From the NCBI GenBank assembly GCA_023512835.1, contig CM042090.1, positions 52,005,365-52,069,364 of the forward strand: a DNA stretch of 64,000 bases, written 5' to 3'. The position numbers and the translations under genes are program-made. The notes under the pieces are model-generated. The model had not been told where the DNA came from, made no database searches, and saw nothing but the letters and a program-made list of their open reading frames with translations. This document shows, one piece after another, positions 1 through 64,000 of the stretch. Within the stretch, counting starts at the first letter, position 1; every line of letters begins with the position of its first letter. This DNA comes from Taxillus chinensis. Its lineage: Eukaryota > Streptophyta > Magnoliopsida > Santalales > Loranthaceae.

Positions 1-495
1 CACATAAGATCATCTGAAGCCTCCTACTAGGTCAAAAAAATCAAATCCCAATATCACGTGCAAAATATTTCGTTGTCCTTTTGCTCTGAACTTTTTATGG
101 GAGGTAAAGGGCATCATTTGAAGAAACTTTCTCTTCTGCACATGATATTGTTAAGGCCATCTTCAAGGTCAAATAAATCAAAACGTTTGTTCAGCACTGA
201 TAGTGTGAAGAGACCTCTTGCAGCCTTGTCGCTTGTAGCCTTCAAAAGGCCTCCTTTTGAGCTCATAAGTTGCCACAAGCTCCCTCTTTAGGAGATAGAG
301 TAATCTAGCTTATGACTAGAGAAGAAATCATCCAAAAATCTGCCCAAAATAGCTCAAAAACACATATTCTGCCCAAGCAGTGTCTTTCTTGGGGTTAGAG
401 CAAATATATATGAAATATGGTACTAAAAAGGCTCTAAACATGCTCTTTGACACCCTAAATAGGCTATAAAATAACAGCATAAATGCATGTTATCA
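1..495 (-). repeat. Athila-type 3' LTR fragment (left copy)
   Basis: Read on the minus strand, the sequence from 495 leftwards begins TGATAACATGCATTTATGC, like the LTR start of the Athila copy at 32996. The region from about 290 onwards resembles 32780-32996, including the stretch with shared tatcaaat and gcttgtcctcaagc wording just beyond the boundary. The LTR continues past the left edge, so its other end and target duplication cannot be seen. Similarity to the right copy is clear but divergent, which suggests a separate, older insertion. No coding potential. Confidence 0.65.
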
Positions 496-744
496 AATAC
501 ACCACACTTGAACCATTGCTTGTCCTCAAGCAAAAACACAATCAGGCAAAAAGGAAACAAACACTTATTCAAACATGAAGAAAAATAAAATAGCAAACAA
601 AAGAGTCATGTTTCCTAAGTATGCAACTTTATCATGCTGAAATGGGCATTTCAGTAAGCAAAACGAATTATAATTTAGCTCATTCATGTTCATACCTCTA
701 AGTCCAACAACCATGCAGTCTCATTACTAAAACTCAGATATCAC
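496..744 (-). mobile_element. Athila-type internal 3' remnant with decayed polypurine tract
   Basis: This is the minus-strand sequence preceding the LTR at 495. The segment at 496-510 corresponds to the polypurine tract but is interrupted (minus CAAGTGTGGTGTATT). Next to it lies the GAGGACAAGCAA-type stretch seen also at 33010-33035. It runs parallel to 32997-33240 and stops near 744, where copia protease coding begins with no LTR between them. The join is therefore a deletion or recombination breakpoint, not a normal insertion end. Confidence 0.6.
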
Positions 745-1067
745 CGGATCACTTGAAGTTAAAGATCAATCAAAGCAGGTGGATCCTCAATAGTGGATGC
801 TCCGTACATATGATGGGTGATCAGTTTCTGCTCGTTGATGTTACTGACAAACGAGGCCCATCCATATCATATGGGGACAACAACAAAGATAAGACTGTGG
901 GGTATAACACTTTAACCAACGGCTGTGTATCAGTCACTAGAGTTGCACTAGTCGAAGGTTTGAAGCATAATCTGCTGAGTGTCAGTAATTTATGTGACAA
1001 AGGATTTACAGTCTCTTTTATGTCCAACACCTACACAGCGAGGGAAAACCTATCTGGAGATGTTAAG
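745..1067 (+). pseudogene. Copia protease and start of GAG-pre-integrase, partial
   Basis: The frame starting at 753 reads WILNSGCSVHM. This matches the copia aspartic protease site, where the usual W-DSGCS-HM appears with Asp replaced by Asn (LNSGCS), so the catalytic Asp is missing in this copy. It continues through the usual VxYGDN-like and VSNLCDKGF motifs that lead into the GAG-pre-integrase domain. There is no upstream gag, and the segment begins abruptly next to Athila sequence. It ends at the TTAAG target site of Tekay A. The codons resume at 27217 in the same frame, so the protein was once continuous. It is a dead fragment: truncated, active site mutated, and interrupted. Confidence 0.75.
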
Positions 1068-1476
1068 TGTAATGACCCGTGTTTCGGGATGTGAGGAGTT
1101 AGTCACAGTTTTGCCATTTTGGGTGGAAATTGTTTGGGTTTTAGGGAGTTTTATTTCCACACACTTTGGCTGAATCATCTTGTACATTGATAAGCAAGCA
1201 AGAGGCAAAGTTTGAGCCCAATAGGGAGTGCACGTGAGAATGCACGTGAGAATGGCTTTTCACGTGCAGTGAGATTTTTGCATGGGAGCCTTCCTGATGT
1301 TGTTCTAAGGCATATGGCAAAATTTCACAGCATTTAGAAGTGCCCGTGAGAAGGGCCTTTCTCACGTGCAGCCTCCATTACCCTTGTTTTGTTGTTCTGA
1401 TACTCTTTTGCTAAAGGACCATGGTAAAATTATGAGTATTTTGTTCTGTGTGGTTGTAAAAAGGTTGTAGTCTATC

Positions 1477-1556
1477 ATCAAAATTACGTCGTTTTGATGC
1501 TGGGATTCATTTAATCAAAACTACATCGTTTTGGGGTTTGACTTGTCTATATAAAG
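1477..1556 (+). promoter_or_regulatory. Tekay A LTR promoter: paired ACGT palindromes and TATA box
   Basis: Near-palindromes built on AAAAxxACGTCGTTTT lie at 1477-1498 and about 1513-1534. TATATAAAG lies at 1548-1556. Transcription would be expected to start about 30 bp downstream, close to the AGGGTT run. The same arrangement is present, inverted, in Tekay 1 and Tekay 2. The promoter role is inferred from motif order. Confidence 0.6.
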
Positions 1557-2142
1557 AGGTGAAGGCTCCTTGTTCTAGGGTTAGGGTTAGGGTTAGGGTT
1601 CTCTTCAGCCACCGCAGCCATCGTAGAGAGAGAGAGAGAGAGGAGAGTTCTGGCCATTGCTGTTGTGGTGTTTCTTGTGGGCGGGCAACGTTCGGCGTGG
1701 GAGTAGGATCGTTGCTGTGGTGATACGTTTTCCTACAGGTAGGGGTTTTGTCTCCTTGTACCTAATCAAGGGTTAGGCCCCATAGTGGATGAACTGTTGG
1801 ATATCGTTATTATTGTTATATTATTTATATATAAATTCATATAGGTGTGATCTCCTATATGAATGTTGGCCTTCAATGGCGTTTTGGTGTGATTCTAATG
1901 TTGGGTAGGCAGTGCATGTTAAATGTTCAATAAAATGCCTGTGTGAATATGTCTGTGTGACTATGCCCAGTATGTGTTTGATAATATGCCAGTATGGCTA
2001 GAATTATGAGTTGGTAAAGGTGTGCATGCTAAGTGTTTGTTTTTATGCTTGAGTGGCTGGGTTTGTATATTTGTGAATGTGTGCCTACTAAGTGTTTGGT
2101 TTTATGCCTAAGTGGCTATGTGTATTGTGTTTTGTGAAACCC

Positions 2143-2318
2143 GGTGGCTGTGAAAGCCCGGGACTATTTTGTGAAACCCGGTGGCTGTGAAAGCCCGGGG
2201 CTATTTTGTGAAACCCGGTGGCTGTGGAAGCTCGGAACTGTTTTGTGAAACCCAGGTGGGTTTGTGGAAGCCGGATCGTTTTTAGAACCCGGTGGTTTGT
2301 GGAAGCCTGGGACTGTTC
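2143..2318 (+). repeat. CCCGGG minisatellite in Tekay A left LTR
   Basis: About five imperfect units of roughly 38-40 bp are built on AAACCCGGTGGCTGTGGAAG followed by CCCGGGACTxTTTTGTG. Each unit can fold on its CCCGG/CCGGG arms. The split right LTR has fewer units (about 16480-16550), and Tekay 1 has the same repeat inverted. Confidence 0.75.
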
Positions 2319-2823
2319 ATGTCTTGCTTTGTGTGGCTGTGGAAATGATTGTATTTGCTGATATGGCTTGTTATTATATATGTTGAAATAATTGTATGAC
2401 GACACTGCACTTGTACACGTGGCATGTAGATGCTAGAAGCATGGGATGGGTTGAGGAGACATGATCCCTACTGAGCTGTTGTTGCTCACCCCTCCTACCG
2501 TGTTGTTTTCTTACAGGGACCTATAGGCGTAGGGTGGGAACACCAAGGTGGAAGGCCTGCTTGTGGCTTGCTTATTGTTATTTGAGTTTGTTGTTTTTGT
2601 GTGAGCTTTGTAACCCCAGTGGGGAGATATTGTAAAGAGGAGTTTAATGTAATAAAAGCATGTTTTAACACGTTTGTAATGTTTGAACTTAATAAATATT
2701 TGATTTTTTCTCTGAATATAAAATGTGAAGTGTATGTTGTATTCTAACCCCTTTATCCAAACCCAGGTAAAGGGAGGGTCAAGTTCCGGTCTCCTCAGGT
2801 TAGAAATCCGGGGCATGACAATA

Positions 2824-2835
2824 TGGTATCAGAGC
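2824..2835 (+). other. Primer binding site (initiator tRNA-Met), Tekay A
   Basis: TGGTATCAGAGC lies 3 bp after the LTR end. It is the standard complement of the 3' end of plant initiator tRNA-Met and fixes plus orientation. Confidence 0.9.
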
Positions 2836-5800
2836 ATGGTCTAGTGGCCTAGGGTAGTGGGTGGACTTGGATACCTTGAGTCCTTTGGAGGTGCCTAGAG
2901 GGACATGCCTGATCAACATGGTCCTCTTTGAGCCTCTAAGGTGTACCTGGGGTAGTCCAGTCTTGTGGTAAGATTTGCATGCATGGGCATTAGGGGACTA
3001 GTTGCATTTGCTTAAGTGTGTCCCTTTGTATGGTATTGTGTGGAATAAGTAATGTGGTGTTCAGAACGATGAGATATTCACTTGAGTATAAATGATATGT
3101 GCAATGTGAAGGTGTGAACTTATATAGTCTGTGAAATGTGAATTTACGAATCTGTGTGGTGATAATGTGTGTTTTGAGATTAGTTATAACTCAAAAACGC
3201 CTAGTCGATAATGGTATTGGGATCATTGAGTGTTAACCTGGAGCGTGACCTCCTCGTGTACCCAGCCTCTAAAAACTACGACCCGTACGACAAAAGAGTT
3301 CGCCACCCAGGGTGGGCGAGTGGGAGAGCTGCAGGCTCGAGGCACGTCGAGAGCTGTCGACCCGCACCATTTGGGGAAACTTGGATGAATATCAACTGAA
3401 GCATTATTGTCCTGATCAGCAGAAAGGATCCAAGAGGTAGAGGGGGGCAATCAGAGGATGGCCACAAGTTTCGAGACAGGGGTCAACCCCCATCAAATCA
3501 ATTTGTGACCAGTTGCTTAAAGGGTTGTTCTTGCTATGGACAACCGGGATATTGGAAAAGAGTGTAGCAGGAAGCAGTATTAGTGTTGCATCTATGGAAA
3601 AGTAGGACATCTCCAGAAGATAGTGATTGGTTGAGTCTTGTACTGACTTAGGTGAGGATGGGTGGACCTTTGATTGTTGAGTTTCTAGCAATTAAATTAA
3701 GACACTTGTAATAGAGGGGTATTCTCGTTGGGAGGGCTCTTGAGCCACAGTTTTCCATTTGGTAAAGCTTAGGAGATCGTTTGAGTTAGCATTGCTAATA
3801 GACGTGGTTGGTGACTTGTAAAAAAAAATAATAATCATAATAATAATCATAATAATAATAATAATAATAAAAAATAAGAAAAATGAACATTTATATTTAT
3901 GACACTAGAAGGATAATAAGTAACTGATAGATATGTGAGTGTTCGTTTTATATGGGAGTGGTATTCAATTTTGACACCCGTGGATAATTAAAGTAATCAA
4001 ACCTTGTAGGCTACCTTTTGCTAGTTATAGAGCTTGAGGCGTGAGGTGATGGCATGTGGGTAACGTGTGACCCCTCCTTGGCAACCTTGAATAATAGAGA
4101 TATGTTCTTATGTGGATAGAGGTATGTGTTGGAGTGCTACTTGAAAGGGATATTCCTATGGTTACCTTTCCAAGCGTTGTGGTTAAGGGTGGAAAATGCA
4201 GCTAGTATAGCCTGCTCTTAGAATCCTTGAAGTGTTATCTTGTTGGCTAGAGTGGTCGTTGAAGTTTTGGTTAGTAACTTTATAGGTGTTCTGGGTTCTC
4301 GGATGGTCAAGCAGTGGTCATGTGTCATGTTTGTGGTGTGTAAAAGACCTTGAGTAATGTTCCTAGAATATGTTGAGAAATGGGTATGCACATGTATAAA
4401 ATGTGAAGTGTTTCGGAGCTCAACTATCGACTGTGAGTGGGTTTCAAGGGTCGTGGCCGATGCATCCAATTGGTAAATAGAGGAAAGCAAGTGAGAATTG
4501 GCAGGCCTTGTTCGGGCTTTTTACCCACATCTGGAAAACATTTCTGTAGGGGTTGCGGGTGTGCTTTTGCATGGTAGGGCCATTCTTTTGGTCTGTATCT
4601 TGTGGGAAGTGGGTTTAAAGGAGAGGAGAAGGTGTAAAACTAGTACGTTCTACTCGTCAGGTGTCTTGTGTTTCGTTGCATGTGTTAAGAATGTGCAGAA
4701 AATGTGGCATTGTTTGGTTGTAGGTGTTGCATAAGTGGTAAAGGTATACAGCGGAGCTGCTACATGTGGGTGTTGCGACACATATACGTAGAGAAGGATG
4801 AGGCATGGTGTATTGGTATAGTAACTGTGGTGTGGGGATGAGGAAGAGTGTTAGAAGTGATGTTGTTTATGTTATTCCTTGTCTGGTGTTATTAAAATGT
4901 TAGTAAGTTGGGAAAAAGGTTGTTTGATTCCCAGAATTGAGTCAGTTGGCAGTTTTTGCTTGGAAGGGGTATTAGTGCTACTCCTTGGGGAAAGATTTAT
5001 GTCGGGCGGATGTCACAAAGGTGCATGTTTTAGAGCAGTGCTGGTAGGCGGATAACCTGCATCTGTGCTCTTAGAAACCTTTCATGTGCAGTATCACACG
5101 GTTAGTAAGATGGTTCACGCCATCAAGGTGTTGGTGTGTTTGGGAGCTACGCGAAAGTCCCGAATCAGGAGTTTGCATGCCTTATTTCCTGTGCCTACCC
5201 GGAGAAATTGCAGTGATCACATTAAGCTGAGGCTAAAGCCTGAATATTTCTTGGTCCATTTGAGTGTTTTGTTGGTGTGTTGAGATAGAATGTGATGGTT
5301 GGTGTAGCGGAGTTAGTGGTTCATGAGGTGGAGTATGTCCTGGAGGCAAGGGATTCCCTTGTGACCTGTGAGTGGTGACACAGAGGATTCCGTTGTTGTC
5401 ATGTTGCAGGTAGGAGATTTTCCAGGGTGGAGAGAACTATGTTGTTGGTACCTACCCATCTTCAAAGGATTCCTATCGCATAGAATGTCTGCTGACTGAG
5501 TAAGGCGTTATCACTTGGGTAGTAACATAAGCCTCAGTTAGTGAAGGCTGTGTGGGACCTTGGTGGATCCCTATTTGACCGTAGTCAGAGAGGTGTTATT
5601 TGTGTGGTGTTCTGGTTCATGGGATTCTTTAGTAGATTCTCAATGTTGGTGACTGGTGTTAGCCCGATAGTAGTTTTTGGTCTTGCCGTGATTGGGTATG
5701 GTACTGAATTTGTTGTTTTGAGTTACTCCTTGGACTCCGTTGGGCGTCTTGTTGACTGTGACCGAATTGGTGGAGGGCAAACTTCATCCTGATGTAGTTG

Positions 5801-7187
5801 TGTCCTGGATTGTAAGTCATCTCGGGTTCCCTTTGGCATTGGTTGGGTTCTGTTGTTGCATGTATTACTATAAAGTGAGGCGGTTTTAGCAGTGATGATG
5901 GTGCTGCTGGGGTGATCTCCATGTATGGAAATGTGATTGTGGTTTGCATAATGCTTTTCTCTTGTTTGTGTGTGTTTCCTTGTGACCTCATTGTGTTTGC
6001 TGTCAGGGTAAGGTCTACATATGGAGTGTGGCTGCGTTGTAAATTGTTGGTGTCCATTGACATCAAATCTCAGTGGTGTCATTGTTGGGTATTTTACATT
6101 GTGGAGTGTTGGTCCTATTGTGACACGAGTAGGCGTCTAACGCCGAGTACCCTGCTATGTCGATGCAGTGACTTCTCATTTAATCATATGAACTCTCGCG
6201 AATGGATGCTTCATGCATAGGCTTATGGTGTTGGCCTTGTTCGGTTGTCGGGGTCTTAGTGAATCTGTGGGAAGTTTCTCGACCTCACTGTTGTCAGACT
6301 TGCTCACATGAGTGGTTGTCAGCGCGCTAATTGGCCAAGCTCTAGTTCTTGTTATGCTCATGGGTGTTATGTGTTGCTTGATCTTCTCATGATGTTTACT
6401 ACTTGGTTTCTTTTTTTGGGGACGAAAAGTCCAAAGGTGGGAAGGTTGTGAGTAAACTCCCTGCGGATGAGTTTGTATGGTGTTGGCGAATGGGTAGTGG
6501 AACGTTAAATGTGTAGTAGTGTTTTGTTTTTGAGTTGTTCCATGTAGTGGTGTTTATGATGTGAGTTGGTCTGTGACCTATGTGATTTGTTAAACTTACG
6601 TGTTGGGGATGGGTGTATATGTCTTACATCGTCGTGACATGTGAATACTTGTGACATGTGTTAGGTGAGGAGAACAAGGGTTGTTTGTGAGTTTAGAATA
6701 TGTGTTTCCCTATCCTGCTGTGTTGTATTGGGTCTGTGGGTACGTGCCTTCATGTGTGTTATTGTGTGATATCTTCAGTCGTGGGTATGTGAATGGTTGT
6801 GGGCGATGTGCATCAGCATGTGCGTTATGGAAGGTGTTGTCTTTTCGAGCATGACACGTCCTGCAGAGGAGACATGGAACGTGAGTCCATGATGCGTGAG
6901 CAACACCCAGAGTTGTTCGAGGACGAACAATCTTGACGGTGGGAGGTGGCGGTTGGCCAAGAGACAATCGTATGTTGTACTTCTTAGATTATCCTTTTGA
7001 GACAATGAATTGTATTTTGTATTTGTATTTGAGATGTGTAATTGTGACATGCCGATTTACGTGATATGGTGTTGGCTGTTATGTGATGTGTATATGGTGT
7101 GATTCATGTGGTTATGCAAATGAGTTGCATGTGTTACTATTCCTTGTGGTTCTAGTGACATGTGATTACTTTTCGTGGACAAAAAGT
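2836..7187 (+). pseudogene. Degenerate internal region of Tekay A
   Basis: This 4.35-kb interior has no reading frame with recognisable RT, RNase H or integrase motifs; I looked specifically for the FIDD RT core and found none. Two relics are visible. Around 3572-3610 the plus strand reads CCIYGKVGHLQK, a gag zinc knuckle with its first Cys spacing disturbed. At about 6862-6934 it reads the chromodomain tail, ending REQHPELFEDEQS and a stop after a one-base indel, matching the end of Tekay 2 pol. A second purine-tract-like stretch near 6422-6450 is out of order with this tail, so the interior may also be rearranged. An AAT-rich microsatellite sits at 3822-3882. This is a decayed or non-autonomous interior; I cannot assign other parts. 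Confidence 0.6.
3822..3882. repeat. AAT-rich microsatellite
   Basis: A run of AAAAAA followed by imperfect (AAT)n and (AATAATC) units lies inside the decayed interior of Tekay A. No function is evident. Confidence 0.85.
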
Positions 7188-7205
7188 CTTAAGGGAAAGA
7201 GGATG
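7188..7205 (+). other. Polypurine tract, Tekay A
   Basis: AAGGGAAAGAGGA directly precedes the right LTR at 7206 and follows a GACAAAAAGTC stretch that is conserved, as GACGAAAAGTC, before the LTRs of Tekay 1, 2 and C. It is the expected start site for second-strand synthesis in a plus-oriented element. Confidence 0.8.
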
Positions 7206-7733
7206 TAATGACCCGTGTTTTGGGATGTGAGGAGTTAGTCACAGTTTTGCCATTTTGGGTGGAAATTGTTGGGTTTTAGGGAGTTTTATTTCCACACACT
7301 TTGGCTGAATCATCTTGTATGTTGATAAGCAAGTAAGAGGCAAAGTTTGAGCCCAATAGGGAGTGCACGTGAGAATGGCTTTTCACGTGCAATGAGATTT
7401 TTGCATGGGAGCCTTCCTGATGTTGTTCTAAGGCTTGTGGCAAAATTCTAGAGCATTTGGAGGTGCCCGTCAGAAGGGCCTTTCTCACGTGCAGCCTCCA
7501 TTACCCTTGTTTTGTTGTTCTGATACTCTTTTGCTAAAGGACCATAGTGAAATTATGAGTGTTTTGTTTTGTGTGGTTGCAAAAAGGTTGTAGTCTGTCA
7601 TCAAAACTACGTCGTTTTGATGCTGGGATTCATTTAATCAAAACTACATCGTTTTGGGGTTTGAGTTATCTATATAAAGAGGTGAAGGCTCCTTGTTCTA
7701 GGGTTAGGGTTCTCTTCAGCCACCGCAGCCGTC

Positions 7734-7794
<61 letters not shown>

Positions 7795-7958
7795 TTCTGG
7801 CCATTGCTGTTGTGGTGTTTCTCGTGGGCGGATGACGTTCGGCGTGGGAGCAGGGTCGTTGCTGTGGTGATACGTTTTCCTACAGGTAGGGGTTTTGTCT
7901 CCTTGTACCTAATCCGGGGTTAGGCCCCATAGTGGATGAACTGTTGGATATCGTTAAT
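7206..7958 (+). repeat. Tekay A right LTR, piece 1
   Basis: It opens TGTAATGACCCGTGTTTTGG, like the left LTR, and runs through the CACGTG cassette, the ACGT palindromes, a TATA box near 7672-7680, two AGGGTT units (the left LTR has more) and a long GA run. It stops at TTAAT (7954-7958), the target of Tekay 1. The next piece resumes at 16156. Confidence 0.88.
7737..7790. repeat. (GA)n microsatellite in Tekay A right LTR
   Basis: About 26 AG dinucleotides occur where the left LTR (1625-1643) has only about 9. This is simple length change after insertion; the position is just downstream of the inferred transcription start. Confidence 0.9.
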
Positions 7959-8452
7959 TGTCACGCCTCGGATTTCCAACCCGAGGAAACCGGTACGTGA
8001 CTCCCCTTTTTACCCACACGGAGGGCAAAGGGGTTAGGATACAAACCAAGAACCGAACATTTTAAACATTCACAACACATTCAAGAAAAATAAAGTCCAT
8101 CAAGCAGTCCACAAACCAGATCAGCCTTTAATACAAAGTCTTCTTTTCAATCCATCCCCATTGGGGTTACATCAGTTCCCATAATAAAATGACATAAACA
8201 ATAAAATAAATAAGGTCTTCCACCTTGGGGTCCCACCTAACGCCTGTAGGTTCCTGAAAAGAAAACAACATGGTAGGAGGGGTGAGCAACCACAACTCGA
8301 GGGGATCATGTCTCCCCAACCCATCCCATGCACCTAACATCTACATGCCTCGTGTACTAGTCTTTGTGTCGTGATACAATTATTCCACCAGATATAGTTA
8401 CAAGGCTATAACAAAGAAACACAATCATACATGGACTGGTACATAAACACTC

Positions 8453-8656
8453 CCGGGCTTCCACAGCCACCGGGTTTCAAGAACAGTCCCGGGCTTCCAC
8501 AGCCACCGGGTTCCACAAAACAGTCCCGGGCTTCCACAGCCACCGGGTTCCACAAAACAGTCCCGGGCTTCCACAGCCACCGGGTTCCACAAACAGTCCC
8601 AGGCTTCCACACCACCGGGTTCCACAAAACAGTCCCGGCTTCCACGGCCACCGGGT
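8453..8656 (-). repeat. CCCGGG minisatellite, Tekay 1 LTR
   Basis: Five to six units of about 38 bp are built on CCCGGGCTTCCACAGCCACC then GGGTTCCACAAAACAGT. The repeats are frameshifted relative to each other and make spurious ORFs on both strands. The matching array in the other LTR is at about 14816-15025. Confidence 0.85.
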
Positions 8657-9264
8657 GTACAAGCAAACACGCAGCACACAAGGCCATACAGGCATAACAT
8701 CACACTTAATATACTTAGTCACACGGGAATAACGTCGAACACTTAGCATGCATATATTCACAAGCTCACAAACCCAGCCACAACGAGTATTCCAAACACA
8801 TAATATGCATAGCCTCACAGGCATTATTTCAAACACGTTCTGAGCATACACACAGGCATATTCATACCGACATTTTATCAAACACTTAACATGCACTAAC
8901 CACCCAACCTCAGAAATCACACCAAAACGCCATCAAGGCCAACATTCATATAGGAGATCACACCTATATGAATTTACATATAAATAATATAACAGATATA
9001 ACTCATATTCTGCCCTGGGACCCTAGGACAGAGGAGGACTTAGGAAGAACAGAATCCCTACCTCAAGTAAAATGCAACAACACAAAGAAAGTCCCGATCC
9101 CACGTCGAACGCCGTCCACCCACGAGTCACCGACCACCCACGCAAGATGCTCCGGCCCGCGAAGAACCAAGAACTCCCCTTCCTTCTCTCTCTCTAGCTC
9201 TCTCTCTCTACGACGGCCGCAAGAATCGAAGAGAACCCTAAACCTAAAACAGAGGGCTTCTCCT

Positions 9265-9350
9265 CCTTATATAGCCAACACAACATCAAAACGACGTAGT
9301 TTTGATTAAGTGAATCCCAAGATCAAAACGACGTAGTTTTGATCACACAA
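9265..9350 (-). promoter_or_regulatory. Tekay 1 LTR promoter: TATA box and two ACGT palindromes
   Basis: On the minus strand TATATAAGG lies at 9273-9265. Upstream of it are two near-palindromes with core AAAACTACGTCGTTTT at about 9281-9302 and 9323-9344, spaced about 42 bp. The order matches Tekay A and Tekay 2. Function is inferred. Confidence 0.6.
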
Positions 9351-9474
9351 GTTAGCACCTTTTCGCACCCCTATAGGCCAAAATACTCAGAATTTCAACA
9401 TGGTCCTTTGGAGAAAGTTCCTTAGAATGTCAAAACCAAGGGAACCATGCAAAAATAAGCCTGCACGCCAATTT

Positions 9475-9500
9475 GCACGTGAATTCCCCAATTCACGTGC
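9475..9500. repeat. Perfect G-box hairpin in Tekay 1 LTR
   Basis: GCACGTGAATT at 9475-9485 and its exact reverse complement at 9490-9500 are separated by CCCC. Each arm holds a CACGTG. The same 26 bp is unchanged at 15851-15876, 42814-42839 and 50151-50176. Confidence 0.9.
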
Positions 9501-9774
9501 ACCTCCATATGGACTCCAAATGCTCTCAAACTTCACCCCTAGCCTCCTTGCATCATTTAGAAGACAATTACACTTGCACGTGAATTGGACCCATATCACG
9601 TGCACCTCACATACAAGTCCATTTGGCCTGAAACTTCTGTGGTAGATAGGGGACACCATTCTAAGCATCTTTCCTTTTGCACGTGAATTCATTGGAGTCC
9701 ATTTACTAGGTCAAAATCTAGAAAAACTCTACTCCGGGGGTAAAACTGACTAACTCAAGGTACGGGTCCTTACA

Positions 9775-9790
9775 TCCTCTCCCCCTTAAG
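9775..9790 (-). other. Polypurine tract, Tekay 1
   Basis: The minus strand reads CTTAAGGGGGAGAGGA directly before the LTR start TGTAAGGACCC. This fixes the 3' end of the element at the left. Confidence 0.85.
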
Positions 9791-9839
9791 ACTTTTCGTC
9801 CTCGAAAAGAAATGACATAAGAGGAAAACAAACACAAGC

Positions 9840-10440
9840 TACCCATTCGTCCTCTCTGTCTGGCCGTCAGTCTCAGGGTGAAAGGCTGTACTCAGGTGAA
9901 GCTTGGTCCCCATAGCCTCCTGCAAACCTGCCCAAAAACGGGAAGTGAACCTCGAATCCCGGTCTGAGACAACCGATGATGGTACTCCATGCAGTCTCAC
10001 AATCTCATTCATGTACAGCTGACTCAAGGTCCCAATAGAGTCCCGCTCGCGAACAGCAAGGAAATGGGCCGACTTTGTGAGTCGATCCACAATCACCCAA
10101 ATCATATCCTTCCTCCCATTTGTGGGTGGAAGACCGATCCACAAAATCCATCGCGATATGGTCCCACTTCCATTCTCGCTATGGGCAAGGGTCAGAACAT
10201 GCCCGCCGGCCGCCGATGCTCGGCCTTCACCGCCGACACGTGAGGCACCGCGAAACAAAGGCAGCTACATCGCGTTTCATCCCAGGCCACAAAAAATGTC
10301 CGCGAAGCGCATGGTACATCTTCGTACCCCCTGGATGTACAAAGAACTCTAGACCGGTGAAACTCCCTCATCACCTCATCCCCGAGGGAAGAAGCCACTA
10401 CCAACCGCCCCTGAAATGACAACTCATGCTCGGGACCCTC
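9840..10440 (-). pseudogene. Tekay 1 integrase, C-terminally deleted
   Basis: The minus strand reads the catalytic core: [16 protein letters not shown], then [13 protein letters not shown] with the second Asp, then the [14 protein letters not shown] region holding the catalytic Glu. The sequence breaks off at once after this point. In Tekay 2 about 1 kb more follows, with the integrase C-terminal domain and chromodomain. The zinc-binding N-terminal part (FHRSR... to VKAEH) is present but frameshifted. The protein cannot be functional. Conserved context (RNase H before it) shows the normal chromovirus order PR-RT-RH-IN. Confidence 0.82.
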
Positions 10441-12050
10441 TCGTCCAGTCCCCGGATAGCTCCCCGGCCTCAATACGGGCACGGAGAACCTCACACTCAA
10501 TGTCACCCACTGTCCCTCCCGGACGCGCTGGTACAACTCAGGCACAACCACCAAAGGACTCAGGATCGACCCACCATCATGAGCAACAAGCCGCAGCTGT
10601 AACGTCGCTAACCGCTCCATCGCCTTCCACTCCCTCACGGCCACCTCAGCTTTCCCTTTTCCGCTCAATGCATCGCCCACAACATTACCCTTGCCCGGGG
10701 TATAGGCAAGAGTAAAATCAAAGGTCCGCAAATACTCCACCCATCTCCTTTGCCTCAAATTCAAATCCTTCGAGTAAAGATGTACTGAAGGCTCTTGTGA
10801 TCCGAGAACACCACAAACTTTTCCCCCCAAGAGGTAGTGCTGCCAACTCTTCAAGGCGAAGATAACGACCGCTAACTCAAGGTCATGAGTAGGATAATTC
10901 TGCTCACGAGGCTTCAACTGCCTCGACCCATAAGCTACCACACCTGTGCTCCCGCATAAGCACACACCCCAAACCAACCCTGGACGCATCACAGTATACC
11001 TCATATGGGATATCCTCCCTAGGCAACCTCAACACAGGTGCAATGGTCAAACGGGTTTTGAGAGTCTCAAACGCCTGCTGGCACTTGTCCGTCCACTCAA
11101 ATTTCACTCCTTTCCTAGTCAACGCCGTCATAGGAGCCGCCAAACGGGAGAACCCCTCTACAAAACGACGATAGTACCCCGCCAAACCAAGAAAACTACG
11201 GATCTCAAAAACGTTGGTTGGCCTCGCCCACGATGCCACGGCCTCAATCTTGGCCGGGTCCACCCCGACTCCCTCAATGACACCACATGGCCAAGAAAGT
11301 GAACCTCCTGCAGCCCAAAACTCACACTTGCTAAACTTAGCAAACAGACGCTGGTCCCTCAAGGTTCGCAACACCGTTGCCAAGTGCTCCACATGCTCCT
11401 TCTCGCTCTTGGAATACACCAAGATATCGTCGATAAACACCACCACGAACGAGTCTAAGTATGGGGCAAAAACTTGGTTCATCAAATGCATGAACACCGC
11501 TGGGCGCATTAGTGAGCCCGAAAGGCATCACTACCCACTCATAATGCCCATACCTGCACCGAAAAGCCGTCTTAGGGATGTCCTCCTCCCTAACCCCGAG
11601 CCGGTGATACCCCGACCATAAATCTATCTTGGAAAACCACCGGGCCCCACTCAATTGGTCAAACAGGTCATCTATCCGAGGCAACGGGTACTTGTTCTTC
11701 ACGATCCACCGACTGCCTTCCCGTAGTCGATGCAGAGACGAAGCGTGCCATCGGCCTTCTTAGCAAAGAGCACCGGAGCACCCCAAGGTGAGGTACTTGG
11801 TCCGATATACCCTTGGTCCCCCAACTCCTCGATTTGCCTCTCGAGCTCCCTCAACTCGGGCTGGCCCCATACGATACGCTACCTGGGAAATCGGACCCGT
11901 CCCCGGCACCAACTCAATGGTGAACTCCACACTCCTCTTAGGTGGCAAACTCCTCAACCGCTCAGGAAAGACATCCCGAAATTGGTCCACAACGACGGGC
12001 CACACCCTCCTTTCCACCTTACCCTCCTCGGCAAAGGTCGTGGTCGCTAA
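10441..12050 (-). pseudogene. Tekay 1 reverse transcriptase and RNase H, frameshifted
   Basis: On the minus strand the RT begins near 12040 with VVDQFRDVFPERL and continues through [29 protein letters not shown] and the active-site motif FIDD (codons at 11437-11426), then [12 protein letters not shown]. RNase H follows with [29 protein letters not shown] and the [12 protein letters not shown] end. At least four frame changes split the reading. Loss of conserved wording, for example [11 protein letters not shown] where other copies read VHFLGHVVS, shows indels. In an intact element this polyprotein makes cDNA in cytoplasmic particles; here it is a relic. Assignment to the Tekay-type chromoviruses is by motif wording and the chromodomain of its sister. 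Confidence 0.88.
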
Positions 12051-12099
12051 CCTGTGGGTAATGGCACCCCACTGGTCCAACATCGGCCCGGCCCGACTC

Positions 12100-12470
12100 G
12101 CCTCACAATCCCACTCCCCCTGCAGGTGCAAGAAGTCCCCGCAGTGTCACGAAGGTCACACGCCGCCGATAACAATCTATCTTGGCCTGGAAAGCCATAA
12201 GCCAATCCATACCCAAGATCAGGTCAAACGTCCTCAAAGGCATCACATGCAAGTCAAAACTCGGCTCCACCTCGCCTATGGTTAACACACGCCCACGACA
12301 CACTCGCCGTACCTCAATCATGCCTCCTACCGGAGACTCCACAACTAGGGGCCTCGCGGCCTCCACACAAGCTAACCCCAAGCCGTCCATTACAAGCTCG
12401 GCAGAACAAATGAACATGATGCACCCGTATCGAAAAGAACAGAAGCTAAGGTACGGGAGATCAAGAGGGT
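12100..12470 (-). pseudogene. Tekay 1 aspartic protease
   Basis: The minus strand carries FDTGAS with the catalytic Asp codon at 12431-12429, followed after a frame change by VCSAELVMDGLGL and then the flap/end motif FDLILGMDWL, about 90 residues as usual for a Ty3/gypsy protease. This one retains the DTGA signature intact. It lies between the gag zinc knuckle and RT. Confidence 0.8.
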
Positions 12471-12729
12471 ACCTCTAACCACCGATGGTCCTGCTCCACC
12501 CTCAGTGGTGGGGGTGGTAGCTCGGCCTCCCTCCGGCTACGTCGCCTCCAGCCGCAAACACCCTCCCTTGGCCCGTGCCACCGGTCGGCTCACTCACCGG
12601 GCGCTTCCCGCCAAGGCGCCTCCGGCTTCGGTCTGTTGCCGCCGCTCCGGCCTCCCCCGAGGTCGGGTCTGATTCGATCCGCCCGACTAGCCGGCCACCG
12701 ACAAGCTGGTCTCTCTCGCTGGTGCACGA

Positions 12730-13893
12730 AAACGGCATCACTCCTTGTCTTGGATGTCATGCCTCCAACTCCCCTGTTGCCACTCCGGCAAACCCGGCTC
12801 GAGATGGCCCTCTCGTCCACATCTATGGCATTTCCGGTCCCTCTTTGGACACTCCTTTCTCAAGTGGCCTTGCTCCCCACAACGAAGAACAACCGCTGGG
12901 GAGACCCCCCGCTGGACCGCCCTGTCTACCACCGCCAAAGCTAGACCTCCCTGGGTTCACCAATGTCTGTCCCCTAGCTGCGGAAGGAACTGCTATCCCT
13001 CTCCTCCGTCTTGAGCCTCTTGGACCCCGCATCTCGATCAGGCCCACTCTGCAACCGGCGACCCTGATGGGCCTGCCTCCCACCATCCAGCTCTCTCTCA
13101 GCTATACGGGCCGTCTCCACAGCCTCAGCATAAGTCCTCAAGCGTAGAATTGCCACCCTCTCCCTAAGGGCTGGCCGAAGACCCAGAGTGAACTTGTGGG
13201 CCTTCAAGTCCTCCTTTGCCACTGTCTCGGGGGCAAACCTACTCAGGCTCCGGAACTCCCGCTCATACTCGGGCACCGTCTTTGATCCTTGCTTCAGGCT
13301 GCCAAATTCCTCCCTCTTCTGCTATCTCACTGATTCCGGGAAGAACTCATCATGGAAGAGTTGCAAGAATTCCTCGCAAAACATGAGTTGCACTGCACGG
13401 CTCCCCGCAGCACTCGTCCACCACTCCAAAGCATCCCCCTCCAGCTGCCGAATTGCCAGTCGCACCTTATCCTCCTCCCGAGGCAAGAGAAAGGAGAACA
13501 CATGCTCAATCTGCCTCAACCACTGTTCAGCTACCACAGGATCTTCCCCCCCCTTAAATCGCGGAGGTTGTTCCTTTCGGAACCGTGTCACCACGTCATC
13601 CTCTGCACGGGTCGGTACACCACCCAGCGAACTCTCACGCTCACGAGGCGCTCTCCTTCCGGTGGTGGTGGTGGTGGCACCACCTGCCGTCTTGCCATCT
13701 CACGGCGCACCTCCTCCCGAACGTCCTGCCGGAGTCCCTCCCGTAGCTCTCGTACCTCCAGCCGAATGCCTTCTTGTAGGCGTGCCAGGAACAACGCATG
13801 CCCTCCAACGGATGGTCCCGCACCCGGACCCTCATGGGCAGATGACTCATCGGCCATCGCCCCGGACGCACGTGTCACTCTCCTCGGTGGCAT
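12730..13893 (-). pseudogene. Tekay 1 gag
   Basis: I take the ATG at 13893 as the start because it begins MPPRRVTRASGAM, the common opening of this gag family, and the in-frame upstream codons look like leader. An Arg/Glu-rich helix, a polyproline run, the capsid motif EQWLRQIEHVFSF and the FAPETVAKEDLKAHKFTLGL segment follow. Near the end are two zinc knuckles (CGEQGHLRKEC and CHRCGREGH; in the second the final Cys is lost). At least three frame changes occur. Gag would form the virus-like particle core and bind the RNA; this copy is broken. Confidence 0.8.
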
Positions 13894-14310
13894 TCTTACT
13901 ACATGAAGTAAGATGCACAAACGTCAGAACGCGTTTGACTACTAACAAGTTGACTACCTCTACCCCATTATCAAGTCAAGCCGTACATGGCATTACACAC
14001 ATTGTAACCATTGCATCAATCAATATTGCACACGGCACAGTCCACATTGTAGTCATACCCAAGGCAGTCCAAGAATATTCAGAGTTGCACAGTTCACACA
14101 TAATCATGTTATGCACATCCTTCACACATGACAACATATGTAACTAGTGCCCTAATGCCAATGCATGCAAATCCTACCACAAGACTGGACTACCCTAAGT
14201 ACACCTTGGAGGCTCAAAGAGGACCATGTTGATCAGGCATGTCCCTCCAGGCTCCTCCAAAGGACTCAAGATAACCAAGTCCGCCCACTACCCTAGGCCA
14301 ACTAGACCAT
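13894..14310 (-). other. Tekay 1 leader between primer site and gag
   Basis: About 420 bp of non-coding leader runs from the primer site to the gag start. It is nearly the same as 48234-48650 in Tekay 2. I see no conserved element apart from repeated short CACACATTGT-like wording. Confidence 0.6.
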
Positions 14311-14322
14311 GCTCTGATACCA
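14311..14322 (-). other. Primer binding site (initiator tRNA-Met), Tekay 1
   Basis: On the minus strand TGGTATCAGAGC lies 3 bp inside the LTR end at 14326. It shows that 14326-16150 is the 5' LTR. Confidence 0.9.
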
Positions 14323-14325
14323 TAT

Positions 14326-16150
14326 TGTCACGCCCCGGATTTCCAACCCGAGGAAACCGGTACGTGACTCCCCTTTTTACCCACACGGAGGGCAAAGGGG
14401 TTAGGATACAAACCAAGAACCGAACATTTTAAACATTCACAACACATTCAAGAAAAATAAAGTCCATCAAGCGTCCCACAAACCAGATCAGCCTTTAATA
14501 CAAAGTCTTCTTTTCAATCCATCCCCATTGGGGTTACATCAGTTCCCATAATAAAATAACATAAACAATAAAATAAATAAGGTCTTCCACCTTGGGGTCC
14601 CACCTAACGCCTGTAGGTTCCTGAAAAGAAAACAACATGGTAGGAGGGGTGAGCAACCACAACTCAAGGGGATCATGTCTCCCCAACCCATCCCATGCAC
14701 CTAACATCTACATGCCTCGTGTACTAGTCTTGTGTCGTGATACAATTATTCCACCAGATATAGTTACAAGCTATAACAAAGAAACACAATCATACATGGA
14801 CTGGTACATAAACACTCCCGAGCTTCCACAACCCACCGGGTTTCAAGAACAGTCCCGGGCTTCCACGACCACCGGGTTCCACAAAACGGTCCCGGGCTTC
14901 CACAACCACCGGGTTCCACAAAACGGTCCCGGGCTTCCACACCACCGGGTTCCACAAAACAGTCCCAGGGCTTCCACAGCACCGGGTTCCACAAAACAGT
15001 CCCGGGCTTCCACAGCCACCGGGTGTACAAGCAAACACGCGAGACACAAGGCCATACAGGCATAACATCACACTTAATATACTTAGTCACACGGGAATAA
15101 CGTCGAACACTTAGCATGCATATATTCACAGGCTCACAAACCCAGCCACACAGCGAGTATTCCAAACACATAATATGCATAGCCTCACAGGCATTATTTC
15201 AAACACGTTCTGAGCATACACACAGGCATATTCATACCGACATTTTATCAAACACTTAACATGCACTAACCACCCAACCTCATAAATCACACCAAAATGC
15301 CACTGAAGGCCAACATTCATATAGGAGATCACACCTATATGAATTTACATATAAATAATATAACAGATATAACTCATATTCTGCCCTAGGACCCTAGGAC
15401 AGAGGAGGACTTAGGAAGAACAGAATCCCTACCTCAAGTAAAATGCAACAACACAAAGAAAGTCCCGATCCCACGTCGAACGCCGTCCACCCACGAGTCA
15501 CCGACCACCCACGCAAGATGCTCCGGCCCGGCAAAGAACCAAGAACTCCCCTTCCTTCTCTCTCTAGCTCTCTCTCTCTCTCTACGACGGCCGCAAAGAA
15601 TCGAAGAGAACCCTAAACCTAAAACAGAGGGCTTCTCCTCCTTATATAGCCAACACAACATCAAAACGACGTAGTTTTGATTAAGTGAATCCCAAAGATC
15701 AAAACGACGTAGTTTTGATCACACAAGTTAGCACCTTTTCGCACCCCTATAGGCCAAAATACTCAGAATTTCAACATGGTCCTTTGGAGAAAGTTCCTTA
15801 GAATGTCAAAACCAAGGGAACCATGCAAAAATAAGCCTGCACGCCAATTTGCACGTGAATTCCCCAATTCACGTGCACCTCCATATGGACTCCAAATGCT
15901 CTCAAACTTCACCCCTAGCCTCCTTGCATCATTTAGAAGACAATTACACTTGCACGTGAATTGGACCCATATCACGTGCACCTCACATACAAGTCCATTT
16001 GGCCTGAAACTTCTGTGGTAGATAGGGGACACCATTCTAAGCATCTTTCCTTTTGCACGTGAATTCATTGGAGTCCATTTACTAGGTCAAAATCTAGAAA
16101 AACTCTACTCCGGGGGTAAAACTGACTAACTCAAGGTACGGGTCCTTACA
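14326..16150 (-). repeat. Tekay 1 LTR (5' LTR in element orientation)
   Basis: TGTCACGCC...CCTTACA; it pairs with 7959-9774. TATA and the ACGT palindromes occur at about 15645-15730 and the G-box hairpin at 15851-15876. The CCCGGG array is at about 14816-15025. Confidence 0.92.
14816..15025 (-). repeat. CCCGGG minisatellite, second Tekay 1 LTR
   Basis: This is the same monomer as at 8453-8656, with small unit differences (ACGACCACC, ACAACCACC and ACAGCACC variants). The two arrays have drifted since insertion. Confidence 0.82.
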
Positions 16151-16155
16151 TTAAT

Positions 16156-16574
16156 GTTGTTATACTATTTATATGTAAATTCATATAGGTGTGATCTCCT
16201 ATATGAATGTTGGCCTTCAATGGCGTTTTGGTGTGATTCTGATATTGGGTAGGCAATGCATGTTAAATGTTCGATAAAATGCCTGTGTGAATATGTCTGT
16301 GTGACTATGCCCAGTATGTGTTTGATAATATGCCAGTATGGCTAGAATTGTGAGTTCGTAAAGGTGTGCATGCCAAGTGTTTGTTTTTATGCTTGAGTGG
16401 CTGGGTTTGTACATTTGTGAATGTGTGCCTACTAAGTGTTTGGTTTTATGCCTGAGTGGCTATGTGTATTATGTTTTGTGAAACCCGGTGGCTGTGGAAG
16501 CCCGGGACTGTTCATGGAACCCGGTGGCTGTGGAAGCCCGGGACTGTTCATGTGCTAGCCTGTGGGGCTGTGGA
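16156..16574 (+). repeat. Tekay A right LTR, piece 2
   Basis: It resumes the LTR after the Tekay 1 target duplication and parallels 1809-2340 of the left LTR. It includes about two CCCGGG units (16480-16550) and ends at GTGGA (16570-16574), the target of Tekay C. Confidence 0.85.
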
Positions 16575-16816
16575 TGTAAAGACTCGTATTTGGGTAGTTT
16601 TGAGAGATAGTCATTCTATGGGAATGCAACTATCTGGACGGTAGTGTAATCGTCAATATGAGCATTTTGACTGTACTTGGGCCCGATTCCGAGTCGGAGT
16701 CCCGTTTGACCCGATTATTGACTTTTCGGGGTTTATTGGTTGACTTTGCTTTTGAGCAGTCATTTGAGTGTGATAATATCTGTTTAGTGTTGTGCTCGTC
16801 ATTTCGAGCGTTTTGA

Positions 16817-16957
16817 CAATAATTGGGCTCAATTTGGAGTTCGTGACCTCGGGAGGTCAATTATTGCGTTCGGGTCAATTATTGCTGGGAGGACAATTAT
16901 TGGCAATAGTATATATACAATTAAGAACTGCCTTATCTCTTTAATTGCCAATTATTG
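16817..16957 (+). promoter_or_regulatory. Tekay C LTR promoter with five HD-Zip-like sites
   Basis: CAATTATTG occurs at 16858-16866, 16876-16884, 16894-16902 and 16949-16957, and its complement CAATAATTG at 16817-16825. A TATATATA box lies at 16910-16917. CAAT(A/T)ATTG is the known class I HD-Zip binding sequence. That it acts here is inferred. Confidence 0.55.
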
Positions 16958-17454
16958 GTGCGTGCGTGTTTGAGCAAGAGAGAGAGAGAGAGAAGGTGAA
17001 GAGCGTGAAAAGCTTTCTTGGCGATTTTGGGGCGATTGGAGCTCGTGGATCGCAAATAATCTTCCAGGTAGGTGTCCTTAACTGTCTTATCTCGATCCTA
17101 TATTTGAATATGTGATCCGTGGTTGTATGAGTGTGTATTTTATGAGGGTTGAGAAGTCAACCATGGAGGTCTAGATTTAGATCTAGATGAATATATGATT
17201 TGTGTGTATTTTTGCTGTTATAGTGCAGATTAGAGGCGTTTAGGACACGTTTTGAGGTAAATATTGTAGTTTATTGCGTAAAACATGTGTTTATGAGCGT
17301 CTGGGGGTGACTGGGTTGCTACCAGACGAAGAACAGGCCAAAAACGTTGATGAACAACACACTGGCGAATCAAGGGTCGAAGTTCGTAGTCGCAGACTCG
17401 TAGTCCAGCCTATGGAGTCAGCAACTATAAAGTCGAAGCTTCGTAGTCGCGCGG

Positions 17455-17660
17455 CCGTTAGTCCGGATCGAATCCGGAGGAATTAGTCCGAGCGATGATC
17501 CGGAGTAGTTACTTCGGATCAATAGTCCGGAGTAGTTAGTCTAGATCAGTAGTCCAGAGGAGTTAGTCCGGAGCAGTAATCCGAAGGAGTTAGTCCAGAT
17601 CAGTAATCCGGAGGAGTTAGTCTGAATCAGTAGTCCGGAGTAGTTAGTCCGGATCAGTAA
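17455..17660. repeat. TCCGGA minisatellite in Tekay C 5' LTR
   Basis: Short units alternate AGTCCGGAT, CAGTAATCCGGAG and GAGTTAGTC, giving a roughly 30-bp imperfect repeat rich in TCCGGA palindromes. The 3' LTR has a shorter, shuffled version at about 25305-25500. Confidence 0.8.
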
Positions 17661-17771
17661 TCCGGATCAGCAGCAGTGATCCGTAGCTTCGCTCCGGAGC
17701 AGTGTATCCGTAGAATCCATTCCGCAGCAGTCATCAGCAGTAGTGTTCCACAGTAGTGCACTGCACTGGAC

Positions 17772-17824
17772 ATTTACATTGTAACCATTATGCGTAAGTA
17801 TTATACTTAAGTTACAATGTAAAT
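17772..17824. repeat. Inverted repeat in Tekay C 5' LTR
   Basis: ATTTACATTGTAAC at 17772-17785 is exactly complementary to 17811-17824, with a 25-nt loop. The same arms occur at 25614-25627 and 25660-25673 in the 3' LTR, with a 32-nt loop of different sequence. Confidence 0.88.
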
Positions 17825-18920
17825 AACGAAATACCCCCCATTTGGATTCAAAGAAAAATACTAGAAAAATTAATTCTCACTCTTTCAAAATGTGAAAATT
17901 GGGATTTAGTGTAAAATCTCGGAAAAACCCAAAAGTTCGTAGTGGTGAATTTTTGGAAAGTAGGGTTAGACATCTCAGAAAAATCCCCAAAAATCAGATT
18001 ATCTTATTTATGATATGGGAACCCAATGCCGGGACTTTTGATTTCAAGAAAATAGCTGCTATAGGTACTTCCTTCATAAATCAAGGATTGAGGATTTACT
18101 TGTGAAGGCTGGCTACAGTTCCAAACGAAATGTTGAGAATGACATGCCATACTAATGTTAGTATGTTGGTGTGAGGTATTGGGGCATGGACTCCGTGACT
18201 TGTCTGGGTTCTCACCGTGATGCACCGATGGTGCTATGTGGTTGACATGGCAGGCATATGCACTGATGGCAGGCCGGTGTGGCGACTGTGTCCGGGCATA
18301 TAGCGCTGTGGTAGGGCTGAGTGCCCTGAGCTGGGATCCTGTTGAGGATCGTGGACAAGCTGTCCTGTGTGGGCAGGCTAGGTCCTAATGTTTGTTTGCA
18401 GGCTGAGTCTTGATGATTGTGCACACTACACAGTGCACGAGTACACAGAGCATGTAGTATAGACTTGTATGTCTGCATGATGTGGAGTGTTGCGGTCACC
18501 TACTGAGCTTGTCGCTCACCCCTACTTGTTGTTTACCTTTTTCAAGTGTGACCCGAGACTAGGGAGGACTTTCTTCCAGGAGGACGTGCCCACTACTCTG
18601 ATGTATGATGCAGTCCTGTATTCTGTATTGTGTATTGTATTATGTTTGTATCCCGGACATGAGTCCGTGGACAGTTATGTTTGCATACTGTTTGTGATGT
18701 GATGTCTGTATGACTATTTGACTTATTGTATGCATGATGATGTATGGGAAAGTACAGGATTACCCTTGATGTATTACTGTACAAGGTTGCATATTTGAGA
18801 CAGCACCCGCGATGTAGTCTCTATTGGTGCTGGTCACCAACCCCTTGACCTTTCGGGTGCGGGCAAGGGGAAGTCATGTTCCTAGTTCCGGGTTCCCTGG
18901 AATTTCGGGGCGTGACAAGT

Positions 18921-18932
18921 TGGTATCAGAGC
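18921..18932 (+). other. Primer binding site (initiator tRNA-Met), Tekay C
   Basis: TGGTATCAGAGC lies 3 bp after the LTR end. Confidence 0.92.
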
Positions 18933-19410
18933 ATGGTTTAGTGGACCTAGGTTAGTGAGGGGTGGTTAATTGATTCCATGTGACTTGGAAAATCAGAGGG
19001 AGGGCGCCTGATCAACGCAGTCCTTACATGTGTTCTAGGTTATTTTGGTGTCAGTTAGATCATCCTAGGAGCATACATGGGGTGCATTTCTAGTGGTATG
19101 ATTGTGTGCATACAGGGCACTAGATTTTCTTTGTTTGTGATATGATTGCATTTGGTGCCAGGATGGCACGTGGCCGTGAGAGCCAGGACTGGATGTGGTG
19201 TACCCTAATGGGGGGGACACGATGCTATATGCATGGTTGTGGACCTACGGGTCATGTGGTTTACCCTGAGGGGTGACACGATGCTATATGCATGGTATGG
19301 ACCTACGGGTCGTGTGGTGAGAACCTACGAGTCGAATGTGCCTTTGATGGCTGTTTGTGCTAACAGTGCTAGTATTGATCATTTGATTGTTTGTTGTTGT
19401 GGCCAGTGTG
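18933..19410 (+). other. Tekay C leader
   Basis: Non-coding leader between the primer site and gag. It contains a local duplication of about 65 bp: ACACGATGCTATATGCATGG occurs near 19216 and again near 19276, each followed by GACCTACGGGTC. Confidence 0.65.
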
Positions 19411-20560
19411 ATGGCACCACCGCGGAGAGCTGTCCGAAGCCAGGGCCCGGCAGAGGAGCCCACGATAGAGTCGGGGCACCAGGGGCAGCAGAGATCGTCA
19501 GCTCCCGTTGTGGGACCTGATTTGGCTCAGGTGTTGATTCAGTTGCAGGAGGCCATGCAGGGTATGCAAGGCTCAATGAGGGATATGGCTAGAGAGGTGG
19601 ATGAGCTGAAGAGGCAACAAGCGGCCTCGAGCGGCCACCACAGCCTCGAGCGGCGGGAGGCGAGGGTGGTGCAGGATGTGCACCAGCAGGAGGTCGTGAT
19701 AGAGCCAGCACGACGAGGAGTGGACTGGGCTGCACAGTTTTTGAAACATGCACCTAGGACTTTTGAGGATGGTTCGCGACCAGAGGTAGCCGAGGACTGG
19801 ATTAGGTGGACAGAGGATATCTTTGATATGATCGGGGTGCCAGATGAGGAGAGAGTGCGCGTGGCGACGCACTATCTGTTGGGTATCCCACGTAGGTGGT
19901 GGGAATCCACTAGAGCTGTCCATGGCGATCGGATGAGCTGGAGAGAGTTTGTTGAGCGCTTCTTTGGGGGAGTATTTTCCCAGCTCGATACGATATGCCC
20001 GACGGAGAGAGTATTATGAGCTTCAGCAGGGTGGCCAGACGGTGGGTGAGTATGTGCAAGCCTTCACAGATTTAGGGCGGTTTGCTCTTGAGGCTTGGGA
20101 AAAGGAAGGTCGAAAGACGCAAGACTTCATTCAGGGCTTGAGGCCATCTTTGAAAAGACAGCTAGAACCGATGCAGTTGACCAGCTATCGGGAGGCGGTC
20201 GACAAGGCTCTCATTATTGAGCGAGGTCAGGATCAGGCAAGAGCCCAGAGGCCGGGCGGTTCGGCAGGTTCGGGCAAGAAGAGACAGAGTGGGGAGAGCA
20301 GGGTTGCTCGGCCCGAGAGGAGGCGGGTGCCAGAGGGTTTCCACTGGACGGTGGGACCCCGTGAGAGTTCAGCCAACAGGAGGCCAGGTACCTGTTGGAG
20401 TTGTGGTTTGACCGGGCATGTATCGAGAGACTGCCCAAGGAAAAAGATGACCTGTTTTTGATGCGGGAAAGTAGGGCATGGAGCTAGGGAATGTGTTACC
20501 CTTAGCTCGACCAGCAGTGTAGGCCCTCGTCCGAGAGAGCAGGGACAGAGGAGTGGGGCT
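19411..20560 (+). pseudogene. Tekay C gag
   Basis: The ATG at 19411 begins MAPPRRAVRSQG; the upstream in-frame codons read like leader. A Gln/Met-rich helix is followed by the capsid segment (AEDWIRWTEDIFDMIGV, then RRWWESTRAVHG). Near 19965-19970 a run of five G shifts the frame: the FFGEYFP motif needs four G, and the reading resumes as YARRREYYELQQG. The first zinc knuckle is intact, CWSCGLTGHVSRDC. The second has TGA (20459-20461) after its first Cys, where these gags usually read Arg, consistent with a CGA-to-TGA change. One frameshift and one stop therefore separate it from an open gag. Confidence 0.88.
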
Positions 20561-20732
20561 CCATCTCAGAGGTCAGTGCCGCCGGCACAGAGCACGCAGA
20601 TGCGACTGCGGTCGGCGGCGACCTCGGCGGGAGGCACAGGGTCATGTTGATCAGCGGGGCAAGGCCCCAATGGGCTAGGCTAGTGGTAGTGGGCCACGAG
20701 GGAGGACTTTTGCCATTACCAGCAAAGAGGCA

Positions 20733-21200
20733 GTGGTTCCACCAGTGGACGAGGCAGGAGCAGGACCTTCAGTGGTGAGAGGTACAATTATCATTTCTCA
20801 TACTATCTGTTCAGTTTTGATTGATACTAGTGCTACCCATTCTTTTATTTCGTATGCTACGGTGGTTGGATTGGAGTTAGACCAGGAGACAGTGAGTCAG
20901 TCTCTGATGGTTGCTTCACCTTTGGGTGGACTTGTGATACTTGAGAGTATTTGTCGCGCTTGTCAGGTAACACTTGGGGGTGTTAACCTGTTGTGTGATT
21001 TGTATATCATGAAGTTAGATGATTTTGATGTTATCTTGGGTATGGATTGGTTGGTCTCCGTGGAGGCCAAGATTGATTGTTTCCGATGACACATGACGTT
21101 CCTCACGCCAGAGGGCACGCGGGGTGTCTTTGTGGGTGAGTGGACCGAGGAGGCATGCAGGTTGGGACCTTTGAGGCATGGGTGGGGTGATGTGACCCAC
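20733..21200 (+). pseudogene. Tekay C aspartic protease
   Basis: It reads VLIDTSATHSFIS. Chromovirus proteases normally have DSGATHSFIS or DTGA, so the Gly next to the catalytic Asp is Ser here. The motif DDFDVILGMDWLVSVEAKIDC follows at the usual distance. TGA at 21087-21089 and TAG at 21201-21203 interrupt the reading; both fit CGA and CAG codons changed by C to T. The protease would release gag and pol proteins in the particle; the altered active site and stops make activity unlikely. It lies in the same frame as the RT downstream. Confidence 0.85.
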
Positions 21201-21212
21201 TAGTTAGCCAGC

Positions 21213-22817
21213 TTGACGTTGGTTGACAAGAGGAGAGAGGGGAAGGCTGTTTTGCCACCCATTGTCGATCAGTTCTCAGATGTGTTTCCCGAGGACTTGG
21301 TCAGTTTGCCACCCGTGAGGGAGGTAGAGTTTTCGATCGAGTTGTTGCCAGGGACAACACCGATTAGGTTAGCGGCCTACAGGATGGCACCGACTGAGCT
21401 TAGAGAGCTCAAGAGGCAGATAGATGATTTACTGGCACGGGGCTTTATCAGGCGGAGTAGCTCACCGTGGGGCGCTCCAGTGTTGTTCGCCAAGAAGGCG
21501 GATGGTTCACTTCGGCTGTGTATAGACTACCGGAAGCTGAACCAGGTGACTGTGAAGAACAGGTACCCATTGCTGAGGATCGATGACTTGTTCGATCAGT
21601 TTCGCGGTGCGAGATGGTTTTCCAAGATAGATTTGAGATCTGGATACCATCAGTTGAGGGTTCGGGAGGCAGATATCCCTAAGACCACGTTCAGTTGTCG
21701 TTATGGGCACTATGAGTGGCTTGTGATGCCGTTTGGGCTCACGAATGCTCCAGCAGTGTTTATGGGATTGATGAACCAGGTATTTGCTCCGTATTTAGAT
21801 ATGTTCGTTATGGTGTTCATCGACGATATTTTGGTCTATTCAGCGACCAAGAGGGAGCATGAGGAGCATTTGCAGGTTGTGTTGCAGACCTTCCGGGAGC
21901 ATCGGTTATACGCGAAGTTCACGAAATGTGACTTCTGGTTGCAACAGGTGCACTTCTTGGGGCATGTGGTATCTTCGGTGGGTATCACAGTGGATCCTGA
22001 GAAGATCGAGGCAGTTATGTCGTGGAAGAGGCCCACGAATGTGTTTAAGATTCGTAGCTTCCTTGGTTTGGCAGGCTACTATCGGAGGTTCGTGGAGGAT
22101 TTTTCCAGATTGGCAGCTCCTACGACAAACCTGACCAGGAAGGGAGTTCCTTTTGTTTGGTCTGAGGCTTTTGAGAGTGCTTTCATGGAGCTGAAGGCAC
22201 GATTGACCTCAGCACCTATCTTGATTCTTCCACAGGAGGGTGTGCCTTTCGAGGTGTATTGTGATGCTTCCAGGGTGGGGCTTGGTTGTGTGCTGATGCA
22301 GACTCGGCAGGTGATTGCTTATGGGTCTAGGCAGTTGAGACCACATGAGCAGAACTATCCCATGCATGATTTGGAGTTGGCTGCAGTGATCTTTGCTTTA
22401 AAGAGCTGGCAGCATTATCTCCTTAGGGAGAAGTTTGTGGTGTATACAGACCACAAGAGCTTGTAGTATATCTTTTCTCAGCGAGATCTGAACCTTAGGC
22501 AGAGGCGGTGGGTGGAGTACCTACAGCAGTTTGAGTTTGATATGATGTACACCCCTGGGAAGGGTAATGTGGTGGCAGATGCTCTGAGTAGGAAGAGCAG
22601 GGCCATGGTGGCCCATTGTGCCATTAAGGAATGGGAGATGATGGGTCAGTTGGCAGCAATGAGGTTGTAGATGGTGACCAGCGAGGGGCGAGGGACCCTC
22701 AGTGTTATTGTCGCAGTCCCTGACTTGCAGCGTAGGATCATAGAGGATCAGCTGGGGGACGTTGACTGTGAGGTCATTAGGGACAGGATTCAGACTGGGC
22801 AGGCATCTTCTGATTGA
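21213..22817 (+). pseudogene. Tekay C reverse transcriptase and RNase H
   Basis: The frame is open from 21204 to 22463. RT motifs in order: [62 protein letters not shown], the catalytic FIDD at 21816-21827, and [14 protein letters not shown]. RNase H follows with [33 protein letters not shown] and [18 protein letters not shown] at 22464 and 22668 and TGA at 22815 break it; the first two are where sister elements read CAG (KSLQYI, and RLQ). It is among the best preserved RTs in the window, with all visible catalytic residues kept apart from the stops. It makes cDNA from element RNA in the virus-like particle. Confidence 0.92.
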
Positions 22818-22835
22818 ACTGAGGATGCAGAGCAT

Positions 22836-24158
22836 GTGCTGCGGTATAGGGGTAGATTGATAGTTCCCACTTCTCTTCAGGAGGAGGTTCTTCGGGAATT
22901 TCACCAGTCGAGGTTAGCTGTACATCCTGGTGGGACCAAGTTGTACCATGCCGTGAGGAGGCAGTTTTGGTGGCCAGGCCTGAAGAAGGCCATTGCTGAT
23001 TTTGTGAGGAGGTGTTTGACCTGCCAGCAGGTCAAGGCAGAGCACCTGAGATCAGCTGGTGAGTTGCAGTCATTGCCAGTGCCAAAGTGGAAATGGGACC
23101 ACGTAACCATGGATTTTGTCACTGGACTTCCTCGTTCCAGGGGACACGACACCATATGGGTAGTTGTCGACCGGTTGACCAAATCGGCACATTTTATTCC
23201 GATTCGAGAGACAGACCCAGTGAGGACTTTGGGACAGAGGTATATTGATATTATTGTGCGGTTGCATGGAGTCCCATTGTCTATTGTATTTGATCGGGAC
23301 GCGAGGTTCACCTCTCAGTTTTGGAGACAGTTGCAGCGAGCCTTGGGTACTAGGGTGAACCTCAGTACAGCCTTTCACCTGCAGACGGATGGTCAGTCGG
23401 AGCGGACGATTCAGACGCTCGAGGATATGTTGCGTGCCTGTGTCCTAGATTTTGGAGGTTGTTGGGAGACTCACCTTCCTTTGGTGGATTTCTCTTACAA
23501 CAACAGTTATCAGGCCACGATTGGGATGGCTCCGTATGAGGCGCTGTATGGGCGGCCTTGTAGATCACCCTTGTGTTGGGCACAGACGGGAGAAACAGCA
23601 GTTCTCGGTCCCGATATGGTTCGAGAGACCACAGAGATAGTGCAGCTGATTCGGCAGCGCATGCTGACAGCACAGAGTAGGCAGAAGTCCTACGCGGACC
23701 AGAGGCGTCGACCTTTGCAGTTTGAGGTGGGTGACCGTATATTTTTGTGGGTTTCACCGCGTCGAGGGCATCGGAGGTTTGGACGTGGATCCAAACTTTC
23801 CCCTCGTTTTGTGGGGCCGTTTGAGATTGTTGTCACCGTGGGCGCAGTGGCTTACCGATTAGCTTTGCCACCAGAGTTAGCGCGAGTACATGATGTGTTT
23901 AATGTGTCTCAGTTGAGGCGGTATCACCCTGATCCTTCCCATGTGTTGGACTATCGCGAGATAGACTTGGCTGATGATGGTGCCATTATTGAGATGCCGG
24001 CACAGATTTTGGACAGGCGGGACCAGGTCTTGTGAGGCAAGATGATCCCATTAGTTCGGGTGTTATGGCGACACCGAGGCATGGAGGAGTAGACTTGGGA
24101 GAAAGAGAGCCAGATGCGGATTCTTCATCCTGAGCTGTTCGAGGACGATCAGTCCTGA
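22836..24158 (+). pseudogene. Tekay C integrase with C-terminal chromodomain
   Basis: The same frame as RT continues. The zinc-binding N-domain reads HQSRLAVHPGGTKLYH...CLTCQQ. The D,D35E core is complete: Asp at 23112-23114 (MDFVTGLP), Asp at 23292-23294 (FDRDARF), Glu at 23400-23402 (GQSERT), with 35 residues between the last two. The GPFEI and NVSQLRRYHPDPSHV segments lead into a chromodomain (about 23950-24155: AQILDRRDQVL, then IPLVRVLWRHRG, ending LHPELFEDDQS). TGA at 24033 and TAG at 24090 lie inside the chromodomain. Chromodomains of this group are known to recognise heterochromatin marks and bias insertion. The natural stop is at 24156. Confidence 0.92.
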
Positions 24159-24428
24159 GGTGGGGAGGATGTGAGGACCTTCCCTGAGGTATGAGTTATG
24201 TTTTATGCATTTGTTTTGCATATGTTGTTTGAGATATTGTGTAGCTTGTTGATTGTTGGCATCCTGGCATCGGGTGAGTCTTTTTGGCTTGTTGTGAGTT
24301 GCATTGCACCTATGTGGTTGGTGATCATGTTGATGATCATATTTTGTGTCTTGTTGTTGTGTGGTGCTTGAGCTTGGATTTTGCTATGTCTTTTGGGCAT
24401 GTGTTTTATTTTCGAGGACGAAAAGTCC
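24159..24428 (+). other. Tekay C 3' untranslated region
   Basis: T/G-rich non-coding sequence lies between the pol stop and the polypurine tract. It ends with TTTTCGAGGACGAAAAGTCC, a segment shared with the 3' ends of Tekay 1, 2 and A. Confidence 0.7.
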
Positions 24429-24442
24429 TAAGGTGGGGAGGA
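24429..24442 (+). other. Polypurine tract, Tekay C
   Basis: TAAGGTGGGGAGGA directly precedes the 3' LTR. Confidence 0.88.
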
Positions 24443-26767
24443 TGTAAAGACTCGTATTTGGGTAGTTTTGAGAGATAGTCATTCTATGGGAATGCAACTA
24501 TCTGGACGGTAGTGTAATCGTCGATATGAGCATTTTGACTGTACTTGGGCCCGATTCCGAGTCGGGGTCCCGTTTGACCCGATTGTTGACTTTTCGGGGT
24601 TTATTGGTTGACTTTGCGTTTGAGCAGTCATTTGAGTGTGATAATATCTGTTTAGTGTTGTGCTTGTCATTTCGAGCGTTTTGACAGTAATTGGGCTCAA
24701 TTTGGAGTTCGTGACCTCGGGAGGTCAATTATTGCTGGGAGGCCAATTATTGGCAACAATATATATATAATTAAGAACTGCCTTATCTCTTTAATTGCCA
24801 ATTATTGGTGCGTGCGTGTTTGAGCAAGAGAGAGAGAGAGAGAAGGTGAAGAGTGTGAAGAGCTTTCTTGGCGATTTTGGGGCGATTGGAGCTTGTGGAT
24901 CGCAAATAATCTTCCAGGTAGGTGTCCTTAACTGTCTTATCTCGATCCTATATTTGAATATGTGATCCGTGGTTGTATGAGTGTGTATTTTATGAGGGTT
25001 GAGAAGTCAACCATGGAGATCTAGATTTAGATCTAGATGAATATATGATTTGTGTGTATTTCTGCTGTTATCGTGCGGATTAGAGGCGTTTAGGACGCGT
25101 TTTGAGGTAAATATTGTAGTTTATTGCGTAAAACATGTGTTTATGAGCGTCTGGGGGTCACTGGGTTGCTTCCATACGAAGAACAGGCCAAAAACGATGA
25201 TGAACAAGAGACTCGGCGAACCGCAGGTCGAAGTTCGTAGTCAGCAGCTATAGAGTCAGCAGCTTCGTAGTCAGCAGCTATGGAGTCAGCAGCTTCGTTA
25301 GTCTGGATCAGTAATCCAGTGGAATTAGTCCGGCGCAATAGTCCGGATCAGTAGTCCGGAGTAGTTAGTCCGGATCAGTAGTCCGGAGGAGTTAGTCCGT
25401 GGCATTAATCCGAAGGAGTTAGTCCGGATAAGTAATCCGGAGGAGTTAGTCCGGATCAGTAGTCCGGAGTAGTTAGTCCGGATCAGTAGTCCAGATCAGC
25501 AGCAGTGATCCGTAGCTTCGCTCTGCAACAGTGTATCCATAGCATCCATTCCGCAGCAGTGTTCCACAGCAGTGATCAGCAGTAGTGTTCCGCAGTAGTG
25601 CACTGCACTGGACATTTACATTGTAACCAATAAGCGTCTCCACAACATTTAAGTATTAAGTTACAATGTAAATAACGAAATACCCCCCATTTGGATTCAA
25701 AGAAAAATACTAGAAAAATTAATTCTCACTCTTTCAAAATGTGAAAATTGGGATTTAGTGTAAAATCTCGGAAAAACCCAAAAGTTCGTAGTGGTGAATT
25801 TTTGGAAAGTGGGGTTAGACATCTCAGAAAAATCCGCAAAAATCAGATTATCTTTTTTATGATATGGGAACGCAATGCCGGGACTTTTGATTTCAAGAAA
25901 ATAGCTGCTATGGGTACTTCCTTCATAAATCAAGGATTGAGGATTTACTTGTGAAGACTGGCTACAGTTCCAAAGGAAATGTTGAAAATGACATGTCATA
26001 CTAATGTTAGTATGTTGGTGTGAGGTATTGGGGCATGGACTCCGTGACTTGTCTGGGTTCTCACTGTGATGCACCGATGGTGCTTTGTGGTTGACATGGC
26101 AGGCATATGCACCAATGGCAGGCCGGTGTGGCGATTGTGTCCGGGCATATAGCGCTGTAGTAGGGCTGAGTGCCCTGAGTTGGGATCCTGTTGAGGATCG
26201 TGGACAAGCTATCTTGTGTGGGCAGGCTAGGTCTTGATGTTTGTTTGCAAGCTGAGTCCCAATGATTGTGCACACTACACAGTGCATGAGTACACAGAGC
26301 ATGTAGTATAGACTTGTATGTCTGCATGATGTGGAGTGTTGGGGTTACCTACTGAGCTTGTCGCTCACCCCTACTTGTTGTTTACCTTTTTCAGGTGTGA
26401 CCCGAGACTAGTGGAGGACTTTCTTCAAGGAGGACGTGCCCACTACTCTGATGTATGATATAATACTGTATTCTGTATTGTGTATTGTATTATGTTTGTA
26501 TCCCGGACATGAGTCCGTGGACAGTTATATTTGCATACTGTTTGTGATGTGATGTCTGTATGACTGTTTGACTTATTGTATGCATGATGATGTATGGGAA
26601 AGTACAGGATTACCCTTGATGTATGACTGTACAGGGTTGCATATTTGAGACAGCACCCACGGTGTAGTCTCTATTGGTGCTAGTCACCAACCCCTTGACC
26701 TTTCGGGTGCGGGCAAGGGGAAGTCATGTTCCTAGTTCCGGGTTCCCTGGAATTTGGGGGCGTGACA
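24443..26767 (+). repeat. Tekay C 3' LTR
   Basis: It pairs with 16575-18917. It lacks one of the CAATTATTG repeats (a 19-bp unit present in the 5' LTR at about 16857-16875). Its TCCGGA array is shorter and its inverted-repeat loop differs (25614-25673). It ends GGGGGCGTGACA. Confidence 0.92.
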
Positions 26768-26772
26768 ATGGA

Positions 26773-27211
26773 AATAATTGTATTTGCTGATATGGCTTGT
26801 TATTATATCTGTTGAAATAGTTGTATGACGACACTGTACTTGTACACGTGGCATGTAGATGCTAGGAGCATGGGATTGGTTGGGGAGACATGATCCCTAC
26901 TGAGCTGTGGTTGCTCACCCCTCCTACCGTGTTGTTTTCTTATAGGGACCTACAGGCATAGGGTGGGAACACCAAGGTGGAAGGCCTGCTTGTGGCTTGC
27001 TTATTGTTTTTGTGTGAGCTTTGTAAAGAGGAGTTTAATGTAATAAAAGCATGTTTTAACACGTTTGTAATGATTGAACTTAATAAATATTTGATTTTGT
27101 CTCTGAATATAAAATGTGAAGTGTATGTTGTATTCTAACCCCTTTATCCAAACCTGGGTAAAGGGAGGGTTACGTTCCGGTCTCCTCGGGTTGGAAATCC
27201 AGAGCGTGACA
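26773..27211 (+). repeat. Tekay A right LTR, piece 3
   Basis: It parallels 2344-2820 of the left LTR, with deletions (for example the GTAACCCCAGTGGGGAGATA segment is missing). It ends AGAGCGTGACA, followed by the TTAAG duplication and copia coding. Confidence 0.87.
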
Positions 27212-27216
27212 TTAAG

Positions 27217-28220
27217 TTATCCGGATTGAGAGATGGGGACATATATTCAGTGGTCTTATGAAATAATTCTTCTGACCCTGTATGCTTCCTTACTAAAGCA
27301 TCAGATGAAGAAAGTTAGCTATGGCACAAGTGTTGCGGACATTTAAATTTTAAAACCCTATCTAAATTACTGTCGCTTGACTTAGTAAATGGTTTGCCCA
27401 AACACAAATTCTCCTGAGACTCAATCTGTAGAGAATGCCAACTCAGCAAGCAGACCAAACACAGCAAGTCAGTTAATTCAATAACTGCTCCACTGCAACT
27501 TCTTCACATGGACCTCTGTGGTCCCATTTCTATTGCTTCTCTTGCCGGTGCGAGATATACCCTAGTGGTTATAGACGACTTCACCAGGTATACATGGGTG
27601 ATGTTCCTGAAGTCAAAGGATCAAACCTTTGAACATCTTGTAGATCTCCTCAACTCGATAAGCAATTTAGAAGGACTGAGCATTAAGTGCATCAGGAATG
27701 ATCATGGTACGGAGTTTGATTTTTCCGATATGAGATCATATTGTTCTAAACAGGGGATTTAGCACGACTTCTCTACGCCCAGGACTCCACAACAAAATGG
27801 AGTTGCTGAGCGTAAGAATCGCACCCTAGTCGAAGCCGGTAGATCCATGTTAGCAGGGGCAAAGCTTCCTCTCAGTCTATGGGATGAAGCTATGTCAACT
27901 GCATGCTATGTTCAGAATAGAACTCTTATCAATAAGGTTACCATGAAAACACCTTACGAGATGTGGAGAGGAAGGAAGCCATCAATCTCCCATTTCAAAG
28001 CTTTTGGGTGTGCTTGCTACATGTTAAATAATGGCAAAGAGGCCCGGAGTAAATTTGAGCCAAAATCCGATGATGGGACCTTTGTCGGATATTGTTTACA
28101 TAGTAAGGCTTATCGTATTTTAAATAGAAAGCGTCTAACAGTTGAAGAATCTATCCATGTCAATTTTGATGAAACTAACCTCGACTGGTCAAGTATAGGA
28201 TCTTCAAATTCAATCATGTA
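27217..28220 (+). pseudogene. Copia GAG-pre-integrase and integrase
   Basis: The sequence resumes the frame of 745-1067 with LSGLRDGDIY. The zinc-binding HHCC motif is visible (WHKCCGHLNF then CRECQLSKQ). The catalytic triad is present: Asp in LHMDLCGP, Asp in IRNDHGTEF, Glu in NGVAERKNRT. The copia-specific ETPYEMW-like motif (KTPYEMWRGRKP) and FGCACYMLN follow. In-frame stops occur at about 27260, 27318, 27418 and 27762 (before HDFSTPRTPQQNG), and the reading stops at 28219. Integrase would insert the cDNA in the nucleus. Relic, but easily readable. Confidence 0.9.
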
Positions 28221-28700
28221 GGATCATACAAATATAATCGACTACTCTCAATTCAGACATGTTCCTGCTACTATTATTGACCAATCAACAAGCACCGGTG
28301 AAGCAAGAAGAAATGCAACTGATGATGCTTCAGAAGACTCGGACTCAGGACTACCACCTATCTCCGGACAAACTATTACGGACATCCATAACTCCGGAGA
28401 ACCGTCAAGTCTGTCCGGACCAGCTAATACTGAAAGCAAGAGTGCTGAAGAACATCCAAGTACTTCAGAAACTGTTCATTTTACGGATACGAATGGTCCA
28501 GAAGAAGCTCAACCAACTGATATACAAGATCCACCCGATCTGGCAAAGCTTCAAATTATCAACTACTCACCACCACTTGCGCAGAACTATAGGTGGACTT
28601 AGAACCACCCATCAGATCAAGTGATTGGTGATCCTACTGTTGGAGTACGAACGAGGGCTGCTGCTTCCAATCTATGCCTCTACTCGTGTTTTCTATCACA
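28221..28700 (+). pseudogene. Copia linker between integrase and RT
   Basis: This is a low-conservation acidic and Ser/Thr/Pro-rich linker of the kind usual in copia polyproteins. It reads in more than one frame, so small indels are likely. It ends near the PTVGVRTRAAASN-like segment at about 28637, which precedes RT in this lineage. Confidence 0.6.
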
Positions 28701-29560
28701 AATAGAGCCGACGGTCATGGAAGAAGCCCTTCAAGATTCAAATTGGATTGAAGCTATGTAAGAAGAGCTTAATCAGTTCAAGAGGAATGAAGTGTGGGCG
28801 TTAGTACCAAGGCCGAGATGTCAACAAGTCATAGGAGTTAAATGGGTGTTCCGGAATAAATTGGATACCGAGGGAATAGTAATCCGGAACAAAGTCAGAC
28901 TGGTAGCCAAAGGTTATCGTCAAGAAGAAGGCATTGATTATGACAAAACCTTTCTTCTAGTAGCTAGACTTGAGGCAATCCGAATGTTCATGGCGTATGC
29001 ATCATATGAAAACTTCAAGGTTTATCAAATGGACGTCAAAAGTGCATTTCTAAATGGAGATCTTCAAGAGGAGGTTTATGTTGAATAACCTCCGGGGTTC
29101 GTTGAACACAAGGCTGAGCATATGGTATATAAACTACGGAAAGCTTTGTACGGATTGAATCAAGCTCCAAGGGCCTGGTACGACACACTGTCAGAATTCT
29201 TGCTCACACATAATTTCAGAAAAGGGAAGATAGATACCACTCTATTTCTACGAAAGGAGAAAGATAATTCCCTCATCGTACAAATCTATGTGGATGACAT
29301 CATTTTCAGATCGTCCAATCCAAAGCTTTGTGAAGAATTTGCAGAGTTGATGACTGGCAAATTTGAAATGAGCATGATGGGGGAACTAATGTATTTCCTT
29401 GGGATAGAAGTTAAACAAATGAAGGATGGAATCTTCATCAACCAAGCGAAGTACACACGAGACTTAATCAAGAAGTTCGGAATGCAAAACTCATCTCCCG
29501 TAAAAACTCCCATGCCCATTAGTGCCAAATTAGATCCTGATCTTGACGGCGAATCTGTAA
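28701..29560 (+). pseudogene. Copia reverse transcriptase
   Basis: It starts with EALQDSNWIEAM and continues with [54 protein letters not shown] and the catalytic YVDD at 29287-29298. A stop (TAA, 28759) replaces the usual Gln in AMQEEL, and TAA at 29086 occurs before PPGF. The remaining frame from 29122 is open into RNase H. The SAFLNG and LYGLNQAPRAWYD motifs are standard for Ty1/copia, and the wording is closest to what I know of SIRE/Maximus elements. RT is normally cytoplasmic, in particles. Confidence 0.92.
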
Positions 29561-30234
29561 ATGTGACTGAATACAGAGGGATGATTAGATCATTGTTGTA
29601 CCTTACCGCAAGTCACCCAGATATAATGTTTACAACTTGCATTTGTGCAAGATATCAGGCGAATCCTAAAGAGTCACACATGCTTCATGTGAAATGGGTA
29701 TTGCGATATTTAAAAGGGACGGTGAATCTGGGACTTTGGTACCCAAAGGAGTCCAACTTCTCCTTATCCGGTTATTCAGATGCTGATTTTGTCGGGTGTC
29801 GCATCGACAGGAAGATTACTAGTGGTACTTGTCAGTTTCTCGGAAATAGATTGATTTCATGGTTCAGTAAGAAGCAGAATTTTGTATCAACCTTTACTGC
29901 GGAGGCGGAATATATAGTTGCTGGGAGTTGCTACGCTCAGCTACTCTGGATGCAAAGTCAACTTACTAACTACGGTTTCAACATGACATTTGTTCCTCTA
30001 TACTGCGATAACACTAGTGCCATTGCCATCAGCAACAATCCTGTAATGCACCCAAGGACCAAGCACATTGAAGTCAAGTATCACTTCATCCGAGATCATG
30101 TTCTTAAAAAGCACATATCTCTCGAACATGTTGCTACAGATGATCAACTCGCAGACATACTCACCAAGCCCCTACCTGATGCAAGATTTTCTGAACTTCT
30201 CCTTAAATTAGGTATGCTTGATCTATATGCATAG
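29561..30234 (+). pseudogene. Copia RNase H and pol end
   Basis: The frame is open from 29122 to the stop at 30232. It contains YRGMIRSLLYLTASHPDI, then GYSDADFVGCRIDRK with the first catalytic Asp, GTCQFLGNRLISWFSKKQN, TAEAEYIVAGSC with the catalytic Glu, LYCDNTSAI, HPRTKHIEVKYHFIRDH and the C-terminal ADILTKPLPDARF. This part has no internal stop and looks full length for copia RNase H. It is expressed only as part of a dead polyprotein. Confidence 0.92.
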
Positions 30235-31509
30235 TTTCTACTTTATAATTCCAACAGTACTTCTTTCAGAACTTGAATTGCATTTAAAATGCACATTTGA
30301 CACCCACTGTTTCTCATGCTGATTATTTGTACTTGTGTCATGCATTTTGTTTCTGATAATTTTCTCATATGTTCATAATGGGAGGATGCTTGCGTTTCCC
30401 GACTGAAGCCGTTAAAGCCAACATAATTAAAACATATATGAATAACCGCTTTAGGATTTCATGATTTTAATCTCCACTCATCACCACATGACGAATGCTG
30501 TTTCATATTGATTGCTCTATTAACTTGTATGGTTGAAGAAATGAAATGGGTTAGCTCGGAATGCTTGGTGGTTGTATTCACAGTCGCAGTCTGATTAGCT
30601 CCTGAAGTGTAGTTTTCTAATGGGTAGACAGTGTTGTTTCATGATCTAAATTTTTTAACAGGTAATGACCATCGAGAGGATCGTATGATCTACAGGGGAG
30701 AAAATACTTTATTCATTATCTAAGTAATACCCCCGTATATGTCTCGTGACCTCTTTCCTGGCTGTCTATCTGAGGGGGAGTTTATCACTGAGAGGATCGC
30801 ATGATCTAAAGGGGAGCAACCTTTGTAATGATCCCCTAATATGTCTCGGATACTCCTTCCTCTAAACTTTCACTTTCGGATCTAACTGGACATGCATCGT
30901 TGAATCAGAATTGTGGCATGCAAGGATGTTTTTCTTTTTTCAATCGTTCATTTTAACCGGATAATCATCTGCCTGCTTTTGACATGTGTTCATTTCTCCA
31001 GTTTCACTCATGAATCCTAATTTGGGAAAATCATATGATTTTTAATTAATCTTAGCTATGTCATTCAGCAGGAAGGTTTCGCTATGTTAATCAATATAAA
31101 CTTGTGTTATTATTATCTGACATATGCCTTGATTTGGTAACAATGATCATTCTCTTGTATGTATGTGTCTATTGCATTTCTTTTTCAATGCATTAAGTTT
31201 TGTTACTCATTAGCTCAGCTTATGTTGCTCTTCAATTGACTATTTGTTCATATCTGTACTAATTCCTTCCTGTACAGCATCCTTTTCTTTTAGTTTATTT
31301 TCGTGAAGCTACCGGTTCAGATTCTGTTTGCACCTTTATCGATATATATTGTCTATAGTCTCAGATATGAAGTGTTGTGGTACTTCTCCTCTCTTCTACT
31401 TCACGACAACAAAGGAATCTACTTCTCTCTAACCGCACTCTGTTTCTCTGGACACGATCTACTTTTCGTCCGGATAATCTTATCTCGGATATCTGACCCG
31501 TATAAATTG
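30235..31509 (+). other. Copia 3' non-coding region
   Basis: About 1.3 kb without coding. Purine stretches (CTACAGGGGAG at about 30690, TGAGGGGGAG at about 30770, TAAAGGGGAG at about 30808) resemble copia polypurine tracts, but no LTR start can be assigned after any of them. A tandem duplication of about 116 bp begins at 30674 and 30790 (GAGAGGATCGxATGATCTA then GGGGAG). The right end is set by the Athila B LTR; AATTG at 31505-31509 may be its target duplication, but the partner lies outside the window. Confidence 0.6.
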
Positions 31510-32996
31510 TGTCTATAGGTTTTGCAGCAAGTGGACTGGTCAAGTAATAAAATGGAGTATTAAGACTCCGGTTGTCGAACCCACAGGGAGGTAGCTAATG
31601 CTGTTAAGCAGCAAGCACTAAGCTAACAAGTTGATTTTATGTCTAGACAATTGATGTTTGTTGTGCAAATATTTTGAACAAAAAGATATTAAATTAGAAT
31701 GTTGGCAAGCGGTTGGTATAGACATCTAGGGTCACAATGTTTACCACCCAATCGATTGTACTTATCTGGTTATGGCTCTTGTTTTTGATTTATGTTCTAG
31801 TTCAAGTTCATGTTGATTATCTCCTACCTATCTTACATTTGGTCCATGCTAAGATAGATTTAAGGCTTTTATCCCATTTGGTCCATGTGAATAAAAGTGA
31901 TCAAGGTAGATAAACAATCTAATAGTTGTAGACTTGGTCCATCATACAATATTAAATCTAATTCACTAGTGTTCCACCCTAGACAAGGGCTAAGATTACC
32001 TAATTATGCATAAACTAGGCATTTCCATTCAAGCAAGTGAATTAAACAAGAACTGAATTCTATTTTATTGAACAACTATAACCAAACTGAATACAATTTA
32101 TTGGGGGCTACATTGCTCCCCTAGACTAATAAAACTACTCCATAATCATGACAAAAGCAATAACAATTACAAGAAAGAACATGATTACAGTACCAGGACA
32201 ATAAAGGAAGACCCCAAGATGAACCAGGACTCCAGCCTCCAAAGACTCCGGCGTCTGCTGCCCAAACTCACTCCTTGCCAAGGATAATCCGATCTTTTAG
32301 CAATGGCTATAGCTCTTTTCAGAACTCAGATCAGATTCTCCCACTCAAGATGATTTACAATGCCTCCAAAGACCCCTATTTATAGGTTTTAGTGGGCCAA
32401 ATTAGGGTTACAAAAGGTGTGCCCTAATTATAAATGTGGTCGCAGCCAAAACGACATCGTTTTGGTTAGTGACACTAATCGACGTTCTAGGTGAAATAAA
32501 ACTCAAACTACACCAAATTTGACCCCAGTTCTTTAGAGTAAAATGATTAAAACAACAAAATACATCATTTGGAGCGCAAAAATGCTTGCACGTGAGAATG
32601 CACGTGAGAAGACCCTTTTCACGTGCAGCTCCAATTTGACTCAAATTTGCTCCAAAGCTTCCTCTTGAGTTGTAGAAGGCATCCATGCAATACAATCCTT
32701 GCACGTGAGAATGCACGTGAGAAGGCTTTTCACATGCACCTTGATTTTGCCTTCATTTTGCTTCCATTTTCTTCCTATAGCTTCCTTGTAAGTTGATGGA
32801 GTGATCTAGCCAAAGTGTGTGGGACAAGGTTGCTCCAAAACCTGCCAAAAACACTTAAAAAGTACCACTATACACCAAACAGGGTCTTCCTAGGGGTTAG
32901 AGCACATATGTCAAAAATAACATGCAAATAGGTACAAAACATACTCTAAAACACCCTATATAAGGCATAGGATAACGGCAGAAATGCACGTTATCA
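31510..32996 (-). repeat. Athila B 3' LTR
   Basis: The minus strand starts TGATAACGTGCATTTCTGCC at 32996, directly after the polypurine tract. The other end is placed at TGTCTATAGG (31510, plus) because this gives TG...CA; that end is inferred, since the second LTR is not in the window. The length of about 1.49 kb suits Athila. It includes a TATA box and an ACGT palindrome (32375-32465) and two CACGTG cassettes (32587-32632 and 32700-32745). Confidence 0.75.
32375..32465 (-). promoter_or_regulatory. Athila B LTR promoter: TATA box and ACGT palindrome
   Basis: On the minus strand CCTATAAATAGG lies at 32386-32375. About 60 bp upstream of it, at 32446-32465, is CCAAAACGACATCGTTTTGG, a near-perfect palindrome with the same arms as those in the Tekay LTRs. 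Transcription would start near 32345. Confidence 0.55.
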
Positions 32997-33012
32997 AATT
33001 CCCCCATACTTG
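32997..33012 (-). other. Polypurine tract, Athila B
   Basis: The minus strand reads CAAGTATGGGGGAATT immediately before TGATAACG. It is preceded by the GAGGACAAGCAAAGGTT stretch that I know from Athila-type elements next to the 3' LTR. Confidence 0.8.
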
Positions 33013-33685
33013 AACCTTTGCTTGTCCTCAGGCAAAAAGAAATAAACACACAGTCAAACGGAAAAGAACGAATAAACTAACAAACAAGAGAGGCATGGTT
33101 TCCCAAGGCATACAATTCTATCATGATGAAGTAGACATTCCAATAGCTAAAAATGAATCATAAGTTAATCAAAACATGCCCTTAATATTAAGTCCAACAA
33201 CCATGTAATATCATTACTAACAGTTCAGATAGAAGCAAACATGCCAGGATAAAATAAACTGAGCTCCCCCTGAAAGTCCTCACCAAGGTTAGAGCAGCCT
33301 CACTTAAATGTCACTTTCTTTTCTCTCCTCTCAGGCCCTACTATCAATGCCTAACAGCTAAGGATTTACTCTTACACCCACTACTAACTATTGATTAAGT
33401 TTTGCCACGTAAACATAAGAGATCCCCATTGTGCTCGTCAAGGAAAACACACCCTCTAGTCTACTTTTGGACCAACACTTGGAGCTAAAGATGGAAGCTC
33501 ACACTTGTGAAACAAATTGCAAGACAAAACAACTTAGCCATTATGGCTGCAACACAAAAACAAAAACACATATAAACAGTAAGCCATTGTGCCTTTTATT
33601 CTGGCAAACACTTTTTTTTTCTGTTTCTTTGTTTTTTGTTTTTTTTTTGTTTTTTTTTTTTCACACTTATTTTTAGTAATAACCT
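33013..33685 (-). other. Athila B 3' non-coding region, left part
   Basis: No coding seen. It contains a poly-T stretch (about 33605-33662, plus strand) with interspersed G. It ends at AACCT (33681-33685), the Ogre target duplication, and continues at 59671. Confidence 0.65.
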
Positions 33686-36239
33686 TGTCATCACTGCTTT
33701 TCGTCCGGGCCCTTTTGGGGTGAGCTCAAACTAAACCAATGGTGAGAAAATTTAGAGTCGCCACCAACTATTTTTGGGGTACAGTTGGATACCCTCTACT
33801 TCGAGTAGTTTCAAGTGTATGGTCTGCGTTATCAGAGATGGGTTCGGGAGTTGGTTACGTGTAGGGAAGGATTAGCACCCCTACAGCGCCCTTTCGGTAT
33901 CTAATTTAGGAGGAGGAGGTTTTATTTTATTTGTACTGCTGTGATTGGGTTAAATTTCCTAAAAAGTCTATGATTTTTATTTGACTAAGTTATTTGTCGA
34001 AGTTATGGTTAAGATTGATTTACCCTAGGTTTTTAAAGGGAATCCTAAAAGTTTTTTGGTTTTTGTTTGAAGTGGGGAATGGGATCCTATGGGTTGGTTT
34101 TGGGTTTTTGGTTTGGAAATTTAAGTCCTAAAAAACTGGTTTTTTATTTTCCCCTTTTTTTTTGTTTTTTTGTTTTTTTTTTGGGGTTAGAAAACACTTT
34201 TTTTTTTGTGTTTTGTAAAAAAACGTTTTGTTTTGGTTTTGCTTTCTTTTGTTTTTTTTGTTTTTGTTTGTTTTTTTGTTTTGTTTGTTTTTTTTGTTTA
34301 TTTTTATTATTTTTTTGTTTTGTTTTTGGAAGGTAAAGCATGTTTTTTATGTATTTTAAAGGGAATTGGAACTCCTAAATATGGAAACGTGCATTTTTTA
34401 GATGCTTTCTTTTCCCCTTTTTTTTTTGACTTGAAATACATTTTTTTTTGGTTTTGAAAACATTTTTTTTTTTGAAATTGAAAATGCATATATCAAAAGA
34501 GATGTGGAGTGTGTGAGTGTGCCATCCACAAAAATAAAATCACTCTTTTTTTTCTTTTTTTTTTCTTCATCCTCTCCTTTTGCTCTCTCTCTTTTTTCCT
34601 TTTGTTGTTTTTTTTTTACTACACTTTACATATTACAACATACACATAGGAAGGAATACAAGAAAATACAATGAAAAAGGCTGAAAAGCAATTACATCAA
34701 ATATAAATAAGCTAGAAACGAAAATTAGAAAAGATGCTAAAACAATTACACCAAATAGATATAAATAAGCTGAAAAAAATAGTAGAAAGATAAAAGGGTG
34801 AACCGACTTTGAAGCTTTGCAACGTCAATCTTCTGCTTGAGCTCCCTCCGTGATAGTCCACTTGCTCGACTTGGAATCGACGGATCTCGACAGTGGGACT
34901 TATGAAGAAACTTCCCTGGTGTTTGGAGATAGGAGGACTGAAATTGGAGTTTGTAAGGAGTGGATGAGTGATCTCCTGACGATGGGGCGTTTTCCGATGA
35001 TAAGGCCGGGGCGTTTTCGATGATGATGAGGCTGGTTTTGATGATGAAACTGTTTTTTCTCTTTTTTTTTTTTGAACTTCTCTCCTTTCTTTCTTTTCCT
35101 TTCTCTCTCTGTGTTTTTTTTTTTGCTCGTCTGCACTAGGATGAGGAATGGCAGCAGGTTTTCAACGATAAAGGGGGGGGGGGCTCTCTGTTTTTCTTTC
35201 TTTTTCTGCACTGGACTGATGGAGGGTGACAGCAGGTTTTCTTCCCTTTTTTTTTTTCAACGAGCTTCTCCTCCCTCTCTCAAAGAACTCCCTCTTTTTT
35301 TTTGCAGGGACGGGCAACTGTTTTTTTCCTTATGACAGATCTCTTTTTTTTCTCTTTTTTTTTTCAGAACTCTCTATCCAACGAAAACCCACACTCCTCT
35401 CTTTTTTTCCACGAATTTTCCCTTCCAAAAAAAAAAAAAAGAATCCCCTCTCGCAGGGACTGTCGAATCCCTCTTAAAGTGCTGCAGAAAAGCTTTTGGC
35501 TCCACTGTCATTAATTGCTGTATTATTTGATGCAGTATTTAATTTGCAGGTTTGGTGCCTTGTCGGGAGGACAGTGTGTGCGAGAGACAGGGCAACTCGT
35601 GATTGCCTTTTTTTTTAAGTTTGTATTTTAGCAGCACATGGGACTGACAGGTTGTTGAGTTATTCCTTGTCTGATGGTCAGCACAGAAGAGAGTCCCGTG
35701 AAGCCAGCGAGAAGAATAAAGGGAAACCCGTGAAAAGAAAAGTCGACGCGAGAAAAGCCAGCGAAAAAAGAATCAGCGAAGGCAGAAAGGGTCGGAGGTT
35801 CGAAGTGTCAGCAGGTCGGGGAGATCCGTGTTCGCCTATATAGGCATTTTGAGGAGTTTCGCCTGATCACTTTTGCGGGCAGTTTGACCAGGGGCATTGA
35901 CCGTCTTTTGGCAAGTTTGACTTTTTCCAACGAAAGTTGTTTTGGCCATAACTTCTTCATTTTAAGTCCGATTTGAGCTCGGTCAAGTGTGTTGGTCTTC
36001 AATTTTCATCCTCCATCACCTGGTGTTGGTCTTGGGGCGCTTCAAGGACTTGTAGCAAAAGTCATTAATTTTGAACTCCCCCATCCGTGTTAATTGTATA
36101 CATCTCGTGCAGATTGTGGTAGACCATTCCTTGGAAGTATGGGATCATTGTGGACCTGTTCAAAAAGGCATATGGCATGGGCAGAAAGGTATATCAAAGG
36201 GGGTTAGTATGTCCAACCCGGACAAAATGGGGTCCAACA
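33686..36239 (-). repeat. Ogre LTR (3' LTR in element orientation)
   Basis: 2554 bp, TGTCATCACTG...GTCCAACA on the plus strand. It pairs with 56714-59665, which is about 400 bp longer. The difference is the CTTCGAGG array, absent here. Long T-rich runs at 34140-35450 (A-rich in element sense) produce many spurious Phe- or Lys-rich ORFs. Confidence 0.93.
34140..35450. repeat. T-rich low-complexity tract in Ogre LTR
   Basis: Runs of TTTTG, TTTTC and poly-T are interleaved with short unique sequence, repeated in the other LTR at 57170-58460. The only ORFs here (for example 34067-34336) are Phe/Cys/Leu strings caused by the composition. Confidence 0.85.
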
Positions 36240-36253
36240 GCTGCCCCTCTTTG
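36240..36253 (-). other. Polypurine tract, Ogre
   Basis: The minus strand reads CAAAGAGGGGCAGC directly before the LTR start TGTTGGACCCC. Confidence 0.82.
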
Positions 36254-36486
36254 TGCACTGTTTGTATACAAACAGCGTACAAAGATAAAAGGGAGTCATT
36301 TTGGACGGGTTGGAGCACTTACCTGACTTACCTAGAGGAAGAAGTGCAACGGTTGGGTTTGTCCCTGAGAGGGAAAAGGGGCTTCACAGGCCGGTGTGCT
36401 TGGGTAATACCTTGATGAGGCCTCTAAGGCCGCTTGATACCAGAGATTGAAAACCTATAACAATGACAGGCTTGAAAAGAGGAAAG
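36254..36486 (-). other. Ogre 3' region between polypurine tract and minisatellite
   Basis: Unique non-coding sequence. The last part (36440-36486) already resembles degenerate minisatellite wording (CAATGACAGGCTTGAAAAG). Confidence 0.6.
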
Positions 36487-37016
36487 GCCCACAACAATGA
36501 TGGGCTTGAATTGAAAATGGATAGCCCACAGCAACGATAGGCTTGAATTGAAAACGGGAAAGCCCACAGCAACGATAGGCTTAAAGTGAAAATGGAAAAT
36601 GGAAAATGGAAAAGCCCACAGCAACGATAGGCTTAAACGGAAAAATGAAAGGCCCACTGCAACGATAGGCTTGAATTGGGAATGGATAGCCCACAGCAAC
36701 GATAGGCTTGAAGTGAAAATGGATAGCCCACAGCAACGATAGGCTTGAATTGAAAACGGGAAAGCCCACAGCAACGATAGGCTTAAAGTGAAAATGGGAA
36801 AGCCCACAGCAACGATAGGCTTAAAGTGAAAATGGAAAAGCCCACAGCAACGATAGGCTTAAATTGAAAATGGAAAGCCCACATCAACGATAGGCTTAAA
36901 TTGAAAATGGAAAGCCCACATCAACGATAGGCTTAAATTGAAAATGGAAAGCCCACATCAACGATAGGCTTAAAATTGAAAATGGAAAGCCCACATCAAC
37001 GATAGGCTTAAACTGG
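36487..37016 (-). repeat. Minisatellite in the Ogre 3' untranslated region
   Basis: Fourteen units of 37-38 bp, one enlarged to about 52 bp by repeated GGAAAAT, each opening GCCCACAGCAACGATAGGCT on the plus strand. The units nearest the LTR differ most, and the four at 36877-37016 share an ACATCAACG variant. Ogre/Tat 3' regions are known to carry such variable tandem repeats that can seed satellites. The apparent ORFs here (36424-36807) are artefacts of the repeat. Confidence 0.9.
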
Positions 37017-38217
37017 AAAGACTTGTTGGAGACATCAATTGGTATTTGGGGAGATGCTTTAAAGAATTGGTGAGTTTGGGAAGTAACCCAATTTAAGCTC
37101 CCTCTACGAGTTCACTCAAGGAGATCGCTCTACGAGGTGACCCAAAATGGGAAAAGTTTGTCAATTGCCAAAAGGGATGCGCTTAGAGCTTAGGGAAATT
37201 GCAAAGGAAGAGTTGTGCAGTTAAACGAAGAAAACTAGGATAGCTTGAAGAGAAGCTTGCTGGGTATGCTTCTAGGATCTTCGGAGGTGGCAACATTCCT
37301 GAAATCATAGAGCGTGCGGAATGTATGCAAATGATGCATGGACTGCAATATGCTGTATGCAGGGATGCATAAACCTCAACTCGTGATGAAATATGATGCA
37401 ATGTGATGCCATGCGATGTATGCAATGAAATGCCATGTGATGTATCACTGAGGGTTTGGCCGTTGGCTAACATTCAACTTGTTGGGGAACAATGTTCTCT
37501 TTAGATGGAGAGTTTGTTCTGTCTTTGCTGGGGAACCCCCTGTTGTGCATGAAGGGTCTGTGAGATTTTGCTTCGCCATATTGAGGAGCTTGATTTGACG
37601 GCTTCTTCGGGGATAGTGACATCCCGTGAAGATATGAGTACTCCGAGTTGGGGTTTTGAATTGTTTGGGGATTTTGAGCTTGGCCCTACTCATAAGGCAA
37701 TGCTAAAAGAGCTTACTGGGGATTTAAGACGTTCTACTTGAATGTGAAATGAAAACAATGTAACATGATTAAAGAGATAAAAGATTTTTGCTGGTTTAAT
37801 TCCACAAAACATATTTATATCATAAAAAGTGTCCTATTGTCATAATCTGATAAACAGAATCGTAAGTCTTTAAAAGCATAATGTACAAATTTGATTCGAG
37901 CGTGCCGCAGATTTGACCAAGTCTTCCACTGTTTGCAGTCGCTGTTTTTGGATGGTGTTGTCTCTACTGCTTGCAACGGACCCTATTTGTCGGGGTCCTG
38001 ATCCTTTCAGTTTCTGACTGAACTGGTTTCATCCTTCAAGATTTATTGTTGGCTTTGTATTTTACCCTTGGTGCCCTTTCAGGTTTTCACCATGTCCGCC
38101 TTTGTTTTTTTTTCTTTGTCTTTTGTTGGAGCTTTGTATTTTACCCTCGGTGCCCTTTTGGGTTTTCACCAAGTCCGCTCATTACAGGAATGAGAACCTT
38201 GTTGGGAGGTATAAGAG
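37017..38217 (-). other. Ogre 3' untranslated region
   Basis: Non-coding sequence between the pol stop and the minisatellite. At 37320-37445 there is a patch of repeated GATGCA and ATGCAATG wording. I see no further recognisable element. Confidence 0.6.
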
Positions 38218-40362
38218 TTAAGCATAAAACTTTTTGACAGCATCGCTATTCACCGGATTAGGAAGCTCATCTCCATCCATTTTGGCAAGGATCAATGCGC
38301 CTCCCGAGAATGCTTTTTTCACAACATATGGGCCTTCATAATTGGGAGTCCACTTGCCTCTATGGTCATGTTGAATTGGTAAGATCTTCTTAAGGACAAG
38401 ATCACCCTCTTGAAAACTTCTGGGCTTCACCTTTTTATTGTAATTGTTCATCATTCTCTGTTGATACAGCTGTCCTCTGCAAACCGCTGCCAAACGCTTG
38501 CCTTCAATTAAATTCAACTGCTCATAACGACTTTGGACCCATTCTGCTTCTTCGAGCTGAGTATCCTTAAGTATTCGGAGGGAAGGTATCTCCACTTCGA
38601 CCGGTAGGACTGCTTCCATACCATAGACCAAAGAAAATGGAGTTGCCCCAGTCGATGTACGCACCGAGGTACGGTAAGCATGCAAAGCGTAAGGTAGCTT
38701 CTCGTGCCAATCTTTGTATGTTTCAGTCATCTTTCTGATAATATTTTTGATGTTCTTGTTGGCTGCCTCGACTGCTCCATTCATCTTTGGGCGATAGGGG
38801 GTCGAGTTGCGGTGTTGAATTTTGTATGTTTCGCACAACCTCCCTATCATCCGGCTGTTCAAATTGGCAGCATTGTCTGTTATGATCTGCTCGGGAAGAC
38901 CATATCGGCATATGATATTGTTCTGCATAAATCGAAGTACCACAGTTTGTGTGACATTGGCGTATGATGCTGCTTCTACCCACTTGGTGAAGTAATCAAT
39001 GGCTACCAAAATGAAACGATGACCATTAGAAGCTTTTGGAGATATTGGTCCGATAACGTCAATGCCCCAAAGTGAGAACGGCCATGGGGAGACCATCACA
39101 TGTAGTTTGGATGGTGGTACTTGGATCTTATCGCCATAAATCTGGCACTTGAGGCATTTGCGCACATATTCAATACAATCTTTTTCCATGGTGACCCAAT
39201 AGTATCCCATTCGCATGATTTGTCTTGTTAATGCGTGTCCGTTTGCATGTGAACCGCATTCCCCTTCGTGCACTTCTTTCATGATTTGTGTTGATTCTTC
39301 TTTTGCCACACACCGCAATAGCACCATATCGTGGTTTCTCTTATACAGAATTGAGCCATCAATATAATAGTTGGATGCTGACCTTCGGATATTTCTCTTA
39401 TCAGATTCAGTGGCCTCTGCTGGGTATTCTTGCTTAAGCAAATATTGTTTGACGTCCTCAAACCAAGGTTTTTCTTCAGTATGTCCTTCAATGGCCATGC
39501 AATGTGCAGGAGCATCTTGTATACGGATATCGAAAGACTGAACTTCCAACTTTGTGTCTAGTCGAAGGAGGGAGGCTAAAGTTGCCAGCGCGTCAGGGAG
39601 CTGGTTGTATTCCCTGGGCATATGCTCAAATGTGATGTCTTCAAATTGCTCGGCTAACTCTGCAACATGCTTCCGATATGGGATTAATTTGTGGTTTCGA
39701 GTCTCCCATTCACCCCTTACTTGAAAAATGATGAGTGCCGAATCGCCGAACACTCGTAATTTTTTGATTCCTTTGTTAATGGCTTCTTGAAGTCCCATCA
39801 CACAAGCCTCATATTCCGCTACATTGTTTGTACAAGGGAAGGTTAACTTTGCCGCCATGGGGAAATGTTCGCCTCTTCGGGATATCAGGATGGCCCCAAC
39901 ACCGTGACCTAAAAGATTGGAGGCTCCATCGAACCACATCGTCCATATGTCTGATACCTCGGCTGAAATGATGTTGATGTGCTCATCCGGGAAGCCAATA
40001 GTCATGGGCTCAAAGTCTTCCAACGCTCTATCTGCCAAATAGTCAGCTATTGCACTTCCTTTTATGGCCTTTTGAGGTATGTAGATGATATCGTACTCTG
40101 ATAGGATCAACTGCCACTTGGCGATTCTTCCAGAAATGGATGGCTTTTCCAAGAGATATTTGAGCGGATCATGCCTTGAAATCAGCCAAGTAGTATGATA
40201 AAGAGTGTATTGCCTTAATCTTCTTGTTATCCAGACAAGAGCACAACACGTCTTCTCCAAGGGTGTGTAGTTTTCTTCATTAATGGTGAACTTCTTGCTG
40301 AGGTAATAAATGGCCTGCTCCTTCTTGCCTGTAGAATCATGTTGTCCCAAGACACAACCCAT
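38218..40362 (-). pseudogene. Ogre RNase H, second RNase H and integrase
   Basis: This is a 714-codon open stretch. Residues 1-115 hold the end of the RT-linked RNase H (GQHDSTGKKEQAIYYLSKKF, ending IADYLADRA). At about 135-270 is a second RNase H with FDGAS, AEYEACVMGL, VFGDSALI and NQLPDALATLASL, the archaeal-type domain known in Tat elements. Integrase follows: HANGHALTRQIMRMGYYW with CLKCQ, then Asp at 39060-39058 (GIDVIGP), Asp at 38877-38875 (TDNAANL) and Glu at 38769-38767 (NGAVEAANK), a D,D35E triad. The C-terminus has GKWTPNYEGPYVV. No internal stop, so all these catalytic residues are kept. It is joined to RT by a frameshift near 40350, so it is classed as part of a broken pol. Confidence 0.93.
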
Positions 40363-41356
40363 CGCCGACTCCCTGGACGGTCAAGTATAAGATCAGAGGT
40401 CTATCCGGTACCGGTGGGACCAAAATAGGTGGATTGGACAAATATTGTTTGATCTTGTCAAAAGCTTCTTGACACTTGTCATTCCAAATTTCTGGATTGT
40501 TCTTTCGCAAAGTCTTGAAGATGGGTTCACATGTGGCTGTCAGCTGGGAAATAAATCGGGCAATATAATTCAGTCGCCCTAGGAATCCTCTAACCTCCTT
40601 GATGGTCCGTGGTGGCGGCATCTCTTGGATAGCTCGAACTTTATCCGGATTGATTTCCACTCCTTTTTGGCTCACAATGAAACCCAACAGTTTTCCCGAC
40701 ATGGCTCCGAAAGTGCACTTTTCGGGGTTCAATTTCGATTGATATTTCCGTAGCTTTGTTGAAGAGCTTGCGGAGTACTTCGATATGATCTTCAGTGCTT
40801 CGAGATTTGGCTATCATGTCGTCCACATATACCTCGACTTCTTTATGCATCATGTCGTGGAATAGGGTCACCATGGCTCGCTGATAGGTTGCCCCTGCGT
40901 TCCTCTGGCCAAAAGGCATCACATTATAGCAAAAGATGCCCCAAAGTCTCGTGAATGTGGTCCTCTCTTTGTGTTCGGGGGCCATACGAATTTGATTATA
41001 GCCTGAGAAACCATCCATGAAGGAGAATAGGGCATGTTTTGCTGTATTATCCACTAAGGTATCAATATGAGGAAGCGGGAAGTTGTCTTTCGGACTGGCC
41101 CAATTCAGATCTCTATAGTCGACACACATGCGTACTTTGCCTCCTTTCTTTGGTACTGGTACAACATTAGCGACCCATTCTGGATAGTGGGAGACACTTA
41201 GGAAACCCGCATCCCATTGCTTTTTGACTTCTTCTTTAATCTTTAGCATCTCTGGCCTCATTCTTCGCAATTTCTGCTGTACTGGCTTGCACTCTGGCTT
41301 CACGGGTATGTGATGTTGCACTATATCTGTGTCTAATCCGGGCATGTCTTGGTATG
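40337..41356 (-). pseudogene. Ogre reverse transcriptase, 3' exon part
   Basis: Starts just after the Tekay 2 site with QDMPGLDTDIVQHHIPV, then VPKKGGKVRMCVDYRDLNWASPKD (read in two parts), PLPHIDTLVDNTAKH, MPFGQRNAGATYQRAM, and the active-site YVDD at 40829-40818. The frame changes near 40735 (into NPEKCTFGAMSGKLLGF) and again near 40350. FLGRLNYIARFISQLT marks the thumb/connection. Catalytic residues are kept. The upstream part (ending FAWSY) lies on the other side of Tekay 2 at 50451-50775. Confidence 0.92.
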
Positions 41357-41874
41357 TGTCACGCCCCGGATTTCCAACCCGAGGAAACCGGTACGTGACT
41401 CCCCATTCACCCACACGGAGGGCAATGGGGTTGGATTACTGGATGCCACACAAGCAAGTCTAACAATTGCAATAAATCAAATAAGCCACATCTTTATTTA
41501 ATTCCAAAACATCAAAGGTTCACAAAACAACCAAGTCCCTGATTACAGTTCAATCCCTTAGTACATTCCCCTCCTTGGGGTTACATAAATCATAAAAGTA
41601 CATTACTGAAATGAACAATAAAGTGGAGAGGGTCTTCCACCTTGGTGTATCCACCTAACGCCTGTAAGTCCCTGGAAAAGAAGCAAACACAATAGGAGGG
41701 GTGAGCAACCACAGCTCAGTAGGGATCAAGTCTCCCCAACCCATCCCATGTTCCTAGCATCTACATGCCATGTGTACAAGTGCAGTGTTGTGTTACAATA
41801 ATTTCAACAAACATAATAAAAACCACATCAACAATTACAACCTTCCCCTCGCCACAGGCTAACACTTTATCCAC

Positions 41875-42003
41875 AAGTGATTTAACCGCCTCTTCAGGCC
41901 AAGTGATTTAACCGCCTCTTCAGGCCAAGTGATTTAACCGCCTCTTCAGGCCCCTTGGTTTAACCGCCTCTCAGGCAAAGTTGTTTAACCGCCTCTTCAG
42001 GCC
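41875..42003 (-). repeat. Minisatellite in Tekay 2 LTR
   Basis: About five units of 24-26 bp, AAGTGATTTAACCGCC then TCTTCAGGCC, with variant units. The array stands where Tekay 1 LTRs have the unrelated CCCGGG repeat. The second LTR has it at about 49184-49338 with one more unit. Confidence 0.85.
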
Positions 42004-42602
42004 AGATACCACAGTCAAGCACACCACACACCATGGTCACTCAAGCATACAACCAAACACTTGGTGTACACCCGTTCACAAGCGCACAAACCCAGCCATT
42101 CAGGCCATAGAGCAAACATCCAGCATACATACATACACTAAACCACAAGTCCAGTCACCCGGACATAATACCAAACACATAATGGGCATACACACACAAC
42201 TAAGTTCACACAGGCATTTCATCAAACATGTAGCAGGCATGTCATACGGGCATTTTATCAAACACTTTTCATGCATCACACAAACACCGAAACACCAAAA
42301 TCGCCATTGAAGGCCAACATTCATATAGGAGGTCACACCTATATGAATTTACATATAAATAATATAACGAGATATAACTCATATTCTGCCCCTAGGACCC
42401 TAGGACAGAGGAGGACTTAGGAAGAACAGAATCCTTACCTTAAAACAGATCTTCCTTGCTCCCGCGTAAACGCCGTCCTCCCCACGCTAGATGCTCCTGG
42501 CAGACCGGCAAGACTCCCCTTCCTTCTCTCTCTCTAGCTCTCTCTCTCTCGACGGCCGCAGCAGTGAAGAGAACCCTAAACCTAAAACAGAGAGCTTCTC
42601 CT

Positions 42603-42682
42603 CCTTATATAGACAACACAACATCAAAACGGCGTAGTTTTGATTAAGTGAATCCCAAAGATCAAAACGACGTAGTTTTGAT
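42603..42682 (-). promoter_or_regulatory. Tekay 2 LTR promoter: TATA box and two ACGT palindromes
   Basis: On the minus strand TATATAAGG ends at 42603, preceded upstream by AAAACTACGCCGTTTT (about 42626-42641; one base off the palindrome) and AAAACTACGTCGTTTT (about 42664-42679). The layout is the same as in Tekay 1. Confidence 0.58.
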
Positions 42683-43115
42683 CACACAAGTTAGCACCTT
42701 TCCGCACCCATATAGGCCAAAATACTCAGAATTTCAACATGGTCCTTTGGAGAAAGTTCATTAGAATGACAAAACCAAGGGAACCATGCAAAAATATGCC
42801 TGCACGCCAATTTGCACGTGAATTCCCCAATTCACGTGCAACTCCATATGCACTCCAAATGCTCTCAAACTTCACCCCTAGCCTCCTTGCATCATTTAGA
42901 AGACAACTACACTTGCACGTGAATTGGACCCATATCACGTGCACCTCACATACATGTCCATTTGGCCTGGAAACTTCTGTGGTAGATAGAGGACATCATT
43001 CTAAGCATCCTTCCTTTTTGCACGTGAATTCATTGGAGTCCATTTACTAGGTCAAAATCTAGAAAAACTCTACTCAGGAGGCAAAACTGACTAACTCAAG
43101 GTACGGGTCCTTACA

Positions 43116-43131
43116 TCCTCTCCCCCTTAAG
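43116..43131 (-). other. Polypurine tract, Tekay 2
   Basis: Minus CTTAAGGGGGAGAGGA directly before TGTAAGGACCC. Confidence 0.87.
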
Positions 43132-43442
43132 ACTTTTCGTCCTCGAAAAGAAATGACATAAGAGGAAAACAAACACAAGCTACCCATTTGCCACACGGCG
43201 AGCCACAACACCCTAATGGGTCATACACCACACACAAGACAACAAAGACATAACAAGTACCACCATAATCCATAACCACAATAATGCACACAACACGTCC
43301 GCATGGCACGAATACACATCTCAAAGCACATCACAATTAAGCACATGTCTTTAAAAGACAATACAAATACATCAACTAATACAAGAAAACACATCACAAG
43401 AAAACACAACACTATCCCTTGGCCAACAGCCACCTCCCACGC
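43132..43442 (-). other. Tekay 2 3' untranslated region
   Basis: A/C-rich on the plus strand, no coding. It includes GACTTTTCGTCCTCGAAAAG beside the purine tract, an inverted-repeat-like stretch shared with other Tekay elements. In Tekay 1 most of this region is deleted. Confidence 0.65.
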
Positions 43443-43688
43443 TTAAGATTGTTCGTCCTCGAACAAGTCTGGGTGCTGCTCACGCATCACGGACTCACGT
43501 TCCCATGTCTCCTCCTCAATACCACGGTGTTGCCACAACACGCGAACCAAAGGAATAGCACGACCACGCAATAGCTTCTCTCGCCGATCCAGGATACGGA
43601 TAGGGGCCTCAATGACGAACATGTCATCCTCAATGTCCAACTTCCCCCAATCAATCACATGAGTGGGGTCAGGGTGATACTTCCGCAA
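43443..43688 (-). pseudogene. Tekay 2 integrase C-terminal chromodomain
   Basis: Eighty-one codons: RKYHPDPTHVIDW, an acidic stretch, then the chromodomain core FVIEAPIRILDRREKLL and IPLVRVLWQHRGIEEETW, ending QHPDLFEDEQS with a natural stop at 43443. A TAG at 43689-43691 separates it from integrase at the HVS-LRKYH joint, where Tekay C reads Gln (NVSQLRRYH); CAG to TAG is the simplest account. The chromodomain core itself is unbroken. Such domains are known to tether integrase to modified histones. Confidence 0.9.
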
Positions 43689-44766
43689 CTAGGACACGTG
43701 AAACACGTTGTGCACTCGACTCAGCTGCGGTGGTAACGCTAACCGGTAGGCCACAGGCCCTACACGATCCAGAATCTCAAAAGGACCAATAAACCGCGGA
43801 GATAGCTTGGAACCTCGCCCAAACCGTCGATGTCCACGACGTGGAGAGACACGAAGGAACACATGATCACCAACAGAAAACTCCAAAGGTCGCCGTCGCT
43901 GATCCGCATAAGATTTCTGCCGACTCGAGGCCGACAACAAACGCCGACGAATCAACTTGACCTTCTCGGTAGCCTCTTGAACCAACTGTGGTCCCAAGAG
44001 AGCTGTCTCCCCCACCTCGGTCCAACACAAAGGGGATCGACACGGCCGTCCATACAACGCCTCAAAAGGAGCCATCCCAATGGATGCCTGATAACTGTGG
44101 TTGTAGGCAAACTCCACCAAAGGAAGGTGAGTTGCCCACGAACCCCCAAAATCTAGCACACAAGCCCTCAACATGTCCTCCATGGTCTGATTCATCCGCT
44201 CGGTCGACCGTCGGTCTCGGGGTGAAAGGCTGTACTCAGGTGAAGCTTGGTCCCCATAGCCTCCTGCAAACCTGCCCGAAACGGGAAGTGAACCTCGAAT
44301 CCCGGTCCGAGACAACCGATGAGGGTACGCCATGCAGTCTCACAATCTCGTTCATGTACAGCTGACTCAAGGTCCCAATAGAGTCCCGCTCGCGAACAGC
44401 CAGGAAATGGGCCGACTTTGTGAGTCGATCCACAATTACCCAAATCATATCCTTCCCCCCAGTGGTGGGTGGAAGACCAGTCACAAAATCCATCGCTATA
44501 TGGTCCCACTTCCACTCCGCTATGGGCAAGGGCTGTAACATGCCCGCCGGCCGCTGATGCTCAGCCTTCACCTGCTGACATGTGAGGCACCGCGAAACAA
44601 AGGCAGCCACATCGCGTTTCATCCCAGGCCACCAAAAATGTGCCCGAAGCGCATGATACATCTTCGTACCCCCCTGGATGCACAAAGCAACTCTAGATCG
44701 GTGAAACGCCCTCATCACCTCATCCCCGAGGGAAGAAGCCACTACCAACCGCCCCTGAAATGACAA
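43689..44766 (-). pseudogene. Tekay 2 integrase
   Basis: From 44766: FHRSRVALCIQGGTKMYH and CLTCQQ (zinc domain), MDFVTGLPPTTGGKD with the first Asp, [13 protein letters not shown] with the second. Around 44205-44290 there are two one-base changes: one in the run after TSRF, and one within the [12 protein letters not shown] motif that carries the catalytic Glu (reads ETDGRPSG in this frame). The rest reads from MEDMLRACVLDFGG through GRPCRSPLCW and HRRFGRGSKLSPRFIGPFEI. The catalytic Glu motif is thus lost to a frameshift. Confidence 0.9.
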
Positions 44767-46415
44767 CTCATGCTCAGGACCCTCTGTCTGGTCCCCAGGA
44801 TAGCTCCCCCGGCCTCAATACGGGCACGGAGAACCTCGCACTCAATGTCACCCAGCTGTTCCTCCCGGACGCGCTGGTACAACTCAGGCACTACCACCAA
44901 AGGACTCAGGACTGTCCCACCATCACGAACAATAGGCTGCAGCTGCAACGTCGCCAACTGCTCCATCAGCTTCCACTCTCTCACGGCCACCTCAGCTTTC
45001 CCTTTTCTGCTCAACGCATCAGCCACAACATTACCCTTGCCCGGGGTATAGGCAAGAGTAAAGTCAAAGGTCTGCAAATACTCCACCCATCTCCTTTGCC
45101 TCAAATTCAAGTCCTTCTGAGTAAAGATGTACTGAAGGCTCTTGTGATCTGAGAACACCACAAACTTTTCCCCCAAGAGGTAGTGCTGCCAACTCTTCAG
45201 GGCGAAGATAACAGCCGCTAACTCAAGGTTATGAGTAGGATAATTCTGCTCATGAGGCTTCAGCTGCCTTGACCCATAAGCTACCACACTGTGCTCCTGC
45301 ATAAGCACACACCCCAAACCAACCCTGGACGCATCACAGTACACTTCATATGGAATATCCTCCCGAGGTAACCTCAACACCGGTGCAGTGGTCAAACGGG
45401 TTTTGAGAGTCTCAAACGCCTGCTGGCACTTGTCCGTCCACTCAAATTTCACTCCTTTCCTAGTCAACGCCGTCATAGGAGCCGCCAAACGGGAGAACCC
45501 CTCGACAAAACGACGATAGTACCCCGCCAAGCCAAGAAAACTACGGATCTCAAAAACGTTGGTTGGCCTCGCCCACGATGCCACGGCCTCAATCTTGGCT
45601 GGGTCCACCCTAACTCCCTCAGCTGACACCACATGGCCAAGAAAGTGAACCTCCTGCAGCCAAAACTCACACTTGCTAAACTTAGCGAACAGCTGCTGGT
45701 CCCTCAAGGTTTGCAACACTGTTGCCAAGTGCTCCACATGCTCCCTCTCGGTCTTGGAATACACCAAGATATCATCGATAAACACCACCACGAACGAGTC
45801 TAAGTATGGGGCAAAGACTTGGTTCATCAAATGCATGAACACTGCTGGCGCATTAGTGAGCCCGAAAGGCATCACTACCCACTCATAATGCCCATACCTG
45901 CACCGAAAAGCCGTCTTAGGGATGTCCTCCTCCCCAACCCCGAGCCGGTGATACCCCGACCGTAAATCTATCTTGGAAAACCACCGGGCCCCACTCAATT
46001 GGTCAAATAGGTCATCTATCCGAGGCAACGGGTACTTGTTCTTCACATCACCCGAATTCGGCTTCCTGTAGTCGATGCAGAGACGAGCGTGCCATCGGCC
46101 TTCTTAGCAAAGAGCACCGGGGCACCCCAAGGTGAGGTACTCTGTCCGATATACCCCCGACCCACCAACTCCTCGATTTGCCTCTCGAAGCTCCCTCAAC
46201 TCGGCTGGCCCCATACGATACGCTACTTGGGAAATCGGACCCGTCCCCGGCACCAACTCAATGGTGAACTCCACACTCCTCTTAGGTGACAAACTCCTCA
46301 ACTGCTCAGGAAAAACATCCTGAAATTGGTCCACAACAGCGGGCCACACCCTCTTTTCCACCTTACCCTCCTCGACAAAGGTCGGGCCGCTAACCTGTGG
46401 GTAATGGCACCCCAC
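44742..46415 (-). pseudogene. Tekay 2 reverse transcriptase and RNase H
   Basis: The first part (46415-46104) gives AVVDQFQDVFPEQLRSL and [17 protein letters not shown] frame change follows, then a 434-codon open stretch from 46046: [37 protein letters not shown] at 45782-45771, [31 protein letters not shown]. RNase [55 protein letters not shown]. All catalytic residues I can place are intact, making this the best preserved of the minus-strand Tekay RTs. It ends with the spacer to integrase ([11 protein letters not shown]). Confidence 0.93.
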
Positions 46416-46790
46416 TGGTCCAACACCGGCCCGGCCCGACTCGCCTCACAATCCCACTCCCCCTGCAGGGTGCAAGAGGTCCCTGCAGGTGTCACGAAGG
46501 TCACACGCCGCCGATAACAATCTATCTTGGCCTGGAAAGCCATAAGCCAATCCATACCCAAGATCAGGTCAAACGTTCTCAAAGGCATCACATGCAAGTC
46601 AAAACTCGGCTCCACCTCACCTATGGTTAACACACAATCACGACACACTCGTCGTACCTCAATCATGCCTCCTACCGGAGACTCCACAACTAGGGGCCTC
46701 GCGGCCTCCACACAAGGCTAACCCCAAGCCGTCTATTACAAGCTCGGCAACAAACGAACATGATGCACCCGTATCGAAAAGAACGGAGAA
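46298..46790 (-). pseudogene. Tekay 2 aspartic protease
   Basis: The minus strand reads FDTGAS with the Asp codon at 46775-46773, then after an indel EAARPLVVESPVGGMIEV and the FDLILGMDWLMAF motif. DTGA is intact. The order (after gag, before RT) is normal. Confidence 0.82.
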
Positions 46791-46999
46791 GCTAATGTAC
46801 GGGAGATCAAGAGGGTACCTCTAACCACCGATGGTCTGCTCCACCCTCAGCTGGTGGGGGTGGTAGCTCGGCCTCCTCCTGGTATGTCGCCTCCAGCGCA
46901 AACACCCTCCCCTTGGCCCGTGCCACCTGGTCGGCTCACTCACTGGTCGCTTCCCGCTAAGGTTGCCTCCAGCCTCGGTCTGCTGCCGCTCCGGCCTCC

Positions 47000-48233
47000 C
47001 CTAGGGTCGGGTCTGACTAGATCCTGCCTGGCTGGCCTGCCACTGACGAGCTGGTCTCTCAGCTGGTGCACGGAAGCTAGCATCACTCCTCACGCCGGAT
47101 GCCGCGCCCCCTGTTCCCCTGTTGCCACTCCCGCAAACCCGGCGCAAATGACCCTCTCGTCCACGTTGTTGCATCGCCGGTCCTTCTTGGGGCACTCCCC
47201 TTTGAAGTGACCCTGCTCTCCACAAGAGTGGCATCCGCTCGGTAGACTCCCGGATGGACCACCCTATCTTCCGCCGCTAAAGGTGAACCTCCCAGGGTTC
47301 ACGGATGTCCGACCCCGACCGCGAAAAGAAGCTGCTATCCCTCTCCTCCGTCTTGAGCCTCTTGGACCCTGCATCTCGATCAGGCCCACTCTGCAACCGG
47401 CGCCCCCGATGGGCCTGCCTCCCACCATCCGGCTCTCTCTCGGCTATACGGGCCGTCTCCACGGCCTCGGCATAGGTCCTCAAGCGTAGAATTGCCACCC
47501 TCTCCCTAAGGGCTGGCCTAAGACCCGAGTGAACTTGTGGGCCTTCAGGTCCTCCTTTGCCACTGTCTCGGGGGCAAACCTACTCGAGCTTCGGAACTCC
47601 CGCTCATACTCGGGCACCGTCTTTGATCCTTGCTTCAGGCTGCCAAATTCCTCCCTCTTCTGCCATCTCACTGATTCCGGAAGAACTCATCATGGAAGAG
47701 TTGCAAGAATTCCTCCCAAAACATGAGTTGCACTGCACGGCTCCCCGCTACACTCGTCCACCACTCCAAAGCATCCCCCCTCCAGTGCCCGAATTGCCGT
47801 CGCACCTTATCCTCCTCCCGGGGCAGGAGAAAGGAGAACACATGCTCAATCCGCCTCAACCACTGCTCGGCTACCACAGGATCTTCTCCCCCCCTTAAAT
47901 CGCGGAGGTTGTTCCTTTCGGAACCGTGTCACCACGTCATCCTCTGCACGGGTCGGTACACCACCCAGCGAACTCTCACGCTCACGAGGCAGCTCTCCTA
48001 CTGGTGGTGGTGGTGGCACCACCTGCTGTGCTGCCATCTCACGGCGCACCTCCTCCCGAACGTCCTGCCGGAGTCCCTCCCGTAGCTCTCGTACCTCCAG
48101 CCGGATGCCTTCTTGTAGCTGTGCCAGTAACAACGCATGCCCTCCAACGGATGGCCCCGCACCCGGACCCTCATGGGCAGATGACTCATCGGTCCATTGC
48201 CCCGGACGCACGTGTCACTCTCCTCGGTGGCAT
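47000..48233 (-). pseudogene. Tekay 2 gag
   Basis: The ATG at 48233 matches the Tekay 1 gag start (PPRRVTRASGA). Conserved pieces are AHEGPGAGPSVGGHAL, QEGIRLEVRELREGL, EQWLRRIEHVFSFLLP, KTVPEYEREFRSSSRFAP and EDLKAHKFT, read from several frames. Near the end, the segment matching the Tekay 1 zinc knuckles is poorly preserved (about 47150-47230). Multiple small indels make it non-functional. Confidence 0.8.
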
Positions 48234-48650
48234 TCTTACTACATGAAGTAAGATGCACAAACGTCAGAACGCGTTTGACTACTAACAAGTTGACCACCTC
48301 TACCCCATTATCAAGTCAAGCCGTACATGGCATTACACACATTTTAACCATTGCATCAATCAATATTGCACACAGCACAGTCCACATTGTAGTCATACCC
48401 AAGGCATTCCAAGAATATTCAGAGTTGCACAGTTCACACATGATCATGTTATGCACATCCTTCACACATGACAACAAATGCAACTACTGCCCTAATGCCA
48501 ATGCATGCAAATCCTACCACAAGACTGGACTACCCTAAGTACACCTTGGAGGCTCAAAGAGGACCATGTTGATCAGGCATGTCCCTCCAGGCTCCTCCAA
48601 AGGACTCAAGATAACCAAGTCTGCCCACTACCCTAGGCCAACTAGACCAT
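48234..48650 (-). other. Tekay 2 leader
   Basis: Non-coding leader, nearly the same as 13894-14310 in Tekay 1. Confidence 0.6.
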
Positions 48651-48662
48651 GCTCTGATACCA
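48651..48662 (-). other. Primer binding site (initiator tRNA-Met), Tekay 2
   Basis: Minus TGGTATCAGAGC, 3 bp from the LTR. Confidence 0.92.
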
Positions 48663-48665
48663 TAT

Positions 48666-50450
48666 TGTCACGCCCCGGATTTCCAACCCGAGGAAACCGG
48701 TACGTGACTCCCCATTCACCCACACGGAGGGCAATGGGGTTGGATTACTGGATGCCACACAAGCAAGTCTAACAATTGCAATAAATCAAATAAGCCACAT
48801 CTTTATTTAATTCCAAAACATCAAAGGTTCACAAAACAACCAAGTCCCTGATTACAGTTCAATCCCTTAGTACATTCCCCTCCTTGGGGTTACATAAATC
48901 ATAAAAGTACATTACCTGAAATGAACAATAAAGTGGAGAGGGTCTTCCACCTTGGTGTATCCACCTAACGCCTGTAAGTCCCTGGAAAAGAAGCAAACAC
49001 AGTAGGAGGGGTGAGCAACCACAGCTCAGTAGGGATCAAGTCTCCCCAACCCATCCCATGTTCCTAGCATCTACATGCCATGTGTACAAGTGCAGTGTTG
49101 TGTTACAATAATTTCAACAAACATAATAAAAACCACATCAACAATTACAACCTTCCACTGCCACAGGCTAACACTTTATCCACAAGTGATTTAACCGCCT
49201 CTTCAAGGCCAAGTGATTTAACCGCCTCTTCGGGCCAAGTGATTTAACCGCCTCTTCAGGCCAAGTGATTTAACCGCCTCTTCAGGCCACTGGTTTAACC
49301 GCCTCTCGGGCAAAGTTGTTTAACCGCCTCTTCAGGCCGGATACCACAATCAAGCACACCACACACCATGGTCACTCAAGCATACAACCAAACACTTGGT
49401 GTACAGCCGTTCACAAGCGCACAAACCCAGCCATTCAGGCCATAGAGCAAACATCCAGCATACATACATACACTAAACCACAAGTCCAGTCACCCGGACA
49501 TAATACCAAACACATAATGGGCATACACACACAGCTAAGTTCACACAGGCATTTCATCAAACATGTAGCGGGCATGTCATACGGGCATTTTATCAAACAC
49601 TTTTCATGCATCACACAAACACCAGAAACACCAAAATCGCCATTGAAGGCCAACATTCATATAGGAGGTCACACCTATATGAATTTACATATAAATAATA
49701 TAACAGATATAACTCATATTCTGCCCTAGGACCCTAGGACAGAGGAGGACTTAGGAAGAACAGAATCCCTACCTTAAAACAGATCTTCCTTGCTCCCGCG
49801 CTAAACGTCGTCCTCCCCACGCTAGATGCTCCGGCAGCAACCAACAACTCCCCTTCCTTCTCTCTCTCTAGCTCTCTCTCTCTCTACGACGGCTGCAGCA
49901 GCTGAAGAGAACCCTAAACCTAAAACAGAGAGCTTCTCCTCCTTATATAGACAACACAACATCAAAACGGCGTAGTTTTGATTAAGTGAATCCCAGCATC
50001 AAAACGACGTAGTTTTGATCACACAAGTTAGCACCTTTCCGCACCCATATAGGCCAAAATACTCAGAATTTCAACATGGTCCTTTGGAGAAAGTTCATTA
50101 GAATGACAAAACCAAGGGAACCATGCAAAAATTTGCCTGCACGCCAATTTGCACGTGAATTCCCCAATTCACGTGCAACTCCATATGCACTCCAAATGCT
50201 CTCAAACTTCACCCCTAGCCTCCTTGCATCATTTAGAAGACAACTACACTTGCACGTGAATTGGACCCATATCACGTGCACCTCACATACATGTCCATTT
50301 GGCCTGAAACTTCTGTGGTAGATAGAGGACATCATTCTAAGCATCCTTCCTTTTGCACGTGAATTCATTGGAGTCCATTTACTAGGTCAAAATCTAGAAA
50401 AACTCTACTCAGGAGGCAAAACTGACTAACTCAAGGTACGGGTCCTTACA
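48666..50450 (-). repeat. Tekay 2 LTR (5' LTR in element orientation)
   Basis: It pairs with 41357-43115. The minisatellite at about 49184-49338 has one more unit. The G-box hairpin is at 50151-50176. Its end abuts the GTATG duplication (50451-50455). Confidence 0.93.
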
Positions 50451-50775
50451 GTATGACCATGCAAAAATGTCGATGTAGCTTCTCAACAACTCGATTAACT
50501 TCTTCTTGATGTCGGTAGCTATTAAGGATCCCATCCTCAATTCTCTTGGTTCGGCAATCGTCCCCAAATTTACTGTTTCTACTGGGTCTTCACTTGGAAT
50601 GGAGAAATGGTCTTCCCTTTCCAATAGGCGTATAATCTCCCCTGGTAGTTCCGGTGTCTCTTCTATCTCATTCTCATCAGCTTCAAACACGGGCTGCTCC
50701 CAGTTCGGACTTTGGTCAAACCTTTGGCATCTCGTTTCGCCTTCGTATATTATGTTTTCATTGACATTATGATAC
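50451..50775 (-). pseudogene. Ogre pol exon 2, start (upstream of RT)
   Basis: The frame runs from the predicted splice acceptor at 50775 (YHNVNENIIYEGETR) through an acidic stretch to KKLIELLRSYIDIFAWSY, the usual sequence just before Ty3/gypsy RT. It is cut exactly there by Tekay 2 and continues at 41351 as QDMPGLD. No stop in this segment. Confidence 0.85.
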
Positions 50776-50957
50776 CTGCTTATAAGAAAATGACAAGTTG
50801 GTAACCAAATATGATATTCATATGTCATGAATGGAATGCACCATGAAAGATTTTGAAAAACACATTTTATTGGAAGGTTTAAGGGAAAACAAATGTTCAC
50901 AGCTTCAAAGTACATTCAACTAGAATACATTAAATCCCAGCGACCCGTAAGCATTAC
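50776..50957 (-). other. Predicted intron in Ogre pol
   Basis: The minus strand begins GTAATG at 50957 and ends TTCTTATAAGCAG at 50776, 182 nt, GT...AG. The upstream ORF reads DLPIM and then meets an immediate TAA. Removing this segment restores an open frame (PIM joined to YHNVNEN). The segment is T-rich and has in-frame stops. Ogre elements are known to have an intron between the protease and RT parts. Not proven without RNA. Confidence 0.65.
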
Positions 50958-51406
50958 ATTATGGGGAGGTCCAGGCTGGTCCAATTGTTCAATGGCTGGT
51001 TGGGCTCCTCTCGCACTAACTGAACCATTTCGCTTGGTGCCTGCTCATTTATGTCCAGCACGGCTACAGTCCCCGTCTTGGGCTCAAGTTGGCTCTTATG
51101 GATAAACCCTCCACTCCGGAATGTAACAGTCAAAGGGGGAAAGCTTCTCCTTTCTTCTTGTACTAGCCTTTTCTGTAATCTTGCCATTCTGACTTTCCGC
51201 TTCTTGATTGCTTCTCTCTGTCTGTCAGCTTTTGTAGAGACGTAGCCTAGCCCAAACTTTTCGGTATTTTCTCGGATGGTCAGGGGTTTCTGAATCCCTT
51301 GAGCTGTCAAGCCTAATCCTTGCCCCGGTTTGTACCCTGTTTGATCATAGTGGCTGCAACCATTTTTGCTGCCTTCGAGAAACGATGGTGCAGGGGCGAA
51401 CGACAT
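50958..51406 (-). pseudogene. Ogre G-patch-like segment between protease and RT
   Basis: One hundred and fifty codons. Near residues 20-60 it has YDQTGYKPGQGLGLTAQGIQ, a glycine-rich G-patch-like motif, followed by a Lys/Arg-rich helix (KADRQREAIKKRKVRMARL). This is typical of the linker in Tat polyproteins. It overlaps the end of the protease ORF in another frame near 51345-51406, so an indel lies there. It ends at the predicted splice donor. Confidence 0.78.
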
Positions 51407-52094
51407 TCACCATCTCAAAAGCCCGATAGGAGCATTCTGGCACATCTTCGTTGCTTTCAATATAAGGAACTGATGCCGGTTTGGTGACGAGGAAGCTTGT
51501 CTCTCCGGAGATGCAAATGAGTTGGTCCCCCATTACAAATTTCATCTTTTGGTGGAGGCTTGACCGTACTGCCCCTGCTATGTGGATCCAAGGTCTTCCC
51601 AATAGACAGCTGTAATATGGCGTGATGTCCATCACCTGAAATTCCACCATAAAAGTAGTTGGCCCGATCGTGAGGGGAATATCCAGAGTTCCCACTACGT
51701 CACGCTTTCCTCCATCGAATGCTCGTACCTTCATCGTACAGGGACGCATATAGGATGCGTCAATTGGAAGTTGTTGTAGTATATGCAGGGGCATAATGTT
51801 CAATGCCGAGCCGTTGTCAATGAGTACGCGGGCTATGGTGTGCTCCTTGCATTTGACCGTGATGTGCAAAGCTTTTACATGTCCCTTCCCTTCCTGGGGT
51901 AGCTCGTCATCTCCAAAGCTGATGACGTTGTTCATGATGAGGTTACTGGCGATTCCGTCAACATTTGCCACTGAGACGGTCGGTGGAACATAAGCTTGGC
52001 TCAGAACTTTCAGCAGTGCTTCCCGATGAGGTTGGGAATCCATCATTAATGAGAGCAAAGAGATGCGAGCCGGTTGTCGACTTAATTGATCCAC
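51345..52094 (-). pseudogene. Ogre aspartic protease
   Basis: It reads ALHITVKCKEHTIARVLIDN, then NGSALNIMPLHILQQLP; the site is Asp-Asn-Gly, a variant of DTG/DSG found in Tat elements, where Asp and Gly are kept. AFDGGKRDVVGTLDIPLTIGP, then VMDITPYYSCLLGRPWIH completes the fold. There are 249 codons without an internal stop. It lies between gag and the G-patch segment. Confidence 0.85.
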
Positions 52095-52322
52095 AATATT
52101 ATACTCTGCTTCATGAGTTTCAGAAACTCTGTGGTTTCTTCTTCAGTGATCGGTGTTCCCTTCTTTGTTGCTTCCAGTGTAGGCTCAATGTCTTGTTCTA
52201 CAGCTTTCTCTTTCCTTGCTTTGTCAACTATCTCAGGGGCGTAAGCCCGACCGCTCCTGGTCTTCTTTTCTGCTATAGCCGCTCCCTGAACTACCTCACA
52301 ATTATAGTTCCACGGGACTGCA

Positions 52323-54344
52323 TTATCCGTTTCGTAGGGGAAAAGGGCGAGGCACCCGTATGGTGAGAGGTGTGATTCCATGAGGCGATGGCGGGATTTC
52401 CGGAGTCTTGACATTCAAGACAAGGGGGGTTGGCACCCATGACGGCGTGTATGACACATCTCTTTGAATCATGTGGCATTGACTGCCTATCTCTTCCGCG
52501 GAGAATTCAATTATCCTTTGGTCCATGAGTTTTTGCACCACCTTGGAAAACTCAGTACATTCTGTGATGTCATGTCCCCGTGCCATCTTGTGATAAGGGC
52601 ATTGTTTTTCCCCATCTGTTCCTTTCCCTGCCTTTGGCACGTCTTTAGCCAGTATATAGCCATGTTCCTGTAACGAGTAAACAAATATGTTTTCTCTATT
52701 TGTACTTGAGAGAACCTTTCCAGCCGCCCTTCCTTCTCGATACTAGCAACATTGTTGGAGTGTTACGGGAGAGGATTGCTGTTCACATTTGGTGTCCCGG
52801 CCCGGTGCGGAAAAATCCAGCCACTTTGCATCCTTTAATGCCTGAACCTTCCTTTTGAACGTTATACAATTTTCGATATCATGTCCAGCTCCACCTGCAT
52901 GATATTCGCACCTGGCATCCGGCTTGTACCAGGCCGGGGGAGGAGTCTTTATTTCTCCCAAGGGTATAGGGGTTACCATCCTTGCCTCTAAAAGCTTGGG
53001 ATATAGTTCGGCGTATGTCATTGGGATCGGGTCAAACTCCTGTCGTGGTCGACGAGAAGCCTGATTCGCTCCTGCTTGCTGGGTCGGGGCCCTTGGTTGC
53101 CCCTGTCCTTGAAATACGGCTCCTGGCCCTTCCTGAGTTGCTGGCCTTGATTGCTCTGGGTATGGCGCTCTCGGTTGAAATGAGTTAGGTACCATTGAGT
53201 ATGGAAATGGGACGCCTCCTTGCGGCAGGTATGGCATGAATTGGGGAGATGGAGCGGGTGCGGCATAGGCGGCACCGGCGACCCTCTGTAGCATCCCTGG
53301 CACTTGGTAGAACGTTGGTTGTATCGGCGGGTGCGATGGGTATACCAGTTGGTTTCATTTTCTTTCTTTTTCGCTGGTGGTTGAAACCGTTTTGATGCCT
53401 CGGCCCGCATCACCCTTTAGCTTTCCTCCTTTAATTCCACTCTCCACACGTTCACCGGATGCAACCAAGTCTGCGAAACTGTTGGAGACGTTACCGATCA
53501 ACTTCTCATAGTAGACGCCTTTTAGCGTGTTGATGAAAAGGGTAGTGAGTTCTCTTTCGGTAAGGGGAGGTTGGACCTCCACAGCTGCCTCTCTCCATCT
53601 TCGTGCATAATCTTTGAAATTCTCTTCGGATCCCTTCTCCATGGGCTACAGGGTCGGTCGATCCAGCCACTCGGTGACATGTTTGTCTTGTGTCAAGAAA
53701 GAAGTAGCTAATTCCTTCCATGTCTTAACGCGGTTTCCAATTAGTTGAAAGTACCAGCGAAGGGATGCCCCAGTTAGGCTTTCCTGGAAACAATGCATGA
53801 GGAGCTTGTCTTCACCAGCATAAGCAACCATCTTTTGACAGTACATGGCCAGATGTGTCCTCGGACATCGGGTCCCGTTGAACTTTTCAAACTCTGGCAT
53901 TTTGAATTTTGGCGGTAGCACCACCCCAGGGACTAAGCATAAGTCTTGCGGGCTGGTCATGCCATAGCTGTCCATGCCTTCTACGGCTTTCAATCTTTCT
54001 TCGAGTCGGCGTAAAGCAGGAGACTCAATATTTTCCTGAGGAGCTGGGGAACCCACTACTTCCATTACATTTCCTGATGTGGGCATAGTGAAATGAGTTT
54101 GATTTGGGGTTGGAGGTTGTGCCATAGCAGGATGGTATGTGGGTGCCTGACTTGGAGCCAGGTTGGGTGACTGAACGGCCTCCTGCCCCTGCTCTTGATG
54201 GTGATTGACAGTTCCCCCCATCGGGGTTCTTCCTCTTTCCTCAGTTAATTTTGTGAGCATTTCCATTATGGCAGACATTTGCCCCTGTAGGGTTTGCTGT
54301 GACTGTTCCAACCCCATGAGTCTGTTCTCTGTTTCCTCTGTCAT
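52323..54344 (-). pseudogene. Ogre gag
   Basis: The ATG at 54344 gives MTEETENRLMGLEQSQQTLQ, a coiled-coil start. The capsid part is VLPPKFKMPEFEKFNGTRCP then HLAMYCQKMVAYAG and GASLRWYFQL. A TAG at 53646-53648 sits in the LDRPTL-xMEKGSEENF joint, consistent with a CAG codon changed by C to T. Further on are two Tat-style Cys-His knuckles, CEYHAGGAGHDIENC and CPYHKMARGHDITEC, of the CxxH...GH...C type. Frames agree for most of the length, with interruptions at about 53350 and 52700. Confidence 0.85.
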
Positions 54345-54619
54345 TGGCTGCGGTTGAGGTATTTGATTGCGCCGGGATCTGAGATTGTAAGAGTGCGCAA
54401 TCCTGGAGGGAGGCTGCTACCCACCTGGGTACAAGGGAACTTTAATTTGATTTTTCACTTGATATGCATGTATGCATGGAATGTATATACGGAGGGTTAG
54501 AGAGACAAACAACTTTATTGCACACAATACAAACACTCAATACAAACATACAATGTTGAAATGCCATGTAAAATGAGAGCTAATGCTACATGATCTTAAA
54601 GCACTCTTCCAGTCATCTC
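54345..54619 (-). other. Spacer between Ogre ORF1 and gag
   Basis: 275 bp without coding. It contains TGCATGTATGCATGGAATGTA-like repeated wording (given in part only). No signal recognised. Confidence 0.6.
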
Positions 54620-56061
54620 CTAAGTAACACGGCGCCTCTTCCTCTGGGGTGGTCGCTCACCTGCTTCCTCCCTCTGCTTCATTATGGTCTCGATCTGTTT
54701 TTCCCTCAGCTGCAGCCTTTGAAGAGTTCCTTCTAGAGATGTTTCTAGCCTCTGGATCTGCTTCCTTAAAGTCTGATTCTCCTGGAGGATAGCCTTCATG
54801 TCTGAAGTTAGCTGTGGCTTGTGTTGTGCCCTCCAAGATATGTATGCTGGGAAAACACCAGGTTTTGAGCTGTTGGGTTGGATCTTGTGTGGTGTGGACC
54901 ATGCTTGATACATCTTCTTGCCTTCTTCTGTGAGCATGGTTCTGCTGTAAGTGAAGTCACACTCTTCCATGCCAAAGAGCACAGGAATAATCTGATGACG
55001 CCCCACTTGTCCTCCCACCGACGATGGTGCATATGCGGTTCCTCCCCAAGGGACCTAAAAGTGGAACCCAATTGTAGTCCCCGCAGCTATATGTCATGGA
55101 GACCACGGGCATCCAAGGAGCAGTCCAGGTAATGTCAGCTTCTGTGAGGTTTTCCAACTTCTTTTTCCAGCTCTCAAAGTCTTTTGGTAGGCTCCACTTG
55201 CTGAGCAGAATTTCTAGTAGTGTTGTGGCTGGTACTTGATAAACAGCAGGGAAACGATGAACACTACAGGGGAAATGACCTTGCAACCAAGTGCATAGGA
55301 GAGGTAAGCAACCCATGAACTGTCCCGAGCCTTTACTCCTTAGGTAAGTAAAAGATCGGATGGTTTCAGCCAAGATAGCAGGAGTAGGGTCACATCCCTT
55401 GAGCACCTGCTGGACCAAATCTACAATTGCCCCATCAATGTGGGCCGGTATCCTTGGGAAAATGACTAGCCCATATATAGCTAGTGTAAGCAATTTGTGT
55501 ACCTCCGCTTCCGTTGCAGTTTGTATTACTTCTTTGATTGTTGCCCATGGAAGATATTCGCGCCCACCGTAAGTTGTGACCGCCGGTGAGTCCCATACTG
55601 GCTTTCCCATAATTTCGGCAAAGGCCCTTCGGCATGACCTTCCTGGGCTCCAGCAGATAGATTTTCATTTTGTTTTCCACGGGGATATCCAGCAATCTTC
55701 TGTATTCTTCTATTGTGGGAACAAGATCTAGGCTGTTGAAGTTGAAGCACCGCCGTCGAGGTTCCCAGAAATAAATGGCTGCCCCCAGCATATCCGTATC
55801 GGCCAGTAGCTCAGTTACATGGAGCAAATCCCCAAGTTGTTGTATGTATATGCTTTTCCTTTCATCTGACCACTGCTTCCATATTGTCTGTACCTCCTTA
55901 GTGTAGTCCAACTGATCTTCTATGACAACATGTTCTGCCTTGTAGGCCTCTCCTGGCGGGAAATCTCCAAGGCGAAGTTGAATGTCTCCCGATGCTTGGG
56001 CCACCACTGTGACAGCCTCCTTGTCCTGAAGGCCTTTTAGGAGATGATCGAAAGTTGTCAT
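54620..56061 (-). pseudogene. Ogre ORF1
   Basis: I choose the ATG at 56061 (MTTFDHLLKGLQDK); the open frame extends 11 codons further up. Recognisable pieces are FWEPRRRCFNFNSLDLVPTI, the hallmark of the DUF7745-like ORF1 protein of Ogre-type elements, then CLPLLCTWLQGHF, then after another frame change a coiled coil (MKAILQENQTLRKQIQRLE) and a basic tail (PPQRKRRR). Three frames are needed, so at least two indels. ORF1 upstream of gag is specific to Ogre/TatIV; its role is not known. Confidence 0.85.
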
Positions 56062-56693
56062 GCCTATATGAATGATGAATGTCATGTTATGCATGATGGC
56101 AGGTTAGGATGACAAGTTAATATATATCAAGGTAGGTAGACAGGATAAAGAATAAACCAATTGTAAAAAAACAGTTAAATGTACAGGGGATGACTTAAGG
56201 ACTACCCTACAAAACAAAGGTTAGCATGGCATGGAATGATCAAACAAAATGTGGGTCAATACCCCTGATGGGCTTTTATTGCTACCCCTATCTTATTCGT
56301 TGGTTCCCAAACTTCCTCAATAGAGGGCTCCGTACACCATGGGATTTACCGGAGGGGGATCTTAAAAGGACGTGCCTTAAAAGAAACTCAAGCTTGAGTG
56401 AGGAGTCCGAGGCCCCATTGTGGATAATGATCAACGCGCTGGGGACCGTACTGAACCTCGCTAACCTAAATTGTGTTAAACCCGGGTATAGGGTTATGCA
56501 TGAATGCAACAAGTATGGAAAGCAATAAATCACAACTATCATGGTAATGAAAGCGTATAAATAAATCATAGTTTAAATGACCATTGTATCGAAACAACTT
56601 GGCATGACAGTTACATATATACAATAGCACAATTAAATATAACCTCCTAAGTCCTAGTTCTAGACCTAACTCTCTAAAGTGTTTATTCTTAGG
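56062..56693 (-). other. Ogre leader
   Basis: About 630 bp between the primer site and ORF1, with no long ORF on the coding strand that resembles a protein. I see no conserved element. Confidence 0.6.
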
Positions 56694-56711
56694 TCCCCAG
56701 CAGAGTCGCCA
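56694..56711 (-). other. Primer binding site (tRNA-Arg-like), Ogre
   Basis: On the plus strand TCCCCAGCAGAGTCGCCA lies 2 bp from the LTR end. Its minus complement starts TGG. From memory this matches the 3' end of a plant tRNA-Arg (CCCCAGxxGAGTCGCCA) except for two bases; tRNA-Arg is the known Ogre primer. Confidence 0.72.
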
Positions 56712-56713
56712 GC

Positions 56714-59665
56714 TGTCATCACTGCTTTTCGTCCGGGCCCTTTTGGGGTGAGCTCAAACTAAACCAATGATGAGAAAATTTAGAGTCGCCACCAACTGTT
56801 TTTGGGGTACAGTTGGATACCCTCTACTTCGAGTAGTTTCAAGTGTATGGTCTGCGTTATCAGAGATGGGTTCGGGAGTTGGTTACGTGTAGGGAAGGAT
56901 TAGCACCCCTACAGCGCCCTTTCGGTATCTAATTTAGGAGGAGGAGGTTTTATTTTATTTGTACTGCTGTGATTGGGTTAAATTTCCTAAAAAGTCTATG
57001 ATTTTTATTTGACTAAGTTATTTATCGAAGTTATGGTTAAGATTGATTTACCCTAGGTTTTTAAAGGGAATCCTAAAAGTTTTTTGGTTTTTGTTTGAAG
57101 TGGGGAATGGGATCCTATGGGTTGGTTTTGGGTTTTTGGTTTGGAAATTTAAGTCCTAAAAAACTGGTTTTTTATTTCCCCCTTTTTTTTTGTTTTTTTG
57201 TTTTTTTTTGGGTTAGAAAACACATTTTTTTTGTGTTTTGTAAAAAAACGTTTTGTTTTGGTTTTGCTTTCTTTTGTTTTTTTTGTTTTTGTTTGTTTTT
57301 TTGTTTTGTTTGTTTTTTTTGTTTATTTTTATTTTTATTTTTTTTTGTTTTGTTTTTGGAAGGTAAAGCATGTTTTTTGTGTGTTTTAAAGGGAATTGGA
57401 ACTCCTAAATATGGAAACGTGCATTTTTTAGATGCTTTCTTTTCCCTTTTTTTTTGACTTGAAATACATTTTTTTTTGTTTTGAAAACGTTTTTTTTTTT
57501 GAAATTGAAAATGCATATATCAAAAGAGATGTGGAGTGTGTGAGTGTGCCATCCACAAAAATAAAATCACTCTTTTTTTTTTTTTTTTTCTTCATCCTCT
57601 CCTTTTGCTCTCTCTCTTTTTTCCTTTTGTTGTTTTTTTTTACTACACTTTACATATTACAACATACACATAGGAAGGAATACAAGAAAATACAATGAAA
57701 AAGGCTGAAAAGCAATTACATCAAATATAAATAAGCTAGAAACGAAAATTAGAAAAGATGCTAAAACAATTACACCAAATAGATATAAATAAGCTGAAAA
57801 AAATAGTAGAAAGATAAAAGGGTGAACCGACTTTGAAGCTTTGCAACGTCAATCTTCTGCTTGAGCTCCCGCCGGCGCTGATAGTCCACTTGCTCGACTT
57901 GGAATCGACAGATCTGACAGTGGGACTTATGAAGAAACTTCCCTGGTGTTTGGAGATAGGAGGACTGAAATTGGAGTTTGTAAGGAGTGGATGAGTGATC
58001 TCTGACAGTGGGGCGTTTTCTGATGATAAGGCTGGGGCGTTTTCTGATGATGATGAGGCTGGTTTTGATGATGAAACTGTTTTTTCTCTTTTTTTTTTGA
58101 ACTTCTCTCCTTTCTTTCTTTTCCTTTCTCTCTCTTGTTTTTTTTTTTTGCTCTGTCTGCACTAGGATGAGGAATGGCAGCAGGTTTTCAACGATAAAGG
58201 GGGGGCTCTCTGTTTTTCTTTCTTTTTCTGCACTGGACTGATGGAGGGTGACAGCAGGTTTTCTTCCTTTTTTTTTTCAACGAGCTTCTCCTCCTTCTCT
58301 CAAAGAACTCCCTCTTTTTTTTTGCAGGGACGGGCAACTGTTTTTTTCCTTATGACAGATCTCTTTTTTTTCTCTTTTTTTTTTTTCAACTCTCTATCCA
58401 ACGAAAACCCACACTCCTCTCTTTTTTTCCACGAATTTTCCATTCCAAAAAAAAAAAAAAAAGAATCCCCTCTCGCAGGGACTGTCGAATCCCTCTTAAA
58501 GTGCTGCAGAAAAGCTTTTGGCTCCACTGTCATTAATTGCTGTATTATTTGATGCAGTATTTAATTTGCAGGTTTGGTGCCTTGTCGGGAGGACAGTGTG
58601 TGCGGGAGACAGGGTAACTCGTGATTGCCTTTTTTTTTTTTAAGTTTGTATTTTAGCAGCACATGGGACTGACAGGTTGTTGAGTTATTCCTTGTCTGAT
58701 GGTCAGCGCAGAAGAGTCCCGTGAAGCCAGCGAGAAGAATAAAGGGAAACCCGTGAAAGGAAAAGTCGACGCGAGAAAAGCCAGCGAAAAAGGAATCAGC
58801 GAAGGCAAAAAGGGTCGGAGGTTCGAAGTGTCGGCAGGTCGGAGCGTCGGCAGGTCGAAGCTTCGGTCAACGATGGAGGGCGTACGGGTGCTGCGGGTCG
58901 AAGGTCGGAGTGTCGGCAGGTCGAAGTGTCGGCAGGGTCGAAGCTTCGGTGGGTCGAATTTCGGTGGGGCAAAAGTCCATGGTCAAGGGGTCGAAGTGTC
59001 GGCAGGTCGAAGGTCAACGGTGCTTCAAAGCTTCGAGGCTTCGAGGCTTCGGGGCTTCGGGGCTTCGAGGCTTCGAGCTTCGAGCTTCGAGGCTTCGGGG
59101 CTTCGAGCTTCGGGGCTTCGGGCTTCGGGGCTTCGAGGCTTCGAAGGTCAACGGGTCGCAGTGTCGGCAGGTCAACGGTCAACGGTCAACCCTTTTTACC
59201 CCCACCAAAAATGCAAAAATGGATGACCTTCCAAGGATTGTTCGGGGAGATCCGTGTTCGCCTATATAGGCATTTTGAGGAGTTTCGCCTGATCACTTTT
59301 GCGGGCAGTTTGACCAGGGGCATTGACCGTCTTTTGGCAACTTTGACTTTTTCCAACGAAAGTTGTTTTGGCCATAACTTCTTCATTTTAAGTCCGATTT
59401 GAGCTCGGTCAAGTGCGTTGGTCTTCAATTTTCATCCTCCATCACCTGGTGTTGGTCTTGGGGCGCTTCAAGGACTTGTAGCAAAAGTCATTAATTTTGA
59501 ACTCCCCCATCCGTGTTAATTGTATACATCTCGTGCAGATTGTGGTAGACCATTCCTTGGAAGTATGGGATCATTGTGGACCTGTTCAAAAAGGCATATG
59601 GCATGGGCAGAAAGGTATATCAAATGGGGTTAGTATGTCCAACCCGGACAAAATGGGGTCCAACA
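56714..59665 (-). repeat. Ogre LTR (5' LTR in element orientation)
   Basis: 2952 bp, pairing with 33686-36239. It includes the CTTCGAGG minisatellite and an additional copy of surrounding sequence at 58843-59245, which the other LTR lacks. A TATA-like CCTATATAGG lies at 59261-59270. The T-rich tract is at 57170-58460. Confidence 0.93.
58810..59185. repeat. CTTCGAGG/GGTCGAAG minisatellite in Ogre 5' LTR
   Basis: Short units GGCTTCGA and CTTCGGGG (about 8 bp, about 59035-59145) are embedded in longer units built on GGTCGAAGTGTCGGCA (about 18 bp). The Ser/Arg/Gly- or Leu/Arg-rich ORFs here (58699-59402) are repeat artefacts. The array is missing from the other LTR. Confidence 0.88.
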
Positions 59666-59670
59666 AACCT

Positions 59671-60133
59671 TACAAGGTTGCATTTTATGCTCTCCCTTGA
59701 TGGATTATTCACTCTGCTATTGTCCTCACACAAGCCCCCCTTTTTTTTTTTTTTCAACAAGAACTGAGCGGAAATACTGGAATCACTAACATCATACACC
59801 AAACACTGAGCACAAACAGGTACTTCTTATGCCTAAGTAACTCCAACTATTAAATAGCTAGTAATGAATATTAAGAGCAAATTGATAACCCAATAACCCA
59901 TAAAATATACTCAAAGGCAAGATAATGGTGCTCTCAAAAAGTATATGCCTATTCTGCACTCAACTTCAGGGTTTACAAAGCTCATCCTAACATAACATGC
60001 CTTATACTCATCCTAACAGCTTAGTTCTTGTTCAGAAACGACGTCGTTTTGGCTGGGGGGGAATTTCCCCCCCCCCCATACGTAAACGAAGCGATGTCCT
60101 CAGAGCATGGAAAAAGTAAAAGGAAAAGGAGCA
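59671..60133 (-). other. Athila B 3' non-coding region, right part
   Basis: Continuation of 33013-33685 across the Ogre element. It holds a poly-T run near 59735-59755, a perfect palindrome AAACGACGTCGTTT (60036-60049) and a G6/C10 patch near 60055-60078. No coding. Confidence 0.65.
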
Positions 60134-61360
60134 TTACCGGTTGGTGGGTATGCTATAGTAGAAGATAACATGGGCCACCATTCGTCTAAGACGTGCAACA
60201 AAGTCAGTCGAGGTTTCTCCTGTGAGCGCCCAAGTATCCTTATGCTGCAACAGAGCTATCAAATAATAATAGACAAAAATCCCACAACTGAATTGATCAG
60301 GTTGTTGGGGAAGCTCCATTTCATTGAAGTGCACCAGAGGTAACTTGGATGTCAATAGCCCTTCTTTTCAGAGTGCGGTTTTGATTTTTTTCAAGAAACC
60401 ACGGACAAGCTTCTTCTTTCGTGTGGAAAACCCATGGGCTTGGCTCGGGTCATAAAGGACGGCATGGCCCACAGTCAGGTCCAACTGCAAGAGTACAAAG
60501 TGTCGATCAAGGAGGACCGGTATAAGAACCTCGTGGACCTGGTGCCAAGAGCGATGTCCTTCTGCAGCTCCATTCATCCGCCGGCGGAAGATATGTTCCT
60601 CTAACGGCTGCTCATAAATCTCACACAACATGATAGAAGTGTACTGAGCCATAAGGTAATCGTTGGGTTCGGCTTCCACCACATGTCGCATCGTACGGCA
60701 GAATAAGTCAACGTCATCGGAAGATAAGTACTCATCAGCTAGGATACGCTGCAAATAAGATGACGTGAAGACATCTGAATCACGTGTAAAACATGCTTGC
60801 AAGGTGTCTCCATAAGTAAACTGCTGAAAAGCAGCTGTGGCATCAGCAGTGGAGAGGGCCGGATGAAGATGAATATAGATGGGCTCCCCTAGGTCATCTT
60901 CCTGGGGAGCTTCGGATGATGCGCCAGACCACCATTGCAACGGATGGATTAAGGGAACTAGGGCCTGTGAAGAGCTGGGCCCTGCTAGTGGTGGGAAATA
61001 AACGAAGCTGGCTGGAGGGAAGGGTGACGCGGTGTAGGGCTCCGCCTCTTGCGGGTCTTGTGGATACTCCGGTGTCTCTTCGCTATGCGCAGCGTCTTCG
61101 GTGTCCGGAGGTGATGGTGCGTCAAATGGAGCCTCCACAGGAGGTGTAGGAGTTTTCTTCTTCTTCTTCTTGCCCAGGGCTTTCCGGATCTTACCGAGCA
61201 GCCCTTTGACTTCCTTCTCTGCTCCTTGAGGATGAGAGTTTGATTTTTCTTCGATGCCCGATCTCCTGAACGGTTTCCGCTTGTGCCTCTTGTAGTTGAG
61301 CGGTTTGCTTCCGTAAGTCTTCATAAGAAGCGGCAAGGAGTTGGCTCCGGGGCTTCCCAT
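60134..61360 (-). pseudogene. Ulp1/SENP-like (C48) cysteine protease module in Athila env-position ORF
   Basis: The minus frame from 61360 runs 330 codons, a TGA (60370-60368), and continues in the same frame to 60134. It starts with a basic stretch (KALGKKKKKK), a Pro-rich linker, then an alpha-helical region and the protease end. His is at 60502-60500 in LLDRHFVLLQLDL, Asp at 60451-60449 in VLYDPSQ, Gln at 60304-60302 in LPQQPDQFSCG, Cys at 60286-60284. The His-Asp spacing (17) and Gln-Cys spacing (6) are those of yeast Ulp1, and a LRRMVAHVIF helix follows as in Ulp1. Ulp1 enzymes cut SUMO from proteins; whether this one did is unknown. Only the stop breaks the protease module itself. Neighbours: polypurine tract and 3' LTR downstream; the 61478-62461 domain upstream. 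Confidence 0.82.
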
Positions 61361-61590
61361 GGTCGGGCGGATGGACGAGACGTTGCTTGTTGATCTTGAG
61401 TGATGTACTCGAGCAGCTCATCCAGCTGAAGTCTTGTGATGTGGCCATTAGTGAAAGCCCAGTTAAGAACGTCAACTTCACTGATAACTTGGCCACTGAT
61501 GCCTTGGAAGAAATTGTAGATGTCCTCCTTGTGAACATTGAACCGCATGTACATGGCGATCAACTGGAAGATGTCTTTGTCGGCGGGCAT
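61191..61590 (-). pseudogene. Frameshifted junction of the Athila env-position ORF
   Basis: Three minus frames carry protein-like text in turn: IAMYMRFNVHKEDIYNFFQ with VLNWAFTNGHITRLQLDELL (about 61590-61370), then LLAASYEDLRKQTAQLQEAQ (about 61340-61270, a coiled-coil-like helix), then the frame of 61360 onwards. Together they suggest that one long ORF from 62461 to 60134 was broken here by two or more small indels. I do not recognise a named domain in this segment. Confidence 0.65.
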
Positions 61591-62461
61591 TCATGGGAGT
61601 GGAGGTATCCCTAAGCTGCTCCGTGGGTCGCTCCATATGCACGCTATGACGTGAAGGCTGTGGTGCGACGTGGATACTATCTCCCCATTTGCCCTTGTAG
61701 CTAACTCCTAAAGCACCCTCTGGATGGAGAACTCGTAACCGCAAGTTATCCGGGAAAATAGTGGGGACTACTTGAGCACTAAGATGACCATATTGATATT
61801 GCAGAAGCATGCTAAGTAGTCGACCATATAAGCATTTATAAATGTCCCGTTTCCACAATTTAAAAATTTCCGCAGCCCAATCAATGTGTAATTGGCGATC
61901 GATGCAAAACATAAACTCCAAATGGGATTTAGGGACTGAGTCTACGCCACTAGTTTGTAACAGTAAGCACCTCCCTACCAAATTGGCAAGGCAACGGTAT
62001 TTCCCGTGAAATCCGTTTTTCGTAAATTGCCGACGTTTCCCAAATTCCTTAGTATACTGTAAAGCTCTACCATATTCTCCTAAGGTCAATGCAGGCTTTG
62101 CATGCATGGGATTTGGCAGATCAAAGCAATCTCTCAACAAAGTAGGGGAAATAGAAATTAAGACACCTTGAACCTCCCCAATTATCTCATCATCTTCCTC
62201 ATTGACATAGACTGAATTATAAAATTCTAACATGGCAGGGTAATACAAATCACTGCGAGCGCATACTAACCTTCTCAGTCCCAATGCTTGCAGCTTGGTC
62301 ATAACTTCTTCAATCCAGTCAAGGGTGGAGGACTCCAGGATCTCCCAATCAAGCACATTCCCCACGAAGATAGTGTCGGCGTCTCTCAATGCCGAAGGCA
62401 GAGAGGTGGCAGAGGCTTCAGGACTGCCTTCTCCTTGGCGGGCTCTCCTTGTGTGCACCAT
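61478..62461 (-). pseudogene. Athila env-position ORF, N-terminal part (plant transposon protein-like)
   Basis: The ATG at 62461 gives MVHTRRARQGEGSPEASAT, a basic low-complexity start. Residues of about 45-240 form a region with PAMLEFYNSVYVNEEDDEII, GVLISISPTLLRDCFDLPNP, YRCLANLVGRCLLL and KCLYGRLLSMLLQYQYG. This pattern (W/Y-xx-LVREFY, VRG-xxxxSP-xxIxxxxxLP, then an xxxNxLLP helix) is like the 'putative plant transposon protein' family often found in plant LTR elements. The tail after about residue 280 is out of frame. Upstream is integrase with a 1-kb spacer; downstream the Ulp1-like part. Its function is not known. Confidence 0.7.
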
Positions 62462-63480
62462 GACTAATCAGAGAAGAATTTTTGCTCTCAGCAAGAAAGG
62501 AGGAGAAAGTATGATATGTGAGTTTGAAGCTTGGAACTCATCCTTATTTATAGTGATTCGCCACAAGGGGAAAAGACGAAAATAGCCCTCTTAAAGTGCT
62601 CCATCTTTTTCACGTGCAGACCAAAGAAGACTCTAGAAGATGCCAGCTAGTGCCCACCGAAATTTCAGACTGATTGGCCAAAGGTAGGTGTGCACGTGAA
62701 AAGCGTGTTTTCACGGTCAAAGCTTGGATGACTCTAGACACTGCCAGCTGCTGTCCACCAAAATTTTAGATCAAAAAGACGCGTCTATCACTGTGCACAT
62801 GAAAAGTGTTTTCACGGGCAGGTCTCAGAAGGGACTAGAAGATGCCAGTTGCCGCTGTGCAAAATTTCAGCTCGATTGGACCATTATACCCTTGTGCACG
62901 CGAAAAGACTTTTCACGGGCAAGGCCTTTTTTGTCCAAATTTCGCCTGTAGGTCACGGATGAACTGTAGATTCATTTAAGATGTCAACGTGACATGCTGG
63001 TTCTCACGGGCAAGCTGGTTGACACCCTGAATGAAGCCTAATGATGTTGAAATTTGACAGGCTAGTATCCCATCTCCCAAGGACAAAAACGTGTCAGTTA
63101 GTGGGCCCAAAATACCATCATATAATCCAGAACTTCATCTCCATGGTTTGGCAAGAAATTGGAGTGGGCCCCTCTGATTTAATTCAACTGAACTTAGATG
63201 TGGGCCTGAGAAAATTTAGTTGAAGTTCTGATACACAGGCCCAAGTAAGCCCAAGCTTAAAGAAGCTTCATCAAGGAATTTGGGCCTAGGCCCTGGTTCA
63301 AATGCTGCCAATAAAAGTTAAAACAAAACAGATATGCACTCCCTACAGACTATGGGTTAAAGCACACAATAATAATATCCCAATAAAATAAATAAAATAA
63401 AAGAAAAAGGAAGAGAAATCACCATGGGTTGCCTCCCATGAAGCGCTGAGTTTAGGTCTTTCGCTTGACCGTCCCCGCTG
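62462..63480 (-). other. Athila B spacer between integrase and env-position ORF
   Basis: About 1 kb, no coding. The part nearest the ORF (about 62600-63030) holds four to five imperfect units of about 105-115 bp with paired CACGTG/TTTTCACGGGCA motifs. The rest (63031-63480) is unremarkable. Splice or promoter signals for the downstream ORF could lie here, but I cannot point to one. Confidence 0.6.
62600..63030. repeat. Tandem G-box repeat units
   Basis: Each unit has CACxxGAAAAG, then TTTTCACGGGCA, then GACTCTAGAxxxTGCCAG, then CACCxAAATTT. The pairs CACGTGAAAAG...TTTTCACGG can form short hairpins. Unit starts are near 62611, 62694, 62797 and 62896, with a partial unit near 63002. Confidence 0.7.
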
Positions 63481-64000
63481 TCAAGTTGTGCTCAGAGTGA
63501 AATGATCAACCTCCTTAACATGGTCCTGCATGTAGTATGGCTTCACACGCTGACCATTTACTTTGAAAATTTGTCCAGAGGTTGATTGGAGTTCAACACT
63601 ACCATATGGGAAAACCTTTGTAATAGTGAAAGGCCCCATCCATTTAGATCGCAGCTTCCCAGGAAAGAGTTTAAGTCTGGAATTAAAGAGAAGCACCTTC
63701 TGCCCTGGTTCAACAGTAGAGGGGCTGATCTTCTTATCATGTCTGAGCTTAGACCTCTCTTTGTACAGCTTCGCACTCTCATAGGCATTGAAGCGAAATT
63801 CCTCCAACTCATTTAATTGGTGCAATCGTAGTTCAGCAGCAACATTGGGATCCATGTTTAGCTTTTTAACTGCCCAAAATGCTTTGTGTTCCAATTCAAC
63901 AGGCAAGTGGCAGGCCTTTCCGTACAGTAGACGATAAGGAGACATTCCAATGGGCGTTTTGAATGCTGTGCGATAAGCCCACAACGCCTCATCGAGTTTT
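63481..64000 (-). pseudogene. Athila B integrase, C-terminal part (cut by window edge)
   Basis: Open on the minus strand from the edge ([10 protein letters not shown]) to a stop at 63481, 173 codons shown. It reads [60 protein letters not shown], then [20 protein letters not shown] and [20 protein letters not shown]. These are standard for the C-terminal half of Athila integrase. No break in this part; the D,D35E core lies outside. I label it a pseudogene because the element downstream is broken, not from a defect here. Confidence 0.88.

What the first reader, a model, noticed from the sequence alone, without database searches (positions are those of the whole stretch)
60134..61360. Ulp1/SENP-type protease module in the env position of an Athila retrotransposon
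Seen: in the ORF between integrase and 3' LTR, minus strand, the His (60502), Asp (60451), Gln (60304) and Cys (60286) codons sit in motifs HFVLLQLDL, LYDPSQ, LPQQPDQFSCG, with His-Asp spacing 17 and Gln-Cys spacing 6, as in yeast Ulp1 (His514, Asp531, Gln574, Cys580), followed by a LRRMVAHVIF helix. Known: Ulp1-like genes are captured by plant MULE DNA transposons, and Athila elements carry an env-like ORF here. Inference: this lineage swapped or fused a SUMO-protease-like module into that place, perhaps to counter SUMO-dependent silencing or to process its own protein. I do not know of an established description in Athila, but cannot search.
Basis: partly seen in the sequence, partly recalled or inferred. 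Interest (0 to 1): 0.86.

Follow-up and report, generated by a model that had tools for sequence, protein, structure and literature searches.

The report
Retrotransposon env-slot gene encodes SUMO-type protease
In a plant genome, a retrovirus-like jumping element carries, in the place where retroviruses keep their envelope gene, a gene with a protease domain of the family that cuts the small protein tag SUMO; related genes follow the polymerase genes of two different classes of such elements, and the protein is predicted to help the elements escape silencing by the host.

Summary
Confirmed and enlarged. In the same genome 5 of 10 fetched copies (chosen for stop-free frames) hold the whole C48 domain in one frame with H, D, Q, C; two scanned ones score 38.0 and 40.9 bits. 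Of 116 listed copies, 49 have a listed integrase upstream on the same strand within 6 kb (random 0.155). A distant relative has RT, RNase H, integrase, then one 674-aa frame with Transposase_32-like and C48 domains (52.9 bits). The same gene type follows a copia-type polymerase at three loci, at two of them between direct repeats. Pairwise dN/dS is 0.26-0.55. So this is not a MULE insertion but a widespread accessory gene of LTR retrotransposons. Enzyme activity, SUMO as substrate and the anti-silencing role are inferred. Ten searches of open papers listed none describing C48 in this place.

The parts
63493..64000 (-). C-terminal part of the integrase; the rest of pol lies beyond the window (L017)
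   Evidence: 31.7% over 164 aa to the nested Tat-type integrase, E 2.9e-20; RT, RNase H and integrase continue in L017; 150 scored copies in the genome
61481..62467 (-). Transposase_32-like (TP) part of the env-slot gene, first Met at 62461
   Evidence: PF20167 22.1-22.5 bits, below its cut-off of 45; 30% over 223 aa to the TP part of the L034 frame
60371..61417 (-). Linker and N-terminal half of the C48 domain with catalytic His (60502) and Asp (60451)
   Evidence: 116 scored copies, 76-100% identical, in the genome
60368..60370 (-). In-frame stop (TGA) that breaks this copy
60137..60367 (-). C-terminal half of the C48 domain with catalytic Gln (60304) and Cys (60286); stop codon 60134-60136
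   Evidence: PF02902 21.6 bits
59735..59755 (-). Predicted polypurine tract
   Evidence: A14G6 run seen in the sequence
59671..59732 (-). Predicted start of the element's 3' LTR, cut after about 62 bp by the nested insertion
   Evidence: 43 bp identical to a stretch about 820 bp behind another C48 fragment (L017 6903-6945)
32001..33680 (-). Predicted continuation of the 3' LTR beyond the nested insertion (end not determined)
   Evidence: 32001-32997 matches L018 1949-2945 at 98.6% over 998 positions; the part nearer the insertion found no match there

Best explanation
The minus-strand gene between the integrase and the predicted 3' LTR encodes a Transposase_32-like domain followed by a C48 (Ulp1-type) cysteine-protease domain with all four catalytic residues, and its intact copies would likely act as nuclear deconjugases that strip SUMO or a related tag from host silencing factors. 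Shown: both domains in one open frame directly after RT-RNase H-integrase in a relative; a related gene behind copia-type polymerases; the four catalytic residues in the open-frame relatives aligned; many copies in the genome; more synonymous than amino-acid-changing substitution per site in the pairs compared. Inferred: that the enzyme is active, that its substrate is SUMO rather than another ubiquitin-like tag, that the TP part tethers it to the element or its chromatin, and that the benefit is relief from silencing, by analogy with the VANC genes that carry Ulp1 in Vandal MULEs. The window copy itself is broken.
For: C48 identity. One open frame with TP and C48 behind pol: L034, PF20167 33.0 bits (below cut-off 45) and PF02902 52.9 bits; RT 75% over 117 aa to the window element, integrase 60% over 164 aa. 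Fixed place: 49 of 116 listed copies have a listed integrase upstream within 6 kb on the same strand, 41 of them at 1892-2273 bp; random mean 0.155. Copia-type loci: L016/L023, L031/L032, L029. Constraint: dN/dS 0.33, 0.55, 0.28, 0.26 for four pairs. No transmembrane-like stretch in the pieces. Analogy: KIU-type VANC genes with Ulp1 linked to hypomethylation of related Vandal elements (PMC13317346, passages).
Against: No activity, localisation or substrate evidence. Phe instead of Trp follows the catalytic His, and Ser instead of Asp precedes the Cys, so the substrate may differ. PMC13317346 says that the function of Ulp1 in those MULEs is unknown, and PMC6117577 judges Kaonashi proteins unlikely to act on SUMO (passages). 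The TP match is below Pfam's cut-off everywhere it was scanned. The dN/dS values have no confidence limits and share loci; one is 0.55. Single-sequence models of the two pieces have low confidence and show no strands around His-Asp.
Confidence: 0.55

Rival explanations
1. A C48 protease that serves the element's own proteins: it processes the TP-C48 polypeptide or removes SUMO from Gag or integrase, with no role in host silencing.
For: It sits behind pol as in polyprotein-coding elements, and both superfamilies that carry it have the same need; constraint on C48 fits equally.
Against: Ty3 and copia elements already encode an aspartic protease (established knowledge); no conserved cleavage site was looked for.
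Confidence: 0.2
2. The C48 fold is kept for binding or acts on NEDD8, ubiquitin or another tag, so that the SUMO reading is wrong.
For: Phe for Trp after His and Ser for Asp before Cys; SENP8, a C48 protease, acts on NEDD8 (established knowledge); opinion on Kaonashi proteins in PMC6117577.
Against: H, D, Q and C are kept in all four open-frame relatives aligned and in L034.
Confidence: 0.2
3. The C48 sequence belongs to a MULE, CACTA or other DNA transposon that happened to insert behind integrase.
For: Ulp1 domains are common in plant MULE and CACTA elements; loci L009, L010, L011, L013 and L014 have no resolved LTR context.
Against: Fixed distance to integrase in 41 of 116 listed copies; TP and C48 in one frame behind pol in L034; no long inverted repeats enclosing the ORF within 59600-63600 (only that stretch was searched, and some MULEs lack them).
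Confidence: 0.03
4. A retrovirus-like envelope or movement protein in which the C48 resemblance is incidental.
For: Sense ORFs between pol and 3' LTR of plant elements, Athila among them, are described as env-like (PMC7264820, first of three parts and passages).
Against: No 19-residue stretch reaches a hydropathy of 1.6 in any piece or in P0001; C48 scores of 38-53 bits in uninterrupted relatives.
Confidence: 0.02

Closest known systems
Peptidase family C48 (Ulp1/SENP, PF02902)
   Same: His-Asp-Gln-Cys with Ulp1 spacing; scores above the curated cut-off in the window's C piece and in uninterrupted relatives
   Different: Phe for Trp after His, Ser for Asp before Cys in the window family; fused behind a Transposase_32-like domain in a retrotransposon
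Kaonashi (KIU) and VANC-Ulp1 genes of Vandal/non-TIR MULEs
   Same: Plant transposon gene with a Ulp1 domain; linked to hypomethylation of related elements (PMC13317346 passages; PMC6117577 passages)
   Different: DNA transposons; no VANC or DUF1985 match was found by Pfam in the window pieces
CACTA elements with Peptidase_C48
   Same: C48 domain in an accessory ORF beside a transposase-type domain (PMC8978399 passages; PMC2528002 passages)
   Different: DNA transposon with Transposase_21/24 domains; no reverse transcriptase or LTRs
Ginger1 transposons
   Same: Gypsy-type integrase, grouped with Athila/Tat in that paper, with a C-terminal Ulp1 domain (PMC2836005 passages and Discussion)
   Different: Ulp1 is part of the transposase, the element has terminal inverted repeats and no reverse transcriptase
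Env-like / additional 3' ORFs of Athila and other plant LTR elements
   Same: Sense ORF between pol and 3' LTR; Transposase_32 similarity reported for a sunflower Athila ORF (PMC11728184 passages)
   Different: No protease domain is reported in the passages seen of PMC11728184 or by the term search in PMC7264820

Membership tests
Peptidase C48 (PF02902) | Profile score above the curated cut-off | tested here: met
   21.6 bits for the C piece; 38.0, 40.9, 50.3, 52.9, 61.8, 61.9, 62.6 bits in uninterrupted relatives; the N piece alone gives no hit
Peptidase C48 (PF02902) | Catalytic His, Asp, Gln, Cys in order and spacing | tested here: met
   5 of 10 fetched family copies have all four in one unbroken domain and 2 more have all four before a frame change
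Peptidase C48 (PF02902) | Ulp1-like fold with superposed catalytic residues | tested here: inconclusive
   Only the two pieces were modelled, each as a single sequence: mean pLDDT 54.7 and 62.4
Peptidase C48 (PF02902) | Cleavage of SUMO or a related tag | not testable with these tools
   Needs an enzyme assay
Athila lineage of Ty3 retrotransposons | RT and integrase of the Athila/Tat group | tested here: met
   Best match among the window's elements is the Tat type: integrase E 2.9e-20 against 5.9e-8 and 1.1e-5, RT E 8.9e-37 against 3.3e-25 and 6.8e-24
Athila lineage of Ty3 retrotransposons | No second RNase H between RNase H and integrase (which marks Tat; recalled) | tested here: met
   The Tat RVT_3 stretch has no match in L017, L018 or L034 at E 1; RNase H and integrase matches are about 140 bp apart
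Athila lineage of Ty3 retrotransposons | Grouping with named Athila references in a tree | not tested
   No named plant reference was at hand
Athila lineage of Ty3 retrotransposons | Sense ORF between pol and 3' LTR | tested here: met
   the LTR pairing of the window element is inferred from a partial match
Retrovirus-like env | Transmembrane segment | tested here: not met
   Highest 19-residue hydropathy 1.37 in the window pieces, 0.59 in P0001; hydropathy only
MULE or CACTA insertion | Terminal inverted repeats enclosing the ORF | tested here: not met
   8 short inverted pairs in 59600-63600, none long and enclosing
VANC/KIU | Sequence-specific hypomethylation of related elements in trans | not testable with these tools
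   Needs a transgenic test

The most novel reading that the evidence does not exclude
TP-C48 is a conserved third gene of plant LTR retrotransposons that has moved between the Ty3 (Athila-like) and Ty1/copia superfamilies and fills the env slot in thousands of copies; at least some plant 'env-like' genes are not envelope relics but SUMO-deconjugating anti-silencing enzymes, the retrotransposon counterpart of VANC-Ulp1.
Probability: 0.35. Interest if true: 0.9.

Novelty: new variant of a known kind. Interest (0 to 1): 0.77.

Why it matters
What plant retrotransposons keep in the env slot is debated; plasmodesmata and chaperone roles have been proposed (PMC7264820, first part). A C48 domain gives a concrete activity: an enzyme assay with a Cys mutant and a test for loss of methylation in trans would decide. 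The same gene type behind Ty3 and copia polymerases would mean that distantly related retrotransposons share an accessory gene, much as viruses share anti-defence genes.

Tried and rejected
MULE or CACTA insertion: no long inverted repeats enclosing the ORF within 59600-63600 and a fixed place behind integrase. L015, where an integrase lies upstream of TP and C48, was dropped as evidence: direct repeats 2794091-2794483 and 2799217-2799608 enclose that polymerase and end before the TP, so it is probably a separate element. Protein collection: 3 searches gave one hit, P0001, a 300-aa piece that ends before the C48 core; it follows the window through three frames in order. Viral contigs and bacterial/archaeal genome contigs: no relative confirmed. 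Phages: none. NCBIfam, PHROGs and Rfam: nothing useful. PDB search of the TP part: E 0.55 at best. TP against the DUF7745 ORF of the nested element: no similarity. Models of the two pieces: too poor to use; no fold search was run. No selection test was made on the window's own family.

The best C48 row (L001) had no match to the window pieces and was not followed. The ten copies were chosen for stop-free frames. Listed matches are the best 116 of 5993 and 150 of 8048 first-look candidates, so 49 of 116 is a lower bound and includes the window itself; in the random control one contig length (C8) was a guess. In one search the frame of L037, L043 and L044 was picked by a simple word count and may not be the best one. 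The first try at the hydropathy script failed and was rerun. An earlier count gave slightly different figures (nested element 33,684-59,668; 42 copies at 1.9-2.3 kb); the recounted ones are used here.

Full report
What was claimed. The tools had to decide whether that is real, whether it belongs to the retrotransposon, and what it does.

The window copy. The gene is broken: an in-frame TGA lies inside the C48 region, and between the TP and C48 parts the frame is lost. I kept the pieces apart. The C piece alone exceeds Pfam's cut-off for Peptidase_C48 (21.6 against 20.7 bits), is reached by 0 of 5000 shuffles with a profile of four solved proteases, and is first among 401 ORFs of the window. 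The N piece alone is weak: no Pfam or PDB hit, and 87 of 2000 (76-aa piece) or 252 of 2000 (150-aa piece) shuffles match its score. What is unusual is that His and Asp fall on the catalytic columns: at that score or better 11 of 5000 and 31 of 5000 shuffles do so. In the background scan of 401 whole ORFs the 349-aa ORF did not come up for the His-Asp pair and one unrelated ORF did; for Gln-Cys the C piece came up with two others.

Relatives settle the domain. Pieces of the window match C48 loci of the same genome: the N half 39% over 79 aa (E 4.9e-14) and the C half 46% over 74 aa (E 7e-19) at a locus with 62.7 bits for PF02902. A relative's C48 ORF aligns with the window at E 1e-19. In an alignment of the four solved proteases with four open-frame relatives (two of them near-identical inverted copies), His, Asp, Gln and Cys are present in all, and His-Asp and Gln-Cys in the two window pieces. 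Of ten family copies fetched over the C48 region, chosen for stop-free frames, five hold the whole domain in one frame with all four residues, two hold all four before a frame change, and three show no unbroken domain in the frame picked. The two that were scanned score 38.0 and 40.9 bits with PF02902; one of them matches human SENP1 in the PDB at E 0.0033. Two of the 116 listed copies lie in open frames of 774 aa without a stop; from the Met at 62461 to the stop at 60134 the window has room for 775 codons.

It belongs to the element. The window's element continues beyond the window with integrase, RNase H and RT on the same strand (RVT_1). Window 32001-32997, taken as part of the 3' LTR cut off by the nested insertion, matches a stretch upstream at 98.6% over 998 positions; the 688 bases nearer the insertion found no such match there, so the pairing is inferred. 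A second C48 fragment near by (68% over 50 aa) is followed about 820 bp later by the same LTR start, 43 bp identical. Across the genome, 116 scored copies of the C48-bearing piece (of 5993 first-look candidates) and 150 of the integrase piece (of 8048) were compared: 49 of 116 have a listed integrase upstream on the same strand within 6 kb, 41 of them at 1892-2273 bp; one same-strand pair has integrase downstream and one pair is on opposite strands; random placement gives a mean of 0.155.

A deeper relative. At L034, RT (RVT_1, E 2e-30), RNase H and the integrase zinc domain are followed by a 674-aa open frame with Transposase_32 (33.0 bits, below its cut-off of 45) and Peptidase_C48 (52.9 bits). 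Its RT is 75% identical to the window element's over 117 aa and its integrase 60% over 164 aa, while TP and C48 regions share 30% and 25%: the accessory gene has changed faster than pol, yet the catalytic residues remain. No LTR pair was found for L034 within the 20 kb read. Neither element shows the second RNase H of Tat elements, which with the integrase and RT similarity points to Athila; no named reference was compared.

A second superfamily. L016 holds a 1059-aa TP-C48 frame (C48 50.3 bits; TP part 24% to the window's over 227 aa, E 1e-18); L031 and L029 are its relatives (84-86% in the long matches). Upstream on the same strand lie copia-type sequences: at L031/L032 gag_pre-integrs, Pol_BBD, rve and SH3_retrovirus and RT and integrase matches; at L016/L023 SH3_retrovirus and RT and integrase matches; at L029 an RT match (53-79% to the copia element of the window over all these matches). 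At L016 and L031 the gene lies between direct repeats of 790 bp (95.6%) and 1942 bp (87.7%), about 1.7 and 0.4 kb from the downstream one; at L029 no own pair was recognised. So the same gene type sits in the env slot of Ty3 and copia elements. L012 has TP and C48 between direct repeats of 365 bp (80.8%) with no polymerase found; L009, L010, L011, L013 and L014 have no resolved context. TP-like matches lie upstream of C48 on the same strand at 9 of the 11 C48 loci fetched (none at L011, none by the window's TP at L029).

Selection. Nei-Gojobori dN/dS is 0.33 (L016-L029), 0.55 (L016-L031), 0.28 (L029-L031) and 0.26 (L010-L012); the C48 part gives 0.27 and, on only 6 synonymous and 7 other changes, 0.35. 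This suggests constraint, but there are no confidence limits and three of the pairs share loci.

Mechanism. C48 enzymes cut SUMO or related tags (established knowledge of the family). The pieces have no transmembrane-like stretch by hydropathy, against an envelope role. Ulp1 domains recur in MULE, CACTA and Ginger elements, and KIU-type VANC genes are linked to hypomethylation of related Vandal elements (PMC13317346, passages). I therefore commit to a nuclear deconjugase that relieves host silencing, with the TP part as the tether. Each functional step is inference. Phe instead of Trp after His and Ser instead of Asp before Cys in the window family, and the opinion that Kaonashi proteins are unlikely to act on SUMO (PMC6117577, passages), call for caution.

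Novelty. Ten full-text searches of the open PMC library listed no paper that by title or abstract start, or in the passages I read, describes a C48 domain in an LTR retrotransposon. A term search of the review on additional ORFs found neither Ulp1 nor C48 (PMC7264820), and the passages of the sunflower paper report Transposase_32 similarity but no protease (PMC11728184). Most listed papers were not opened, among them the one that holds PF02902 and gypsy. Subscription journals and repeat libraries were not searched. I call it a new variant of a known kind: C48-bearing transposons are known; this placement, and its spread over two retrotransposon superfamilies, is what looks new.

Noticed in passing
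window 33686-59665: Nested minus-strand LTR element (direct repeats 33686-36239 and 56714-59665, 2500 of 2534 aligned positions identical; AACCT on both sides) inserted about 62 bp into the predicted 3' LTR of the C48 element; it carries RT, two RNase H-type domains and integrase (Tat type) and a DUF7745 domain upstream of gag.
   Followed up: partly
window 41357-50450: Third-level nested Ty3 element: direct repeats 41357-43115 and 48666-50450, 98-100% identical in the longer blocks, inside the Tat-type element.
   Followed up: no
window 62607-62925: Diverged repeats of about 101 bp, 67-70% alike, between the integrase end and the TP part; not reported by Tandem Repeats Finder.
   Followed up: no
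L033, genome C6:17792584-17795308: A second TP plus C48 pair some 5 kb upstream of the L034 polymerase, on the same strand.
   Followed up: no
L010 and L011, genome C2:27767376-27787659: TP-C48 region present as an inverted duplication, 99.4% over 5620 bp, 9 kb apart.
   Followed up: no
L031/L032, genome C1:40203188-40221580: Copia-type TP-C48 locus with a third related long repeat and a further C48 end, as if two units shared LTRs in tandem.
   Followed up: no
whole genome (G000): PF02902 gives 4308 first-look candidates; all 150 scored ones pass the curated cut-off, so C48 genes of mobile elements may be very many here.
   Followed up: partly
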